From NCBI GenBank assembly GCA_947455455.1, contig CANGOE010000018.1, positions 1-43,315 of the forward strand: a DNA stretch of 43,315 bases. The letters are read 5' to 3'. Position numbers and translations under genes: made by a program. The stretch is from Hyphomicrobiales bacterium. Lineage in GTDB: Bacteria; Pseudomonadota; Alphaproteobacteria; Rhizobiales; Beijerinckiaceae. Position 1 is the stretch's first letter. The number at the start of each line of letters is the position of its first letter. Under the pieces are notes generated by a model. The model did no database searches, had not been told where the DNA came from, and worked only from the letters and a program-made list of their open reading frames with translations. Of this stretch, positions 1 through 43,315 are shown one piece after another.

Positions 1-1
1 C

Positions 2-91
2 CTGATGCGCGACGCCAAAATCACCCAGATCTGGGAAGGAACCAATCAGGTTCACCGGCAACTTATTGGCAGGAGTTTCATCAAGAAATGA
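2..91 (+). CDS. Acyl-CoA dehydrogenase, C-terminal fragment (cut by window start)
   Basis: Only the last 29 codons and the TGA are in the window. They contain the C-terminal signature of acyl-CoA dehydrogenases, an RDAKI..IWEGTNQVHR stretch followed by LIGRSF. In this family the Gly-Thr-Asn segment belongs to the C-terminal four-helix bundle near the flavin and dimer interface. The stop overlaps the ATG of the next gene (ATGA at 88-91), so the two are translationally coupled. The enzyme would introduce the alpha,beta double bond into an acyl-CoA, one step before the 3-hydroxyacyl-CoA dehydrogenase that follows. Substrate chain length cannot be judged from the fragment. Confidence 0.85.
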   Translation: MMRDAKITQIWEGTNQVHRQLIGRSFIKK

Positions 92-969
92 GCCATTCCA
101 TCACAACCATCGGCGTGTGCGGCGGGGGCGGCACCATGGGTGCGGGCATTGCCATTGTCGCCGCGCGCGCAGGTTTCAAAACCATCTCCTATGACCGCTC
201 GCCCGACTCGCTGGCCTCTGCCCGCAAGCAGACCAGCCAGTTTTTCGACAAGTCGGTCGAACGCGGCAAGATGAAACCGGAACTGCGCGACGAGGCTCTG
301 GCCAGGCTGACCATCACCTCGGATATTTCGGAGCTGGCGGCTTGCGATCTGGTGATCGAGGCGGTGTTCGAGGAGTTGGGTGTCAAGCATGCTTTGCTCA
401 AACAGCTTGACGAGGTCTGCCCCGACCACACGATCTATGCATCCAACACGTCGACGCTGTCGATCACCGAAATTGCCTCGGGTAGTACGCGTCCGCACAA
501 TGTCGTTGGAATGCATTTCTGCCTGCCTGCGCAATTGATGAAGCTGGTCGAAATGTCGGCCGGAATTTTGACCAGTCCCGAGACCTTCAAAACCGCTTGG
601 GCGCTGACCGAACAGCTTGGCCAGATACCGGTGGAAACACGCGACGATCCCGGCTTCATTCTCAATGCCCTGCTGGTGCCGTTCAACAATGATGCCATTC
701 GGGCGGTGGAAGCCGGTGTGGCGGATGCGGGCGATATCGACAAAGCCATCAAAGTCGGACTGGGCTACAAAATGGGCCCGTTGGAGCTGATCGATCTGAT
801 CGGCCTCGATACCCAGATCAGGCTTTGCGAGGCCTTTTACGGTATCACACTCGATCCGCGCGCCTCTGCCCCGCCTTTGTTGCGCCGGATGGTGGCGGCC
901 GGTTTGACCGGCCGCAAATCGGGTCGCGGATTTTTCAATTACGGCAGCAATGCCATGTTCGGAGCCTGA
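88..969 (+). CDS. 3-hydroxyacyl-CoA dehydrogenase (HbdA/PaaH type)
   Basis: A single-function NAD-dependent 3-hydroxyacyl-CoA dehydrogenase of 293 residues, the normal length for HbdA/PaaH proteins. The N-terminal Rossmann domain carries a glycine-rich loop (GGGGTMG, residues 12-18). The SNTSTLSI segment holds the expected active-site Ser and Asn region, and the catalytic His lies in GMHF. The helical C-terminal domain starts near residue 185 with a DDPGFILN segment and has the GLGYKMGPLELIDLIGLD motif. The loop after the catalytic His reads CLPAQLMKLVEM, where most members have FNPVPLMKLVE, so the substrate pocket may differ. It follows the acyl-CoA dehydrogenase with a 4-bp overlap and precedes a second 3HCDH-like gene. 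It should oxidise a 3-hydroxyacyl-CoA to the 3-keto form; which acyl chain is unknown. Confidence 0.88.
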   Translation: MSHSITTIGVCGGGGTMGAGIAIVAARAGFKTISYDRSPDSLASARKQTSQFFDKSVERGKMKPELRDEALARLTITSDISELAACDLVIEAVFEELGVKHALLKQLDEVCPDHTIYASNTSTLSITEIASGSTRPHNVVGMHFCLPAQLMKLVEMSAGILTSPETFKTAWALTEQLGQIPVETRDDPGFILNALLVPFNNDAIRAVEAGVADAGDIDKAIKVGLGYKMGPLELIDLIGLDTQIRLCEAFYGITLDPRASAPPLLRRMVAAGLTGRKSGRGFFNYGSNAMFGA

Positions 970-972
970 GCC

Positions 973-1632
973 ATGAGCGAGCAAGCCACGCCCAATCATG
1001 CCATACCCTATGCAACGATCGGAACCTCGTGCCAGTCCTTTCCGGACAATGACCCGTTTCTTTCATCAGCTGTGACACCGGATCAAGCCGGGATCATTCT
1101 CTATCTGGGCTATCCCCATCGCAATGATGACAGCAAACAGGCCATTCTCGTCGAATTGCATACCGAATGTCTGGGCGAGTTGACAGGCGAGCATCTGGGT
1201 GAGGAAGGCTCCAATGTTCTGGGCTTTGCCCGCTATCGCAACGGCGCGGATGATCCTTCTCCACTGATCGAACTGGTCAAACAAAAGAATTCGAAGCCCG
1301 AAGCCATAGCGGCGGCCATCGCGCTGTTTGAATCTGCTGGCTTGCAGGTGGCCGTGTGCAACGACCATCTGGGTCGGATTATCGATCGTCTGGTCCGTCC
1401 CAAATACAATGCCGCCTTGCGCTTTCTCGACGAGGGCAGGGCAACACAGAAAGATCTCGATCTGACCTGCAAGCTCGGCCTCGGCTATCCAGACGGTCCG
1501 ATTGAACGGGTGGTGCGTGGCGGGCTTGTCCATCATTACAATGTCACCACGGCGCTGTTTGAAGGCACAGGCGCTTCGGGTTATGCTCCTGCCCGTCGCG
1601 CGATTGTCGCGGCCAAGCGGGAGCGCAATTGA
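973..1632 (+). CDS. Stand-alone protein with 3-hydroxyacyl-CoA dehydrogenase C-terminal-like domain
   Basis: This 219-residue protein resembles only the helical C-terminal half of 3-hydroxyacyl-CoA dehydrogenases. Residues from about 130 on read GRIIDRLVRPKYNAALRFL, then a DLDLTCKLGLGYPDGPIERV segment, the counterpart of GLGYKMGPLELID in the upstream gene. There is no N-terminal dinucleotide-binding glycine motif, so it should not be a dehydrogenase by itself. The first 120 residues are of unclear fold. It starts 3 bp after the upstream stop, and its TGA shares one base with the next ATG. It could be an accessory subunit, a substrate-binding partner of the upstream dehydrogenase, or a separate CoA-ester enzyme. 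The domain match is clear; the role is inference. Confidence 0.7.
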   Translation: MSEQATPNHAIPYATIGTSCQSFPDNDPFLSSAVTPDQAGIILYLGYPHRNDDSKQAILVELHTECLGELTGEHLGEEGSNVLGFARYRNGADDPSPLIELVKQKNSKPEAIAAAIALFESAGLQVAVCNDHLGRIIDRLVRPKYNAALRFLDEGRATQKDLDLTCKLGLGYPDGPIERVVRGGLVHHYNVTTALFEGTGASGYAPARRAIVAAKRERN

Positions 1633-2750
1633 TGAGACCACTGGACGGTTTGCTGATTCTGGATTTTTCCACCCTCCTTCCCGGGCCGATGGCCACCTTG
1701 TTGCTGGCCGAAGCGGGCGCGGAAGTCATCAAGATCGAACGTCCCGGTTCGGGCGAGGACATGCGCGCCTACGCCCCCGCCTGGGGCAGGGACGGGGTCA
1801 ATTTTGCCATGCTCAACCGTGGCAAGAAAAGCATAGCCCTCGATTTGAAAAATCCCGAAGACAGAGCCAAACTGGAACCGCTGATCCGGCGGGCCGATGT
1901 GCTGGTTGAACAGTTCCGGCCCGGGGTGATGAAGCGGCTCGGCCTTGATTACGAGACGGTCAAACAGCTCAACCCGAAACTGATCTATTGCTCGATTACC
2001 GGCTATGGACAACACGGTCCCAAGCGCGATCAAGCCGGACACGACCTGAATTATATCGGCGACACTGGCATGCTCGGCCTGTCGATGGGCTCGCCACAAC
2101 AGCCGGTGATCCCGCCGGCCCTGATCGCCGATATTGCCGGTGGTGCTTACCCCTCTGTCATGAATATTCTCTTGGCGCTCGAAGAACGCCGCCGCACCGG
2201 ACAGGGCCGTTTGCTCGATATCGCCATGGCCGACAACCTGTTTCCGTTCCTCTATTGGGCCATGGGCAGTGGCATGGCCACCGGACAATGGCCCGGCAAC
2301 GGCACGGACCTTGTGACCGGCGGAACACCGCGCTATCGCCTCTATGCCACCAAAGACCAGCGCATGGTCGCCGCCGCGCCGATCGAACAGAAATTCTGGG
2401 AGCAGTTCTGCACCCTGATCGAATTGCCGATGGCCTTGCGCGACGACAGCGTCGATCCAACGGCAACCACCCATGCCGTTGCCGCTCTCATTGCGGCGCA
2501 GGATTCCGGTTTCTGGCGCGCACGTTTCGAGGGAAAAGATTGTTGCGCCAGCATTGTCGCCACCATGCAGGAGGCGATGGACGATCCGCATTTCAAGGCC
2601 CGTGGTCTGTTCAGCCATCCCTTGCAGAACGAGCAGGGGGCCAGCATTTCCGCTCTGCCCGTCCCCATCGATGCAGGCTTTCGTGCCGGTTCGGACACCA
2701 CGCTCTCAAGCCCGCAATTGGCGGAACACAACAAGGACTATCTCACATGA
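1632..2750 (+). CDS. CaiB/BaiF family (class III) CoA-transferase
   Basis: A 372-residue class III CoA-transferase. The N-terminus (PLDGLLILDFSTLLPGPMAT) is typical. The GRLLDIAMAD segment places Asp201 at the position of the catalytic aspartate that forms the acyl anhydride and CoA thioester in formyl-CoA transferase and CaiB. The ATG at 1632 shares one base with the upstream TGA; an in-frame TTG just before it is less likely. The family moves CoA between carboxylic acids and suits an operon with acyl-CoA dehydrogenase and hydroxyacyl-CoA dehydrogenase, either activating the starting acid or recycling CoA. The set recalls carnitine/crotonobetaine and alpha-methyl-branched acid pathways, but no residue here fixes the substrate. 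It is coupled to the next gene by an ATGA overlap at 2747-2750. Confidence 0.88.
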   Translation: MRPLDGLLILDFSTLLPGPMATLLLAEAGAEVIKIERPGSGEDMRAYAPAWGRDGVNFAMLNRGKKSIALDLKNPEDRAKLEPLIRRADVLVEQFRPGVMKRLGLDYETVKQLNPKLIYCSITGYGQHGPKRDQAGHDLNYIGDTGMLGLSMGSPQQPVIPPALIADIAGGAYPSVMNILLALEERRRTGQGRLLDIAMADNLFPFLYWAMGSGMATGQWPGNGTDLVTGGTPRYRLYATKDQRMVAAAPIEQKFWEQFCTLIELPMALRDDSVDPTATTHAVAALIAAQDSGFWRARFEGKDCCASIVATMQEAMDDPHFKARGLFSHPLQNEQGASISALPVPIDAGFRAGSDTTLSSPQLAEHNKDYLT

Positions 2751-3748
2751 AAGCGGTTTGGGTTTCGGCTTTTGCCCCCTTTGAGACCATTCCCGTGACA
2801 GAGGTTGCCTCACCGCAACCAGAAGCAGGCGACGTAGTGATCGATGTCTATGCCGCAGAAGCCAATTATCCCGATATTCTGGTGATCGAAGGGAAATACC
2901 AGATCAAACCTCCTTTGCCGTTTTCACCGGGCAAATGCGCCGCAGGCATTGTCAGCGCCGTGGGCGCAGGTGTCACCAGCCTCAAGATCGGTGATCGGGT
3001 CGCGGCCCAAACCGAATATGGTGCCTTTGCCGAACAGCTCAAAGTGCGCGCAGAACACTGCTTTGCCATGCCCGACCCCATGCCCTTCGACAAGGCGGCC
3101 GCCCTTGGGCTGGTTTATCAGACGGCGTGGTTTGCGCTTGAGGACCGCGCCCATTTCAAGCGCGGAGAAATCGTGCTGGTGCTTGGCGGTTCGGGTGGCA
3201 TCGGTGTGGCCAGCATCCAGCTTGCCAAAGCGCTGGGTGCATCCATGGTGATTGCCGGTGTGATCGGCGAAGGCAACGAGGCTGTTGCCCGCAAGGCCGG
3301 AGCCGACCACGTTGTCGATCTCGGCGAGGACAATCTGAGAGACCGCCTGCGTGAACATATCCAGACCATGACCAACGGCCACGGCGTTGATGTGGTGATC
3401 GATCCGGTGGGGGGGGATGCCAATGCCGCCGCCTTGCGGGCTATGGCATGGTGTGGCCGGATGGTCATCATCGGCTTTGCCTCTGGTACGATACCGACCA
3501 TCAAAGCCAATTATCTGCTGGTCAAGAATATAGCAGTGACCGGCCTGCAATGGTCCGATTATCGTGACCATATGCCGGAACGGGTGATCGAGGTGCAGAA
3601 CAATCTGTTCGCACTCTATCTGCAAGGTCTGATTGATCCCTATATCAGCAAAAAGGTTCCGCTTGACGGCTTTGCCGAAGCCCTCGCTCTCCTGCGTGAC
3701 GGCAAAGCCCAAGGCAAGATCATCATCGACGTTCGGCCTTCGGCCTGA
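2747..3748 (+). CDS. Zinc-independent medium-chain dehydrogenase/reductase, NADPH:quinone oxidoreductase-like
   Basis: This 333-residue MDR-family protein begins at an ATG overlapping the CoA-transferase stop. It has the GroES-like N-terminal domain (SPGKCAAGIVSAVGAGV near 65) and a nucleotide-binding domain with GGSGGIGVASIQLAKALGA around 145-165. The Cys/His zinc ligands of alcohol dehydrogenases are absent, which points to the quinone oxidoreductase (QOR) or enoyl-reductase branch. The DVVIDPVGGDANAAALRAMAW segment is typical of QOR proteins. Being last in an acyl-CoA operon, it could be an enoyl-CoA or 2-enoate reductase rather than a true quinone reductase; the sequence does not decide this. 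A weak hairpin follows the gene, separating it from convergent uxuA. Confidence 0.85.
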   Translation: MKAVWVSAFAPFETIPVTEVASPQPEAGDVVIDVYAAEANYPDILVIEGKYQIKPPLPFSPGKCAAGIVSAVGAGVTSLKIGDRVAAQTEYGAFAEQLKVRAEHCFAMPDPMPFDKAAALGLVYQTAWFALEDRAHFKRGEIVLVLGGSGGIGVASIQLAKALGASMVIAGVIGEGNEAVARKAGADHVVDLGEDNLRDRLREHIQTMTNGHGVDVVIDPVGGDANAAALRAMAWCGRMVIIGFASGTIPTIKANYLLVKNIAVTGLQWSDYRDHMPERVIEVQNNLFALYLQGLIDPYISKKVPLDGFAEALALLRDGKAQGKIIIDVRPSA

Positions 3749-3763
3749 TAACAGCCTTTTGAG

Positions 3764-3793
3764 CAAACGGGACCGGCAAGCCGACCCCGTTTG
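3764..3793. terminator. Candidate bidirectional terminator between convergent genes
   Basis: An 8-bp inverted repeat (CAAACGGG at 3764-3771, CCCGTTTG at 3786-3793) encloses a smaller CGGC-AA-GCCG stem. It lies in the 50-bp gap between the QOR-like gene and uxuA. Neither side has a clean T-tract, so termination would be imperfect. Confidence 0.5.
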
Positions 3794-3798
3794 TCTGT

Positions 3799-4995
3799 TC
3801 AGGTTGGCAAATTGTGCATTTTGGCAACGGCCGTCATCACGCCGCGGATTTCGGCCAGACCGCGCAGGCGGCCGATAGCAGGATAGCCGGGATGGGTCGG
3901 CTTGTGCACATCATCAAGCAATTCATGCCCGTGATCGGGGCGGAACGGAATACGCCAATCCTTGCGCCCGTCCTCCTGCCGCCGTTTCTGCTCGCGCAAC
4001 AAGACCTCGACAACAGCCACCATATCGACATCCCCATCAAGATGAGCCGCTTCCATGAAGGACCCGTCGGGGTAATTGCTGACATTGCGCAGATGAGCGA
4101 AGTGGATTTTATCGGCAAAGCGTGCGGCAATCTGCGGCACGTCATTGGCCACATTCGCCCCGAGCGAGCCGGTGCAGAAGGTCAGGCCGTTTGATGGTGA
4201 CGGCACACAACCGAGAATGAAGGCGATATCGTCCTCGTTGCAGGTGATCCGCGGCAGACCGAGCAACGGACGGGGCGGATCATCGGGATGGATACACATC
4301 CTGACCCCACATTCTTCCGCCGTCGGAATGATGTTTTCCAAAAAGGTCTTGAGATTGTTGCGCAACATATCCTTGGTGATATGGGCATGGCGGGCCAGAA
4401 TATCGCGCAAGGTTTGCAGGTCATACCGCTCGAAGGCACCGGGCAAACCGGCCATGATATTGGCAAACAACTTGTCCTGATCCGCCTGCGAGGCCTTGTC
4501 CATCCAGACCTTGGCCGCCTCCAGAACTTCGGGTGTCTGGTCGGCTTCGGCTCCTTTGCGCTTGAGGATGAAGCAATCGAACGCGGCATATTCATAGGCA
4601 TTGAAGCGCAGGGCGCGCGCACCGCCGGGCAGAGGATAGCTGTGCTCGGTCCGCATCCAGTCCTGCACGGTCATGAAATTATAGCAGATCGTTTCGATCC
4701 CGCACCGGGCGAGATTGCGGATGGATTGACGGTACTTCTCGAACATCGGTTCAAGATCGCCTTCGCCCAATTTGACGGCTTCCGGGATTTGCAGGCTTTC
4801 CACCACGCTCCAGCGCAAGCCGAGTTCGGGATCGGCCTCGATCATGTTTTTGCGGGCCATGATCTCGTCAACAGTCCAGATCTCGCCATATTTGACATGG
4901 TGCAGAGCCGTTACAATGCCCGTTGCGCCTGTCTGGGTGACATCCCGTAAAGTTGTCGGCTCGTCAGGGCCGAACCACCGCCATGCTTGTTCCAT
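3799..4995 (-). CDS. uxuA: Mannonate dehydratase
   Basis: A 398-residue protein matching the UxuA family in length and motifs. It starts MEQAWRWFGP, and carries CIHPDDPPRP in the middle (Cys and His are metal ligands in UxuA), HLRNV, and FRPDHGHELLDD near residue 350. UxuA removes water from D-mannonate to give 2-keto-3-deoxy-D-gluconate in hexuronate breakdown and needs Fe2+ or Mn2+. An in-frame extension up to 5145 exists, but it would run into the ABC ATPase gene; the ATG at 4995 has a GAGGA ribosome-binding site 6-7 bases upstream. It is last in a six-gene minus-strand set with a 40-bp gap after the ATPase. No uxaC, uxaB/uxuB, kdgK or eda is present, so upstream and downstream steps must be encoded elsewhere. 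Confidence 0.93.
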   Translation of the reverse strand: MEQAWRWFGPDEPTTLRDVTQTGATGIVTALHHVKYGEIWTVDEIMARKNMIEADPELGLRWSVVESLQIPEAVKLGEGDLEPMFEKYRQSIRNLARCGIETICYNFMTVQDWMRTEHSYPLPGGARALRFNAYEYAAFDCFILKRKGAEADQTPEVLEAAKVWMDKASQADQDKLFANIMAGLPGAFERYDLQTLRDILARHAHITKDMLRNNLKTFLENIIPTAEECGVRMCIHPDDPPRPLLGLPRITCNEDDIAFILGCVPSPSNGLTFCTGSLGANVANDVPQIAARFADKIHFAHLRNVSNYPDGSFMEAAHLDGDVDMVAVVEVLLREQKRRQEDGRKDWRIPFRPDHGHELLDDVHKPTHPGYPAIGRLRGLAEIRGVMTAVAKMHNLPT

Positions 4996-5035
4996 CACTG
5001 TCCTCGTTTCTTGCAATCCTGATAGAATATCGTGC

Positions 5036-5809
5036 TCAGGCCCAGCCCAGATGGCCGAGAAATTCTTTGGTACGCCCGACCGTAGGCGCCTCGAAAATCT
5101 GTTCGGGCGGGCCTTGTTCGAGCACCTTGCCGCGCTCGAAAACAATCACCCAATCGGCGACGCGGCGGGCAAAGCTCATTTCATGGGTCACGATCACCAT
5201 GGTGCGGCCTTCGTCGGCCAGCGCCTTCATCACCGAGAGAACCTCGCCGATGGTTTCGGGATCGAGTGCCGAGGTCGGCTCGTCAAACAGCAGAACCTCC
5301 GGTTGCATCGCCAGCGCCCGCGCAATGGCCACCCGTTGCTGTTGCCCGCCCGACAGGTTGACCGGATAGTTATCCGCCTTGTCGGCCAGTCCGACTTTGG
5401 CCAACAAAGCCATGGCCTGCTGTTCGGCTTGTGCCTTGTCCGTGTTCAACACGGTGATCGGCCCGATTGCCACATTCTGCAAGGCGGTCTTGTGCGGGAA
5501 TAATTCAAAGTTCTGGAACACCATGCCCATGCGCTGGCGTACTTTGCGGACTTCGCTCTGCTTGCGCGGCAAGGCCTGTCCGTCAAAAAACACCTCGCCG
5601 CCGTCAAACGGGTCCAATCCGTTGGTGCCGCGCAACAAGGTTGACTTGCCGGACCCCGAAGGCCCGATAAAGCACACCACCTCGCCGGGATAGATCTCGA
5701 GCGAAATATCGTCAATCGCTTTGAAGGCGCCGAAGGCTTTGTGGACATGTTTATATTCCAGCAAAGGCCGTTGCGTGGCCGCACGCCGGATGGGAGTTGT
5801 GTCAGTCAT
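5036..5809 (-). CDS. Polar-amino-acid-type ABC transporter ATP-binding protein
   Basis: This 257-residue ATPase has Walker A GPSGSGKS (49-56), a Q-loop in [12 protein letters not shown], signature LSGGQQQR (152-159) and Walker [13 protein letters not shown]. The [13 protein letters not shown] segment is typical of the GlnQ/HisP/GltL branch. It powers uptake through the two permeases encoded just upstream; its ATG overlaps the stop of the second permease (ATGA, 5806-5809). The extra 15-residue basic N-terminus is not unusual. The transporter normally handles amino acids, but here it sits with uxuA, which suggests a sugar-acid substrate. Confidence 0.93.
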
Positions 5810-6465
5810 TCCTTGACCTCGAATTTCTTGCGGACCCAGTCCGATAATTTGGCTTGCGGGTAGCCCATCATCCAGTAGATCACCGCCATCGCCGTCAGCA
5901 TTTCCAGCACCCGGAAACTTTGCGAACGGATCTGCAACGCCACATGCGACAATTCGCCAACGGCTATGACAGACACCAGTGACGTATCCTTGAACAAGGA
6001 GACCCAGGTGGTGGCCAGGATCGGCAAAACCCGGCGGGCGGCTTGTGGCAGAATGATTTCCTTCATCACCTGAAACTGGCTCATCCCCAATGCCAGCCCC
6101 GCATTGGTCTGCCCTGCCCGCACCGAATTGATGCCGGCGCGGAAGGTTTCGGCATTATAGGCCGACACACACAGCACAAGCGCAATCAGCCCGGTGGTAA
6201 AGGCCGAGAATTGCACCGGCACCAGTATCGGGATCACATAAAACGACCAGTAGACGATCAGGATCAGCGGAATATTGCGGAACAATTCGACAAAGCACTG
6301 GCTCAACAAAGCCAGACTGCGCCATTTCGAAATCCGCATGAAAGCGAGCACAATGCCCAATGGCACGGCGAGACCCATGGTCAGCACCGTCAGCACGATG
6401 GTCATCAGTGCGCCTTCGGCCAGAAGCCACCTGTTGAGCCAGACAATCGACCAATCCAGCGTCAT
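5806..6465 (-). CDS. ABC transporter permease, HisM/GltK type
   Basis: A 219-residue inner-membrane permease with about five hydrophobic segments. The EAA loop region includes [34 protein letters not shown], the signature of HisMQ-type permeases, where the loop contacts the ATPase. Its ATG overlaps the stop of the preceding permease by 4 bp (6462-6465), and its own stop overlaps the ATPase start, so all three proteins are probably made in linked amounts. It forms a heterodimer with the neighbouring permease. Confidence 0.92.
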
Positions 6466-7130
6466 GACCGCCCCAGATGTGAAAGCCGCCGGTAGATGAA
6501 ATCAACCGTCCGCGTGGTTGGAAACAACAGCAGGAAATAGACAAGGATGGCGAAAGTGAACACTTCCATCGGCTGGTAGCTTTGCGAGGCGACGGTTTCA
6601 GCCCGTTTCATGAATTCGGGAACCGCAATGACCGAGGCAATCGCCGTGTCCTTGATGGTCACCGACAAGACAGACCCGATGGCCGGCAACATGCGGATGG
6701 CCGCCTGCGGCAGAACGATTTTCATGATCACTTGCGGCCATGACATGCCCAGCGCAAGGCCGGCGCGGCATTGCCCCTCGCGGATCGACTCCACGCCGGC
6801 GCGGACAATTTCGACAATCGATGCCGTGATATGGATGGTGATCGCAATCAGGGCCGACCAAAAGGGCGGAAAATTGATGCCGGTCAAAATAGGCACGGCA
6901 AAATAGATCCAGACGATCACCACCAGAACGGGGATCGAGCGCATCGTATCGACATAGAAGGTAATGGCCAATTGCAAAGGCCGCGGGCCATAGACACGCC
7001 CGACCCCCAGCAAGGTGCCAAGCATCAGCGAAGCGGCCATACACAGAAGCGACAATAAAATGGTGACACCGATTCCGGTGGCCAGAAACTGCCAGCTGTC
7101 CACAATCGGCGAAATGTCAAAATCAGGCAC
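6462..7130 (-). CDS. ABC transporter permease, HisQ/GltJ type (GTG start)
   Basis: A 222-residue permease of the HisMQ family with an EAA loop ([28 protein letters not shown]). The start codon is GTG at 7128-7130, preceded by a GGAGG ribosome-binding site 6 bases upstream. No in-frame ATG lies close enough to be a better choice. It is the first membrane gene after the binding protein and is separated from it by a perfect 11-bp hairpin. The GTG start and the hairpin both fit lower permease than binding-protein output, as is usual for ABC importers. Confidence 0.92.
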   Translation of the reverse strand: MPDFDISPIVDSWQFLATGIGVTILLSLLCMAASLMLGTLLGVGRVYGPRPLQLAITFYVDTMRSIPVLVVIVWIYFAVPILTGINFPPFWSALIAITIHITASIVEIVRAGVESIREGQCRAGLALGMSWPQVIMKIVLPQAAIRMLPAIGSVLSVTIKDTAIASVIAVPEFMKRAETVASQSYQPMEVFTFAILVYFLLLFPTTRTVDFIYRRLSHLGRS

Positions 7131-7173
7131 TCAAGCCTCCGGCTCAACGTGAACATCAACAGGATGGATCAAG

Positions 7174-7202
7174 GGGGCATGCCGCATGAAACGGCATGCC
7201 CC
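7174..7202 (-). terminator. Intercistronic stem-loop between binding-protein and permease genes
   Basis: A perfect 11-bp stem (GGGGCATGCCG at 7174-7184 and CGGCATGCCCC at 7192-7202) with a 7-base loop lies 7 bases after the binding-protein stop codon. On the minus strand it is not followed by a T-run, so it more likely protects the upstream message from 3' exonucleases or attenuates partially than acts as a full terminator. Similar elements set high binding-protein output in many ABC operons. Confidence 0.7.
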
Positions 7203-7209
7203 GATCGCA

Positions 7210-8061
7210 CTATTCCATTTTGCTGACGACAACGCCTTCGGCGGCATCGAGTTTGGCTTGCATGCCTTTGGCAACATCACGCAACCAATCCAGCAAAACC
7301 GGCTGGTTCTTGTCGATGGCCAAACCGACCGGCGAGGCTTTCTCCATACTGCCCTGACAATTGTTTTCGGCAGGAAGCGATGCAAGGCCTTTGACCTTGC
7401 GGCTCAACGGCACATAGGGAATCCGGTTGATCGGTGCGGCATCGGCACGTTTGGCGACGATTTCTTCAACAGGGGCGACACCGGTGCCGCCGACCGCGCG
7501 GTATTTGGCGAGCGGGAAGCGTGATTTCACCCAGTTTTCCTCGGCACTCCCGGTCAGATAGGCGATGGTAATGTCGGGATGGTTGAGGTCATCGACCTTT
7601 TTGGCCCCACTGAATTTGGGATTGTCGGCGCGACCGAACATGCAGACCGAAGTCTGCGAATAGATCACGAAATCGACAACCTTGAGCCGCTCGGGCGTTT
7701 CTGCCAGAGCCGTAATCGACAGATCGGCCTGATTGGAGGCCAGCACCGGCACTTTGGTTTCATGCGAGACCGGTACGGTCTGCAATTTCACGCCGAGCAG
7801 GCGGGCATATTCCTTGGCCAGAATCCAGGCCGGACCATCCCAGGCTTCACCCGTGCCACTGGTATTTTCAATCAGCCATGGTGCGTTTGACAACACCGCC
7901 ACACGCAAGACACCAGCCGATTTGATGGCATCAATGCGTGGGCTTTTACCCGCTGCCGGTGGCTCCTGAGCCTGCGTCAGACTTGATCCCGCAACCAAGG
8001 TTGCAATCACCGTCAACGGCATAACCAAACGACGAAACGTCTTTTTTACAGATACTGACAT
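7210..8061 (-). CDS. Periplasmic substrate-binding protein, family 3 (polar amino acid type), atypical ligand site
   Basis: A 283-residue secreted binding protein. Residues 1-31 are a Sec signal peptide (KKTFRRL basic start, hydrophobic core, likely cleavage around 31). The family-3 fold is visible from SAGVLRVAV (48-56) on. Arg125 in AETPERLKVVDF is where the family places the Arg that binds the ligand alpha-carboxylate. The segment that usually reads like VDAVVTD, whose Asp binds the alpha-amino group, here reads ADAAPIN (206-212), with Asn212 at that position. That fits a carboxylate lacking an alpha-amino group, in line with downstream uxuA. AGGAGG precedes the ATG. It lies 26 bp after the gntR stop. 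The family call is firm; the ligand is inference. Confidence 0.88.
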   Translation of the reverse strand: MSVSVKKTFRRLVMPLTVIATLVAGSSLTQAQEPPAAGKSPRIDAIKSAGVLRVAVLSNAPWLIENTSGTGEAWDGPAWILAKEYARLLGVKLQTVPVSHETKVPVLASNQADLSITALAETPERLKVVDFVIYSQTSVCMFGRADNPKFSGAKKVDDLNHPDITIAYLTGSAEENWVKSRFPLAKYRAVGGTGVAPVEEIVAKRADAAPINRIPYVPLSRKVKGLASLPAENNCQGSMEKASPVGLAIDKNQPVLLDWLRDVAKGMQAKLDAAEGVVVSKME

Positions 8062-8087
8062 GATCTCCTCCTGCCCGAGTTTCTTGA

Positions 8088-8801
8088 TTAAAAAGCCGGC
8101 GCCTCGGTTCGCTGGTCTTTTTTGAGAAAATGCGGATGCGCCAGTGCGATCTTGTCGATGGCGGCGAAAACGGTGTGCAAATGCGACTGCATGGCCGCAA
8201 CAGCCCGTGCGGCATCATGCAGGGCTATGGCCTCGGTGATGGCCTGATGTTCGTCATAGATGCGGCGCAACCAATCGGGATCTTCCAGCGACAAATGGCG
8301 CACGCGATCGATTTGGGCCTTGGCATCCTCGATGGTTTTCCATACGGCAGGCTGTCCGGCAATGCCGATCAGCGTTTCATGGAAATGATCATCGGCGGCA
8401 AAGAACTTGCGGTGGTTGCCATCTTTCACCAAGTGCTTTTGCACCGCCATCTGCTCACGCAGAAGGGCTATATCGCCCGGACCTGATAAGGTGGCCGCCA
8501 GCGCAATCGTCCGCAATTCCAGCGTTTCGCGGATGAACTGGTTGGAACGGACCAGCGCGATATCGATCGGCGAGACCACCGTGCCTTGCTGGGGAAAGAT
8601 ATCGAGCAGTTTTTCATCCTGCAACCGCTTGAAGACTTCGCGGATCGGTGTGCGGCTGACCCCGAAGGTGATGGCCATTTTGGGTTCGGAAATCACTTGT
8701 CCGGGCCGCAACTCGCCCGAAATGATCCAGGCCCGCAACTGGGCATAGGCCTGCGAGGCGGTGTTTTGGCGGCGATCAAGGGGCTTCAAACTGCTTTGCA
8801 T
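8088..8801 (-). CDS. GntR-family transcriptional regulator, FadR/FCD subgroup
   Basis: A 237-residue regulator with an N-terminal winged helix-turn-helix (about 15-78; GELRPGQVISEPKMAITFGVSRTPIREVFKRL) and a helical FCD effector domain (about 85-215). The FCD part has the DxxFH metal motif (Asp137, His141) and further His residues near 185 and 207, the ligands by which FCD proteins bind a metal and often an organic acid. I chose the ATG at 8801; a longer in-frame start at 8858 would read through a near-consensus promoter. A perfect palindrome of the FadR operator type lies one base before the ATG. Placement at the head of the ABC-uxuA operon suggests it represses these genes, itself included, until the sugar acid or a product binds. 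Confidence 0.9.
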   Translation of the reverse strand: MQSSLKPLDRRQNTASQAYAQLRAWIISGELRPGQVISEPKMAITFGVSRTPIREVFKRLQDEKLLDIFPQQGTVVSPIDIALVRSNQFIRETLELRTIALAATLSGPGDIALLREQMAVQKHLVKDGNHRKFFAADDHFHETLIGIAGQPAVWKTIEDAKAQIDRVRHLSLEDPDWLRRIYDEHQAITEAIALHDAARAVAAMQSHLHTVFAAIDKIALAHPHFLKKDQRTEAPAF

Positions 8802-8802
8802 A

Positions 8803-8836
8803 CTTGTATACAAGCTAACCCGATCCCGATTGTCAA
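8803..8836 (-). promoter_or_regulatory. gntR promoter with overlapping palindromic operator, probably leaderless
   Basis: Reading the minus strand, a perfect -35 hexamer TTGACA (8836-8831) is followed 17-18 bases later by TTGTAT/TGTATA inside the palindrome CTTGTATACAAG (8814-8803). The palindrome contains TTGT..ACAA half-sites, as in FadR-type GntR operators. The ATG begins one base after it with no room for a ribosome-binding site. Transcription would start at or next to the ATG, giving a leaderless message. A bound repressor would cover the -10 element. Confidence 0.65.
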
Positions 8837-8858
8837 GCCACGCCGAACAGGACAGCAA

Positions 8859-11195
8859 TCACAGACGGGGGGAGCCAATCCCTTGGGCATTGCGGATCGC
8901 CAGAGCAATGCCGAGAGGCGTGGCAGGCATGTCGATATGGGTGATACCATAGGGCTTGAGGGCATCGACGATGGCATTGATGATGGTTTGCGGCGCGCCG
9001 ATGGCACCCGCCTGCCCCGCACCCTTGCAACCGAGCGGGTTGGAACGGGTCGGACATTCGACCAGATGGATCTCGAAAGCCGGCACATCGACGGCACGCG
9101 GCAAAGCATAATCCATCAGGCTGGACGTGATCAATTGTCCGGTGTCGTGGTCGTAACGGATGGCTTCGAGCAGGGCCTGTCCTATGCCTTGCACAAGACC
9201 GCCCTGCACCTGGCTTTCGGTCAGCATCGGGTTGAGCAATGTGCCATAATCATCGACAGCCACATAATGCAGAATGTCCACCGCACCGGTATCGGGATCA
9301 ATCTCGACCTCGGCGGCATGACAGCCATTGGGAAAGGTGATCGGAGCTTGCCGGAATGCGCCATAGCCGGAGATCAATTCCAGATTTTCCACCTCGGCGA
9401 ATGCCACGATCAAGTCACGCATGCCGATATGCTGGGGTTTGGCCTGATCACGGCTTGAGGAATAAAACACCCCGTCCTGATAGCTGACCGTTTCGGGATC
9501 AACCTGCAGATAGCGGGCGGCGATGCCGGTTGTTTTCTCCAACAGGTCGCGCGCCGCATAGACCAGTGCCGTGCCGCCCATATGCAGGGATCTGGCCCCG
9601 CCATGGCCGCCGCCGGTCGGCACGGTGCGGGTATCGGCTTGCACATAGCAAAACATCCCATCGGGCAAGGACAGGTGCCGGGCCAGCAACTGCACAAAAC
9701 TGGTTTCATGCCCTTGGCCGTTGGATTGCGTGCCGACCACGATTTCGATCAACCCGTCATCAGTGGGCCGCAACCAGGCCTCCTCCTCGGCCGGACCTCT
9801 GGATGTCTCCAGAAAACAGCCGATCCCAAGCCCCCGCAACTTGCCCGCTTTTTTGGAAAGCGCGCGCCGTTTGGCAAAATGGGCATGATCGATCGCCGCC
9901 ATCGCCTTGTCGAGATTATGCTCGAACACACCGCAATCAATCGTAAAACCGGTCCCGTTGGTAAAAGGAAACTGACGGATGAAATTGCGGCGGCGCAGTT
10001 CGGCAGGACAAAAACCGAGCTGGCGCGCCGCCAGATCAATCAGCCGTTCCAGCATGTAATTGGCTTCCGGTTTGCCGGCCCCGCGATAGGCATCGATCGG
10101 TGCCATATTGGTAAAGACACCGCGCACATTCATGGACAGGACCGGAAAGGCATAGACCCCGCCCATCGCAGGCGTAGGCGCAACCGTTGCACTGCCCGGA
10201 CCGAGCGACGTGACATAGGCACCGATATTGGCGATGGTTTCGACATCCAATGCCAAAAACCGCCCTTTGTGATCGAGTGCCAGCCGCGCCCGCGTGATAT
10301 TGTCACGCCCATGCACACCGGAGGTGAAATCCTCCAACCGGTCAGCCGTCCAGCGGACCGGACGGCCCAGCCGTTTGGCCGCCCAAAGCACCAGCGCATA
10401 TTCCGGATAGGTGACGTTTTTCATGCCGAACCCGCCGCCGACATCGGGCGACATGACCTCGATCCGGTCCTTGGGAATACCGAACACACCCGAGGCCAGC
10501 TCGTCACGGATGAAGTGGACAGAGGCGGCGCTGACAATCAGCCGATAGCGGTGGTCCTTCGCCTCCCACAAGCCGATCGCCGTGCGCGGCTCCAGTGCCA
10601 CTGCGGCAATCCGGTTGTTCACAAGCGTCAACTCGACCTGATGGCGGGCTTTGGCAAAGGCCGCCCGAGTGCCTGCGTCATCACCGCGACGGTAGACAAA
10701 GGCTTGATTGGCGACCGCCTCGTCCCAGATGCGCGGCTTGGCTGGATCATGGGCTGTTGCGGGATCGACCACGGCCTCAAGCCCATGATAGTCAACCGTG
10801 ATCAATTCCAGCGCTTCCTGCGCCTTGCGCGGACAATCGGCCACAACCATGGCGACAAGATCACCGACATGACGGACGCGGTCACGGCACAAGGGATCAC
10901 GTCGCGGCACAACCAGTTCTGTTTCCGGACCCAGCGGAATGGAGGTCGGCAACGGGCCCAGACCATCCGGATTGTCCGGACTTTTCAGCACATCGGAGGC
11001 GGTATAGACACCATGAACACCCTTGAGCGCGCAAGCCGCCACCGTGTCGATCGCAAGGATATCGGCATGGGCATGGGGGGAGCGCAAAAAGGCCGCGAAC
11101 AGGCCGGTGGCCGGTGCAAGATCATCGACAAATTGTCCCTGCCCCGTGACAAAGCGCCGGTCCTCGAACCGCCGGACGGAACGGGGATCTTGCAT
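8859..11195 (-). CDS. Molybdenum hydroxylase large subunit (xanthine dehydrogenase / CoxL form II family), Glu-to-Gln at catalytic site
   Basis: A 778-residue molybdopterin-binding subunit. Near residue 10 it has [18 protein letters not shown], then [13 protein letters not shown] in the middle, [19 protein letters not shown] (the AYRGAG motif of CoxL form II and related aldehyde oxidases), and a [11 protein letters not shown] segment contacting the cofactor. The C-terminal motif that normally carries the catalytic Glu (GxGE) reads [12 protein letters not shown], with Gln728 (codon at 9012-9014). No FeS or FAD subunit genes adjoin it, so electron-transfer partners must lie elsewhere. The ATG at 11195 has a GAGGG ribosome-binding site; an in-frame TTG at 11246 is less likely. 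It follows an acyl-CoA ligase on the same strand and ends 57 bp before gntR. Substrate unknown. Confidence 0.85.
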
Positions 11196-11284
11196 GGCAT
11201 CCCTCACACAAGGATAAGGCAAGGCTTCTATCAGGGCTTGGGACAAAGCATGATCCTGTCATAGCTGGAACAACGCGACAGCCT

Positions 11285-11296
11285 ATCATGCATGAT
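11285..11296. promoter_or_regulatory. Perfect 12-bp palindrome upstream of molybdenum hydroxylase gene
   Basis: ATCATGCATGAT lies about 90 bp upstream of the hydroxylase start, in the 157-bp gap after the acyl-CoA ligase. It could be an operator. No regulator gene for it is adjacent, and a 12-bp palindrome can arise by chance. Confidence 0.25.
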
Positions 11297-11318
11297 TGCA
11301 GACAGGGATAAAGGTTTA

Positions 11319-11349
11319 CCGGATCAGGCCAGCCATTCGGCCGATCCGG
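11319..11349 (-). terminator. Candidate terminator hairpin after acyl-CoA ligase
   Basis: CCGGATC (11319-11325) pairs with GATCCGG (11343-11349), and GGCC (11327-11330) with GGCC (11339-11342), leaving one bulged A and an 8-base loop. It begins 3 bases past the ligase stop. No T-run follows on the minus strand, so a structural or Rho-assisted role is possible. Confidence 0.45.
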
Positions 11350-11352
11350 CAA

Positions 11353-12993
11353 TCATTGCGGCTTGGACGCCGTCGATGAAAATGTGTAATCCGCAAACAT
11401 GTCCCGCAAGGCTGTTTTCTGGATCTTGCCGGTGGCCGTATGCGGAATCTCGTCGACAAACACCACATCATCCGGCAACCACCATTTGGCGATTTTGCCT
11501 TCAAAAAATGCCAGCATCCCGTCCCGTTCAAGCGTGGCATCGGTCTTTCTGACAACGATCAGCAAAGGCCGCTCATCCCATTTGGGATGATGGACACCGA
11601 TCACCGCGGCTTCGGCAACCGCAGGATGGGCCATGGCAAGATTTTCAAGTTCGATCGACGAAATCCATTCGCCGCCCGATTTGATGACATCCTTGGACCG
11701 GTCGGTAATGTGCATATAGCCGTGAGGGTCGATGGTGGCGACATCGCCCGTATCAAAAAATCCGTCACGATCCAGAACCGTCTCGTCACTGCCGTAATAT
11801 TGCCGCGTGACAGCGGGACCACGCACCTTCAACCGTCCGAATGTGGATCCGTCATGGGGAAGAGCGAGACCGTCATCATCGGTAATTTTCATCTCGACGG
11901 TAAATGTCGGGAAGCCCTGTTTCATCTTCAGGGCGTAGAGGGCATCATCATCCAGACCGGCGAGTGCGGGCTTGATCGAGCAGAACGAGCCCAGCGGGCT
12001 CATTTCCGTCATGCCCCAGGCATGGGCCACCGTCACGCCATAATGTTTCTCAAACGCTTCGGTCATGGCCCGCGGACAGGCCGAGCCGCCAATCGCCACC
12101 CGCTTCAATGTCGTCAATCGCCCCTGTGTGCGGTTGAGATGGTCCAGCAAGGCGAGCCAGACAGTCGGCACGGCGGCGGTCATGGTGACGCGCTCGGTCT
12201 CCAGCAATTCATGCAAGGAAGGGCCATCCAGCTTGGCCCCCGGCATCACCAGACGCGCCCCGGCCATCGGCGCGGAAAACCCCAGAGACCAGCTATTGGC
12301 ATGGAAAAGCGGCACGACCGGCATCACGGTATCATGCGACGAAATATTGAAAAAATCGGGTGCGACATGGGCCATGGCATGCAGGACATTGGAGCGGTGC
12401 GAATAGAGCACACCCTTGGGATGGCCGGTTGTGCCCGAAGTGTAGCAAAGACCGGCCGCGGTATTTTCGTCAAACACCGCCCATGCAAAATCACTGTCTG
12501 ATCTGGCGAGATAATCCTCGTAAGCCATCACGTTTTTCAAGGACGTCTCAGGCATATGCCCGGCATCGGTAAGGATGATGAACTGTTCGATTGTGGTCAG
12601 GCGCGGGGCAATCCGTTCGACCAGCGGCACAAAGGTCAAATCCAGAAACAGCATCCGGTCTTCGGCATGGTTGATGATGTAAACGATCTGGTCATCGAAC
12701 AGACGCGGATTGACCGTGTGGTAAATGCCGCCAAGTCCGGTGATGCCATACCATAATTCAAGGTGGCGGTGGGTGTTCCAGGCCAGCGTTGCAATCCGGT
12801 CACCCGATTTCATGCCGGACTGTGTCAGCGACTTCGCCAGTTGCAAGGAGCGGTTGCGCAAATCGCGATAGGTCTCGCGATGGATGGGGCCTTCGACCAG
12901 CCGGCTGACGATTTCCTGATTGCCGAACTGGCTTGCGGCATGATCGATGACTTTGCTGATCAGCAAAGGCCAGTCCTGCATGAGTCCAAGCAT
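11353..12993 (-). CDS. AMP-forming acyl-CoA ligase (medium-chain / DmdB-like)
   Basis: A 546-residue adenylate-forming ligase. Visible motifs are the phosphate-binding loop [16 protein letters not shown] (about 180-195), WGMTEMSP, the DTGD motif in [13 protein letters not shown], the hinge near [14 protein letters not shown], and [14 protein letters not shown] at the C-terminus with the catalytic Lys. The N-terminus ([14 protein letters not shown]) resembles medium-chain acyl-CoA ligases, including 3-methylmercaptopropionyl-CoA ligase DmdB; this is recalled similarity, not a computed match. The ATG at 12993 follows a GGGGGAA ribosome-binding site; upstream in-frame extension is unlikely. It would activate a carboxylic acid with ATP and CoA. 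With the molybdenum hydroxylase downstream and the acyl-CoA operon nearby, a shared route through an aldehyde or acid is conceivable but unproven. Confidence 0.9.
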
Positions 12994-13054
12994 GGTGTTT
13001 CCCCCGTAAGAACTGGCCACTTTGCGTGGTCTGGCGAACATCTTAGTGCATGAA

Positions 13055-13065
13055 ATCACAGTGAT
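13055..13065. promoter_or_regulatory. Short palindrome in divergent ligase/MFS intergenic region
   Basis: ATCAC-A-GTGAT sits in the 126-bp gap between the divergent acyl-CoA ligase and MFS genes. It may be an operator controlling one or both. A TATATT at 13108-13113, just before the MFS ATG, is a possible -10 element, without a clear -35. Confidence 0.25.
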
Positions 13066-13119
13066 CCATAGATGAAATCGTCTGTATTTTTACACGATCT
13101 CCGGTGTTATATTTTGCGG

Positions 13120-14367
13120 ATGACAGCAACCAGCAAACCCGATCGCGTTTCCGCTCTGGCCCCGTTCAGCGTCCGCAGTTACCGGTTCCAATGGCCTGCG
13201 GATCTATTGACTTCCTGCGCCATCGAAATGGAATTGCCGATTTTGGGCTGGTATATTCTGGTGCAAACCAATTCGGTATTTATGCTCGTGCTGTTCGGAA
13301 GCGCCCAATATATCGGGACGCTGATCTCACCCCTGATGGGTGTGGTCGGCGACAGAATTGGGTGCAGAAACCTGCTGTTCGCCATGCGGGCCTGTTACAC
13401 CGCTCTGTCGGTTTCCATACTGCTGTTATCCATCTTCGGCCTGCTCGATGCCTATGTGGTTTTGGCCCTTTCGGCACTGGGAGGGATCTTGCGTCCTTCC
13501 GATGGCATGGTCAGAAATACCCTGATCGCCCAAACCGTGCCCCACCATCATTTGATGGTCGCCATTGGCGTCTCGCGGATCACGCAGGATATTTCGCGCG
13601 TTCTGGGTGCCCTGATCGGCACCGGCCTTGTGACTTGGGCGGGAATGGAGCGGACCTATGAGCTGATTTCGGCCCTGTATCTGTTCGGCATGGCCATGAC
13701 TTTGGGGGCAAAGCAAATCAAAACCGTTGCGAAAATCATCCGCTCTCCCTTCAGGGATACGGTGGACGGTTTGATGCATGTCTGGAACAGCCCGACCTTG
13801 CTGGCCGCCTTCTGGATCGCCTTCATTGTCAATCTGACAGCCTATCCCTTCACGCTCGGCCTGTTGCCGCATGTGACCAGAGATGTTTATGGCATCGACC
13901 AGTCAGGTCTGGGCTTTCTGGTTGCGAGCTTTTCATTCGGCGGGTTTTTGGGCTCGCTGGCTCTGAGCTTTTCCGGGCATTTGGTCAAAGCCGGACGCGC
14001 TATGATTGTGGGCGGAGTCGGCTGGTATGTCCTGTTGCTTTTATTCGGTCAGACAGACCATTTGACCAGCGGCATGCTGTGTCTGGTGCTGGCCGGTTTT
14101 GCCCAGAACATCTGCACAATCCCGATGTTCGTGATGATGCTCAAAGTCGCGCCCGAAGAATTTCGCGGCCGCGTCATGGGCGTGCGCATGCTGGCGATTT
14201 ATGGCCTGCCCCTCGGCCTGATGCTGGCCGGACCCCTGATCGACCATTTTGGCTTTCTGGTGACCAATCTGATCATGACCACGACCGGCCTCGCGATGCT
14301 GGCCCTTGTATCAGCCGTCTGGCGCAGGCAGGTATGGGACAATGGCGCAGAAGCCAACCACTTGTGA
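13120..14367 (+). CDS. MFS transporter, exporter-like (MFS_3 type)
   Basis: A 415-residue integral membrane protein with about 12 hydrophobic segments, a GVVGDRIGCRNLLFAMR loop between helices 2 and 3 (the MFS motif A equivalent), and EEFRGRVMGVRMLAIYGLPLGLMLAGPLID in the C-terminal half, which resembles EntS-type exporters. It is divergent from the acyl-CoA ligase. The in-frame ATG at 13072 is possible, but no good ribosome-binding site precedes either start. The ATG at 13120 fits the usual short cytosolic N-terminus (VSALAPFSVRSYRFQW). The substrate cannot be deduced; it may export an intermediate of the neighbouring pathway or be unrelated. Confidence 0.85.
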   Translation: MTATSKPDRVSALAPFSVRSYRFQWPADLLTSCAIEMELPILGWYILVQTNSVFMLVLFGSAQYIGTLISPLMGVVGDRIGCRNLLFAMRACYTALSVSILLLSIFGLLDAYVVLALSALGGILRPSDGMVRNTLIAQTVPHHHLMVAIGVSRITQDISRVLGALIGTGLVTWAGMERTYELISALYLFGMAMTLGAKQIKTVAKIIRSPFRDTVDGLMHVWNSPTLLAAFWIAFIVNLTAYPFTLGLLPHVTRDVYGIDQSGLGFLVASFSFGGFLGSLALSFSGHLVKAGRAMIVGGVGWYVLLLLFGQTDHLTSGMLCLVLAGFAQNICTIPMFVMMLKVAPEEFRGRVMGVRMLAIYGLPLGLMLAGPLIDHFGFLVTNLIMTTTGLAMLALVSAVWRRQVWDNGAEANHL

Positions 14368-14382
14368 CATGGGCTTGCCACA

Positions 14383-14413
14383 GTGATTGCCCGTCTGCGT
14401 TATCGGGCATCAC
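14383..14413. terminator. Convergent terminator hairpin between MFS gene and hutF
   Basis: GTGAT (14383-14387) and GCCCG (14389-14393) pair with CGGGC (14404-14408) and ATCAC (14409-14413), with one bulged T and a 10-base loop. It overlaps the hutF stop codon and follows the MFS stop by 15 bases. Neither side has a long T-run. Confidence 0.5.
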
Positions 14414-15789
14414 CCCACTTGCATCAACAGGCGTTTGAGCCGATCCGTAAACCGCGCCGTGATGGTTTCGCGGGCGATGTGGCGACCCTGCCGGACGAGG
14501 AATTGGCCGCCTGCCATGACGCAATCAATGGCACTGCGGTCAGCAACAAAGACCAAGGCATCCAGCCAATGGCGTTGCGGCAGAGGGGCGAGTGTGGGGT
14601 GGGTGAGGTCGAGGGTCACCCAATCGGCCTGCGCGCCGACCCGCAATGCACCGACGGGTTGTTGCAGGGCCTGCGCGCCGCCGTGCAGGGCTTTGGTGTA
14701 AAGATCGAGACCGGTTGAACGGCCCTCGGCTGAGGCCAACAGATTGCGGCCGCGATGGAGCAGGCGCTGGCCATATTCCAGACAGCGCAATTCGGCAAAG
14801 GCCGAAATCTCGACATTGGAATCCGACCCGACCCCCCATGCACCGTTCAATGCCTGATAGGAACTGGCGTTGAAAAATCCGTCTCCCAGATTGGCTTCCG
14901 TTAAGGGACACAACCCCGCCACCGCCTGTGACCGGGCAAGGGCTTGCGTCTCTGTCTCGGTCATATGGGTGGCATGGATCAGGCACCAGTGTGCATCCAC
15001 CGCGTGATGGTCAAACAGCCATTCGACCGGCCGCCGGCCCGACCAAGCCAGACAGTCATCGACCTCTTTGACCTGTTCGGCAATGTGGATATGCACCGGA
15101 CCCGACAAGCCCGCACCCAGCAGGGCAGTCAGCATATCGGGTGTCACCGCCCGCAGGCTGTGCGGGGCAATGCCGATTTTGGCGTGCGGCAAGATTTTCA
15201 GCGCATCGGCGCTGGCTTGATGCAAAGCGAGATAGGACTCAAGATCATTATAGAAGCGCCTTTGCTGGTCGGCGACAGGCTGGCCACCGAAACCCCCTTG
15301 GGCATAGAGCACCGGCAACAGCGTCAGGTTGATGCCGGTTTGTTGTGCGGCCGAAATAATGCGCACGGCCAGTTCGGCGCGATTGGCATAATGGTGTCCC
15401 TTTGGATCGTGATGCAGATAATGGAATTCCGCCAGACTGGTGAAACCGCCTTCCAGCATCTCCATCATCGCCATGGCGGCAATGGCCTCGACATCGTCGG
15501 GGTCGAGATGCTCGAGAAAGCGGTACATCACCTGCCGCCATGTCCAGAAACTGTCGCCGCTCGGCCCGCGCGTTTCCGCCAGTCCCGCCATGCCGCGCTG
15601 GAATGTGTGGCTGTGCAGATTGGGCAGGCCCGGAATGGTGGCCCCTTTAATGCGTTGCACGCCGTCCGTCTGTTGCGGGCCCGGCTGGATGATCAGGGAT
15701 GAAATCAGGCCGTCGGTCATGCCGACCAGCACATCGCTATGCCAGCCATCGGGCAACAAGGCATGCTCAAGCAAGACTGTCTGGTTCAT
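14410..15789 (-). CDS. hutF: Formimidoylglutamate deiminase
   Basis: A 459-residue amidohydrolase of the HutF type. Metal-site motifs are visible: GLPNLHSHTFQRG (His59, His61), VHIHIAEQ (His233, His235), IHATH (His272, His275) and GSDSN (Asp323). The FHYLHHDPKGHHYA segment is characteristic of HutF. The enzyme converts N-formimino-L-glutamate to N-formyl-L-glutamate and ammonia, the branch used when HutG is a deformylase. The ATG at 15789 has a GGAAGGA ribosome-binding site; longer in-frame starts run into the divergent promoter region. It faces hutG across 162 bp, and the two catalyse consecutive steps. hutH, hutU and hutI are not in the window. Confidence 0.95.
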   Translation of the reverse strand: MNQTVLLEHALLPDGWHSDVLVGMTDGLISSLIIQPGPQQTDGVQRIKGATIPGLPNLHSHTFQRGMAGLAETRGPSGDSFWTWRQVMYRFLEHLDPDDVEAIAAMAMMEMLEGGFTSLAEFHYLHHDPKGHHYANRAELAVRIISAAQQTGINLTLLPVLYAQGGFGGQPVADQQRRFYNDLESYLALHQASADALKILPHAKIGIAPHSLRAVTPDMLTALLGAGLSGPVHIHIAEQVKEVDDCLAWSGRRPVEWLFDHHAVDAHWCLIHATHMTETETQALARSQAVAGLCPLTEANLGDGFFNASSYQALNGAWGVGSDSNVEISAFAELRCLEYGQRLLHRGRNLLASAEGRSTGLDLYTKALHGGAQALQQPVGALRVGAQADWVTLDLTHPTLAPLPQRHWLDALVFVADRSAIDCVMAGGQFLVRQGRHIARETITARFTDRLKRLLMQVG

Positions 15790-15826
15790 GATCCGTTTAT
15801 CCTTCCCACCTTTACAGGTCTCATGC

Positions 15827-15839
15827 TTGTGTAAAACAA
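15827..15839. promoter_or_regulatory. Candidate operator in divergent hutF/hutG region
   Basis: TTGT-GTAAA-ACAA is an inverted repeat of the half-site type used by GntR-family regulators, which include the histidine-utilisation repressor HutC. It lies 37 bp upstream of hutF and 112 bp upstream of hutG. On the minus strand it overlaps a possible TTGTTT-17-TGTAAA promoter for hutF. No regulator gene is adjacent, so assignment to HutC is a guess. Confidence 0.35.
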
Positions 15840-15951
15840 TATGTGCCTGAGCAAAACCAGTTCCGGCACCAACGACCAAGAAAAACAGCGATCGAGACTT
15901 TACCCGCCATTCCGATCAGCTAATGTCTGGAGTGAAAAGGACACTATATCC

Positions 15952-16776
15952 ATGACCCAACATCCCGACTGGCTCAAAGTGCGACGCGGCCAAGCGCCTC
16001 TGGTGGTCAGCCTGCCCCATACCGGCATCGATATTCCGGCCTCTTTCCAACCCGCTTTGCGTTCACTCTGGCTGGCACGCAAGGATGCCGACTGGTGGAT
16101 CGAAACCCTGTATGATTTTGCCGAAGAGCTTGATGCCACCATCATCCGCACCACGGTGTCGCGCACGGTCATCGACGTCAACCGCGACCCGAGCGGGGTC
16201 TCGCTCTATCCCGGCCAGGCGACCACCGAATTATGCCCCACCACCAGCTTCGACGGCGAACCGCTCTATCATGACGGCCAGCAACCCGATGCCGCCGAGA
16301 TCGAACGGCGCAAGGCCGGCTACTTCACGCCCTATCATGAAACATTGCGCCAAGAGATCGCCCGCCTTCGCGCACAGCATCCGGCTGTGGTGCTGTATGA
16401 TTGCCATTCGATCCGCTCGGTCATTCCGCGCTTGTTCGAGGGCACCTTGCCGCATTTCAACATCGGCACCAATAGCGGGCTGGCTTGCGCCGACGCACTG
16501 ACAAATACCGTGCAGGCCCATTGCACCGCAACGGGTCTGGAGGTGGTGGTCAATGGCCGTTTCAAGGGCGGCTCGATCACCCGTCTCAATGGACGACCTG
16601 AAGCGGGCGTACACGCCATCCAGATGGAACTGGCCTGCCGCACCTATCTCGACGAGCCGCTTGGTCCCGTCAACGAGCAGAACTGGCCTACACCTTATGA
16701 TCCAGCCTATGCCGCCCCGTTGCGGGCCACCTTGCGGGCCGTTCTGGCCAGCTGTCTGGACTTTGCACGCTCATGA
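15952..16776 (+). CDS. hutG: N-formylglutamate deformylase
   Basis: A 274-residue member of the N-formylglutamate amidohydrolase family. Characteristic segments are LVVSLPHTGIDIP (about 18-30), SRTVIDVNRDPSG, the YDCHSIRSVIPRLFEG segment with likely zinc ligands, and NGRFKGGSITR. It hydrolyses N-formyl-L-glutamate to L-glutamate and formate, completing the HutF branch. The ATG at 15952 follows AAGGA; an in-frame extension from 15841 overlaps the presumed promoter region and is not supported. Its TGA overlaps the hutD ATG (16773-16776), so both are in one transcript divergent from hutF. Confidence 0.94.
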   Translation: MTQHPDWLKVRRGQAPLVVSLPHTGIDIPASFQPALRSLWLARKDADWWIETLYDFAEELDATIIRTTVSRTVIDVNRDPSGVSLYPGQATTELCPTTSFDGEPLYHDGQQPDAAEIERRKAGYFTPYHETLRQEIARLRAQHPAVVLYDCHSIRSVIPRLFEGTLPHFNIGTNSGLACADALTNTVQAHCTATGLEVVVNGRFKGGSITRLNGRPEAGVHAIQMELACRTYLDEPLGPVNEQNWPTPYDPAYAAPLRATLRAVLASCLDFARS

Positions 16777-17372
16777 ACCTGACACTGCTTCCGCAAACCG
16801 GTTTTAGCGTGATGCCATGGAAAAACGGCGGCGGCACGACGATTGAAATCGCCGCCTCGCCGCAAGGGGCCGGGCTTGATCGGTTCGACTGGCGCGTCAG
16901 CATGGCGCGGGTTGAAGGCTCCGGTCCCTTCTCGGTCTTTCCGGACATCGACCGAAGCCTGTGTGTTCTGGACGGAGCGGGGATTGTGTTGAAGCCGCAG
17001 GGACGCGGTCATGTAACCCTGACAGCGGATAGCCCGCCTTTTGCCTTTCCGGCCGATCTTGCGCTTGAGGCAGATATCCTTGATGGCCCGATCACCGACC
17101 TCAATGTGATGACCCGGCGCGGCCGCGCTCGTTCCTTCGTGTCGCGTTTGAACACCATGCAAGCCTTGACCCTGAAAAGCACGGCGGATGTAACACTGAT
17201 GCTGTTGCAAGCCGATGCAATCGCGGTTGGCAACGACCGGACGTTTGAGGCCGCCAGTGGTGATGTATTGCGTCTGGATGGGCGCGACATCTCCTGCATG
17301 CTAACGGCGCGTGATGCGTCGATGCCCTTAAGCCTGTACCTGATCGAAGTCTGGCAGACGGCGCGGGTCTAG
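16773..17372 (+). CDS. hutD: HutD family protein
   Basis: A 199-residue HutD/Ves-type protein with the family opening (GFSVMPWKNGGGTTIEIA at about 10-27), WRVSMARVEGSGPFSVFPDIDRSL, and LNVMTRRGRARSFVSRL near 112-128. HutD proteins adopt a cupin-like fold and accompany hut genes. They are thought to bind a pathway metabolite and limit overactivity of the pathway rather than catalyse a step. Linkage to hutG by a 4-bp overlap supports the name. It converges with the ABC ATPase gene 9 bp away, so the two 3' ends nearly meet. Confidence 0.92.
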   Translation: MNLTLLPQTGFSVMPWKNGGGTTIEIAASPQGAGLDRFDWRVSMARVEGSGPFSVFPDIDRSLCVLDGAGIVLKPQGRGHVTLTADSPPFAFPADLALEADILDGPITDLNVMTRRGRARSFVSRLNTMQALTLKSTADVTLMLLQADAIAVGNDRTFEAASGDVLRLDGRDISCMLTARDASMPLSLYLIEVWQTARV

Positions 17373-17381
17373 GCGGGCCTG

Positions 17382-19217
17382 TCAGGCGGTCGGATCGGCA
17401 TCCATCACCAGATGCCCGCCGCCCAGATCCCGCCACTGCCGCACGGGCGGCACGAAACCGACGGGACGCAACGGGCTCGGTATTTCGGTCAAAGACAGGC
17501 CGCGTCGCATCGATCGGCGTTCGGGATCGGGCACAGGCACAGCCGCCATCAATTTGCGCGTATAGGGATGGGCGGGATTGTTGATGACCGATTGGCGCGG
17601 CCCGATTTCGACAATCTCGCCAAGATACATCACCGCGACCCGATGGCTGACCCGTTCCACCACCGCCATGTCATGCGAGATGAACAGATAGGCCAGACCC
17701 ATTTCGGCCTGCAATTCCATCATCAGATTGACCACTTGCGCCTTGATCGACACGTCGAGCGCAGACACGGCCTCATCTGCCACGATCATTTTCGGCTTGA
17801 GCGCCAGCGCACGGGCGATGCACAGGCGTTGCCGCTGGCCGCCCGAAAATTCATGCGGATAGCGATCGGCCATATCGGGCGACAGGCCGACACGGCGCAA
17901 CAATTCCGCCACCTGCTCGCGCGCCTCTTCGGCATCTGCCAGACCATGCACAATGATCGGCTCGGCAATCGCCGCACCCACCGATTTACGCGGATTGAGG
18001 CTGGCAAAGGGATCCTGGAAAATCATCTGCATATTCTGGCGGGCGCGGCGCAAGCCTTCTTTGTCGAGCTCACCGACATTGTCGCCGTCGAACAGAACCT
18101 GACCGGAGCGCGGTTCGACCAACCGCAGGACCGAACGACCCGTGGTGGATTTGCCGCAACCCGATTCCCCCACCAGAGCCAGCGTCTCGCCAGCCCGCAG
18201 ATCGAAGGACACATTCTCGACCGCATGGACGCGCGCGGTGACCGAGGCAAACAATCCCGAGCGCACATCAAACGAGGTGACCAGATTTTTGACCTCGAGC
18301 AAAGGCTTCTCGCTTGCATCCACGCTCAGATCGCATTGGGGAGGCGGGACCGGCTGGCCGGTTTGCGGATCAATGATGGCAAAGGGCTTCGGCACAACCT
18401 CGTCGCGCATCGCGCCCAGACGCGGCACGGCGGCCAGCAAAGCGCGGCTATAGGGATGTTGCGGCGCACGGAACAAGGCGGCGGTTTCTCCTTCCTCGAC
18501 CTTTTTGCCCTTCAGCATGACAACGACACGATCAGCCGTTTCTGCCACAATGCCCATATCATGGGTGATGAAGATGACAGCCATGCCCTCTTCTTCCTGC
18601 AGCAGTTTGATGAGTTCCAGAATTTCGGCCTGAATGGTCACATCAAGGGCGGTGGTCGGCTCGTCGGCAATCAGCAGATGCGGACGGCAGGCCAGACTCA
18701 TGGCAATCATCACACGCTGGCGCATGCCGCCCGATAATTGATGCGGATAGTCATCCAGCCGCCGTGCCGCACCCGGAATCCGGACACGCTCGAGAATTCG
18801 CAAGGATTCCGCGCGGGCGGCCTGCGGGTCAAGCCCGCGATGGTATTTGAGGGTTTCGCCAATCTGGAAACCGATGGTCAGCACCGGATTGAGCGAGGTC
18901 ATCGGCTCCTGAAAAATCATCGCCAATTCATTGCCGCGCAAATGGCGCATCTGGTCTTCGGGCAGGGTCAGCAGATTATGACCACCAAACAGGATTTCAC
19001 CTTCGGTGCGGCTATTGGCCTGCGGCAACAATCGCATGGCCGACAGGGCCGTGACGCTCTTGCCCGAGCCGGATTCACCCACCACAGCCACGGTCTCGCC
19101 CGCGCCGACATCGAAGGACAGATTTTCCACCACCGAGCGCCATTGGCCATCCACACGGAAGGAGGTGGTCAGATTGCGGATCGACAACAAAGGTTGCGTG
19201 TCAACAGGCGCGCTCAT
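17382..19217 (-). CDS. Dipeptide/oligopeptide-type ABC transporter, fused double ATP-binding protein
   Basis: A 611-residue protein with two full ATPase modules in one chain. The first has Walker A GESGSGKS (47-54) and signature LSGGMRQR (161-168). The second has Walker A GESGCGKS (350-357) and signature FSGGQRQR (457-464). Each is followed by the oligopeptide-family C-terminal extension ([13 protein letters not shown] in the first, [14 protein letters not shown] in the second). This corresponds to fused DppD-DppF, as in GsiA. It is last in a minus-strand operon with two permeases and a binding protein, and its ATG overlaps the DppC-type stop. Such importers take up peptides, opines, glutathione, nickel or other small compounds. 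Confidence 0.94.
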
Positions 19218-20083
19218 GCTTCGCCTTTCAGTTTCGGATCAATGGCATCACGCAAGCCGTCACCCAACAGGTTGAGCGCAAAGACCACGATCAAAATCGC
19301 CGTGCCGGGAGCCAGCACCAGCCAATAGCTGTCGAGAATATTTTCAAACCCTTCACGGATCATGCCGCCCCATGTCGGGATCGGCGGTTTGACACCAAGC
19401 CCGATAAAGGCCAGCGAGGCTTCGGTGCGGATCGCATTGGCCAGCCACAGTGAACCCATGACCAGAATTTCGGGCAGGATATTGGGCAATATATGGCCGA
19501 CCAGAATCCGCATATCGGAGAAGCCGAGCGCACGGCAGGCATCGACAAATTCGCGCTCTTTCATGGCAATGGTCGGTGCCCGCGCAATGCGTGCAAATGG
19601 CGGGATCGAGGTCAGGGCAATCGCCACGATGATATTGGTCATCGACGGACCCAGCATGGCGACAATGATCAGGCCGAGGATCAGTGACGGGAAAGCGAGC
19701 AATATATCCATCACTTGCATGATCAGCGTATCAAGCCGCCCGCCGCGCCAGCCCGCGATCATGCCGATGGCCGAACCGATCACCATCGACAGCGCAGTGG
19801 AAGCCAGCCCGATGATCAGCGAAATCCGCGCCCCGTACACCAGACGCGCATAAATATCGCGCCCGTAATAATCGGTCCCCAGCCAGTTGTCCTCGGAAGG
19901 AGGCTTCAACCGCAACATTACGTTCTGGTCGAGCGGATCGAGCGGGGCAATCCACGGTGCAAAAACAGCCGCCAGAACGACAATCACGAACACGACCAAA
20001 CCGACCCATGAGGTCTTGTTGGTATTGAACGCCCGCAGGGTCGATTGCCAGATAGCACGGGCAGGGGAAAGCACTTCACTCAT
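19214..20083 (-). CDS. DppC-type ABC transporter permease
   Basis: A 289-residue permease with an N-terminal OppC-like segment (NKTSWVGLVVFVIVVLAAVFAPWIAPLDP), the GTDYYGRDIYARLVYGARISL motif near 70-90, and the EAA loop (EREFVDACRALGFSDMRILVGHILPNILPEILV). About six transmembrane helices are predicted by eye. The start overlaps the DppB-type stop and the stop overlaps the ATPase start, each by 4 bp. It pairs with the DppB-type permease. Confidence 0.94.
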   Translation of the reverse strand: MSEVLSPARAIWQSTLRAFNTNKTSWVGLVVFVIVVLAAVFAPWIAPLDPLDQNVMLRLKPPSEDNWLGTDYYGRDIYARLVYGARISLIIGLASTALSMVIGSAIGMIAGWRGGRLDTLIMQVMDILLAFPSLILGLIIVAMLGPSMTNIIVAIALTSIPPFARIARAPTIAMKEREFVDACRALGFSDMRILVGHILPNILPEILVMGSLWLANAIRTEASLAFIGLGVKPPIPTWGGMIREGFENILDSYWLVLAPGTAILIVVFALNLLGDGLRDAIDPKLKGEA

Positions 20084-21018
20084 TTGAATTTCACCCGTGG
20101 ATCAGCAATGCCGTAGGCAATGTCGGTGGCCAGATTCACCAGCACCACCACCAGCGTATAAATCACCATCATGCCTTGGAGCATGGTGTAATCGCGCTGG
20201 TTCAGCGCACCGACAATCAGCTTGCCGAGCCCCGGACGGCTGAACACAATCTCGGTCAGCACCGAATTGCCGATCAGGATTCCCAGATAGAGGCCGATGA
20301 TGGTGATCACCGGAATCAGCGCATTGCGCAGGGCATGCCGCCACACCACCACCGACCAAGGCACGCCTTTGGCGCGCGCGGTGCGCACATAATCTTCCTG
20401 CAACACTTCCAGCATCGCCGAACGGGTAACACGGGTAATATAGGCGGCGGTAATCAGGCCCAGATTGATGGCGGGCAATGTGATGGATTCAACCCAAGCC
20501 GACAGACTGCCCGATTTGGCGCTGATGACGGGGAACCAGTGCAACCCGATCGAAAAGGCCAGCAACAACAGCAAAGCCGACACGAAGGGGGGAAAAGACA
20601 GGCCGAGCAGAGAGCCGATACGGGCCGCATAATCGGTAAAACGGTTGCGCCGCACCGCGGCCGCAACACCCAAAGGCACACCGATGACAACACCGATCAG
20701 CAGGGAGAGAAAGGTCAGTTCCAGCGTCCATGGCAGGACATTGAGGACTTCCTGAATGACCGGACGACCCGTCATCATCGACGTGCCCCAATCACCCCCC
20801 AAGGCGCCCCAGACAAACACCACATATTGCTGATAGAGCGGCAGGTTCAGCCCCAGGCGTTCGCGCAATGCCTCGATGGCTTCCCGACTGGCCTGATCCC
20901 CCAGAATAACCTGAGCCGGATCACCCGGCACAATCCGCACCAGCACGAAAACAAGTGTCAGCACAGCGAACAGCGTGATCACCGCAAAACCCAAACGTCT
21001 GATCAGAAAAGCTGTCAT
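20080..21018 (-). CDS. DppB-type ABC transporter permease
   Basis: A 312-residue permease with the DppB opening (MTAFLIRRLGFAVITLFAVL), a periplasmic segment with VRIVPGDPAQVILGDQAS, and an EAA loop in YVRTARAKGVPWSVVVWRHALRNALIPVI. It begins just 12 bases after the T-run of a strong intrinsic terminator that follows the binding-protein gene. Its expression therefore depends on read-through or on an internal promoter that I do not see. No clear ribosome-binding site lies in those bases apart from a weak GAG. Confidence 0.93.
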   Translation of the reverse strand: MTAFLIRRLGFAVITLFAVLTLVFVLVRIVPGDPAQVILGDQASREAIEALRERLGLNLPLYQQYVVFVWGALGGDWGTSMMTGRPVIQEVLNVLPWTLELTFLSLLIGVVIGVPLGVAAAVRRNRFTDYAARIGSLLGLSFPPFVSALLLLLAFSIGLHWFPVISAKSGSLSAWVESITLPAINLGLITAAYITRVTRSAMLEVLQEDYVRTARAKGVPWSVVVWRHALRNALIPVITIIGLYLGILIGNSVLTEIVFSRPGLGKLIVGALNQRDYTMLQGMMVIYTLVVVLVNLATDIAYGIADPRVKFK

Positions 21019-21030
21019 GCGGTCCCACTC

Positions 21031-21067
21031 AAAAAAAGATCGGGCGCGACCACAGCCGCGCCCGATC
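21031..21067 (-). terminator. Intrinsic terminator/attenuator between binding-protein and permease genes
   Basis: A perfect 11-bp GC-rich stem (GATCGGGCGCG at 21038-21048, CGCGCCCGATC at 21057-21067) with an 8-base loop is followed on the minus strand by seven T (21037-21031). This is a textbook Rho-independent terminator, 11 bases after the binding-protein stop. It should end most transcripts there and let a fraction continue into the transport genes. Confidence 0.88.
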
Positions 21068-21078
21068 CTGAAACAGGC

Positions 21079-22638
21079 TTATTTCGTGAATTTGGTTTTT
21101 TCCGTCACAGGCGGTGACAGGTTGAGCGAGCCATTCAGCTCGTAACCAAGATCAAGATTGTCCTTCCAGGCCCACAGCTGCAACTGCTCGTAGACCGGAA
21201 TACCGCAGACATTGGTGACCAGCTTTTCCTGGGCTGTCTTCCACAAAGCCTTTTGCTTGGCGGCATCCATTTCCACGCGAGCCGCACGGATTTCGGTATC
21301 TGCGACATTGCAGAAGGTGAAATTGGTGATGGCCGTCGGTGTGCCGATGTTGGAGGCCGAGTCATAGAACTGGGTCAGATAGACATCAGCCACAGGGAAA
21401 CGGGCCGCCTGATAATGGACGATCGGCGACAGGCCCTTGCGGATCTGCGCATGGAATGTCGCATGTTCGACCAATTCGATTTCGAGATTGATATTGGCCT
21501 TCTTCAACTGGGCCTGCACAGCTTCGATGAAGGTCTGCATGCCCGTCAGCGTGGTGTGGATGGTTTTGACCGTCACACCGTTCGGATAGCCGGCTTCGGC
21601 CAACAGCGCCTTGGCTTTGTTGACATCATAGGCATAGAGCGGTGACTTTTCGTCGGTGCCCAGATAGCCCGATGGCACAACCGAGACAGCCTCGCGCGAA
21701 GAGCCAGCGCCCTTGAACTGCACAATCGCCTTGCGGTCGATGGCATGGGCAATGGCCTGGCGGACGCGGATATCATCCAGCGGCTTGCTGGTGATGTTGA
21801 GATAGAGGGCCGAAAGCTCGCCCGGCTCCATCGCCTTCACCTTCACGCCCGGCAGTTTCGAGGTGCGGTCCACCCATGTCTGGTCCTGCTTGCCATAGAT
21901 CATATCAAGCTCACCGGACTGGAAGGCCAGATCGCGGCTGGAGTCAGCCGGAATATAGCGGTAGGTGATGTCTTCCAGCACAGGTGCGCCACGGAAATAT
22001 TGCTTGTTGGCCGTCAGCTTCACGAATTGTTGTGGCTGATATTCGGCAAACTGGAATGGACCGGTGCCAATCGGCTTTTTGCCGAAATTCTCGCCCATTT
22101 CCTCGGCGGCCTTTTTGCAGACCATGTTGCCGCCATTGATATTGGCGACATAACCGAGAAAGCCTGCAACGGGATTTTTCAGGGTGATTTTCAGAGTGCT
22201 GGCATCCACAGCCTCGACTTTTTCGAGGGCGGCAAAGTCACCAGAATAAGAGGACGTCGCCTTGTTGGATGCGCGCTTGATCGAATAGGCGGCATCTTCC
22301 GCGCTGAACGGACCATAGCCATGGTGGCACTGCACGCCGGAACGGATCTTGAACGTCCATTCGGTGCCATTGGCATTGGTGGTCCAGCTTTCGGCCAGAT
22401 CCGGCTCGATGAAATCGGGGCTCGCCTGTCCGGGCTTCACCCGCACCAGACCATTGAAAATATAATTGAGCAATCCCTTGTCAGGAGTGGTCGATGCCAG
22501 ATGCGGATCGAGCTTGCCCGCATCGGCGGATCCCATCCCGATCACCAGCGACTTCTTTTGCGCATGGGCCGGATCAAGCCCGAAACCCGTCGCAAGGCCT
22601 GCCGCAACAGCCAAGCCCAAAATCAAATGTTTTTTCAT
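21079..22638 (-). CDS. ABC transporter substrate-binding protein, family 5 (peptide/opine/nickel type)
   Basis: A 519-residue secreted binding protein of the DppA/OppA family. Residues 1-26 form a Sec signal peptide (MKKHLILGLAVAAG.., cleavage after AHA). The mature part shows family-5 landmarks: LDPHLASTTPDKGLLNYIFNGLV near 43-65, DLAESWTTNANGTEWTFKIR, KKPIGTGPFQFAEYQ, and DIRVRQAIAHAIDRKAIV. The ATG follows a GGGGGA ribosome-binding site. It is first in the operon and is followed by a strong terminator, which explains how it can be made in excess. The ligand is unknown; the neighbouring amine and N-methyl amino acid oxidases hint at an amino-acid derivative, but that is context only. Confidence 0.93.
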   Translation of the reverse strand: MKKHLILGLAVAAGLATGFGLDPAHAQKKSLVIGMGSADAGKLDPHLASTTPDKGLLNYIFNGLVRVKPGQASPDFIEPDLAESWTTNANGTEWTFKIRSGVQCHHGYGPFSAEDAAYSIKRASNKATSSYSGDFAALEKVEAVDASTLKITLKNPVAGFLGYVANINGGNMVCKKAAEEMGENFGKKPIGTGPFQFAEYQPQQFVKLTANKQYFRGAPVLEDITYRYIPADSSRDLAFQSGELDMIYGKQDQTWVDRTSKLPGVKVKAMEPGELSALYLNITSKPLDDIRVRQAIAHAIDRKAIVQFKGAGSSREAVSVVPSGYLGTDEKSPLYAYDVNKAKALLAEAGYPNGVTVKTIHTTLTGMQTFIEAVQAQLKKANINLEIELVEHATFHAQIRKGLSPIVHYQAARFPVADVYLTQFYDSASNIGTPTAITNFTFCNVADTEIRAARVEMDAAKQKALWKTAQEKLVTNVCGIPVYEQLQLWAWKDNLDLGYELNGSLNLSPPVTEKTKFTK

Positions 22639-22842
22639 TCACGCATCCCCCAAACAAGCATAAAGCCGGAAACCTAATTGTGACCTCATTCCGCCCTATG
22701 ATGCAAGCCCCTTTGCACAAAGACTATACAACCAGACAATATGCACAATTGAACGCCACCCCCCTTCTAAGCTCGGAGATGACAGGTTAGGCTGGTGCCA
22801 TGTGTTCTTTCCATAGCGTGTCATGATCGGAGATCTCGGCAG
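22639..22842. promoter_or_regulatory. Divergent promoter region, peptide-type ABC operon and FAD oxidase
   Basis: A 204-bp non-coding stretch with an AT-rich core (about 22710-22755) containing TTGCACAAAG and ATGCACAATTG, two TGCACAA copies about 30 bp apart. They may be regulator sites. I cannot assign -35/-10 pairs with confidence for either direction. Confidence 0.35.
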
Positions 22843-24114
22843 ATGAGCAAGCCCTTTTGGTGGGAAGCCGCCCCGCGCGAGGCCGAACAGGCCTTGAGCC
22901 TTCCGGCGCAAGCCGATTGTGTGGTGGTCGGGGCGGGCTATGCGGGCCTGAGTGCCGCATTGACGCTGGCACGGGCCGGACGCTCGGTGGTTGTCTGCGA
23001 AGCCGGTCCCCCCGGATTTGGGGCTTCAAGCCGGTCGGGCGGCATGATCGGCCACGGCCACCGGCTGTCCTATTCCAACCTGATTGCCTTACACGGTACG
23101 GCCAAAGCCAAAGCCCTGATCGGCGAAGGCATGGCCTCGCTGGATTATGTGCAACATCTGATCGCCAGCGAGGGCATCGATGCCCGGTTGAGCATGGTCG
23201 GCCGCTTACGAGGTGCATGGACGCAGGCCGATTACGACACCATGGGCCGCGAAGCCGATATGTTGACGCGCGATCTCGGCCTGCCGGTCGATGTGGTGCA
23301 AAAGGCCGATATGCGCAAGGAAATTGCCACCGACAGCTATCAGGGCGGATTGATTTTCCACAGCCATGGCGGCGTGCATCCGGCCCTTTTCCAGCAAGGC
23401 TTGCTGGCCGTGGCGCGTGCGGCAGGCGTGCAGATTGCGGGCTTTACACCCGTCACCCGCATCGACAGGCAAACCGAGCACGCGCTTGTCCATACCCCGC
23501 GCGGCACCATCACGGCCCGTGAGGTGATCGTGGCCACCAACGGCTATTCCGCCAGACCCGTGCTCGATTTTGCCCGCCGTCTGGTGCCGATGCCGAGTTT
23601 TCTGATTGCAACCGAAGAGATCGGTGAAAACCGCGTGCGCGATCTGATCCCCAATTTGCGGATGATTGTCGAAACCCGAGAAAAGCATCTCTATTACCGC
23701 CCTTCGCCTGACGGAAAGCGGATCATTCTGGGGGGCCGCGCCGCCTTGCACCCGATTGAACTGGAAGAGGCGAAGTTGCGTCTGCGCAAGGAGCTGGTCG
23801 CGCTGTTTCCCTCGCTGGACCAGACCGCCATCACCCATGTCTGGACCGGCAATATCGCCATGACGCGCTCCGACCTGCCCGGCATCGGCAAGCTCGGCGG
23901 GCTCTGGTATGCGCTGGGGTGCAACGGATCGGGGGTCGCGCTGATGCCCTATCTGGGGCACAAGCTGGCATTGAAAATTCTGGGTGATCGGGAGGGTGAT
24001 ACGGCCTTTGACGATATCCCGTTCAAGGCCATTCCGTTTTATGATGGCCGTCCGTGGTTCCTGCCGCTTCTGACGGCTTGGTATCGCGGACGCGATTGGC
24101 TGAGAGGCAATTAA
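22843..24114 (+). CDS. FAD-dependent amine/amino acid oxidase (DAO family, PuuB-like)
   Basis: A 423-residue DAO-family flavoprotein. The dinucleotide motif VVVGAGYAGLSAALTLARAGR lies at 27-47, followed by FGASSRSGGMIGHGH, the second flavin contact loop resembling gamma-glutamylputrescine oxidase (PuuB). C-terminal landmarks are HVWTGNIAMTRSDLPGIG and YALGCNGSGVALMPYLGHKLA. The ATG at 22843 follows GGAG at a suitable distance; an in-frame start at 22795 is less likely. It oxidises a C-N bond of an amine or amino acid, giving peroxide or passing electrons on; the exact substrate is not fixed. It is divergent from the ABC operon, which may import the substrate. Its TAA overlaps the soxG stop in a shared TTAA. 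Confidence 0.88.
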   Translation: MSKPFWWEAAPREAEQALSLPAQADCVVVGAGYAGLSAALTLARAGRSVVVCEAGPPGFGASSRSGGMIGHGHRLSYSNLIALHGTAKAKALIGEGMASLDYVQHLIASEGIDARLSMVGRLRGAWTQADYDTMGREADMLTRDLGLPVDVVQKADMRKEIATDSYQGGLIFHSHGGVHPALFQQGLLAVARAAGVQIAGFTPVTRIDRQTEHALVHTPRGTITAREVIVATNGYSARPVLDFARRLVPMPSFLIATEEIGENRVRDLIPNLRMIVETREKHLYYRPSPDGKRIILGGRAALHPIELEEAKLRLRKELVALFPSLDQTAITHVWTGNIAMTRSDLPGIGKLGGLWYALGCNGSGVALMPYLGHKLALKILGDREGDTAFDDIPFKAIPFYDGRPWFLPLLTAWYRGRDWLRGN

Positions 24115-24674
24115 CGGCTGACAAGGATGCCGTATTGTCCGGCAGAGGTGTGGACCCAGTGCCACAAATCTCCGGCCATCGAGCGCATGCAGGACAGCTC
24201 GAACACCCCATCCGCATCCACCGAAATCTGGATCGACAGCGGACCCAGCAGGGTCACCCGACCGGAACCGGCAGGAAAGACGCGCGGATCGCAATCGATC
24301 ATCACGCCTTTGGCCAGCACATCAAAGACATGCGGACCGGACAGCTGTAACGAGGCCCGCGAGCCGGTCTGGTCGATGACGCTGGCTTGCGTGCCGAACA
24401 TCCCCTCAAGCCATGGCACGGAGGGGGCGGTGGCGCTCTCGATGAAAAACTGATCCGGCGTTATCGGCATAACCATCACACCATCGCGCCAGTGGCGCTG
24501 GCCCAGCACCAATGGCGCGGTCATGGATTCCCCTGCCGGACATATCACAGTGGCGGCAAAACCGTGATCGAGCAAACGCACCTGCAGACCCGGCGCATCA
24601 ACCGCTTTGCCGTAGGAACCGGCATCGACAAGACCCTGCCAGACCGAGCGTCTCGCATAGAGCGGCTTATCCAT
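24111..24674 (-). CDS. soxG: Sarcosine oxidase, gamma subunit
   Basis: A 187-residue protein recognised by position after soxA and by SoxG-like features: DAPGLQVRLLDHGFAATVICPAG, QTGSRASLQLSGPHVFDVLAKGVMIDCDPRVFPAG, and a C-terminal SMAGDLWHWVHTSAGQYGI. SoxG has a fold distantly related to the T-protein/TrmE family and helps hold the heterotetramer together. The ATG at 24674 follows AAAGGAG and overlaps the end of soxA by 8 bp; a longer in-frame start at 24788 lies well inside soxA. The gene ends in TTAA shared with the convergent oxidase gene. Confidence 0.9.
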   Translation of the reverse strand: MDKPLYARRSVWQGLVDAGSYGKAVDAPGLQVRLLDHGFAATVICPAGESMTAPLVLGQRHWRDGVMVMPITPDQFFIESATAPSVPWLEGMFGTQASVIDQTGSRASLQLSGPHVFDVLAKGVMIDCDPRVFPAGSGRVTLLGPLSIQISVDADGVFELSCMRSMAGDLWHWVHTSAGQYGILVSR

Positions 24675-27633
24675 GAAGGCGTTCTCCTTTGGGGTCGACA
24701 AAGACCGGCGAGACGATGTCGACCACCGTGTCCAGTCCACGCAAAGCATCATAAGCGCGGACCTGCTCGCCGATGCGTTGCGGCCCATGTTGCAACAGCC
24801 CCAGACCGATCAGACAACCGCAATGGGGTGAATAGGCAACCGAGGTCATATAACCCTGGTCGTGATCGATGGTCGCAGGCTTTCCGAGCGGGAGAAAATG
24901 CGCGCCCGCCGTGATCCGCGCGTCCGGATCAACCGGCCTGAAGCCCACCAGTTGCGGTCTGTCATCGGCCACCAGAGCAGGCCGCAAGGCCATGACGCGC
25001 CCGATGAAATCCTTTTTGCGCGACATCATTTTCTCAAGTCCGAGATCGCGCGCCGTTGTGGTGCCGTTGAGTTCATTGCCGGCAACATGGCCCTTCTCGA
25101 TCCGCATCACACCCATGGCTTCGGTGCCGTAAGGCGTGAGACCGAAATCGCGCCCGACTTGCGCCAGATGCCACACCACCGCATCGCCGAAATCGGCGGG
25201 CACAGCCAATTCATAGGCCAGCTCGCCCGAAAACGAGACCCTGAACAACCGCGCCGTCAGCCCCTCGGCCAATGTCAATTCCCGGCACGCCAGATAGGGC
25301 ATGCTTTCATCTGACAGATCGACAGCCTGCCCCAAAGCCCGTTGCAACAGCGCCCGCGATTGCGGGCCGGCAATGGCCAGTTGGGTCCAGCGTTCTGTCA
25401 CCGACACCATCCGCACATCCCATTCGGGGTGGTGGACCTGATGGCAGAAATCGAGATGGTTCATCACCAGAACAGCCTGGGCGGTTGTGGTGGAAACCAG
25501 AAAATGCTGTTCGCCCAGCCGCGCCACCGTGCCGTCATCCATCACGAAGCCGTCTTCGCGCAACATCAGACCGTAACGGGTGCGGCCGACCGGCAAAGTC
25601 GAGATCAGATTGCTGTAGACAAAATCCAGAAATGCGGCGGCATCACGCCCCTGCACCTCGATCTTGCCGAGGGTCGACACATCGCATAATCCCACACCCG
25701 ATCGCACGGCCAGAACCTCGCGGTCCACCGTCTCGCGCCAATGGGTCTCGCCTGTTTGGGGGAAATATTGCGCGCGCAACCAAAGGCCGGTTTCCACAAA
25801 CACCGCGCCTTGTTCCACCGCCCATTGATGGGCGGCAGACAGGCGGGTGGGGCGGAAATGCCCGTCCCTGTGCGCCCCAGCCAAGGCACCGATTGCAACC
25901 GGCGTATAGGGCGGGCGGAATACCGTTGTGCCGACCTCGGCAATGCTGGTGCCGCACAGACCCGCCATGACCGCAAGCCCCGTCACATTCGAGGTCTTGC
26001 CCTGATCCGTGCCCATGCCAAGCGTGGTGTAACGCTTGAGATGTTCGACCGAGCGATAGCCTTCGCGATGGGCCAAAGCCACATCATCGCTGGTCACATC
26101 ATGCTGTAAATCGATGAAGGCCTTGCCCTTGCCCGCCACACTCCAGACCGAGCGGCCCTCCTGCGGATCATCCGAACAGGGCCGGGCCTCGAAAGCGCCT
26201 GCCGTAAAGCCGCAATCCTCGGCCGCCGCGGCACCCTCGTGCCAGCCTTGCGCCAAAGCCTCTTTGAGCGAGAAAGCCCCTGTCACCGCGCCGGCAATCC
26301 GCATGCCCGGCGGCAAGTGTTGCGGGACGAAACAATCGCGCCGCCCATCCCATACCGGCTTGTTGTTGTGGTGGCAGGTCAGATGCAAGGTCGGGTTCCA
26401 GCCATTGGAAACGGCGACCCCATCGCACTCAATATGTTCCTGATAACGGTCGGTCTCGATCGTTACCCGCGTCAGGCCTTGCGAGCCGCTGGTCGCGATG
26501 ATCCGTCCACCCAGCACCACCCGCACAGCAAGCTGGTGCGCCTTGGCAATCAAATCGGCATGGACAGTGTCGCGTGTCTCGACCACGCAAGCCTCGATAC
26601 CTGCTGCACGCGCCTCGAAAGCCGTGGTCCAGCCTTCATCATGACTGCAATGGACCACAAGGCTTTTGCCCGCCGCAACACCATAGCGGTTGAGATAGGT
26701 GCGCACCGCCGAACCGAGCATCACGCCGGGACGGTCATTGCCTGCAAACACCATTGGCCGTTCAATCGCCCCGCTGGCCAGCAGGCTTTGTCTGGCGACA
26801 ATCCGCCACAGGCATTGGCGGGCATGCAAAGGCTCCGGCACGACACCTTCGGGCACCAGCCGTTGCACCACGCCATAATTGCCGGTGTCATAAACACCAA
26901 ACACGGTCGCCCGTGCCATCATCCGCACAGAGGGCAGAGCGGCAAGCTCGGCCAGACAGGCGGCAAGCCATTGGCTGGCCGGGGCTTTGCCGATCTCGTA
27001 TTGCTCGGAGACCAGGCGGCCGCCGAACACAAAATCATCCTCACAGACAATCACCCTTGCTCCGGCACGCCCTGCCGCCAAAGCCGCATTCAAACCCGCC
27101 GGACCGGACCCGATCACCAGCAGATCACAAAACAGGTTGGCCTGCTCGTAACGGTCCGGATCAGGCAGGTTGGCGGCCTTGCCCAAGCCCGCCGCCCGCC
27201 GGATCAGCGGTTCATACAGCTTTTCCCAAAGTGCGGCCGGCCACATGAAGGTTTTGTAGTAAAAGCCCGCCGCCAGAACATCCGACAGCACATTGTTGAT
27301 GCCCATCATATCGAAAGACAGCGAGGGCCAGCGGTTCTGGCTTGTCGCCTGCAGTTGCGCGCTCAACTCGACTGTGGTGGCGCGAATATTCGGCTCGGTG
27401 CGGTCTCCTGTGCCAAGGGTTACCAGCGCATTGGGCTCCTCGGCCCCTGCGCCGAACAGCCCGCGGGGCCGATGATATTTGAAAGAACGGCCAACCAGAT
27501 CCACACCATTGGCCAATAAAGCGGAGGCCAGACTATCACCCGCGAAGCCTTGCAGGCGTTGGCCGTCGAAGGAAAAATCGAGCCTTGCGGAGCGATCGAC
27601 ACGCCCGCCACGGGCCAGACGAAAACCACTCAT
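24667..27633 (-). CDS. soxA: Sarcosine oxidase, alpha subunit
   Basis: A 988-residue subunit of heterotetrameric sarcosine oxidase. An N-terminal ferredoxin-fold region (residues 10-95; GDSLASALLANGVDLVGRSFKYHRPRG) is followed by a Rossmann domain with GSGPAG at 175-180 that holds NAD in this enzyme. The C-terminal GcvT-like part, from about 600, contains the folate-binding half (GVGLCDVSTLGKIEVQGRDAAAFLDFVYSN, then HFLVSTTTAQAVLVMNHL). The holoenzyme oxidises N-methylglycine to glycine and passes the methyl carbon to tetrahydrofolate as 5,10-methylene-THF. Length is normal. The ATG overlaps the soxD stop (27630-27633). Confidence 0.96.
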   Translation of the reverse strand: MSGFRLARGGRVDRSARLDFSFDGQRLQGFAGDSLASALLANGVDLVGRSFKYHRPRGLFGAGAEEPNALVTLGTGDRTEPNIRATTVELSAQLQATSQNRWPSLSFDMMGINNVLSDVLAAGFYYKTFMWPAALWEKLYEPLIRRAAGLGKAANLPDPDRYEQANLFCDLLVIGSGPAGLNAALAAGRAGARVIVCEDDFVFGGRLVSEQYEIGKAPASQWLAACLAELAALPSVRMMARATVFGVYDTGNYGVVQRLVPEGVVPEPLHARQCLWRIVARQSLLASGAIERPMVFAGNDRPGVMLGSAVRTYLNRYGVAAGKSLVVHCSHDEGWTTAFEARAAGIEACVVETRDTVHADLIAKAHQLAVRVVLGGRIIATSGSQGLTRVTIETDRYQEHIECDGVAVSNGWNPTLHLTCHHNNKPVWDGRRDCFVPQHLPPGMRIAGAVTGAFSLKEALAQGWHEGAAAAEDCGFTAGAFEARPCSDDPQEGRSVWSVAGKGKAFIDLQHDVTSDDVALAHREGYRSVEHLKRYTTLGMGTDQGKTSNVTGLAVMAGLCGTSIAEVGTTVFRPPYTPVAIGALAGAHRDGHFRPTRLSAAHQWAVEQGAVFVETGLWLRAQYFPQTGETHWRETVDREVLAVRSGVGLCDVSTLGKIEVQGRDAAAFLDFVYSNLISTLPVGRTRYGLMLREDGFVMDDGTVARLGEQHFLVSTTTAQAVLVMNHLDFCHQVHHPEWDVRMVSVTERWTQLAIAGPQSRALLQRALGQAVDLSDESMPYLACRELTLAEGLTARLFRVSFSGELAYELAVPADFGDAVVWHLAQVGRDFGLTPYGTEAMGVMRIEKGHVAGNELNGTTTARDLGLEKMMSRKKDFIGRVMALRPALVADDRPQLVGFRPVDPDARITAGAHFLPLGKPATIDHDQGYMTSVAYSPHCGCLIGLGLLQHGPQRIGEQVRAYDALRGLDTVVDIVSPVFVDPKGERLHG

Positions 27634-27884
27634 GAGCCGACCCTCTCACAGCGCGCGATCGAGACAGGGCCGAGCGCATGAGTCCGGGTGTCGCGTTCGA
27701 CCGCCAGCCATGTGCGGCAGACCGTATGGAGCCAATATTCCTTGTGCCAGCCCAGCGGATTGTCACGCTGGTAGACGTAATCGGCCATCTCGGATTCCAC
27801 CGCAGGGCGTGTCAATGTCGCGTCGCCGCGATAGGTAAATTCGCGGGAATCCCGCTCACCGCAATAAGGGCATGGAAGGCGCAT
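27630..27884 (-). CDS. soxD: Sarcosine oxidase, delta subunit (altered zinc motif)
   Basis: An 84-residue SoxD. CPYC at the N-terminus (5-8) supplies two zinc cysteines. The segment YVYQRDNPLGWHKEYWLH is typical. The second half of the zinc site normally reads H-x3-C, but here it is HTVC, H-x2-C, one residue shorter. The reading frame continues normally through to the stop, so this is not a simple frameshift. Zinc may bind with altered geometry. It is placed between soxB (14-bp gap) and soxA (4-bp overlap), the conserved B-D-A-G order. The ribosome-binding site is weak (AGAGAAA), so translation may rely on coupling to soxB. Confidence 0.92.
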   Translation of the reverse strand: MRLPCPYCGERDSREFTYRGDATLTRPAVESEMADYVYQRDNPLGWHKEYWLHTVCRTWLAVERDTRTHALGPVSIARCERVGS

Positions 27885-27898
27885 GGAACAGGCTTTCT

Positions 27899-29149
27899 CT
27901 AATGCAAATTGGGTTGGGCACCGACGCCCTTTTCATCGATCAGCGCCCCATGGGCGAACCGATCCAGCCGCAACCGATCCGCCACCGCATGCGGTTGGTC
28001 GGTGGCAATCAGATGGGCAAAGCAAAAGCCCGAGCCGGGTGTGGCCTTGAAGCCGCCATAGCACCAGCCGGCATTGAGATAGAGATTGTCGACCGGCATT
28101 TTGTCGATGATCGGCGAACCATCCATCGACATGTCCATCACTCCGCCCCATGAGCGCAACAGCCGCACCCGCCCCAAAGCAGGCCATAATGCCATCGCCG
28201 ATTCCATGACATCCTCGACAACCGGCAGATTGCCGCGTTGGGCATAGGAGTTGTACCCGTCGATATCGCCACCAAAGACCAGCCCGCCTTTGTCCGACTG
28301 GCTGACATAAAAATGGCCCGCACCGAATGTCACCACCGTATCGATCATCGGCTTGAGCGCTTCGGACACAAAGGCCTGCAGGACATGGCTTTCTATCGGC
28401 AGGCGCATCCCGGCCATGGCGGCAAGCCGTGAGGAATGGCCCGCACCCGCCAAAGCCACCTTGCCCGCCCCGATGAAACCCTTGGTGGTTTCAACACCTG
28501 TCACCACACCTTTGTCGATGCGCAGACCCGTGACTTCGCAATGCTGGATAATATCGACCCCGCGCCGATCCGCCGCCCGCGCATAGCCCCAAGCCACCGC
28601 ATCATGGCGCACCGTGCCGCCCCGCTTTTGCAACAGACCGCCCTTGATGGGAAAGCGCGCATTGTCGAAATTGAAAAACGGCACAAAGGCCCGCACCTGA
28701 TCGGCATCGAGCAATTCGGCATCCACCCCGTTGAGGCGCATGGCGTTGCCGCGCCGCACATAGGCATCACGCTGGCCATCGGTGTGGCACAGGTTCAACA
28801 CGCCGCGTTGCGACACCATCGCGTTGAAATTGATATCCTGTTCCAGCCCTTCCCAGAGCTTGAGCGACAATTCGTAAAAAGCGGTATTGCCGGGCAACAG
28901 ATAGTTGGAGCGGATAATGGTGGTGTTGCGTCCGACATTGCCGGAACCGACATAGCCTTTTTCCAGCACGGCAATGCGGCCGACATTGTGGTGCTTGGCG
29001 AGATAATGGGCCGTTGCCAGCCCATGGCCGCCGCCGCCCACAATCACCACATCATAATGGGCGGCAGGCTCTGGGCTCCGCCATGCCGGACTCCAGCGAC
29101 TTTGTCCCGACACGGCATTGAGCAACACACTGGCAAGTGAATAACGCAT
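27899..29149 (-). CDS. soxB: Sarcosine oxidase, beta subunit
   Basis: A 416-residue DAO-family subunit carrying the flavins of heterotetrameric sarcosine oxidase. FAD motif VVIVGGGGHGLATAHYLAKHHNVGRIAVLEK is at 34-64. RHDAVAWGYARAA near 181-193 contains His182, at the position that carries covalent FMN in known enzymes. GSGNVGRNTTIIRSNYL is also typical. The C-terminal half has KATPGSGFCFAHLIA near the substrate pocket. It is first of the four sox genes and follows the DMGDH-like gene by 53 bp, with AAGG before the ATG. Sarcosine is oxidised at the FAD and electrons reach oxygen through FMN. Confidence 0.96.
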   Translation of the reverse strand: MRYSLASVLLNAVSGQSRWSPAWRSPEPAAHYDVVIVGGGGHGLATAHYLAKHHNVGRIAVLEKGYVGSGNVGRNTTIIRSNYLLPGNTAFYELSLKLWEGLEQDINFNAMVSQRGVLNLCHTDGQRDAYVRRGNAMRLNGVDAELLDADQVRAFVPFFNFDNARFPIKGGLLQKRGGTVRHDAVAWGYARAADRRGVDIIQHCEVTGLRIDKGVVTGVETTKGFIGAGKVALAGAGHSSRLAAMAGMRLPIESHVLQAFVSEALKPMIDTVVTFGAGHFYVSQSDKGGLVFGGDIDGYNSYAQRGNLPVVEDVMESAMALWPALGRVRLLRSWGGVMDMSMDGSPIIDKMPVDNLYLNAGWCYGGFKATPGSGFCFAHLIATDQPHAVADRLRLDRFAHGALIDEKGVGAQPNLH

Positions 29150-29202
29150 GAGATGACCTTAACCCGTCCGCCGACAAATTCCATATACAATCCACAAAAG
29201 CA

Positions 29203-31638
29203 TCACATCCGCATTTTAAGACCTTTGGGATCATAGATCGGCTCTGATTGCACAGTGGCCGGGCGGCGCTCGCCCAGGATTTCGATTTCCCAGACGGCTT
29301 GGCCTTTTTCTGCGCCGACATGCTCGCTGGCGACATAACCCGTCGCAACCGAGCATTGGCTGTAATGGCAATAACCGCCAGAGGTGATCCAACCCACCAC
29401 AACCCCATCTTTCCAGACCGCCTCATCCCCCAGGGCATCGGCATCCAGTGCATCGATGATAAAGTTGACGCGCTGACGCTTCGGACCCTGTTCCTGCTCC
29501 AGAAGGGCGGCGGTGCGACCGATGAAATCGGGTTTTGACAGATCGACAAACCGGCCCAGACCAGCCTCGAAGGGGCCGTAAATCGGGCGGTATTCACGCG
29601 CCCAGGTGCCAAAGAATTTCTCGCGTGCCAGTGACAGCAAGGCCCTGCTGCCGAACGGCGTGATGGCGTGGCTTTGTCCCGCTTTCCACAAGGCCTCGAA
29701 CACGGCAACCTGCTGGTCGGGACGCATCCATACTTCATAGCCGGTTTCACCGGTAAAGCTCACCCGCCCCACCATGACCCGATGCAAACCCACACTCATG
29801 GAGGGACGGAAATCCATAAACCGGAACGCCTCGTTCGAGACATCCTCATCGGTCAACTGCGCCAGAAGCTCGCGTGCTTTGGGTCCGGCAATGCCGATAC
29901 CCACCAGATCCAGCCCGAAGGCCCGCAAGGTCACATCATCAACGCCAGACAGATGGTGTTGGAACCAGCGCATGTGATATTTTTCAGCCGCACCCGCGCC
30001 AAACACCATGAAGCGATCAGCCGCCAGTCGGGCCACGGTAAAATCACCGATCAGCTTGCCTGCATGGTTGAGCATGGGCGACAGCGCCATGCGGCCGACC
30101 CGCGGCAATGTGTTGGCCACAATCTTGGAGAGCCAGCGCTCTGCCCCTTCTCCGCTGACCTCGTATTTGGCAAAGGTCGAGGTATCGGAAATCCCGACCC
30201 CTGTGCGCACCGCATGGACTTCGGCTTTGACCGCATTGAAGTCACTGGAGCGGTGGAAGGAAAACGCATCCTTGGTGCCGTCGGGAGAGAACCACAAGGG
30301 TGTTTCCATACCCCAAGCCTCGCCCATCACCGCACCCAGACCCAGCCAGCGGTGATAGAGCGGCGTGGTCCGCAACGGCCGTCCGGCTTCCAGCTCCTCG
30401 TTGGGAAAGCGCACGCGGAAACGGCGGCCATAATTTTCGACCACTTTGGCATGGGTATAAGCCGGCGTGGCCCAATCGCCGTAGCGGGCCACATCCATGG
30501 CCCAGACATCAAAGCCCGGATCACCGTCGACCATCCAGTTCGACAAAGCCAGACCGACACCGCCGCCTTGCGAAAAGCCGGCCATCACTCCGCAAGCCAC
30601 CCAGTAATTCGGCAAGCCATTGATGGGGCCTACCAGCGGATTGCCATCGGGAGCGAAGGTGAAGGGGCCGTTGATCACCTGTTTGATACCGGCGGTCTTG
30701 AAGGCAGGGAAATGGTTGAACCCCACTTCCAGATTGTCGGCAATCCGCTCCAGATCATTGGGCAACAAAGTCGGGCCGAAATCCCACGGGGTCTGTTTCG
30801 GGCTCCACGGCACGCCATGCCGCTCATAAGTGCCCAGCAACATGCCGCCGCGCTCCTGCCGCATATAGATTTCGCCGTCGAAATCGACCGCATGCAACAC
30901 CATCTTGCCGGTGGCGGCATTGATCTCGGCCACTTCGGGCATATCCTCGGTGATCAGATATTGATGCTCCATCGCCAGAATGGGCAGTTCCAGACCGACC
31001 ATCCGGCCACATTCGCGCGCCCACAACCCGCCGCAATTGATAACATGTTCGCAGGTGATACTGCCTTTGTCGGTGTCCACCCGCCATTGGCCATCGGGCA
31101 GGAGCACGGTCGCCAGCACCCGCGTCTGGGTATGGACCGACGCTCCCGCCTTGCGTGCCGCACCGGCAAAGGCATAGGTGGTGCCGTTGGGGTCGACATG
31201 GCCTTGTATCGGATCATACATCGCACCGACAAATTGCGTCTTGTCGATCAGCGGCAACAGGCGCTCGGCTTCGTCCAGCGAGACCAGTTCCAACTGCATG
31301 CCCATATAACGGCCTTTGGAATGGATATTCTTGAGCCATTCCCACCGCGCCTCGGTAGCGGCCAGCATCAGGCCCTCTGTCATATGCAAGCCGACAGACT
31401 GGCCGGAAATTTCCTCGATTTCCTTGTAAAGATTGATGGAATATTGCTGTAGTTTCGAGACATTGGGATCGCCGTTGACCGTGTGCATCCCGCCTGCCGC
31501 ATGCCAGGTCGAACCGGAAGTCAGTTCGAGGCGCTCGATCAGCGCCACATCATGCCAGCCTTTTTTGGTCAGATGGTAGAGCACGCTCGCTCCCACCACC
31601 CCGCCACCGATCACCACCGCCCGATAATGGCTTTTCAT
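29203..31638 (-). CDS. FAD-dependent oxidoreductase with GcvT domain (dimethylglycine dehydrogenase-like)
   Basis: An 811-residue two-domain flavoprotein. The N-terminal DAO domain has VVIGGGVVGASVLYHL (8-23) and LTSGSTWHAAG with His46, the residue that carries covalent FAD in dimethylglycine dehydrogenase/oxidase. The C-terminal part, from about 430, is GcvT-like (YHRWLGLGAVMGEAWGMETPLWF, RTGVGISDTSTFAKYEVSG, and later MVGRVSFTGETGYEVWM), which binds tetrahydrofolate. Length matches dimethylglycine and sarcosine dehydrogenases. Upstream of soxB in the same direction, it probably makes sarcosine from dimethylglycine, with soxBDAG taking the next step. Related enzymes act on other N-methyl compounds. 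The ATG at 31638 has a weak GAGAG ribosome-binding site; a start at 31671 is possible. Confidence 0.88.
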   Translation of the reverse strand: MKSHYRAVVIGGGVVGASVLYHLTKKGWHDVALIERLELTSGSTWHAAGGMHTVNGDPNVSKLQQYSINLYKEIEEISGQSVGLHMTEGLMLAATEARWEWLKNIHSKGRYMGMQLELVSLDEAERLLPLIDKTQFVGAMYDPIQGHVDPNGTTYAFAGAARKAGASVHTQTRVLATVLLPDGQWRVDTDKGSITCEHVINCGGLWARECGRMVGLELPILAMEHQYLITEDMPEVAEINAATGKMVLHAVDFDGEIYMRQERGGMLLGTYERHGVPWSPKQTPWDFGPTLLPNDLERIADNLEVGFNHFPAFKTAGIKQVINGPFTFAPDGNPLVGPINGLPNYWVACGVMAGFSQGGGVGLALSNWMVDGDPGFDVWAMDVARYGDWATPAYTHAKVVENYGRRFRVRFPNEELEAGRPLRTTPLYHRWLGLGAVMGEAWGMETPLWFSPDGTKDAFSFHRSSDFNAVKAEVHAVRTGVGISDTSTFAKYEVSGEGAERWLSKIVANTLPRVGRMALSPMLNHAGKLIGDFTVARLAADRFMVFGAGAAEKYHMRWFQHHLSGVDDVTLRAFGLDLVGIGIAGPKARELLAQLTDEDVSNEAFRFMDFRPSMSVGLHRVMVGRVSFTGETGYEVWMRPDQQVAVFEALWKAGQSHAITPFGSRALLSLAREKFFGTWAREYRPIYGPFEAGLGRFVDLSKPDFIGRTAALLEQEQGPKRQRVNFIIDALDADALGDEAVWKDGVVVGWITSGGYCHYSQCSVATGYVASEHVGAEKGQAVWEIEILGERRPATVQSEPIYDPKGLKMRM

Positions 31639-31775
31639 CTCTCGCTTACCCGTCCCGACGCACTTGCACATGATTGCTCCGCATCATTGCCTTGGCCAAT
31701 GCGGATGTCAAAGAGCGGTTGTATCCGACGGCAAGATCGGTCAGATTGGCGCATCATCAATCAGGGAATATCGGC

Positions 31776-32462
31776 ATGGCTTTGTTGGGCAAAGGCGTTT
31801 TGGCAATCTGGAACGGGATGACACCCGGTTTCGAGGACGAATTTACCCGCTGGCATGTGCAGGAACATATTCCCGAGCGGGTCGGCTTGCCCGGTTTCGA
31901 GCGCGGCAGACGCTATGTCGCAGTGGACGGACATCCGCAATTCTTCAATTTCTACGAAACCCAAACCGTCGCCGATCTTGAATCGCCCGCCTATAAAGAG
32001 CGCCTCAACAATCCGACACCGTGGACGCTGGCCACCGTCAAACAATTCACCGACACCTCGCGCACTTTGTGCAACGTCGCCCTGACACGAGGGCGCGGCG
32101 AAGGTGTGTTTATCGAGACCATCGAGCTTGAAACCACCAAAGGCGATGACGTTTTCACCGCGACCTTTGAATCCGCGCTTGACCATCTGGCGGGTCTGGA
32201 TGGCGTGGTCGGCCTGCATCTGTTGCGCGGACAGATCGGGCAGGACCAGACCATGACAGAGGAAAAGAAATTACGCGGCGCACCCGATCGGGAAGTCGCC
32301 TGGCTCCTGCTGATCGAGACCATCGACCCCGAACCCCTGATCGTGATCCGCGAACACGCGCTGACCGACACCTTCCTGACCCAGATCGGCTCGACCAAGA
32401 TCAAACGCGGCATCTATCGTTTGCAATATAGTCTGGGCAAGACGGAATTGTTGCGGGGGTGA
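31776..32462 (+). CDS. Uncharacterised protein, probable dimeric alpha/beta-barrel (EthD/DUF4286-like)
   Basis: A 228-residue soluble protein without signal peptide or membrane segment. It appears to have two related halves. The first opens GKGVLAIWNGMTPGFEDEFTRWHVQEHIPERVGLPGF and continues QFFNFYETQTVADLESPAYKERL; the HVQEHIPER pattern recalls EthD/dimeric alpha-beta barrel proteins. The second starts near 115 (IETIELETT) and repeats the strand-helix pattern. I do not recognise a characterised homologue. The ATG at 31776 follows AGGGAA; an in-frame extension to 31674 has no ribosome-binding site. It diverges from the DMGDH-like gene across 137 bp, so it may belong to that regulon, perhaps in handling a breakdown product. 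Confidence 0.7.
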   Translation: MALLGKGVLAIWNGMTPGFEDEFTRWHVQEHIPERVGLPGFERGRRYVAVDGHPQFFNFYETQTVADLESPAYKERLNNPTPWTLATVKQFTDTSRTLCNVALTRGRGEGVFIETIELETTKGDDVFTATFESALDHLAGLDGVVGLHLLRGQIGQDQTMTEEKKLRGAPDREVAWLLLIETIDPEPLIVIREHALTDTFLTQIGSTKIKRGIYRLQYSLGKTELLRG

Positions 32463-32486
32463 AGCATACTCGGAACCTGAAGGTTT

Positions 32487-32522
32487 GGCTTTGATAAAGC
32501 CGCCCTGCATTCCCCTTGCAGG
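32487..32522. other. Two small tandem hairpins in intergenic gap
   Basis: GGCTTT-gat-AAAGCC (32487-32501) and CCTGCA-N7-TGCAGG (32504-32522) lie in the 173-bp gap after the uncharacterised gene. They could end its transcript, but there is no T-run. The rest of the gap to 32635 shows no clear feature. Confidence 0.3.
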
Positions 32523-32635
32523 TCTGCCCTGCTTCCTGTTCGCGGCAAATCGGGCCTAAAGGCTTGAGCCGGTGACATTATCCGTGCCAATAATCGGATC
32601 AGTTGTTTATCCGCTTTGCTGACCCGATTGGCCCG

Positions 32636-33835
32636 ATGTCACCCACCCAGACCCCGCTTCCGGCACGATTGCACAGTGAAGGCACGCGCACGGCGGCGTT
32701 TATCGTGCTGTTCACCTGCGATGCCATATCGCGGGCGATGCTGTTGTCGGTGGTGCCACTGCAGGCCTATGAGCTGTTGGGCGAGGCCCGCACGGTCAGC
32801 CTTGTCTATTTCTTTGTGGCCTTTACCGGACTGTTTACCATTCTGGTTATTCCCACGGTCCTCAAAGGCCTAAGCCGCAGGCTTGCCACCTGTCTGGCAC
32901 TCGGCGCGCAAATATGCAGTGTGGCTTTGCTGGCATCCCACACCACCGCCGGATTGGTGTGCGGATTGATCATGCAGGCGCTGGCCTATGCCTCGATGGA
33001 TGTGATGCTGAGCCTGTATATGCTCGATCACATTCCGCGCCGCGAGCTGAACCAGTTCGAGCCCAAGCGCATGATGATTGCCGGTGGCGCCTATGCCCTT
33101 TCGCCATGGATCGGTGTGGCCCTGCACCAGAATATTGCGCAATGGACCACCTATGCGGTGGCCGCGATGGCCTCACTGACCTTGATGACAGTGTTTCTCG
33201 CCATGCGACTGCCCGCGAGCCAGACCATGGCTTCGGATACTGTCGCAGGCACCAATCCGATCCGGTTGGCCGGCCGGTTTATCAGCCAGCCGCGTTTGCT
33301 GTTGTCATGGATTCTGGCCTTCGGGCGCAATGGCTGGTGGGTGATTTTTTTCATCTATATCCCGATTTATGTCACCAGCGTCGGCTATTCTCCCGCAGTG
33401 GGCGGAGCGCTGGTCACCATCGGGATGTTGCCGCTGATCCTGACCCCGAAATGGAGCAAATTGGGGCGACGCTTTGGTGTCCGCAACCTGCTGAGTCTGG
33501 GCTATGGGATGGCGGGGACCGGCAGTATCGCGGCCGCCATTGCCGCCTCGCTGGAGATGCCGCAAACCAGCATCGGCCTGTTTTGTCTGGCGGCTCTGTT
33601 TGCCTGCATGATCGACGGGGCAGGCAATGTGCCGTTTTTGCGGGCTGTGCGCCATTATGACCGTACGGCCATGACCTCGATTTTCATGACCTTCCGACAT
33701 ATCAGCCCGATTGTCTTTCCCGGTATCATGGCCTTTGTGCTGTCGTTTCTGCCGCTTCCCTTTGTCTTTGTGACCAGCGGCGTGCTGACCCTGACCATGG
33801 CGGTGTTTTCGCGCTTTCTGCCGCGAAGCCTGTAG
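32636..33835 (+). CDS. MFS transporter
   Basis: A 399-residue membrane protein with about 12 hydrophobic helices and a very short cytosolic N-terminus. It has FEPKRMMIAGGAYALSPWIGVAL in the middle and RRFGVRNLLSLGYGMAGTGS after the central loop. It belongs to the major facilitator superfamily, but the subfamily is not clear to me. The ATG at 32636 is preferred to an in-frame TTG at 32603; neither has a strong ribosome-binding site. It converges with the cocE1-binding protein operon and shares the small 3' gap with that operon's terminator. The substrate is unknown. Confidence 0.82.
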   Translation: MSPTQTPLPARLHSEGTRTAAFIVLFTCDAISRAMLLSVVPLQAYELLGEARTVSLVYFFVAFTGLFTILVIPTVLKGLSRRLATCLALGAQICSVALLASHTTAGLVCGLIMQALAYASMDVMLSLYMLDHIPRRELNQFEPKRMMIAGGAYALSPWIGVALHQNIAQWTTYAVAAMASLTLMTVFLAMRLPASQTMASDTVAGTNPIRLAGRFISQPRLLLSWILAFGRNGWWVIFFIYIPIYVTSVGYSPAVGGALVTIGMLPLILTPKWSKLGRRFGVRNLLSLGYGMAGTGSIAAAIAASLEMPQTSIGLFCLAALFACMIDGAGNVPFLRAVRHYDRTAMTSIFMTFRHISPIVFPGIMAFVLSFLPLPFVFVTSGVLTLTMAVFSRFLPRSL

Positions 33836-33837
33836 CC

Positions 33838-33866
33838 AAAAAAACCTGCCGGATTGCTCCGGCAGG
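33838..33866 (-). terminator. Intrinsic terminator of the cocE1-binding protein operon
   Basis: A perfect 9-bp stem (CCTGCCGGA 33845-33853, TCCGGCAGG 33858-33866) with a TTGC loop is followed on the minus strand by seven T (33844-33838). It lies 27 bases past the stop of the binding-protein gene and overlaps the 3' side of the convergent MFS gene. Confidence 0.9.
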
Positions 33867-33893
33867 CCTGTGGTTCCATCAATCCCGAACGGA

Positions 33894-35141
33894 TCAATTT
33901 TCGAGATTTTTTGCAGGCGGATAATCGCGGGAATAAACCGGATTAGCCAAAAATTCCTTCGGATTGTAGGTCCAGAACTGCGAGAGATTTTCGTAGGTTT
34001 TGACCACGGAATTAACCAGACGGCCTTCCTTGCGCACAACCTTGCGGATGTAGACATTGCCGACGACATTGCCATATTCGTCAAACGACACCGGGCCACG
34101 GCAGGTCTCAACCTTGGTGGCGCGCAGGGCTTTCATCAGCGCGTTCTTGTCTTCGACATTGCCGTTGATCGCCTTGATGGCGGCTTCGAGAATGGCACCG
34201 TTGGCATAGGTGGCCGCACCGTAGAAGCCCGGATCATAGCCCGCTTCCTTGCGGAAGTTGGCGGCGAACTGCTTGTTGATCGGGTTGTCGAGTTCGGCCG
34301 AATACCAGCAGGAGGTGATGGTACCAAGGGCTTCGTCACCCATGTTGCGCAACACCGATTCATCGAGATGGGTCATGCCGCCAACGATCGGCAACTTGTC
34401 TTTCAGACCATATTCGACAAATTGACGGGTGAAGCGGAAGCCGTTGGAGCCTTCGAAAGCCGAGAAGATCGCATCAGCCTTCAAGTTCAACTGGGCGATA
34501 TAGGTGGCATAATCGGGCACGGTCAGCGGCGCCCAGAGCTTCTGGACGATCTTGCCGCCGTTTTCTTCGAACACGCGCTGGAAACCGGCGCACATTTCAT
34601 GGCCGTAAGCGGTGTCGGAACCGATGGTGATGATCTTCTTGTACTTCAGTTCCTTGGCGCAATAATCGGCCAGCGGGCTGGAGCATTGCGACGAGGTCGA
34701 CGTCGCACGCACGAACCATGGGTTCGGCTTGCGCTGTGTCATGTCTTCGGCGGCGGCCACAGACAAAGTCGGCACGCCTTTTTCTGCGATATAGTCCTGA
34801 ATGGCCAGCGCCTCGAAAGCCGCTAACGGACCGATATAGCAATGCACCTTGTCGCGCTCGAGCAGTTCTTGTGCCTTGGTGCGGGTCTGTTGCGGGTTGC
34901 TGGCGGTATCAGCCGAGAAGATTTCGACCTTGCGGCCGGCAATCATATTGTTGCGCTCTTTCATATACATGAGCAGACCGCGTTCCATATCGAGACCACC
35001 GGAGGCCAGCGGACCGGTTTTGACGGTCAGAAGGCCGATGCGGATCGGCTCCGAGGATTGGGCGTTGACACGTGTGCCAACCAGCGAAGCCAGACCGGCT
35101 GTCGCTGCCCCTTGAACCAAAGTACGCCGTGAAAGTGTCAT
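33894..35141 (-). CDS. Periplasmic binding protein, LivK/urea type (family 4), with Tat signal
   Basis: A 415-residue branched-chain amino acid-type binding protein. The N-terminus has a twin-arginine motif (SRRTLVQ, Arg5-Arg6), a hydrophobic stretch and VNAQ for cleavage around 28. The mature part starts EPIRIGLLTVKTGPLA, as in LivJ/UrtA and amide-binding proteins, and includes AFEALAIQDYIAEKGVPTLSV and ITIGSDTAYGHEMCAGFQRVF. AGGAGGA precedes the ATG. It has no permease or ATPase neighbours, so it either joins a distant LivHMGF system or acts otherwise, for example as a sensor. It follows cocE1 by 41 bp on the same strand and is closed by a strong terminator. The ligand is probably the substrate or product of the hydrolase, but that is inference. 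Confidence 0.9.
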   Translation of the reverse strand: MTLSRRTLVQGAATAGLASLVGTRVNAQSSEPIRIGLLTVKTGPLASGGLDMERGLLMYMKERNNMIAGRKVEIFSADTASNPQQTRTKAQELLERDKVHCYIGPLAAFEALAIQDYIAEKGVPTLSVAAAEDMTQRKPNPWFVRATSTSSQCSSPLADYCAKELKYKKIITIGSDTAYGHEMCAGFQRVFEENGGKIVQKLWAPLTVPDYATYIAQLNLKADAIFSAFEGSNGFRFTRQFVEYGLKDKLPIVGGMTHLDESVLRNMGDEALGTITSCWYSAELDNPINKQFAANFRKEAGYDPGFYGAATYANGAILEAAIKAINGNVEDKNALMKALRATKVETCRGPVSFDEYGNVVGNVYIRKVVRKEGRLVNSVVKTYENLSQFWTYNPKEFLANPVYSRDYPPAKNLEN

Positions 35142-35182
35142 AGTCGTTCCTCCTGTTGCAGTTTATTGAAGTCGTTATGCGC

Positions 35183-36913
35183 TCATCCGATGATCGGCAG
35201 CAGGACATAATTGTCATGCCTTGGATCGATGTGGATTGTTGTGGTTCCGCCAAATATCGCCGGCGGACGATCTCTCGGGTCATCATGCAGGAACGGGCCG
35301 CAACCTAGCAACTCGTTCTTGAAGTTGGACAGTTTTTTTCCGGTGGATTCCTGCCAGATATAATCGCGCCCGCGAATACTCAGGGCCACTCGATGACCGG
35401 CTGGCACGACAATGCCGCTGGGCCAGAATTCCACCTCGACCTCGACAGGCACGCCCGGCACCAGAGGCTGTTTCTCGTCATGGGTGTGATAGGGCCGGTA
35501 GGGCTGTGTCAGTGCGGGGTCGAGCTTTCTGTGGGAAGCTCGCAACCAGCCCTGGAAAATCGGCGTATGCGGATCAATCGCACCCGGAAAAGTCACCTCG
35601 CGCAGATCGGGGGTAAACACCCTGACCACGAGGAACAGATCGGCATCCTCGGTGCTCGAGGAAATCGTCAATTTGGCGGCGACCGGACCGGTGATTTCGG
35701 TCTCATGGTCCAGCGGCTCGGACAGGAAGGTCAGGCCATCGCCCATCGCGGCGAAGGACACCGCCTTTTGGCTTTTGGCTGGCTCGAGTGACAGGGTCTG
35801 GCGATGGGGATCAAGGTGGAACTTGGTCCATTGCGTGCGGGCCAACGGCCATTCATGCTCGTCGCGTTCGACAAAATGATCGGTGTGGCGGACGTTGAGT
35901 TTGACGCGCGGTTGCTGGTCCCAGCCGTTTTGATCGCCCTTGAGGTAATAGTCGAAAAACCGCAATTGCAGATCACGGCCATAATCGGTGTAAAAATGCG
36001 TCCAGTGTTCCAGACCGTGGATTTCCAGCCACTTCTCTTTCGAAGCCGCCCTGACGAAACCCTCGCAATTGCCGCGCGGATGCAAACCTTGCCCGCCCCA
36101 GTTGGAGGCTGACAAGAACGGCACTTCGACATTCTCCCACACCGGCGAACGATCCTTGTGCCACTGGTCATCGAGCGGATGCGCCAGAATTTCATCGCCG
36201 AAGCTCAACAGGTTTTTGGCCAGCTCGTCGTCGCTCAAGGTCTCGTCACCACAGACCAGCAGGCCGTTGAGTTTGGAAGTCGGCCCACGTACGCCACGGC
36301 CATATTGCACAGTCTTGACCTGCATATCGTACCAGTTGGCAAAGAAGGTGCACATGATCCCGCCGTGATAGGCCCCGTCGCGATAAAAATCGGCAAAGCC
36401 TTCCCAGATGCACATGGCGGTCAGATGCGGCGGCTTCAACGAGGCCACATGCCACTGGTTACTGCCATAATAGGAAATACCGTTCAGCCCCACTTTGCCA
36501 CTCGACCATGGCTGGACACCTGCCCATTCGATGCAGTTGTAATAGTCCTTGGTTTCGCGTGGTGAATAATGGTCGATAAAGCCGGGAGAACGGCCCGCAC
36601 CACGTGAGTCAACGCGGATGCAGATGTAGTCATGCGGCACCCATTTTTCCGGATCGACCACTTCCCAGTTCTGGTATTTGTTGCTCGATCCATAGGGCAC
36701 ATCGGGATGGGCCGCGATCATTTCCGCCCAGGCACTCGGATAGCCGTCCTGAAAGGCCAGCCCCTTGGCATAGGGACCATAGGTGAGCAGAACCGGATAT
36801 TTGCCGGCCTTGATCGGACGGAAAATATCGGCTTTCAACACAACGCCATCATCCATCGGAATTTCGACATCCCAATCAATTGCCATGCCGTCCTGAATGA
36901 CTGTCTTGACCAT
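35183..36913 (-). CDS. CocE/NonD family hydrolase, paralog 1 (X-Pro dipeptidyl-peptidase S15 type)
   Basis: A 576-residue alpha/beta hydrolase with a C-terminal jelly-roll domain (from about 370: GLTFLSEPLDHETEITGPVAAKL, the XPDX_C entry motif). The nucleophile elbow is GLNGISYYG with Ser147. Candidate catalytic His303/306 lies in HGLEHWTH. The canonical Asp of the GWYDxF loop is not seen; the aligned segment reads NWGGQGLHPRGN (271-282). There is no signal peptide, so it is probably cytosolic. The family cleaves esters and amides, including cocaine esterase and acylated beta-lactams. It has about 58% identity by eye in many blocks with the gene at 38828-40567. AAGGA overlaps a palindrome just upstream of the ATG. 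It is in one operon with the binding protein. Confidence 0.88.
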   Translation of the reverse strand: MVKTVIQDGMAIDWDVEIPMDDGVVLKADIFRPIKAGKYPVLLTYGPYAKGLAFQDGYPSAWAEMIAAHPDVPYGSSNKYQNWEVVDPEKWVPHDYICIRVDSRGAGRSPGFIDHYSPRETKDYYNCIEWAGVQPWSSGKVGLNGISYYGSNQWHVASLKPPHLTAMCIWEGFADFYRDGAYHGGIMCTFFANWYDMQVKTVQYGRGVRGPTSKLNGLLVCGDETLSDDELAKNLLSFGDEILAHPLDDQWHKDRSPVWENVEVPFLSASNWGGQGLHPRGNCEGFVRAASKEKWLEIHGLEHWTHFYTDYGRDLQLRFFDYYLKGDQNGWDQQPRVKLNVRHTDHFVERDEHEWPLARTQWTKFHLDPHRQTLSLEPAKSQKAVSFAAMGDGLTFLSEPLDHETEITGPVAAKLTISSSTEDADLFLVVRVFTPDLREVTFPGAIDPHTPIFQGWLRASHRKLDPALTQPYRPYHTHDEKQPLVPGVPVEVEVEFWPSGIVVPAGHRVALSIRGRDYIWQESTGKKLSNFKNELLGCGPFLHDDPRDRPPAIFGGTTTIHIDPRHDNYVLLPIIG

Positions 36914-36922
36914 TTTTTCGTC

Positions 36923-36934
36923 CTTGAATTCAAG
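36923..36934. promoter_or_regulatory. Perfect 12-bp palindrome in cocE1 leader
   Basis: CTTGAATTCAAG lies 9 bp upstream of the cocE1 ATG and overlaps its AAGGA ribosome-binding site. It shares CTTG....CAAG half-sites with the gntR operator palindrome at 8803-8814. It may be a regulator site for this gene and, across the 105-bp divergent gap, for the plus-strand hydrolase. Confidence 0.4.
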
Positions 36935-37018
36935 TGCCTCTATTTAGTGTCTTGTTTTATGCCCATAAATCAGCAAGTTAAGCGCAACCAAAAAACCGGA
37001 GCGCTAAGGGAGAACATC

Positions 37019-37846
37019 ATGTTGCAGATGGAAATGATCGAAATCGCCACCGACAGCGAACCGATGCACGGGCTGTTCTATCCCGCGCAGGGCGCGTGTC
37101 GCGGTGCCGTCATGCTGTTGCACGGCAACTGCCATAATTTCTATACCGGCCCTTCGCGTTTCCTGCCGCCTGTGCTGACCCAAGCGGGTTTTGCCTGTCT
37201 GGCATTCAACCGCCGCGGTCATGATATGGTGGCCTCCACCCATGGCCGCGAGATCGGCGGCGGGGCATTCCAGACCTCGGCGCAGGCGATTGCCGACAAC
37301 AATCTGGCCGCCCTCTGGCTCAAGCAACGCGGTTTCGATGCTCCCATTCTGGTCGGCCATAGCAATGGCGGCATGCTGGCGGCCCAGCACGCGGGCGACC
37401 ATCCCGAAACGCCGCTGGCCGTTCTGCTGTCGGCCCATTGCGGCGGCAAGGACATTGCCAAGCTCAACTCGGCCAACGGCCTGTGGGCCCGCGACCGGCT
37501 GGACGAACTGACCGCGACCGCCAAAACCATGGTGGCTGAAGGGCGCGGGCGCGACTTGATGCTGTTGCCCGGCTGGTGGTGGGTGATCAGCGCCGAAGCC
37601 TTTCTGGATTATGCGTCCGGCGTGCCCGACACGGTCGACAATGCGGCGCGCATCCAATGCCCGACGCTGGTGTTGCGCGGCGATCAGGAACGAGCCGAAA
37701 TCTACCCCACCGATGCCTTTGCCGCCAAAGCGATCAGCCCGTGCACGGTGCGCGTGCTGGCCGATTGCAACCATTTCTACACCGGCCACGAGGATGCCCT
37801 CGCCGCCCTTGTGACCGAATGGATTGTCGCCCATCTTCCGGCATGA
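37019..37846 (+). CDS. Alpha/beta hydrolase
   Basis: A 275-residue single-domain alpha/beta hydrolase. The oxyanion region is VMLLHGNCHNF (31-41), the nucleophile elbow GHSNGG with Ser115, the acid probably the Asp in LRGDQERAEIY, and the base the His in DCNHFYTGHE near 248-257. An in-frame ORF extends far upstream, but the ATG at 37019 has AAGGGAG 6-9 bases before it, and the upstream part overlaps cocE1 antisense. It diverges from cocE1 over 105 bp and converges with the aldo/keto reductase, so it sits between the two CocE operons. It may cleave a second bond of the same substrate; no motif decides ester, amide or C-C specificity. Confidence 0.85.
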   Translation: MLQMEMIEIATDSEPMHGLFYPAQGACRGAVMLLHGNCHNFYTGPSRFLPPVLTQAGFACLAFNRRGHDMVASTHGREIGGGAFQTSAQAIADNNLAALWLKQRGFDAPILVGHSNGGMLAAQHAGDHPETPLAVLLSAHCGGKDIAKLNSANGLWARDRLDELTATAKTMVAEGRGRDLMLLPGWWWVISAEAFLDYASGVPDTVDNAARIQCPTLVLRGDQERAEIYPTDAFAAKAISPCTVRVLADCNHFYTGHEDALAALVTEWIVAHLPA

Positions 37847-37854
37847 GCCTTCGT

Positions 37855-37882
37855 CCCGTCCCTGCATCGACGCGGGGACGGG
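37855..37882 (+). terminator. Candidate terminator after alpha/beta hydrolase
   Basis: CCCGTCCC (37855-37862) pairs with GGGACGGG (37875-37882) around a 12-base loop, 8 bases after the stop. It is followed by CTTTGCCC, so the T-tract is poor. Confidence 0.5.
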
Positions 37883-37933
37883 CTTTGCCCTTGCCAGAAT
37901 GGATGAGCGGATCACCATCAGCGGGTCATGTCC

Positions 37934-38788
37934 CTACACATCCCATTTGGGGGCGAAAGGCGGGCTGACAATACGGCCATCGGGCTTTTTCAAGGCCGAG
38001 ATCGCCGCCATTTCCGCATCCGACAGGCTGAAATCGAACACATCGAAATTCTCGGCGATCCGTTCGGCATGCACGGATTTGGGCACAGCCACGGTTCCCG
38101 GTTGCTGAACCTGCCAACGCATGATGACCTGTGACGGCTTCTTGTTATGCGCTTTGGCAATGGCGACAATCACCGGATCATCAAAGGCCGCACCCTTGCC
38201 GATCGGGCAGAACGACGTCCACGACATGCCATGCGACAGGGTCTTGGCGCGCAGTTTCGATTGGTCGAGATAGGGGTGGTATTCGCATTGGTGGTTGGAC
38301 AGCGGCTCGCTGGCATGATGGACAGCCTCGTCGACCATCGCCAGCGTGAAGTTGGAAATCCCGATATGACGGGCATAGCCCTTGCGCTTGGCCGCGCACA
38401 GATCGGCCATGGTGTCCTTGATCGGGGTGGTCGGATGCGGCCAGTGGATCAGCAAAAGATCGACATAATCCATCTCCAGCCGTTTCAGACTGTCCTCGAT
38501 GGCGGGCAACACGGTATTGACCGCCGGATTGTCCCACTCCGCACCATGCAGAACTTTGGTGGTGATGAACAGTTCGGAACGGGCAACGCCGGAGGCGCGC
38601 ACGCCCGCGCCGACTTCCCGCTCATTGCCATACATGCGGGCCGTATCGATATGGCGATAGCCGGTCTTGATGGCCGAGACGACCGCCTTGGTGGCCTCCT
38701 CGCCTTCCGCGCGGAATGTGCCGAGACCGATGGCGGGAATGGCCAGACCATTGGCATGAACCAGAGGGGCGTGATGGGTGTTCGACAT
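37934..38788 (-). CDS. Aldo/keto reductase
   Basis: A 284-residue AKR with the complete catalytic tetrad: Asp48 and Tyr53 (HIDTARMYGNE), Lys78 (FITTKV) and His115 (LLLIHWP). The NADPH-binding loop is in VAVPKSVHAERIAENFDVFDF near the C-terminus. It reduces aldehydes or ketones using NADPH, or runs in reverse on alcohols. It is the second gene of the cocE2 operon, 39 bp after that stop. The leader has AAAGG at 8-12 bases before the ATG. An alcohol or aldehyde released by the hydrolase is a sensible substrate, but this is inferred only from linkage. Confidence 0.92.
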   Translation of the reverse strand: MSNTHHAPLVHANGLAIPAIGLGTFRAEGEEATKAVVSAIKTGYRHIDTARMYGNEREVGAGVRASGVARSELFITTKVLHGAEWDNPAVNTVLPAIEDSLKRLEMDYVDLLLIHWPHPTTPIKDTMADLCAAKRKGYARHIGISNFTLAMVDEAVHHASEPLSNHQCEYHPYLDQSKLRAKTLSHGMSWTSFCPIGKGAAFDDPVIVAIAKAHNKKPSQVIMRWQVQQPGTVAVPKSVHAERIAENFDVFDFSLSDAEMAAISALKKPDGRIVSPPFAPKWDV

Positions 38789-38827
38789 AAATCACCTTTA
38801 TTGAGAGAAGCGAGAAGAGAATAACAA

Positions 38828-40567
38828 TCAGGCTTTCGGGATCACCGGCAGCATGATCCAGTTGTCGCGATCAGGCCCGATATGGAGTGTGGTCGTGCCG
38901 CCATAGCGTGACATCGGCCGGTCACGCGGGTCATCATGCAGGAACGGTCCGCAACCACGGAACTCGTTTTTCATGTTCGACAAGCGGCCACCGCTGCCGC
39001 CGGTATAGACATAATCCTGCCCGCGTACGCTGACACCGATCCGGTAGCCCTTGGGCAGGACCAGCGAGGTCGGCCAGACTTCGATATCCACCGTGTAGAC
39101 CTTGCCCGGCTCGATCAGCTGTTTCTCGTCATGGCTGTGATAGGGCCGGTAAGGCAGGCTCTTGGCGGCATCGAGCTTGCGATGGGAGACGCGCAACCAG
39201 CCCTGCCCGATCGGCGTATGCGGATCAAGCGCACCCTGGAACACGATTTCTTTCATATCGGGCGCAAAGGCACGGACCACCACAAACAGGTCGGCATCAT
39301 CGGTGGAGGAGGAGACGTTGAGACGCATCGCCATCGGGCCGGTGATTTCGGTTTCGTGTGGCAACGGCTCGGTCACAAAGGTGAGACCATCGCTCAGCGC
39401 CTTGAAGGACACCTCTGCTGTCCCGGTTTCGGCGGCGGTCGACAGGCTACCGCCATCGGCATGCAGGTTGAAGTTGGTCCATTGCGTGCGGGGCAGGGGC
39501 CAGGCCTCCTCGATCCGCTCGACGAATTTTTCACCCGGATGGCGCACCTGCAACCGCACCTTCGGCTCGTTCTGCCATTCGTTCATATCGCCTTTGAGGA
39601 AGCGGGCGAAAAACCGCTTCTGCAAGGCCAGACCGTAATCGGTGTAATAATGGGTCCAATGTTCGATGCCGTGCACTTCGAGCCATTTATGCTCGGAGGC
39701 CGAGCGCATATAGCCTTCGAAATTGCCGCGCGGATGCAGGCCCTGCCCGCCCCAATTGGCCGCCGACAGCAAAGGCACCGTGATCTTGGAAAAATCCGGT
39801 GTGCGGCTCTTGTAGAATTCATCCTCCAGCTCGTGCTGGATCACATCGGTATAGATATCGCGGCGGTTCGAGCCCAATTCCTCGTCGGTCAGCGTGTCCG
39901 GTCCCGACACCCAATCGCCATTCATGCGCGAGCGGTGACCGCGCTTGCCCAAGCCGTTCTGCACGGTCTTGACCTGCATGTCATACCAGTTCTGCAGGAA
40001 GGTGCAGTGGATGCCGCCATGGCGGATCATGTCGCGGTAGAAATCCGCACAGCCTTCCCAGATGCACATCGCCGCCAGACCGCGCGGTTGCAACGCCGCC
40101 ACCTGCCACTGGTTGATCGCATAATAGGAAATACCGCTCAAACCCACTTTGCCGTTCGACCACGCCTGATCGGCGCACCATTCGACACAGGTCGCGAAAT
40201 CCTGCGTTTCACGTGCCGACCAATGATCGACATAGCCGGGTGAACGGCCACAGCCGCGGCTGTCGACGCGCACGCAGACATAACCATCGGGGACCCATTT
40301 TTCGGGGTCGCAGACTTCCCAGCTCTGGAAGCGGTTGGAGGAACCGGCCGGCACATCGGGATGCTGGCTGACCATGCGGTCCCAAGCGGTTTTATAGCCA
40401 TCCTCGAAATGCAACAGCTTGCCATAGGGCCCATGCGCCAAAAGCACCGGATAGCGCCCCTCTTTCAGCGGGCGAAACACATCGGCGCGCAACACAAGTC
40501 CGTCATCCATGGTAATGGCGACATCCCAATCAATCCGCATGCCTTCCTGAACCGAGTGGCGTTCCAT
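38828..40567 (-). CDS. CocE/NonD family hydrolase, paralog 2
   Basis: A 579-residue paralog of the gene at 35183-36913, aligned nearly end to end: WDVAITMDDGLVLRADVFRP at the N-terminus, RVDSRGCGRSPG, and CGPFLHDDPRDRP at the C-terminus. Ser147 lies in GLSGISYYA; the Gly that usually ends the GxSYxG elbow is Ala here. The same NWGGQGLHPRGN segment replaces the canonical Asp loop, and HGIEHWTH holds the likely His. There is no signal peptide. GGGAGAG precedes the ATG. It leads an operon with the aldo/keto reductase. The differences in the elbow and lid region suggest that the two paralogs act on related but different substrates or steps. Confidence 0.88.
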   Translation of the reverse strand: MERHSVQEGMRIDWDVAITMDDGLVLRADVFRPLKEGRYPVLLAHGPYGKLLHFEDGYKTAWDRMVSQHPDVPAGSSNRFQSWEVCDPEKWVPDGYVCVRVDSRGCGRSPGYVDHWSARETQDFATCVEWCADQAWSNGKVGLSGISYYAINQWQVAALQPRGLAAMCIWEGCADFYRDMIRHGGIHCTFLQNWYDMQVKTVQNGLGKRGHRSRMNGDWVSGPDTLTDEELGSNRRDIYTDVIQHELEDEFYKSRTPDFSKITVPLLSAANWGGQGLHPRGNFEGYMRSASEHKWLEVHGIEHWTHYYTDYGLALQKRFFARFLKGDMNEWQNEPKVRLQVRHPGEKFVERIEEAWPLPRTQWTNFNLHADGGSLSTAAETGTAEVSFKALSDGLTFVTEPLPHETEITGPMAMRLNVSSSTDDADLFVVVRAFAPDMKEIVFQGALDPHTPIGQGWLRVSHRKLDAAKSLPYRPYHSHDEKQLIEPGKVYTVDIEVWPTSLVLPKGYRIGVSVRGQDYVYTGGSGGRLSNMKNEFRGCGPFLHDDPRDRPMSRYGGTTTLHIGPDRDNWIMLPVIPKA

Positions 40568-40905
40568 CTTGCTCTCCCATACCCATTTTGAGGTGCTCTT
40601 GTGAGCCTCTGATATTTTATTATTTATAGCGTGATAAATTATGACCGCTTCTGTGCGAAGCGCAAATGGAAAAAACAGGCATCAGGGCATTGTTTTCATG
40701 AAGCCAATCCCCTGCGGGAAGCCTTCCGCGCGGCAGGTCAAAAGATTGGCTGATATATCAAGGCTTTATGAATCGGGGGTCTGCGACTGCCCATCCGCCA
40801 CTGCATGACGGAGGCGATGAGCTATGCAGACATAATCAAGCAGGAACAGCCCGCTTGAGCAGGCCGTTCATCAACTTTGTTATCGGACTATGGGGAGACT
40901 AGGGA
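40568..40905. other. 338-bp gap between purQ and cocE2: promoter region and structured DNA
   Basis: No convincing gene. The AT-rich part (40604-40645) should hold the cocE2 promoter; on the minus strand TTGCGC-16-CATAAT is a possible -35/-10 pair. A hairpin CGCTTC-tgtgc-GAAGCG lies at 40646-40662. A larger nested inverted repeat lies at 40702-40751 and has its own entry. The remainder up to the purQ stop has no recognisable signal and no good terminator for purQ. Confidence 0.5.
40702..40751. repeat. Nested inverted repeat, candidate structured RNA or terminator
   Basis: Outer arms AGCCAATC (40702-40709) and GATTGGCT (40744-40751) pair over 8 bp. Inside, CCTGC (40711-40715) pairs with GCAGG (40733-40737), and GGAA (40717-40720) pairs with TTCC (40724-40727). 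The fold holds on either strand. It may be the purQ 3' structure, a small RNA, or a palindromic repeat unit that also occurs elsewhere in the genome. Confidence 0.4.
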
Positions 40906-41595
40906 TCAGGCCGCTTTGCCGAGGCTTGCGAACAGGCCGCGTCCATCAATGCCGCCGACCAGCGAATCGATCAGGTTTTCGGGATGCGGCATCATGCCGA
41001 GCACGCGCAGATTGTCGGAATAGATCCCGGCAATGTCATGGATCGAGCCGTTGGGATTGCTCGCGCCGCCGCGCTGGCCCTGCGCATCGCAATAGCGGAA
41101 GGCCACGCGGCCTTCACCTTCCAGACGCGCGATGGTCTGGTCATCGGCGATGTAATTGCCTTCGCCATGCGCGATGCAGACCTTGACCACCTGCCCCGCC
41201 TGATAGGCTGAGGTGAAGGCGGTGTCGTTGCGCTCGACCAGCAGATGTTGCATCCGGCAGACAAAGCGCAGATCGGCATTGCGCATCAGGATGCCGGGGA
41301 GCAGGCCGGATTCCACCAGAATCTGGAAGCCGTTGCAGATGCCGAGCACAAGACCGCCGCGTGCGGCATGGGCGCGCACCGCATCCATGATCGGCGCACG
41401 TCCGGCAATCGCGCCGCACCGCAGATAGTCCCCATAGGAAAATCCGCCCGGCAACACGACCAGATCGGTGCCTTGCGGCAGATCATGATCGGCATGCCAC
41501 ACCGCCGCCGGAGCCTTGCCGGTCGCCTGCGCCAAAGCCTTGACCACATCCTGCTCGCGGTTGGAACCGGGGAAGGTAATGACTGCGGATTTCAT
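40906..41595 (-). CDS. purQ: Phosphoribosylformylglycinamidine synthase, glutaminase subunit
   Basis: A 229-residue class I glutamine amidotransferase. The nucleophile Cys87 lies in [12 protein letters not shown] and the triad His204 and Glu206 in MMPHPENL. The [18 protein letters not shown] segment is specific to PurQ. With PurL and PurS it makes FGAM from FGAR, ATP and glutamine in purine synthesis. The ATG at 41595 follows GAAGGGG; a start at 41616 is less likely. It normally follows purS directly, but a lipoprotein gene intervenes here, and purL is not downstream. Confidence 0.96.
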
Positions 41596-41729
41596 GGGAA
41601 CCCCTTCAACGGACAAAGACTCACTCTTGCGAGCGATCCTTTATTTGAAGCATGACGCGGCAATGATCAACAGGCTTTTTGCCGTCAACCTTGCCGCATC
41701 ACGCTTATTGTCGGGAAAGCACCACTCCC

Positions 41730-42275
41730 TCAGCGATCGCTGTAATCCACTGCCGCCAAGAATTCCGCATGCGCATATTTGGAGGCGGATTCGTCGGCAC
41801 TGGCGATATCGATCCGATACAACACGTCATTGGCCAGAGCCACCGAGACAATTTTGTATTTTTTCTGCACGGCTGAAGAATGGAGCGTATAAATCAACAT
41901 CGGGTGCCCCATATGGATCTGCATCATCGGACCCGATTTCTTTTCAAAACCGGACGATTTCATATCCGGCAGTAATTCTTCTTCGACAATGCCAACAAAA
42001 CTATTGCTGTTGATGTCCGTTTTGCCACCCTTCAGTTTTGAATAGCTGGCAAGCACAGGCGTTTTACAGCTTCTGATATCGCAGATGTAATCCGATATAA
42101 TGATATTGCGATTTTTATAATGGTTATCATGGCGCACCAATTGCCATTTTTTATCGAGAGGACGCCCTAAAACCGATGATTTGGTTGCTGATGGCGCCAA
42201 AGACGCCCCGGGCCCGACCGATTGGCATGCCGAAAGAAACAAAGCGAGGCACGCGGATAGAGCCGGTAATTTCAT
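41730..42275 (-). CDS. Putative lipoprotein of unknown function
   Basis: A 181-residue protein with a lipoprotein signal peptide (MKLPALSACLALFLSAC, lipobox LSAC with Cys17), so it is lipid-anchored in an envelope membrane. The mature part is rich in Lys, Ser and Asn, with SDYICDIRSCKTPVLASY holding two Cys that could form a disulfide, and no domain I recognise. By eye its codons are AT-richer than those of its neighbours. It lies between purS and purQ with sizeable gaps on both sides (114 and 134 bp), so it probably has its own promoter. An in-frame extension to 42374 is not supported. It may be a recent insertion. Confidence 0.75.
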   Translation of the reverse strand: MKLPALSACLALFLSACQSVGPGASLAPSATKSSVLGRPLDKKWQLVRHDNHYKNRNIIISDYICDIRSCKTPVLASYSKLKGGKTDINSNSFVGIVEEELLPDMKSSGFEKKSGPMMQIHMGHPMLIYTLHSSAVQKKYKIVSVALANDVLYRIDIASADESASKYAHAEFLAAVDYSDR

Positions 42276-42389
42276 TGAGCACCTATATTGTTCGGGGATT
42301 AAAACACAAACCACGAACGTCACAGGTACTTGCAAGCGCCGGTTATTTGAACTGACCGAAAGGGCAAGCCGCAACGGCTATCCGATATC

Positions 42390-42632
42390 TCAATCCAGCA
42401 GTTCGACTTTATAATTCTCGATCACGGTATTGGCCAGCAATTTTTCGCCGGCCTGTTTGAGGGCGGCCTCTGCGGCGGCTTTGTCACTGCTGTCGAGTAC
42501 GATATCGAACACCTTGCCCTGGCGGACCGAGGCGACACCGTCGATTCCGAGCGAATGGAGCGCGGATTCAATCGCCTTACCCTGCGGATCGAGAACGCCG
42601 TTTTTGAGGGTGACGGTGACACGGGCTTTCAT
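42390..42632 (-). CDS. purS: Phosphoribosylformylglycinamidine synthase, PurS subunit
   Basis: An 80-residue PurS. It has the family pattern: MKARVTVTLKNGVLDPQGKAIESALHSLG at the N-terminus, then GVASVRQGKVFDIVLD, and IENYKVELLD at the end. PurS is a small alpha/beta protein that bridges PurL and PurQ and helps channel ammonia. It lies 101 bp after purC on the same strand, with a hairpin between. The leader has GAGGAA before the ATG. Confidence 0.96.
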   Translation of the reverse strand: MKARVTVTLKNGVLDPQGKAIESALHSLGIDGVASVRQGKVFDIVLDSSDKAAAEAALKQAGEKLLANTVIENYKVELLD

Positions 42633-42695
42633 GGCAAATTCCTCGGCAGGGGCAACAGGTGGTCAAAGCTGGGTCAGACAGGCTTTAGAAGGGTG

Positions 42696-42724
42696 CGGCG
42701 TGATTCGTCATCCGAACCACGCCG
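42696..42724 (-). terminator. Hairpin between purC and purS
   Basis: CGGCGTG (42696-42702) pairs with CACGCCG (42718-42724); TTCG (42704-42707) pairs with CGAA (42713-42716) inside, leaving a one-base mismatch and a 5-base loop. No T-run follows on the minus strand. It lies 9 bases past the purC stop and may stabilise or partly terminate the message. Confidence 0.5.
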
Positions 42725-42733
42725 GACATGGTG

Positions 42734-43315
42734 TTACTGCACCAATTTGGGTGAGGATCCGCCGATCGGCTCGTTTTCGGCAATAATGCCGAGCCGCTTG
42801 GCGACTTCGGTATAGGCTTCGACCAGCCCGCCCATGTCGCGGCGGAAGCGGTCCTTGTCCAGCTTGTCGTTGGACTTCATATCCCACAACCGGCAGGAAT
42901 CAGGCGAAATTTCGTCCGCCACCACGATGCGCATCATCTCGCCTTCGTACAAGCGGCCGCATTCCATCTTGAAATCAACCAGACGGATGCCGACCCCGAG
43001 GAACAGGCCCGAGAGGAAATCATTGACGCGGATGGCCAGCGCCATGATGTCGTCGATTTCCTGCGGATTGGCCCAGCCAAAGGCGGTAATATGCTCTTCC
43101 GACACCATCGGGTCGTTCAGCGCATCGTTTTTGTAATAGAATTCAATGATCGAGCGCGGCAATTGCGTGCCCTCCTCGATCCCCAGACGGGTCGAGAGCG
43201 AGCCGGCCGCGACATTGCGCACCACCACTTCCAGCGGAATGAGCTCGACTTCCTTGATCAGCTGCTCGCGCATGTGGAGGCGGCGCACGAAATGGGTCGG
43301 AACGCCGATGCCGGC
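42734..43315 (-). CDS. purC: SAICAR synthetase (5' end beyond window)
   Basis: The open frame runs to the window edge, giving the C-terminal 193 residues. It begins [18 protein letters not shown] and carries the family motifs [19 protein letters not shown] and [13 protein letters not shown]. The enzyme joins CAIR and aspartate with ATP to make SAICAR in purine synthesis. About 60 residues should lie beyond the window. Gene order purC-purS is typical of alphaproteobacteria. The C-terminus ([13 protein letters not shown]) is a little extended. Confidence 0.95.

Follow-up and report, generated by a model that had tools for sequence, protein, structure and literature searches.

A Solute-Binding Protein and CocE-Type Hydrolase Locus in a Beijerinckiaceae Bacterium: Probable Component of a HAAT-Dependent Catabolic System Split Between Two Sites

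Genes of the Locus

The window, which is the whole stretch of DNA analysed here, spans 43,315 nucleotides of a contig from a Hyphomicrobiales bacterium of the family Beijerinckiaceae (GCA_947455455.1, CANGOE010000018.1). Positions 33894 to 40567 hold five genes, all confirmed where they had initially been placed, in the order SBP, CocE-A, divergent abh, AKR and CocE-B. They and their neighbors are as follows.

32603–33835, forward strand: MFS transporter gene, convergent with the SBP gene, its end 58 bp away
33894–35141, reverse strand: SBP, a HAAT-type solute-binding protein (Peripla_BP_6, 415 aa) with no adjoining ABC permease
35183–36913, reverse strand: CocE-A, a CocE/NonD-type serine hydrolase (576 aa) whose N-terminus is not signal-like by eye
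36914–37018: divergent region between CocE-A and abh, 105 bp
37019–37846, forward strand: abh, an alpha/beta hydrolase (Abhydrolase_6, 275 aa) with a GHSNGG elbow seen by eye
37934–38788, reverse strand: AKR, an aldo/keto reductase (PF00248, 284 aa); DkgB is the closest NCBIfam model, under its cut-off
38828–40567, reverse strand: CocE-B, another CocE/NonD-type hydrolase (579 aa), its clade distinct from that of CocE-A
40906–41616, reverse strand: purQ, flanking gene; in G004, a genome of the same genus, purL comes after purQ in place of CocE-B

The abh frame opens at 36632 in the list of open reading frames, and its likely start is the ATG at 37019, which is preceded by AAGGGAG. The gaps between SBP and CocE-A (41 bp) and between AKR and CocE-B (39 bp) fit two two-gene operons, and the anatomy described in the initial annotation, with each CocE in such an operon and a further hydrolase between them on the other strand, agrees with these positions and gaps. 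No regulatory site was found in the 105-bp divergent region. The same five-gene order is found in three other species at 92–100% protein identity (divided between two contigs in one species), and its retention there indicates that the arrangement is more than chance.

CocE-A and CocE-B, which are 60% identical, both contain Peptidase_S15 and PepX_C domains, each above the gathering score, and reach 226.1 and 240.5 bits, respectively, against the CocE/NonD hydrolase family model TIGR00976 (curated cut-off 66.3). AKR scores 240.2 bits against the 2,5-didehydrogluconate reductase DkgB, below the NCBIfam cut-off of 327. SBP matches Peripla_BP_6 at 233.7 bits (threshold 31.7) and falls below the NCBIfam cut-offs of UrtA (82.8 vs. 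492.75 bits) and of the branched-chain amino acid SBP PRK15404 (79.4 vs. 477). Its N-terminal RR motif, Tat-like by eye, is common to relatives with aligned N-termini, and no ABC permease gene is present in the region of the locus. The earlier picture of a Tat-exported binding protein lacking a permease fits the motif and the neighborhood, but a cognate-looking permease is encoded on another contig of the genome, C47. SBPs encoded away from transporter genes (orphans) are called common in a passage of PMC3223731.

Distribution and Ancestry of the Gene Set

All five genes together were seen solely in the genus of the window, in 4 of 5 genomes. Outside the genus, relatives of SBP, abh and AKR (at least 40% identity over 200 aa) were together beside a CocE in 0 of 77 loci, which come from the best 80 of 292 and reach at most 10 kb from the CocE, many being shorter. 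These 77 comprise 34 CocE-A-type loci and 43 others; L023, L024 and L025, from the same genus, are omitted and add no genomes, since they are identical to contigs G003:C132, G001:C11 and G002:C81. The recurrence of the five genes elsewhere, proposed as a check on the initial annotation, was therefore not seen outside the genus. A smaller association does recur: 17 of the 77 loci include a relative of SBP at 45% identity or more, and among the 49 genomes searched (holding 50 of the 77 loci), abh is within 10 kb of a CocE in 6 of the 15 that have a copy, vs. ~0.1 expected, which bears out a link among CocE, SBP and abh. The loci were read with a crude ORF caller that overlooked some genes which tblastn picked up (abh in L028, AKR in L073 and one of two CocEs in L062); thus, the gene counts over the 34 and 43 loci and the count of tandem CocEs are lower bounds.

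The gene set is accessory, since G004, which is 100% complete, lacks a CocE, an ortholog of abh (best match 28%) and a close SBP (at best 31%). It also lacks the LLM flavin monooxygenase marker described below, and its best LivH match is 38%. Across 100 relatives, with kinship ignored, CocE and the LLM marker occur together in 9, CocE alone in 2 (G041 and G048), the marker alone in 3 (G011, 74%; G051, 73%; G076, 49%) and neither in 86.

In contig C7 of the sister-genus genome G049, the order SBP-CocE-abh is repeated and followed by an AKR, which is of another subfamily and only 25% identical. The window SBP and abh group with the G049 C7 copies (abh at 100/100), as does CocE-A, followed by the operonic CocEs of G049:C19 and G008 (99 each). 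CocE-A and CocE-B belong to separate, older clades (supports 98, and 96 within 97; SH-aLRT only, by a quick method, with some long branches flagged by the program) in a tree that omits L001–L006, L014–L016, L018, L022 and matches under 1300 bases. On these positions a local cocE duplication, including the ancestral one previously suggested to have seeded the locus, is rejected.

Window-type AKRs are multi-copy, with 56 copies in 29 of the 49 genomes. In five related Xanthobacteraceae-type bins, a copy precedes tandem CocEs by a few kb, and the operon AKRs of such bins form a separate group. Since G004 (77%), G008 (63%) and G049 (60%) carry the nearest relatives of the window AKR beyond the cluster, all at other sites, AKR is not supported as a dedicated part of the set, and together with the copy number, the separate bin group and the differing G049 subfamily this leaves the case for a dedicated gene weak.

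A Larger Operon With an Empty Slot

Contig C47 of the same genome carries LivH, LivM, LivG and LivF, the kind of partners missing from the region of the locus, within an operon that includes nine enzyme genes, among them those for a Mo-hydroxylase, an LLM flavin monooxygenase, a PcaD-like hydrolase, a PuuE-like deacetylase, an Amidohydro_2 protein and dehydrogenases. C47 is collinear with G049:C19 and with G008 (there on two contigs), at identities of 84–85% for LLM, 84% for the PuuE-like protein, 84–85% for LivH and 75–78% for LivM. In both of these, a CocE-SBP pair sits between the PuuE-like gene and LivH. In C47 this slot is empty, the two genes lying 83 bp apart, and they are neighbors in G001, G002 and G003 too. 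The CocE-A-SBP pair of the window is exactly the two genes absent from the slot.

These relationships suggest that LivHMGF of C47 are the partners of the window SBP. The C47 LivH is 82% identical to that of locus L027, which reads CocE-CocE-LivHMGF-SBP and whose SBP is 77% identical to the window SBP. A second LivHMGF set in the genome (G000:C55), with a LivH 63% identical to that of L027, could serve the window SBP. The operonic CocE-SBP-Liv systems of other Proteobacteria (L082, L087, L091, L094 and G049:C19) share the CocE clade and SBP family of the window; there both genes lie inside the operon, whereas in the window they are detached, beside abh, AKR and a second CocE. Among cultured relatives, Propylenella binzhouense (L041) has CocE-SBP together with Liv genes.

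With regard to the predicted ligand, the nearest solved relatives of SBP include 4-hydroxybenzoate binders, which are likewise among the best matches of the SBP model. The aromatic-acid SBPs of R. palustris (4ey3/4eyg, 4evq, 4f06 and 4evs) have the same HAAT-type fold, with 33% identity between the window SBP and both 4ey3 (p-hydroxybenzoic acid) and 4eyg, whose ligand we take to be vanillate. Unlike these proteins, the window SBP has its likely permease encoded elsewhere in the genome.

Regulation in common, which had also been envisaged, was not found by a simple string and dyad comparison. No dyad is shared between the window locus and C47, and a 16-bp palindrome upstream of the G049:C19 cocE has one window match, with 3 mismatches, at the level of chance. 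An 11-base string, TATCAGCCAAT, lies upstream of both CocE-B and the HIBADH-type gene of C47 among 55 region pairs compared and is a weak lead to a shared regulatory element.

Interpretation of the Locus

Judged from gene order and homology, the locus is probably one part, detached from the rest, of a split HAAT-dependent system that breaks down a derivative of an aromatic or N-heteroaromatic acid. The exported SBP would bind a small acid, with an aromatic or N-heteroaromatic carboxylate, or an ester or amide of one, as the likeliest candidate, and hand it to the LivHMGF permease encoded on C47. In the cytoplasm, CocE-A would then hydrolyze an ester or amide linkage, either in the compound taken up or in a pathway intermediate, and the C47 enzymes would carry out the rest of the breakdown. 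The likeliest source of the CocE-A-SBP pair is a copy of the CocE and SBP genes of the operon itself, where this genus would since have lost them. abh, CocE-B and AKR may have been added around the detached pair, probably widening or finishing hydrolysis and reducing a carbonyl product.

An alternative possibility is that CocE-A and SBP arrived separately, from an L027-like donor for instance, and that the C47 operon does without the two genes or relies on unrelated partners. In the SBP tree (built from matches of at least 33% identity and at least 1000 bases, less some repeat rows), the window SBP falls with that of L027 (100/99) and not with the SBPs inside the G049:C19 and G008 operons, a placement that may reflect transfer of the pair rather than duplication and loss; the LLM marker without any CocE match in G011 and G051 points the same way. 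However, CocE-A itself groups with the G049 C7 copy and then with the operonic CocEs, the C47 slot is exactly where relatives hold both genes, and no other SBP in the genome comes closer than 56% identity (C7), all of which make separate acquisition rather unlikely. It is also conceivable, as was first proposed, that the five genes form a self-contained pathway, with an SBP-bound amide or ester processed successively by the two CocEs, abh and AKR. The tight order conserved in four species, the AKR that follows SBP-CocE-abh in G049 and the window-type AKR near the tandem CocEs of the five bins would accord with this. Yet the locus has no ABC permease, relatives of SBP, abh and AKR were together in none of the 77 outside loci (many of them short), its AKR is closest to AKRs at other places in three genomes, and a cognate-looking permease with nine enzyme genes is found in the larger operon on another contig, which renders such a pathway distinctly improbable. 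That SBP is a sensor or scavenger with no role in transport and the CocEs are general detoxifying esterases would fit the finding that no LivH or LivM relative was called next to SBP, either within the genus or in the part of G049:C7 read, but it is highly implausible given that close SBP relatives adjoin Liv permease genes in L027, L082, L087, L091, L094 and G049:C19 and that a close permease is present in the same genome.

The split system, if correct, replaces an incomplete five-gene pathway with one that has a named orphan SBP, a named orphan permease and an enzyme set, and G004, which has none of the markers tested, provides a natural control. It also illustrates that one contig alone can make the detached part of a system look like the whole. 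A search of an open-access library found nothing relevant on the system.

The CocE-A Subfamily

The closest solved structure to CocE-A is that of SACOL2612, a CocE/NonD hydrolase of S. aureus (3ib3/3iii), with a Z score of 43.5, an rmsd of 2.1 over 518 residues and 33% identity; both proteins carry WEG and GLHxRG motifs. A search for the name SACOL2612 in the same open-access library found nothing. Cocaine esterase CocE (1ju3 and 3i2j; S15/AEH family) is more distant at ~20–27% identity (structure model vs. 1ju3: Z 30.8, rmsd 2.6, 475 residues). It shares with CocE-A the S15 and PepX_C architecture, the Ser nucleophile elbow, a Tyr (Tyr44, aligned to Tyr48 of CocE-A) and a His after beta8.

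The two differ in the catalytic acid. Cocaine esterase, whose Ser117 and His287 were seen in the comparison, has an Asp after beta7, presumably Asp259 of a Ser117-Asp259-His287 triad, and Met141 after beta6. In the CocE-A clade, which comprises 41 rows of the tree, the nucleophile Ser147 and the catalytic His303 are invariant (41/41), whereas position 274, the site of the Asp after beta7, is Gly in 40 and Asp in one (L113); in CocE-A, residues 272–278 read WGGQGLH. An invariant Glu171 occupies the alternative acid position after beta6, at the Met141 site. This pattern predicts a changed catalytic triad for the subfamily, in which Glu171 would serve as the displaced acid alongside Ser147 and His303. 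The triad so proposed does not extend to every relative, as SACOL2612 carries Glu, not His, where the profile alignment of 3ib3 meets residue 303.

More broadly, and as a tentative extension, these hydrolases may mark a widespread, undescribed system in Alpha-, Beta- and Gammaproteobacteria that breaks down derivatives of aromatic or N-heteroaromatic acids. At its core would be the CocE subfamily with the acid shifted from Asp at beta7 to Glu171 at beta6, and the system would be coupled to HAAT, TRAP or Pot/Ugp-like importers; in the genus of the window the operon would have lost its own SBP and hydrolase and would now depend on the detached pair at the second site. Members of the CocE-A subfamily are present across environmental Proteobacteria, and the family libraries used name them just CocE/NonD.

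A conserved five-gene locus

The genome under study (G000; 2.71 Mb in 127 contigs, 86% complete), whose contig C18 is the window, is placed by the search tool in one genus with four relatives, G001 to G004, the last of which lacks the cluster. The cluster-bearing relatives are uncultured Rhizobiales/Hyphomicrobiales genome bins, one apparently from Lake Erken. Gene calls, profile matches and sequence comparison find the five genes as the initial annotation described them, alongside the following features:

14410-31671: long run of betaine/sarcosine-type genes: subunits of sarcosine oxidase (beta, alpha and gamma-like), a DAO + GCV_T protein built like dimethylglycine dehydrogenase, an N-formylglutamate amidohydrolase, an Opp-type importer and an amidohydrolase that matches HutF weakly
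31674-32462: ORF of 262 aa, 97-98% conserved within the genus, with a 31% relative in G004 (contig C59) and no hit in Pfam or NCBIfam at E 0.001
32603-33835: gene for an MFS transporter, kept in G001-G003; it and the SBP gene converge, with 58 bp between them
33894-40567: solute-binding protein (SBP), CocE-A, alpha/beta hydrolase (abh, + strand), aldo/keto reductase (AKR) and CocE-B

The order purQ, CocE-B, AKR, abh (opposite), CocE-A, SBP, MFS (opposite) is identical in G001 and G002 and is matched in G003 as far as its two contigs extend, with protein identities of 92-100% for the five genes across G001-G003. The locus is real and conserved, and it holds both CocE matches found in G000. The MFS transporter is a possible candidate for moving the same compounds out of or into the cell. 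As purQ is followed by purL in G004 (contig C63, L133), and by CocE-B in the window (40567-41616) and three close relatives, the cluster may be an insertion between the two pur genes.

Separate ancestry of the two CocEs

The proposal that CocE-A and CocE-B are local duplicates is rejected by a 113-row CocE tree, in which they occupy separate clades. CocE-A lies in a 41-row clade (support 98). CocE-B belongs to a clade of 18 rows (96), chiefly of Hyphomicrobiales-type bins, that is nested in a larger one of 53 rows (97). This larger clade and that of CocE-A each cover Alpha- and Betaproteobacteria and more. The nearest relative of CocE-A outside the genus is the copy on contig C7 of G049, a genome of a sister genus in the same family; next come the copies on G049 contig C19 and in the relative G008 (support 99 at each step). 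Second genes of tandem CocE pairs from Xanthobacteraceae-type bins fall within the sister group of CocE-B. Among 77 loci outside the genus (drawn from the best 80 of 292), tandem CocEs were called in 15, and tblastn added L062. Nearly identical CocE genes occur in bins labelled Thermoflexus and beta proteobacterium (L036/L037) and in bins labelled Rhodobacteraceae, Porticoccaceae and Akkermansiaceae (L079/L086/L089); either the contigs are mis-binned or mislabelled, or the genes were transferred very recently.

A permease operon with an empty slot

At locus L027, LivHMGF occurs with two genes of the CocE-B type and with an SBP that shares 77% identity with the window's. A search with the L027 LivH gave a single match of 81-82% in G000 and in each of G001, G002 and G003, whereas nothing in G004 exceeded 38%. 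The G000 match lies on another contig, C47 (L135), whose genes run:

HIBADH-type, LysR (opposite), LLM monooxygenase, PcaD-like hydrolase (250.9 bits, just under the PcaD model's 255.85), PuuE-like deacetylase
LivH, LivM, LivG, LivF, Fe-S subunit, Mo-hydroxylase
HIBADH-type, Gfo/Idh, Amidohydro_2, TetR (opposite)

The Fe-S subunit and Mo-hydroxylase, merged by the gene caller in G000, were named from the G001 copy, and LysR and TetR were identified via relatives. In the stretches read, this order equals that of G049 contig C19 (as far as the second HIBADH-type gene) and that of G008, minus CocE and SBP, which sit between the PuuE-like gene and LivH in both; the two G008 contigs end inside the SBP gene. 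On C47 the slot is an empty 83 bp. Since the PuuE-like gene directly adjoins LivH in G001, G002 and G003 too, a gap in a single bin cannot explain this. A search at E up to 1e-20 found no SBP of the window family on C47, and the other G000 members of that family share no more than 56% identity with the window SBP.

A second system with a 56% identical SBP occurs at G000 contigs C7 (L126) and C55 (L139), G001 contig C123 (L132) and G003 contig C13 (L124). Liv genes adjoin the SBP in G001 and G003, xanthine-dehydrogenase-type genes are present, and no CocE was seen in the stretches read. C7 and C55 are probably neighbours, because the system's Liv genes start C55.

A probable split system and its proposed history

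G049 carries two relevant loci. That on C7 (L104) encodes an SBP, a CocE-A type protein and a divergent abh that are 84%, 79% and 69% identical to the window's, each grouping with its window counterpart in its tree; an AKR of another subfamily and LVIVD, DctP and DctM genes follow, and no LivH or LivM relative is among the genes called there. The second, on C19 (L106), is a CocE-SBP-LivHMGF operon. In the simplest history, the CocE-SBP pair would have been duplicated before the genera diverged; G049 retains both copies, and the window's genus would have lost the operonic one, leaving the detached copy. Transfer of the pair is also possible, as the SBP tree is less clear, with L027 joining the detached SBPs.

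CocE occurs in 11 of 100 relatives, the LLM monooxygenase gene used as a marker in 12, and both in 9 (Fisher p ~6e-9, kinship ignored). Without the window's genus, the counts are 7, 8 and 5 (p ~2e-5, kinship again ignored). The marker occurs without CocE in G011, G051 and G076, and CocE without the marker in G041 and G048. In the preferred reading, the locus is one detached portion of a HAAT-dependent catabolic system that is split between two sites and centred on an uncharacterised CocE subfamily. It is not the pathway that the initial annotation drew.

Predicted substrate and catalytic residues

The SBP model (pLDDT 87.1) has 4zpj as its top structural match, followed by 4ey3 (p-hydroxybenzoic acid), 4eyg and 4evq (4-hydroxybenzoate), with leucine-type and amide-binding SBPs ranked lower. 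The enzymes of C47 (Mo-hydroxylase, LLM monooxygenase, and PuuE-like and PcaD/RutD-like hydrolases) resemble those of pathways in which aromatic or N-heteroaromatic rings are hydroxylated and opened. On the basis of these matches and enzymes, we suggest a derivative of an aromatic or N-heteroaromatic acid as the putative substrate.

The CocE-A model (mean pLDDT 92.1) is nearest in fold to 3ib3 (Z 43.5), then to cocaine esterase (Z ~31). Ser147 follows beta5, Glu171 directly follows beta6 and His303 follows beta8, all three invariant in 41 aligned relatives; the model has no acid after beta7, where residues 272-278 read WGGQGLH. Glu171 is predicted to be a relocated catalytic acid. An earlier paper describes its place after beta6 as the acid position of a group B, and a superfamily study describes migration of the acid to beta6 in many clusters (PMC11878206); relocation of this sort is thus already known and is noted here in this CocE subfamily. 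Two points count against the prediction: 3ib3 has Glu at the position of His303 in a profile alignment, and the distant relative L113 has Glu171 plus an Asp at the canonical place.

Neighbours of CocE in other bacteria

Neighbours were counted within ten called genes of CocE at 34 CocE-A-type and 43 other loci.

Genes near CocE (CocE-A-type loci; other loci)
SBP of the window family: 16/34; 3/43
LivM: 13/34; 2/43
LivH: 11/34; 2/43
Amidohydro_2: 14/34; 5/43
Two HIBADH-type dehydrogenases: 18/34 and 16/34; 0/43 and 1/43
Pot/Ugp-like importer genes: 0 and 0 of 34; 13/43 and 12/43
TRAP importer: 1/34; 6/43

The Liv, Pot/Ugp-like and TRAP counts indicate that importers of several kinds accompany the subfamily. 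An abh relative is present, once each, in 15 of 49 CocE-holding genomes, and in 6 of those 15 it is no more than 10 kb away from the CocE locus (~0.1 expected), or in 4 of 13 if three SAR116-like bins are taken as one. The abh is a true associate of CocE; the AKR is a doubtful one.

A SAR116-type CocE neighbourhood with a Pot/Ugp-like importer is conserved in L042, L046, L048, L049 and L053. It also encodes a protein (493 aa in L048) for which Pfam gives no match at E 0.001, and three of these five loci have an abh relative downstream. Genes for an LVIVD-repeat protein and a TRAP transporter adjoin CocE in betaproteobacterial bins (L039, L050, L061, L066) and on G049 contig C7. On G004 contig C10 (L123), the relative of the window AKR has as its neighbours a different alpha/beta hydrolase, a flavin reductase, a class III CoA-transferase and a histidinol-dehydrogenase-type protein.
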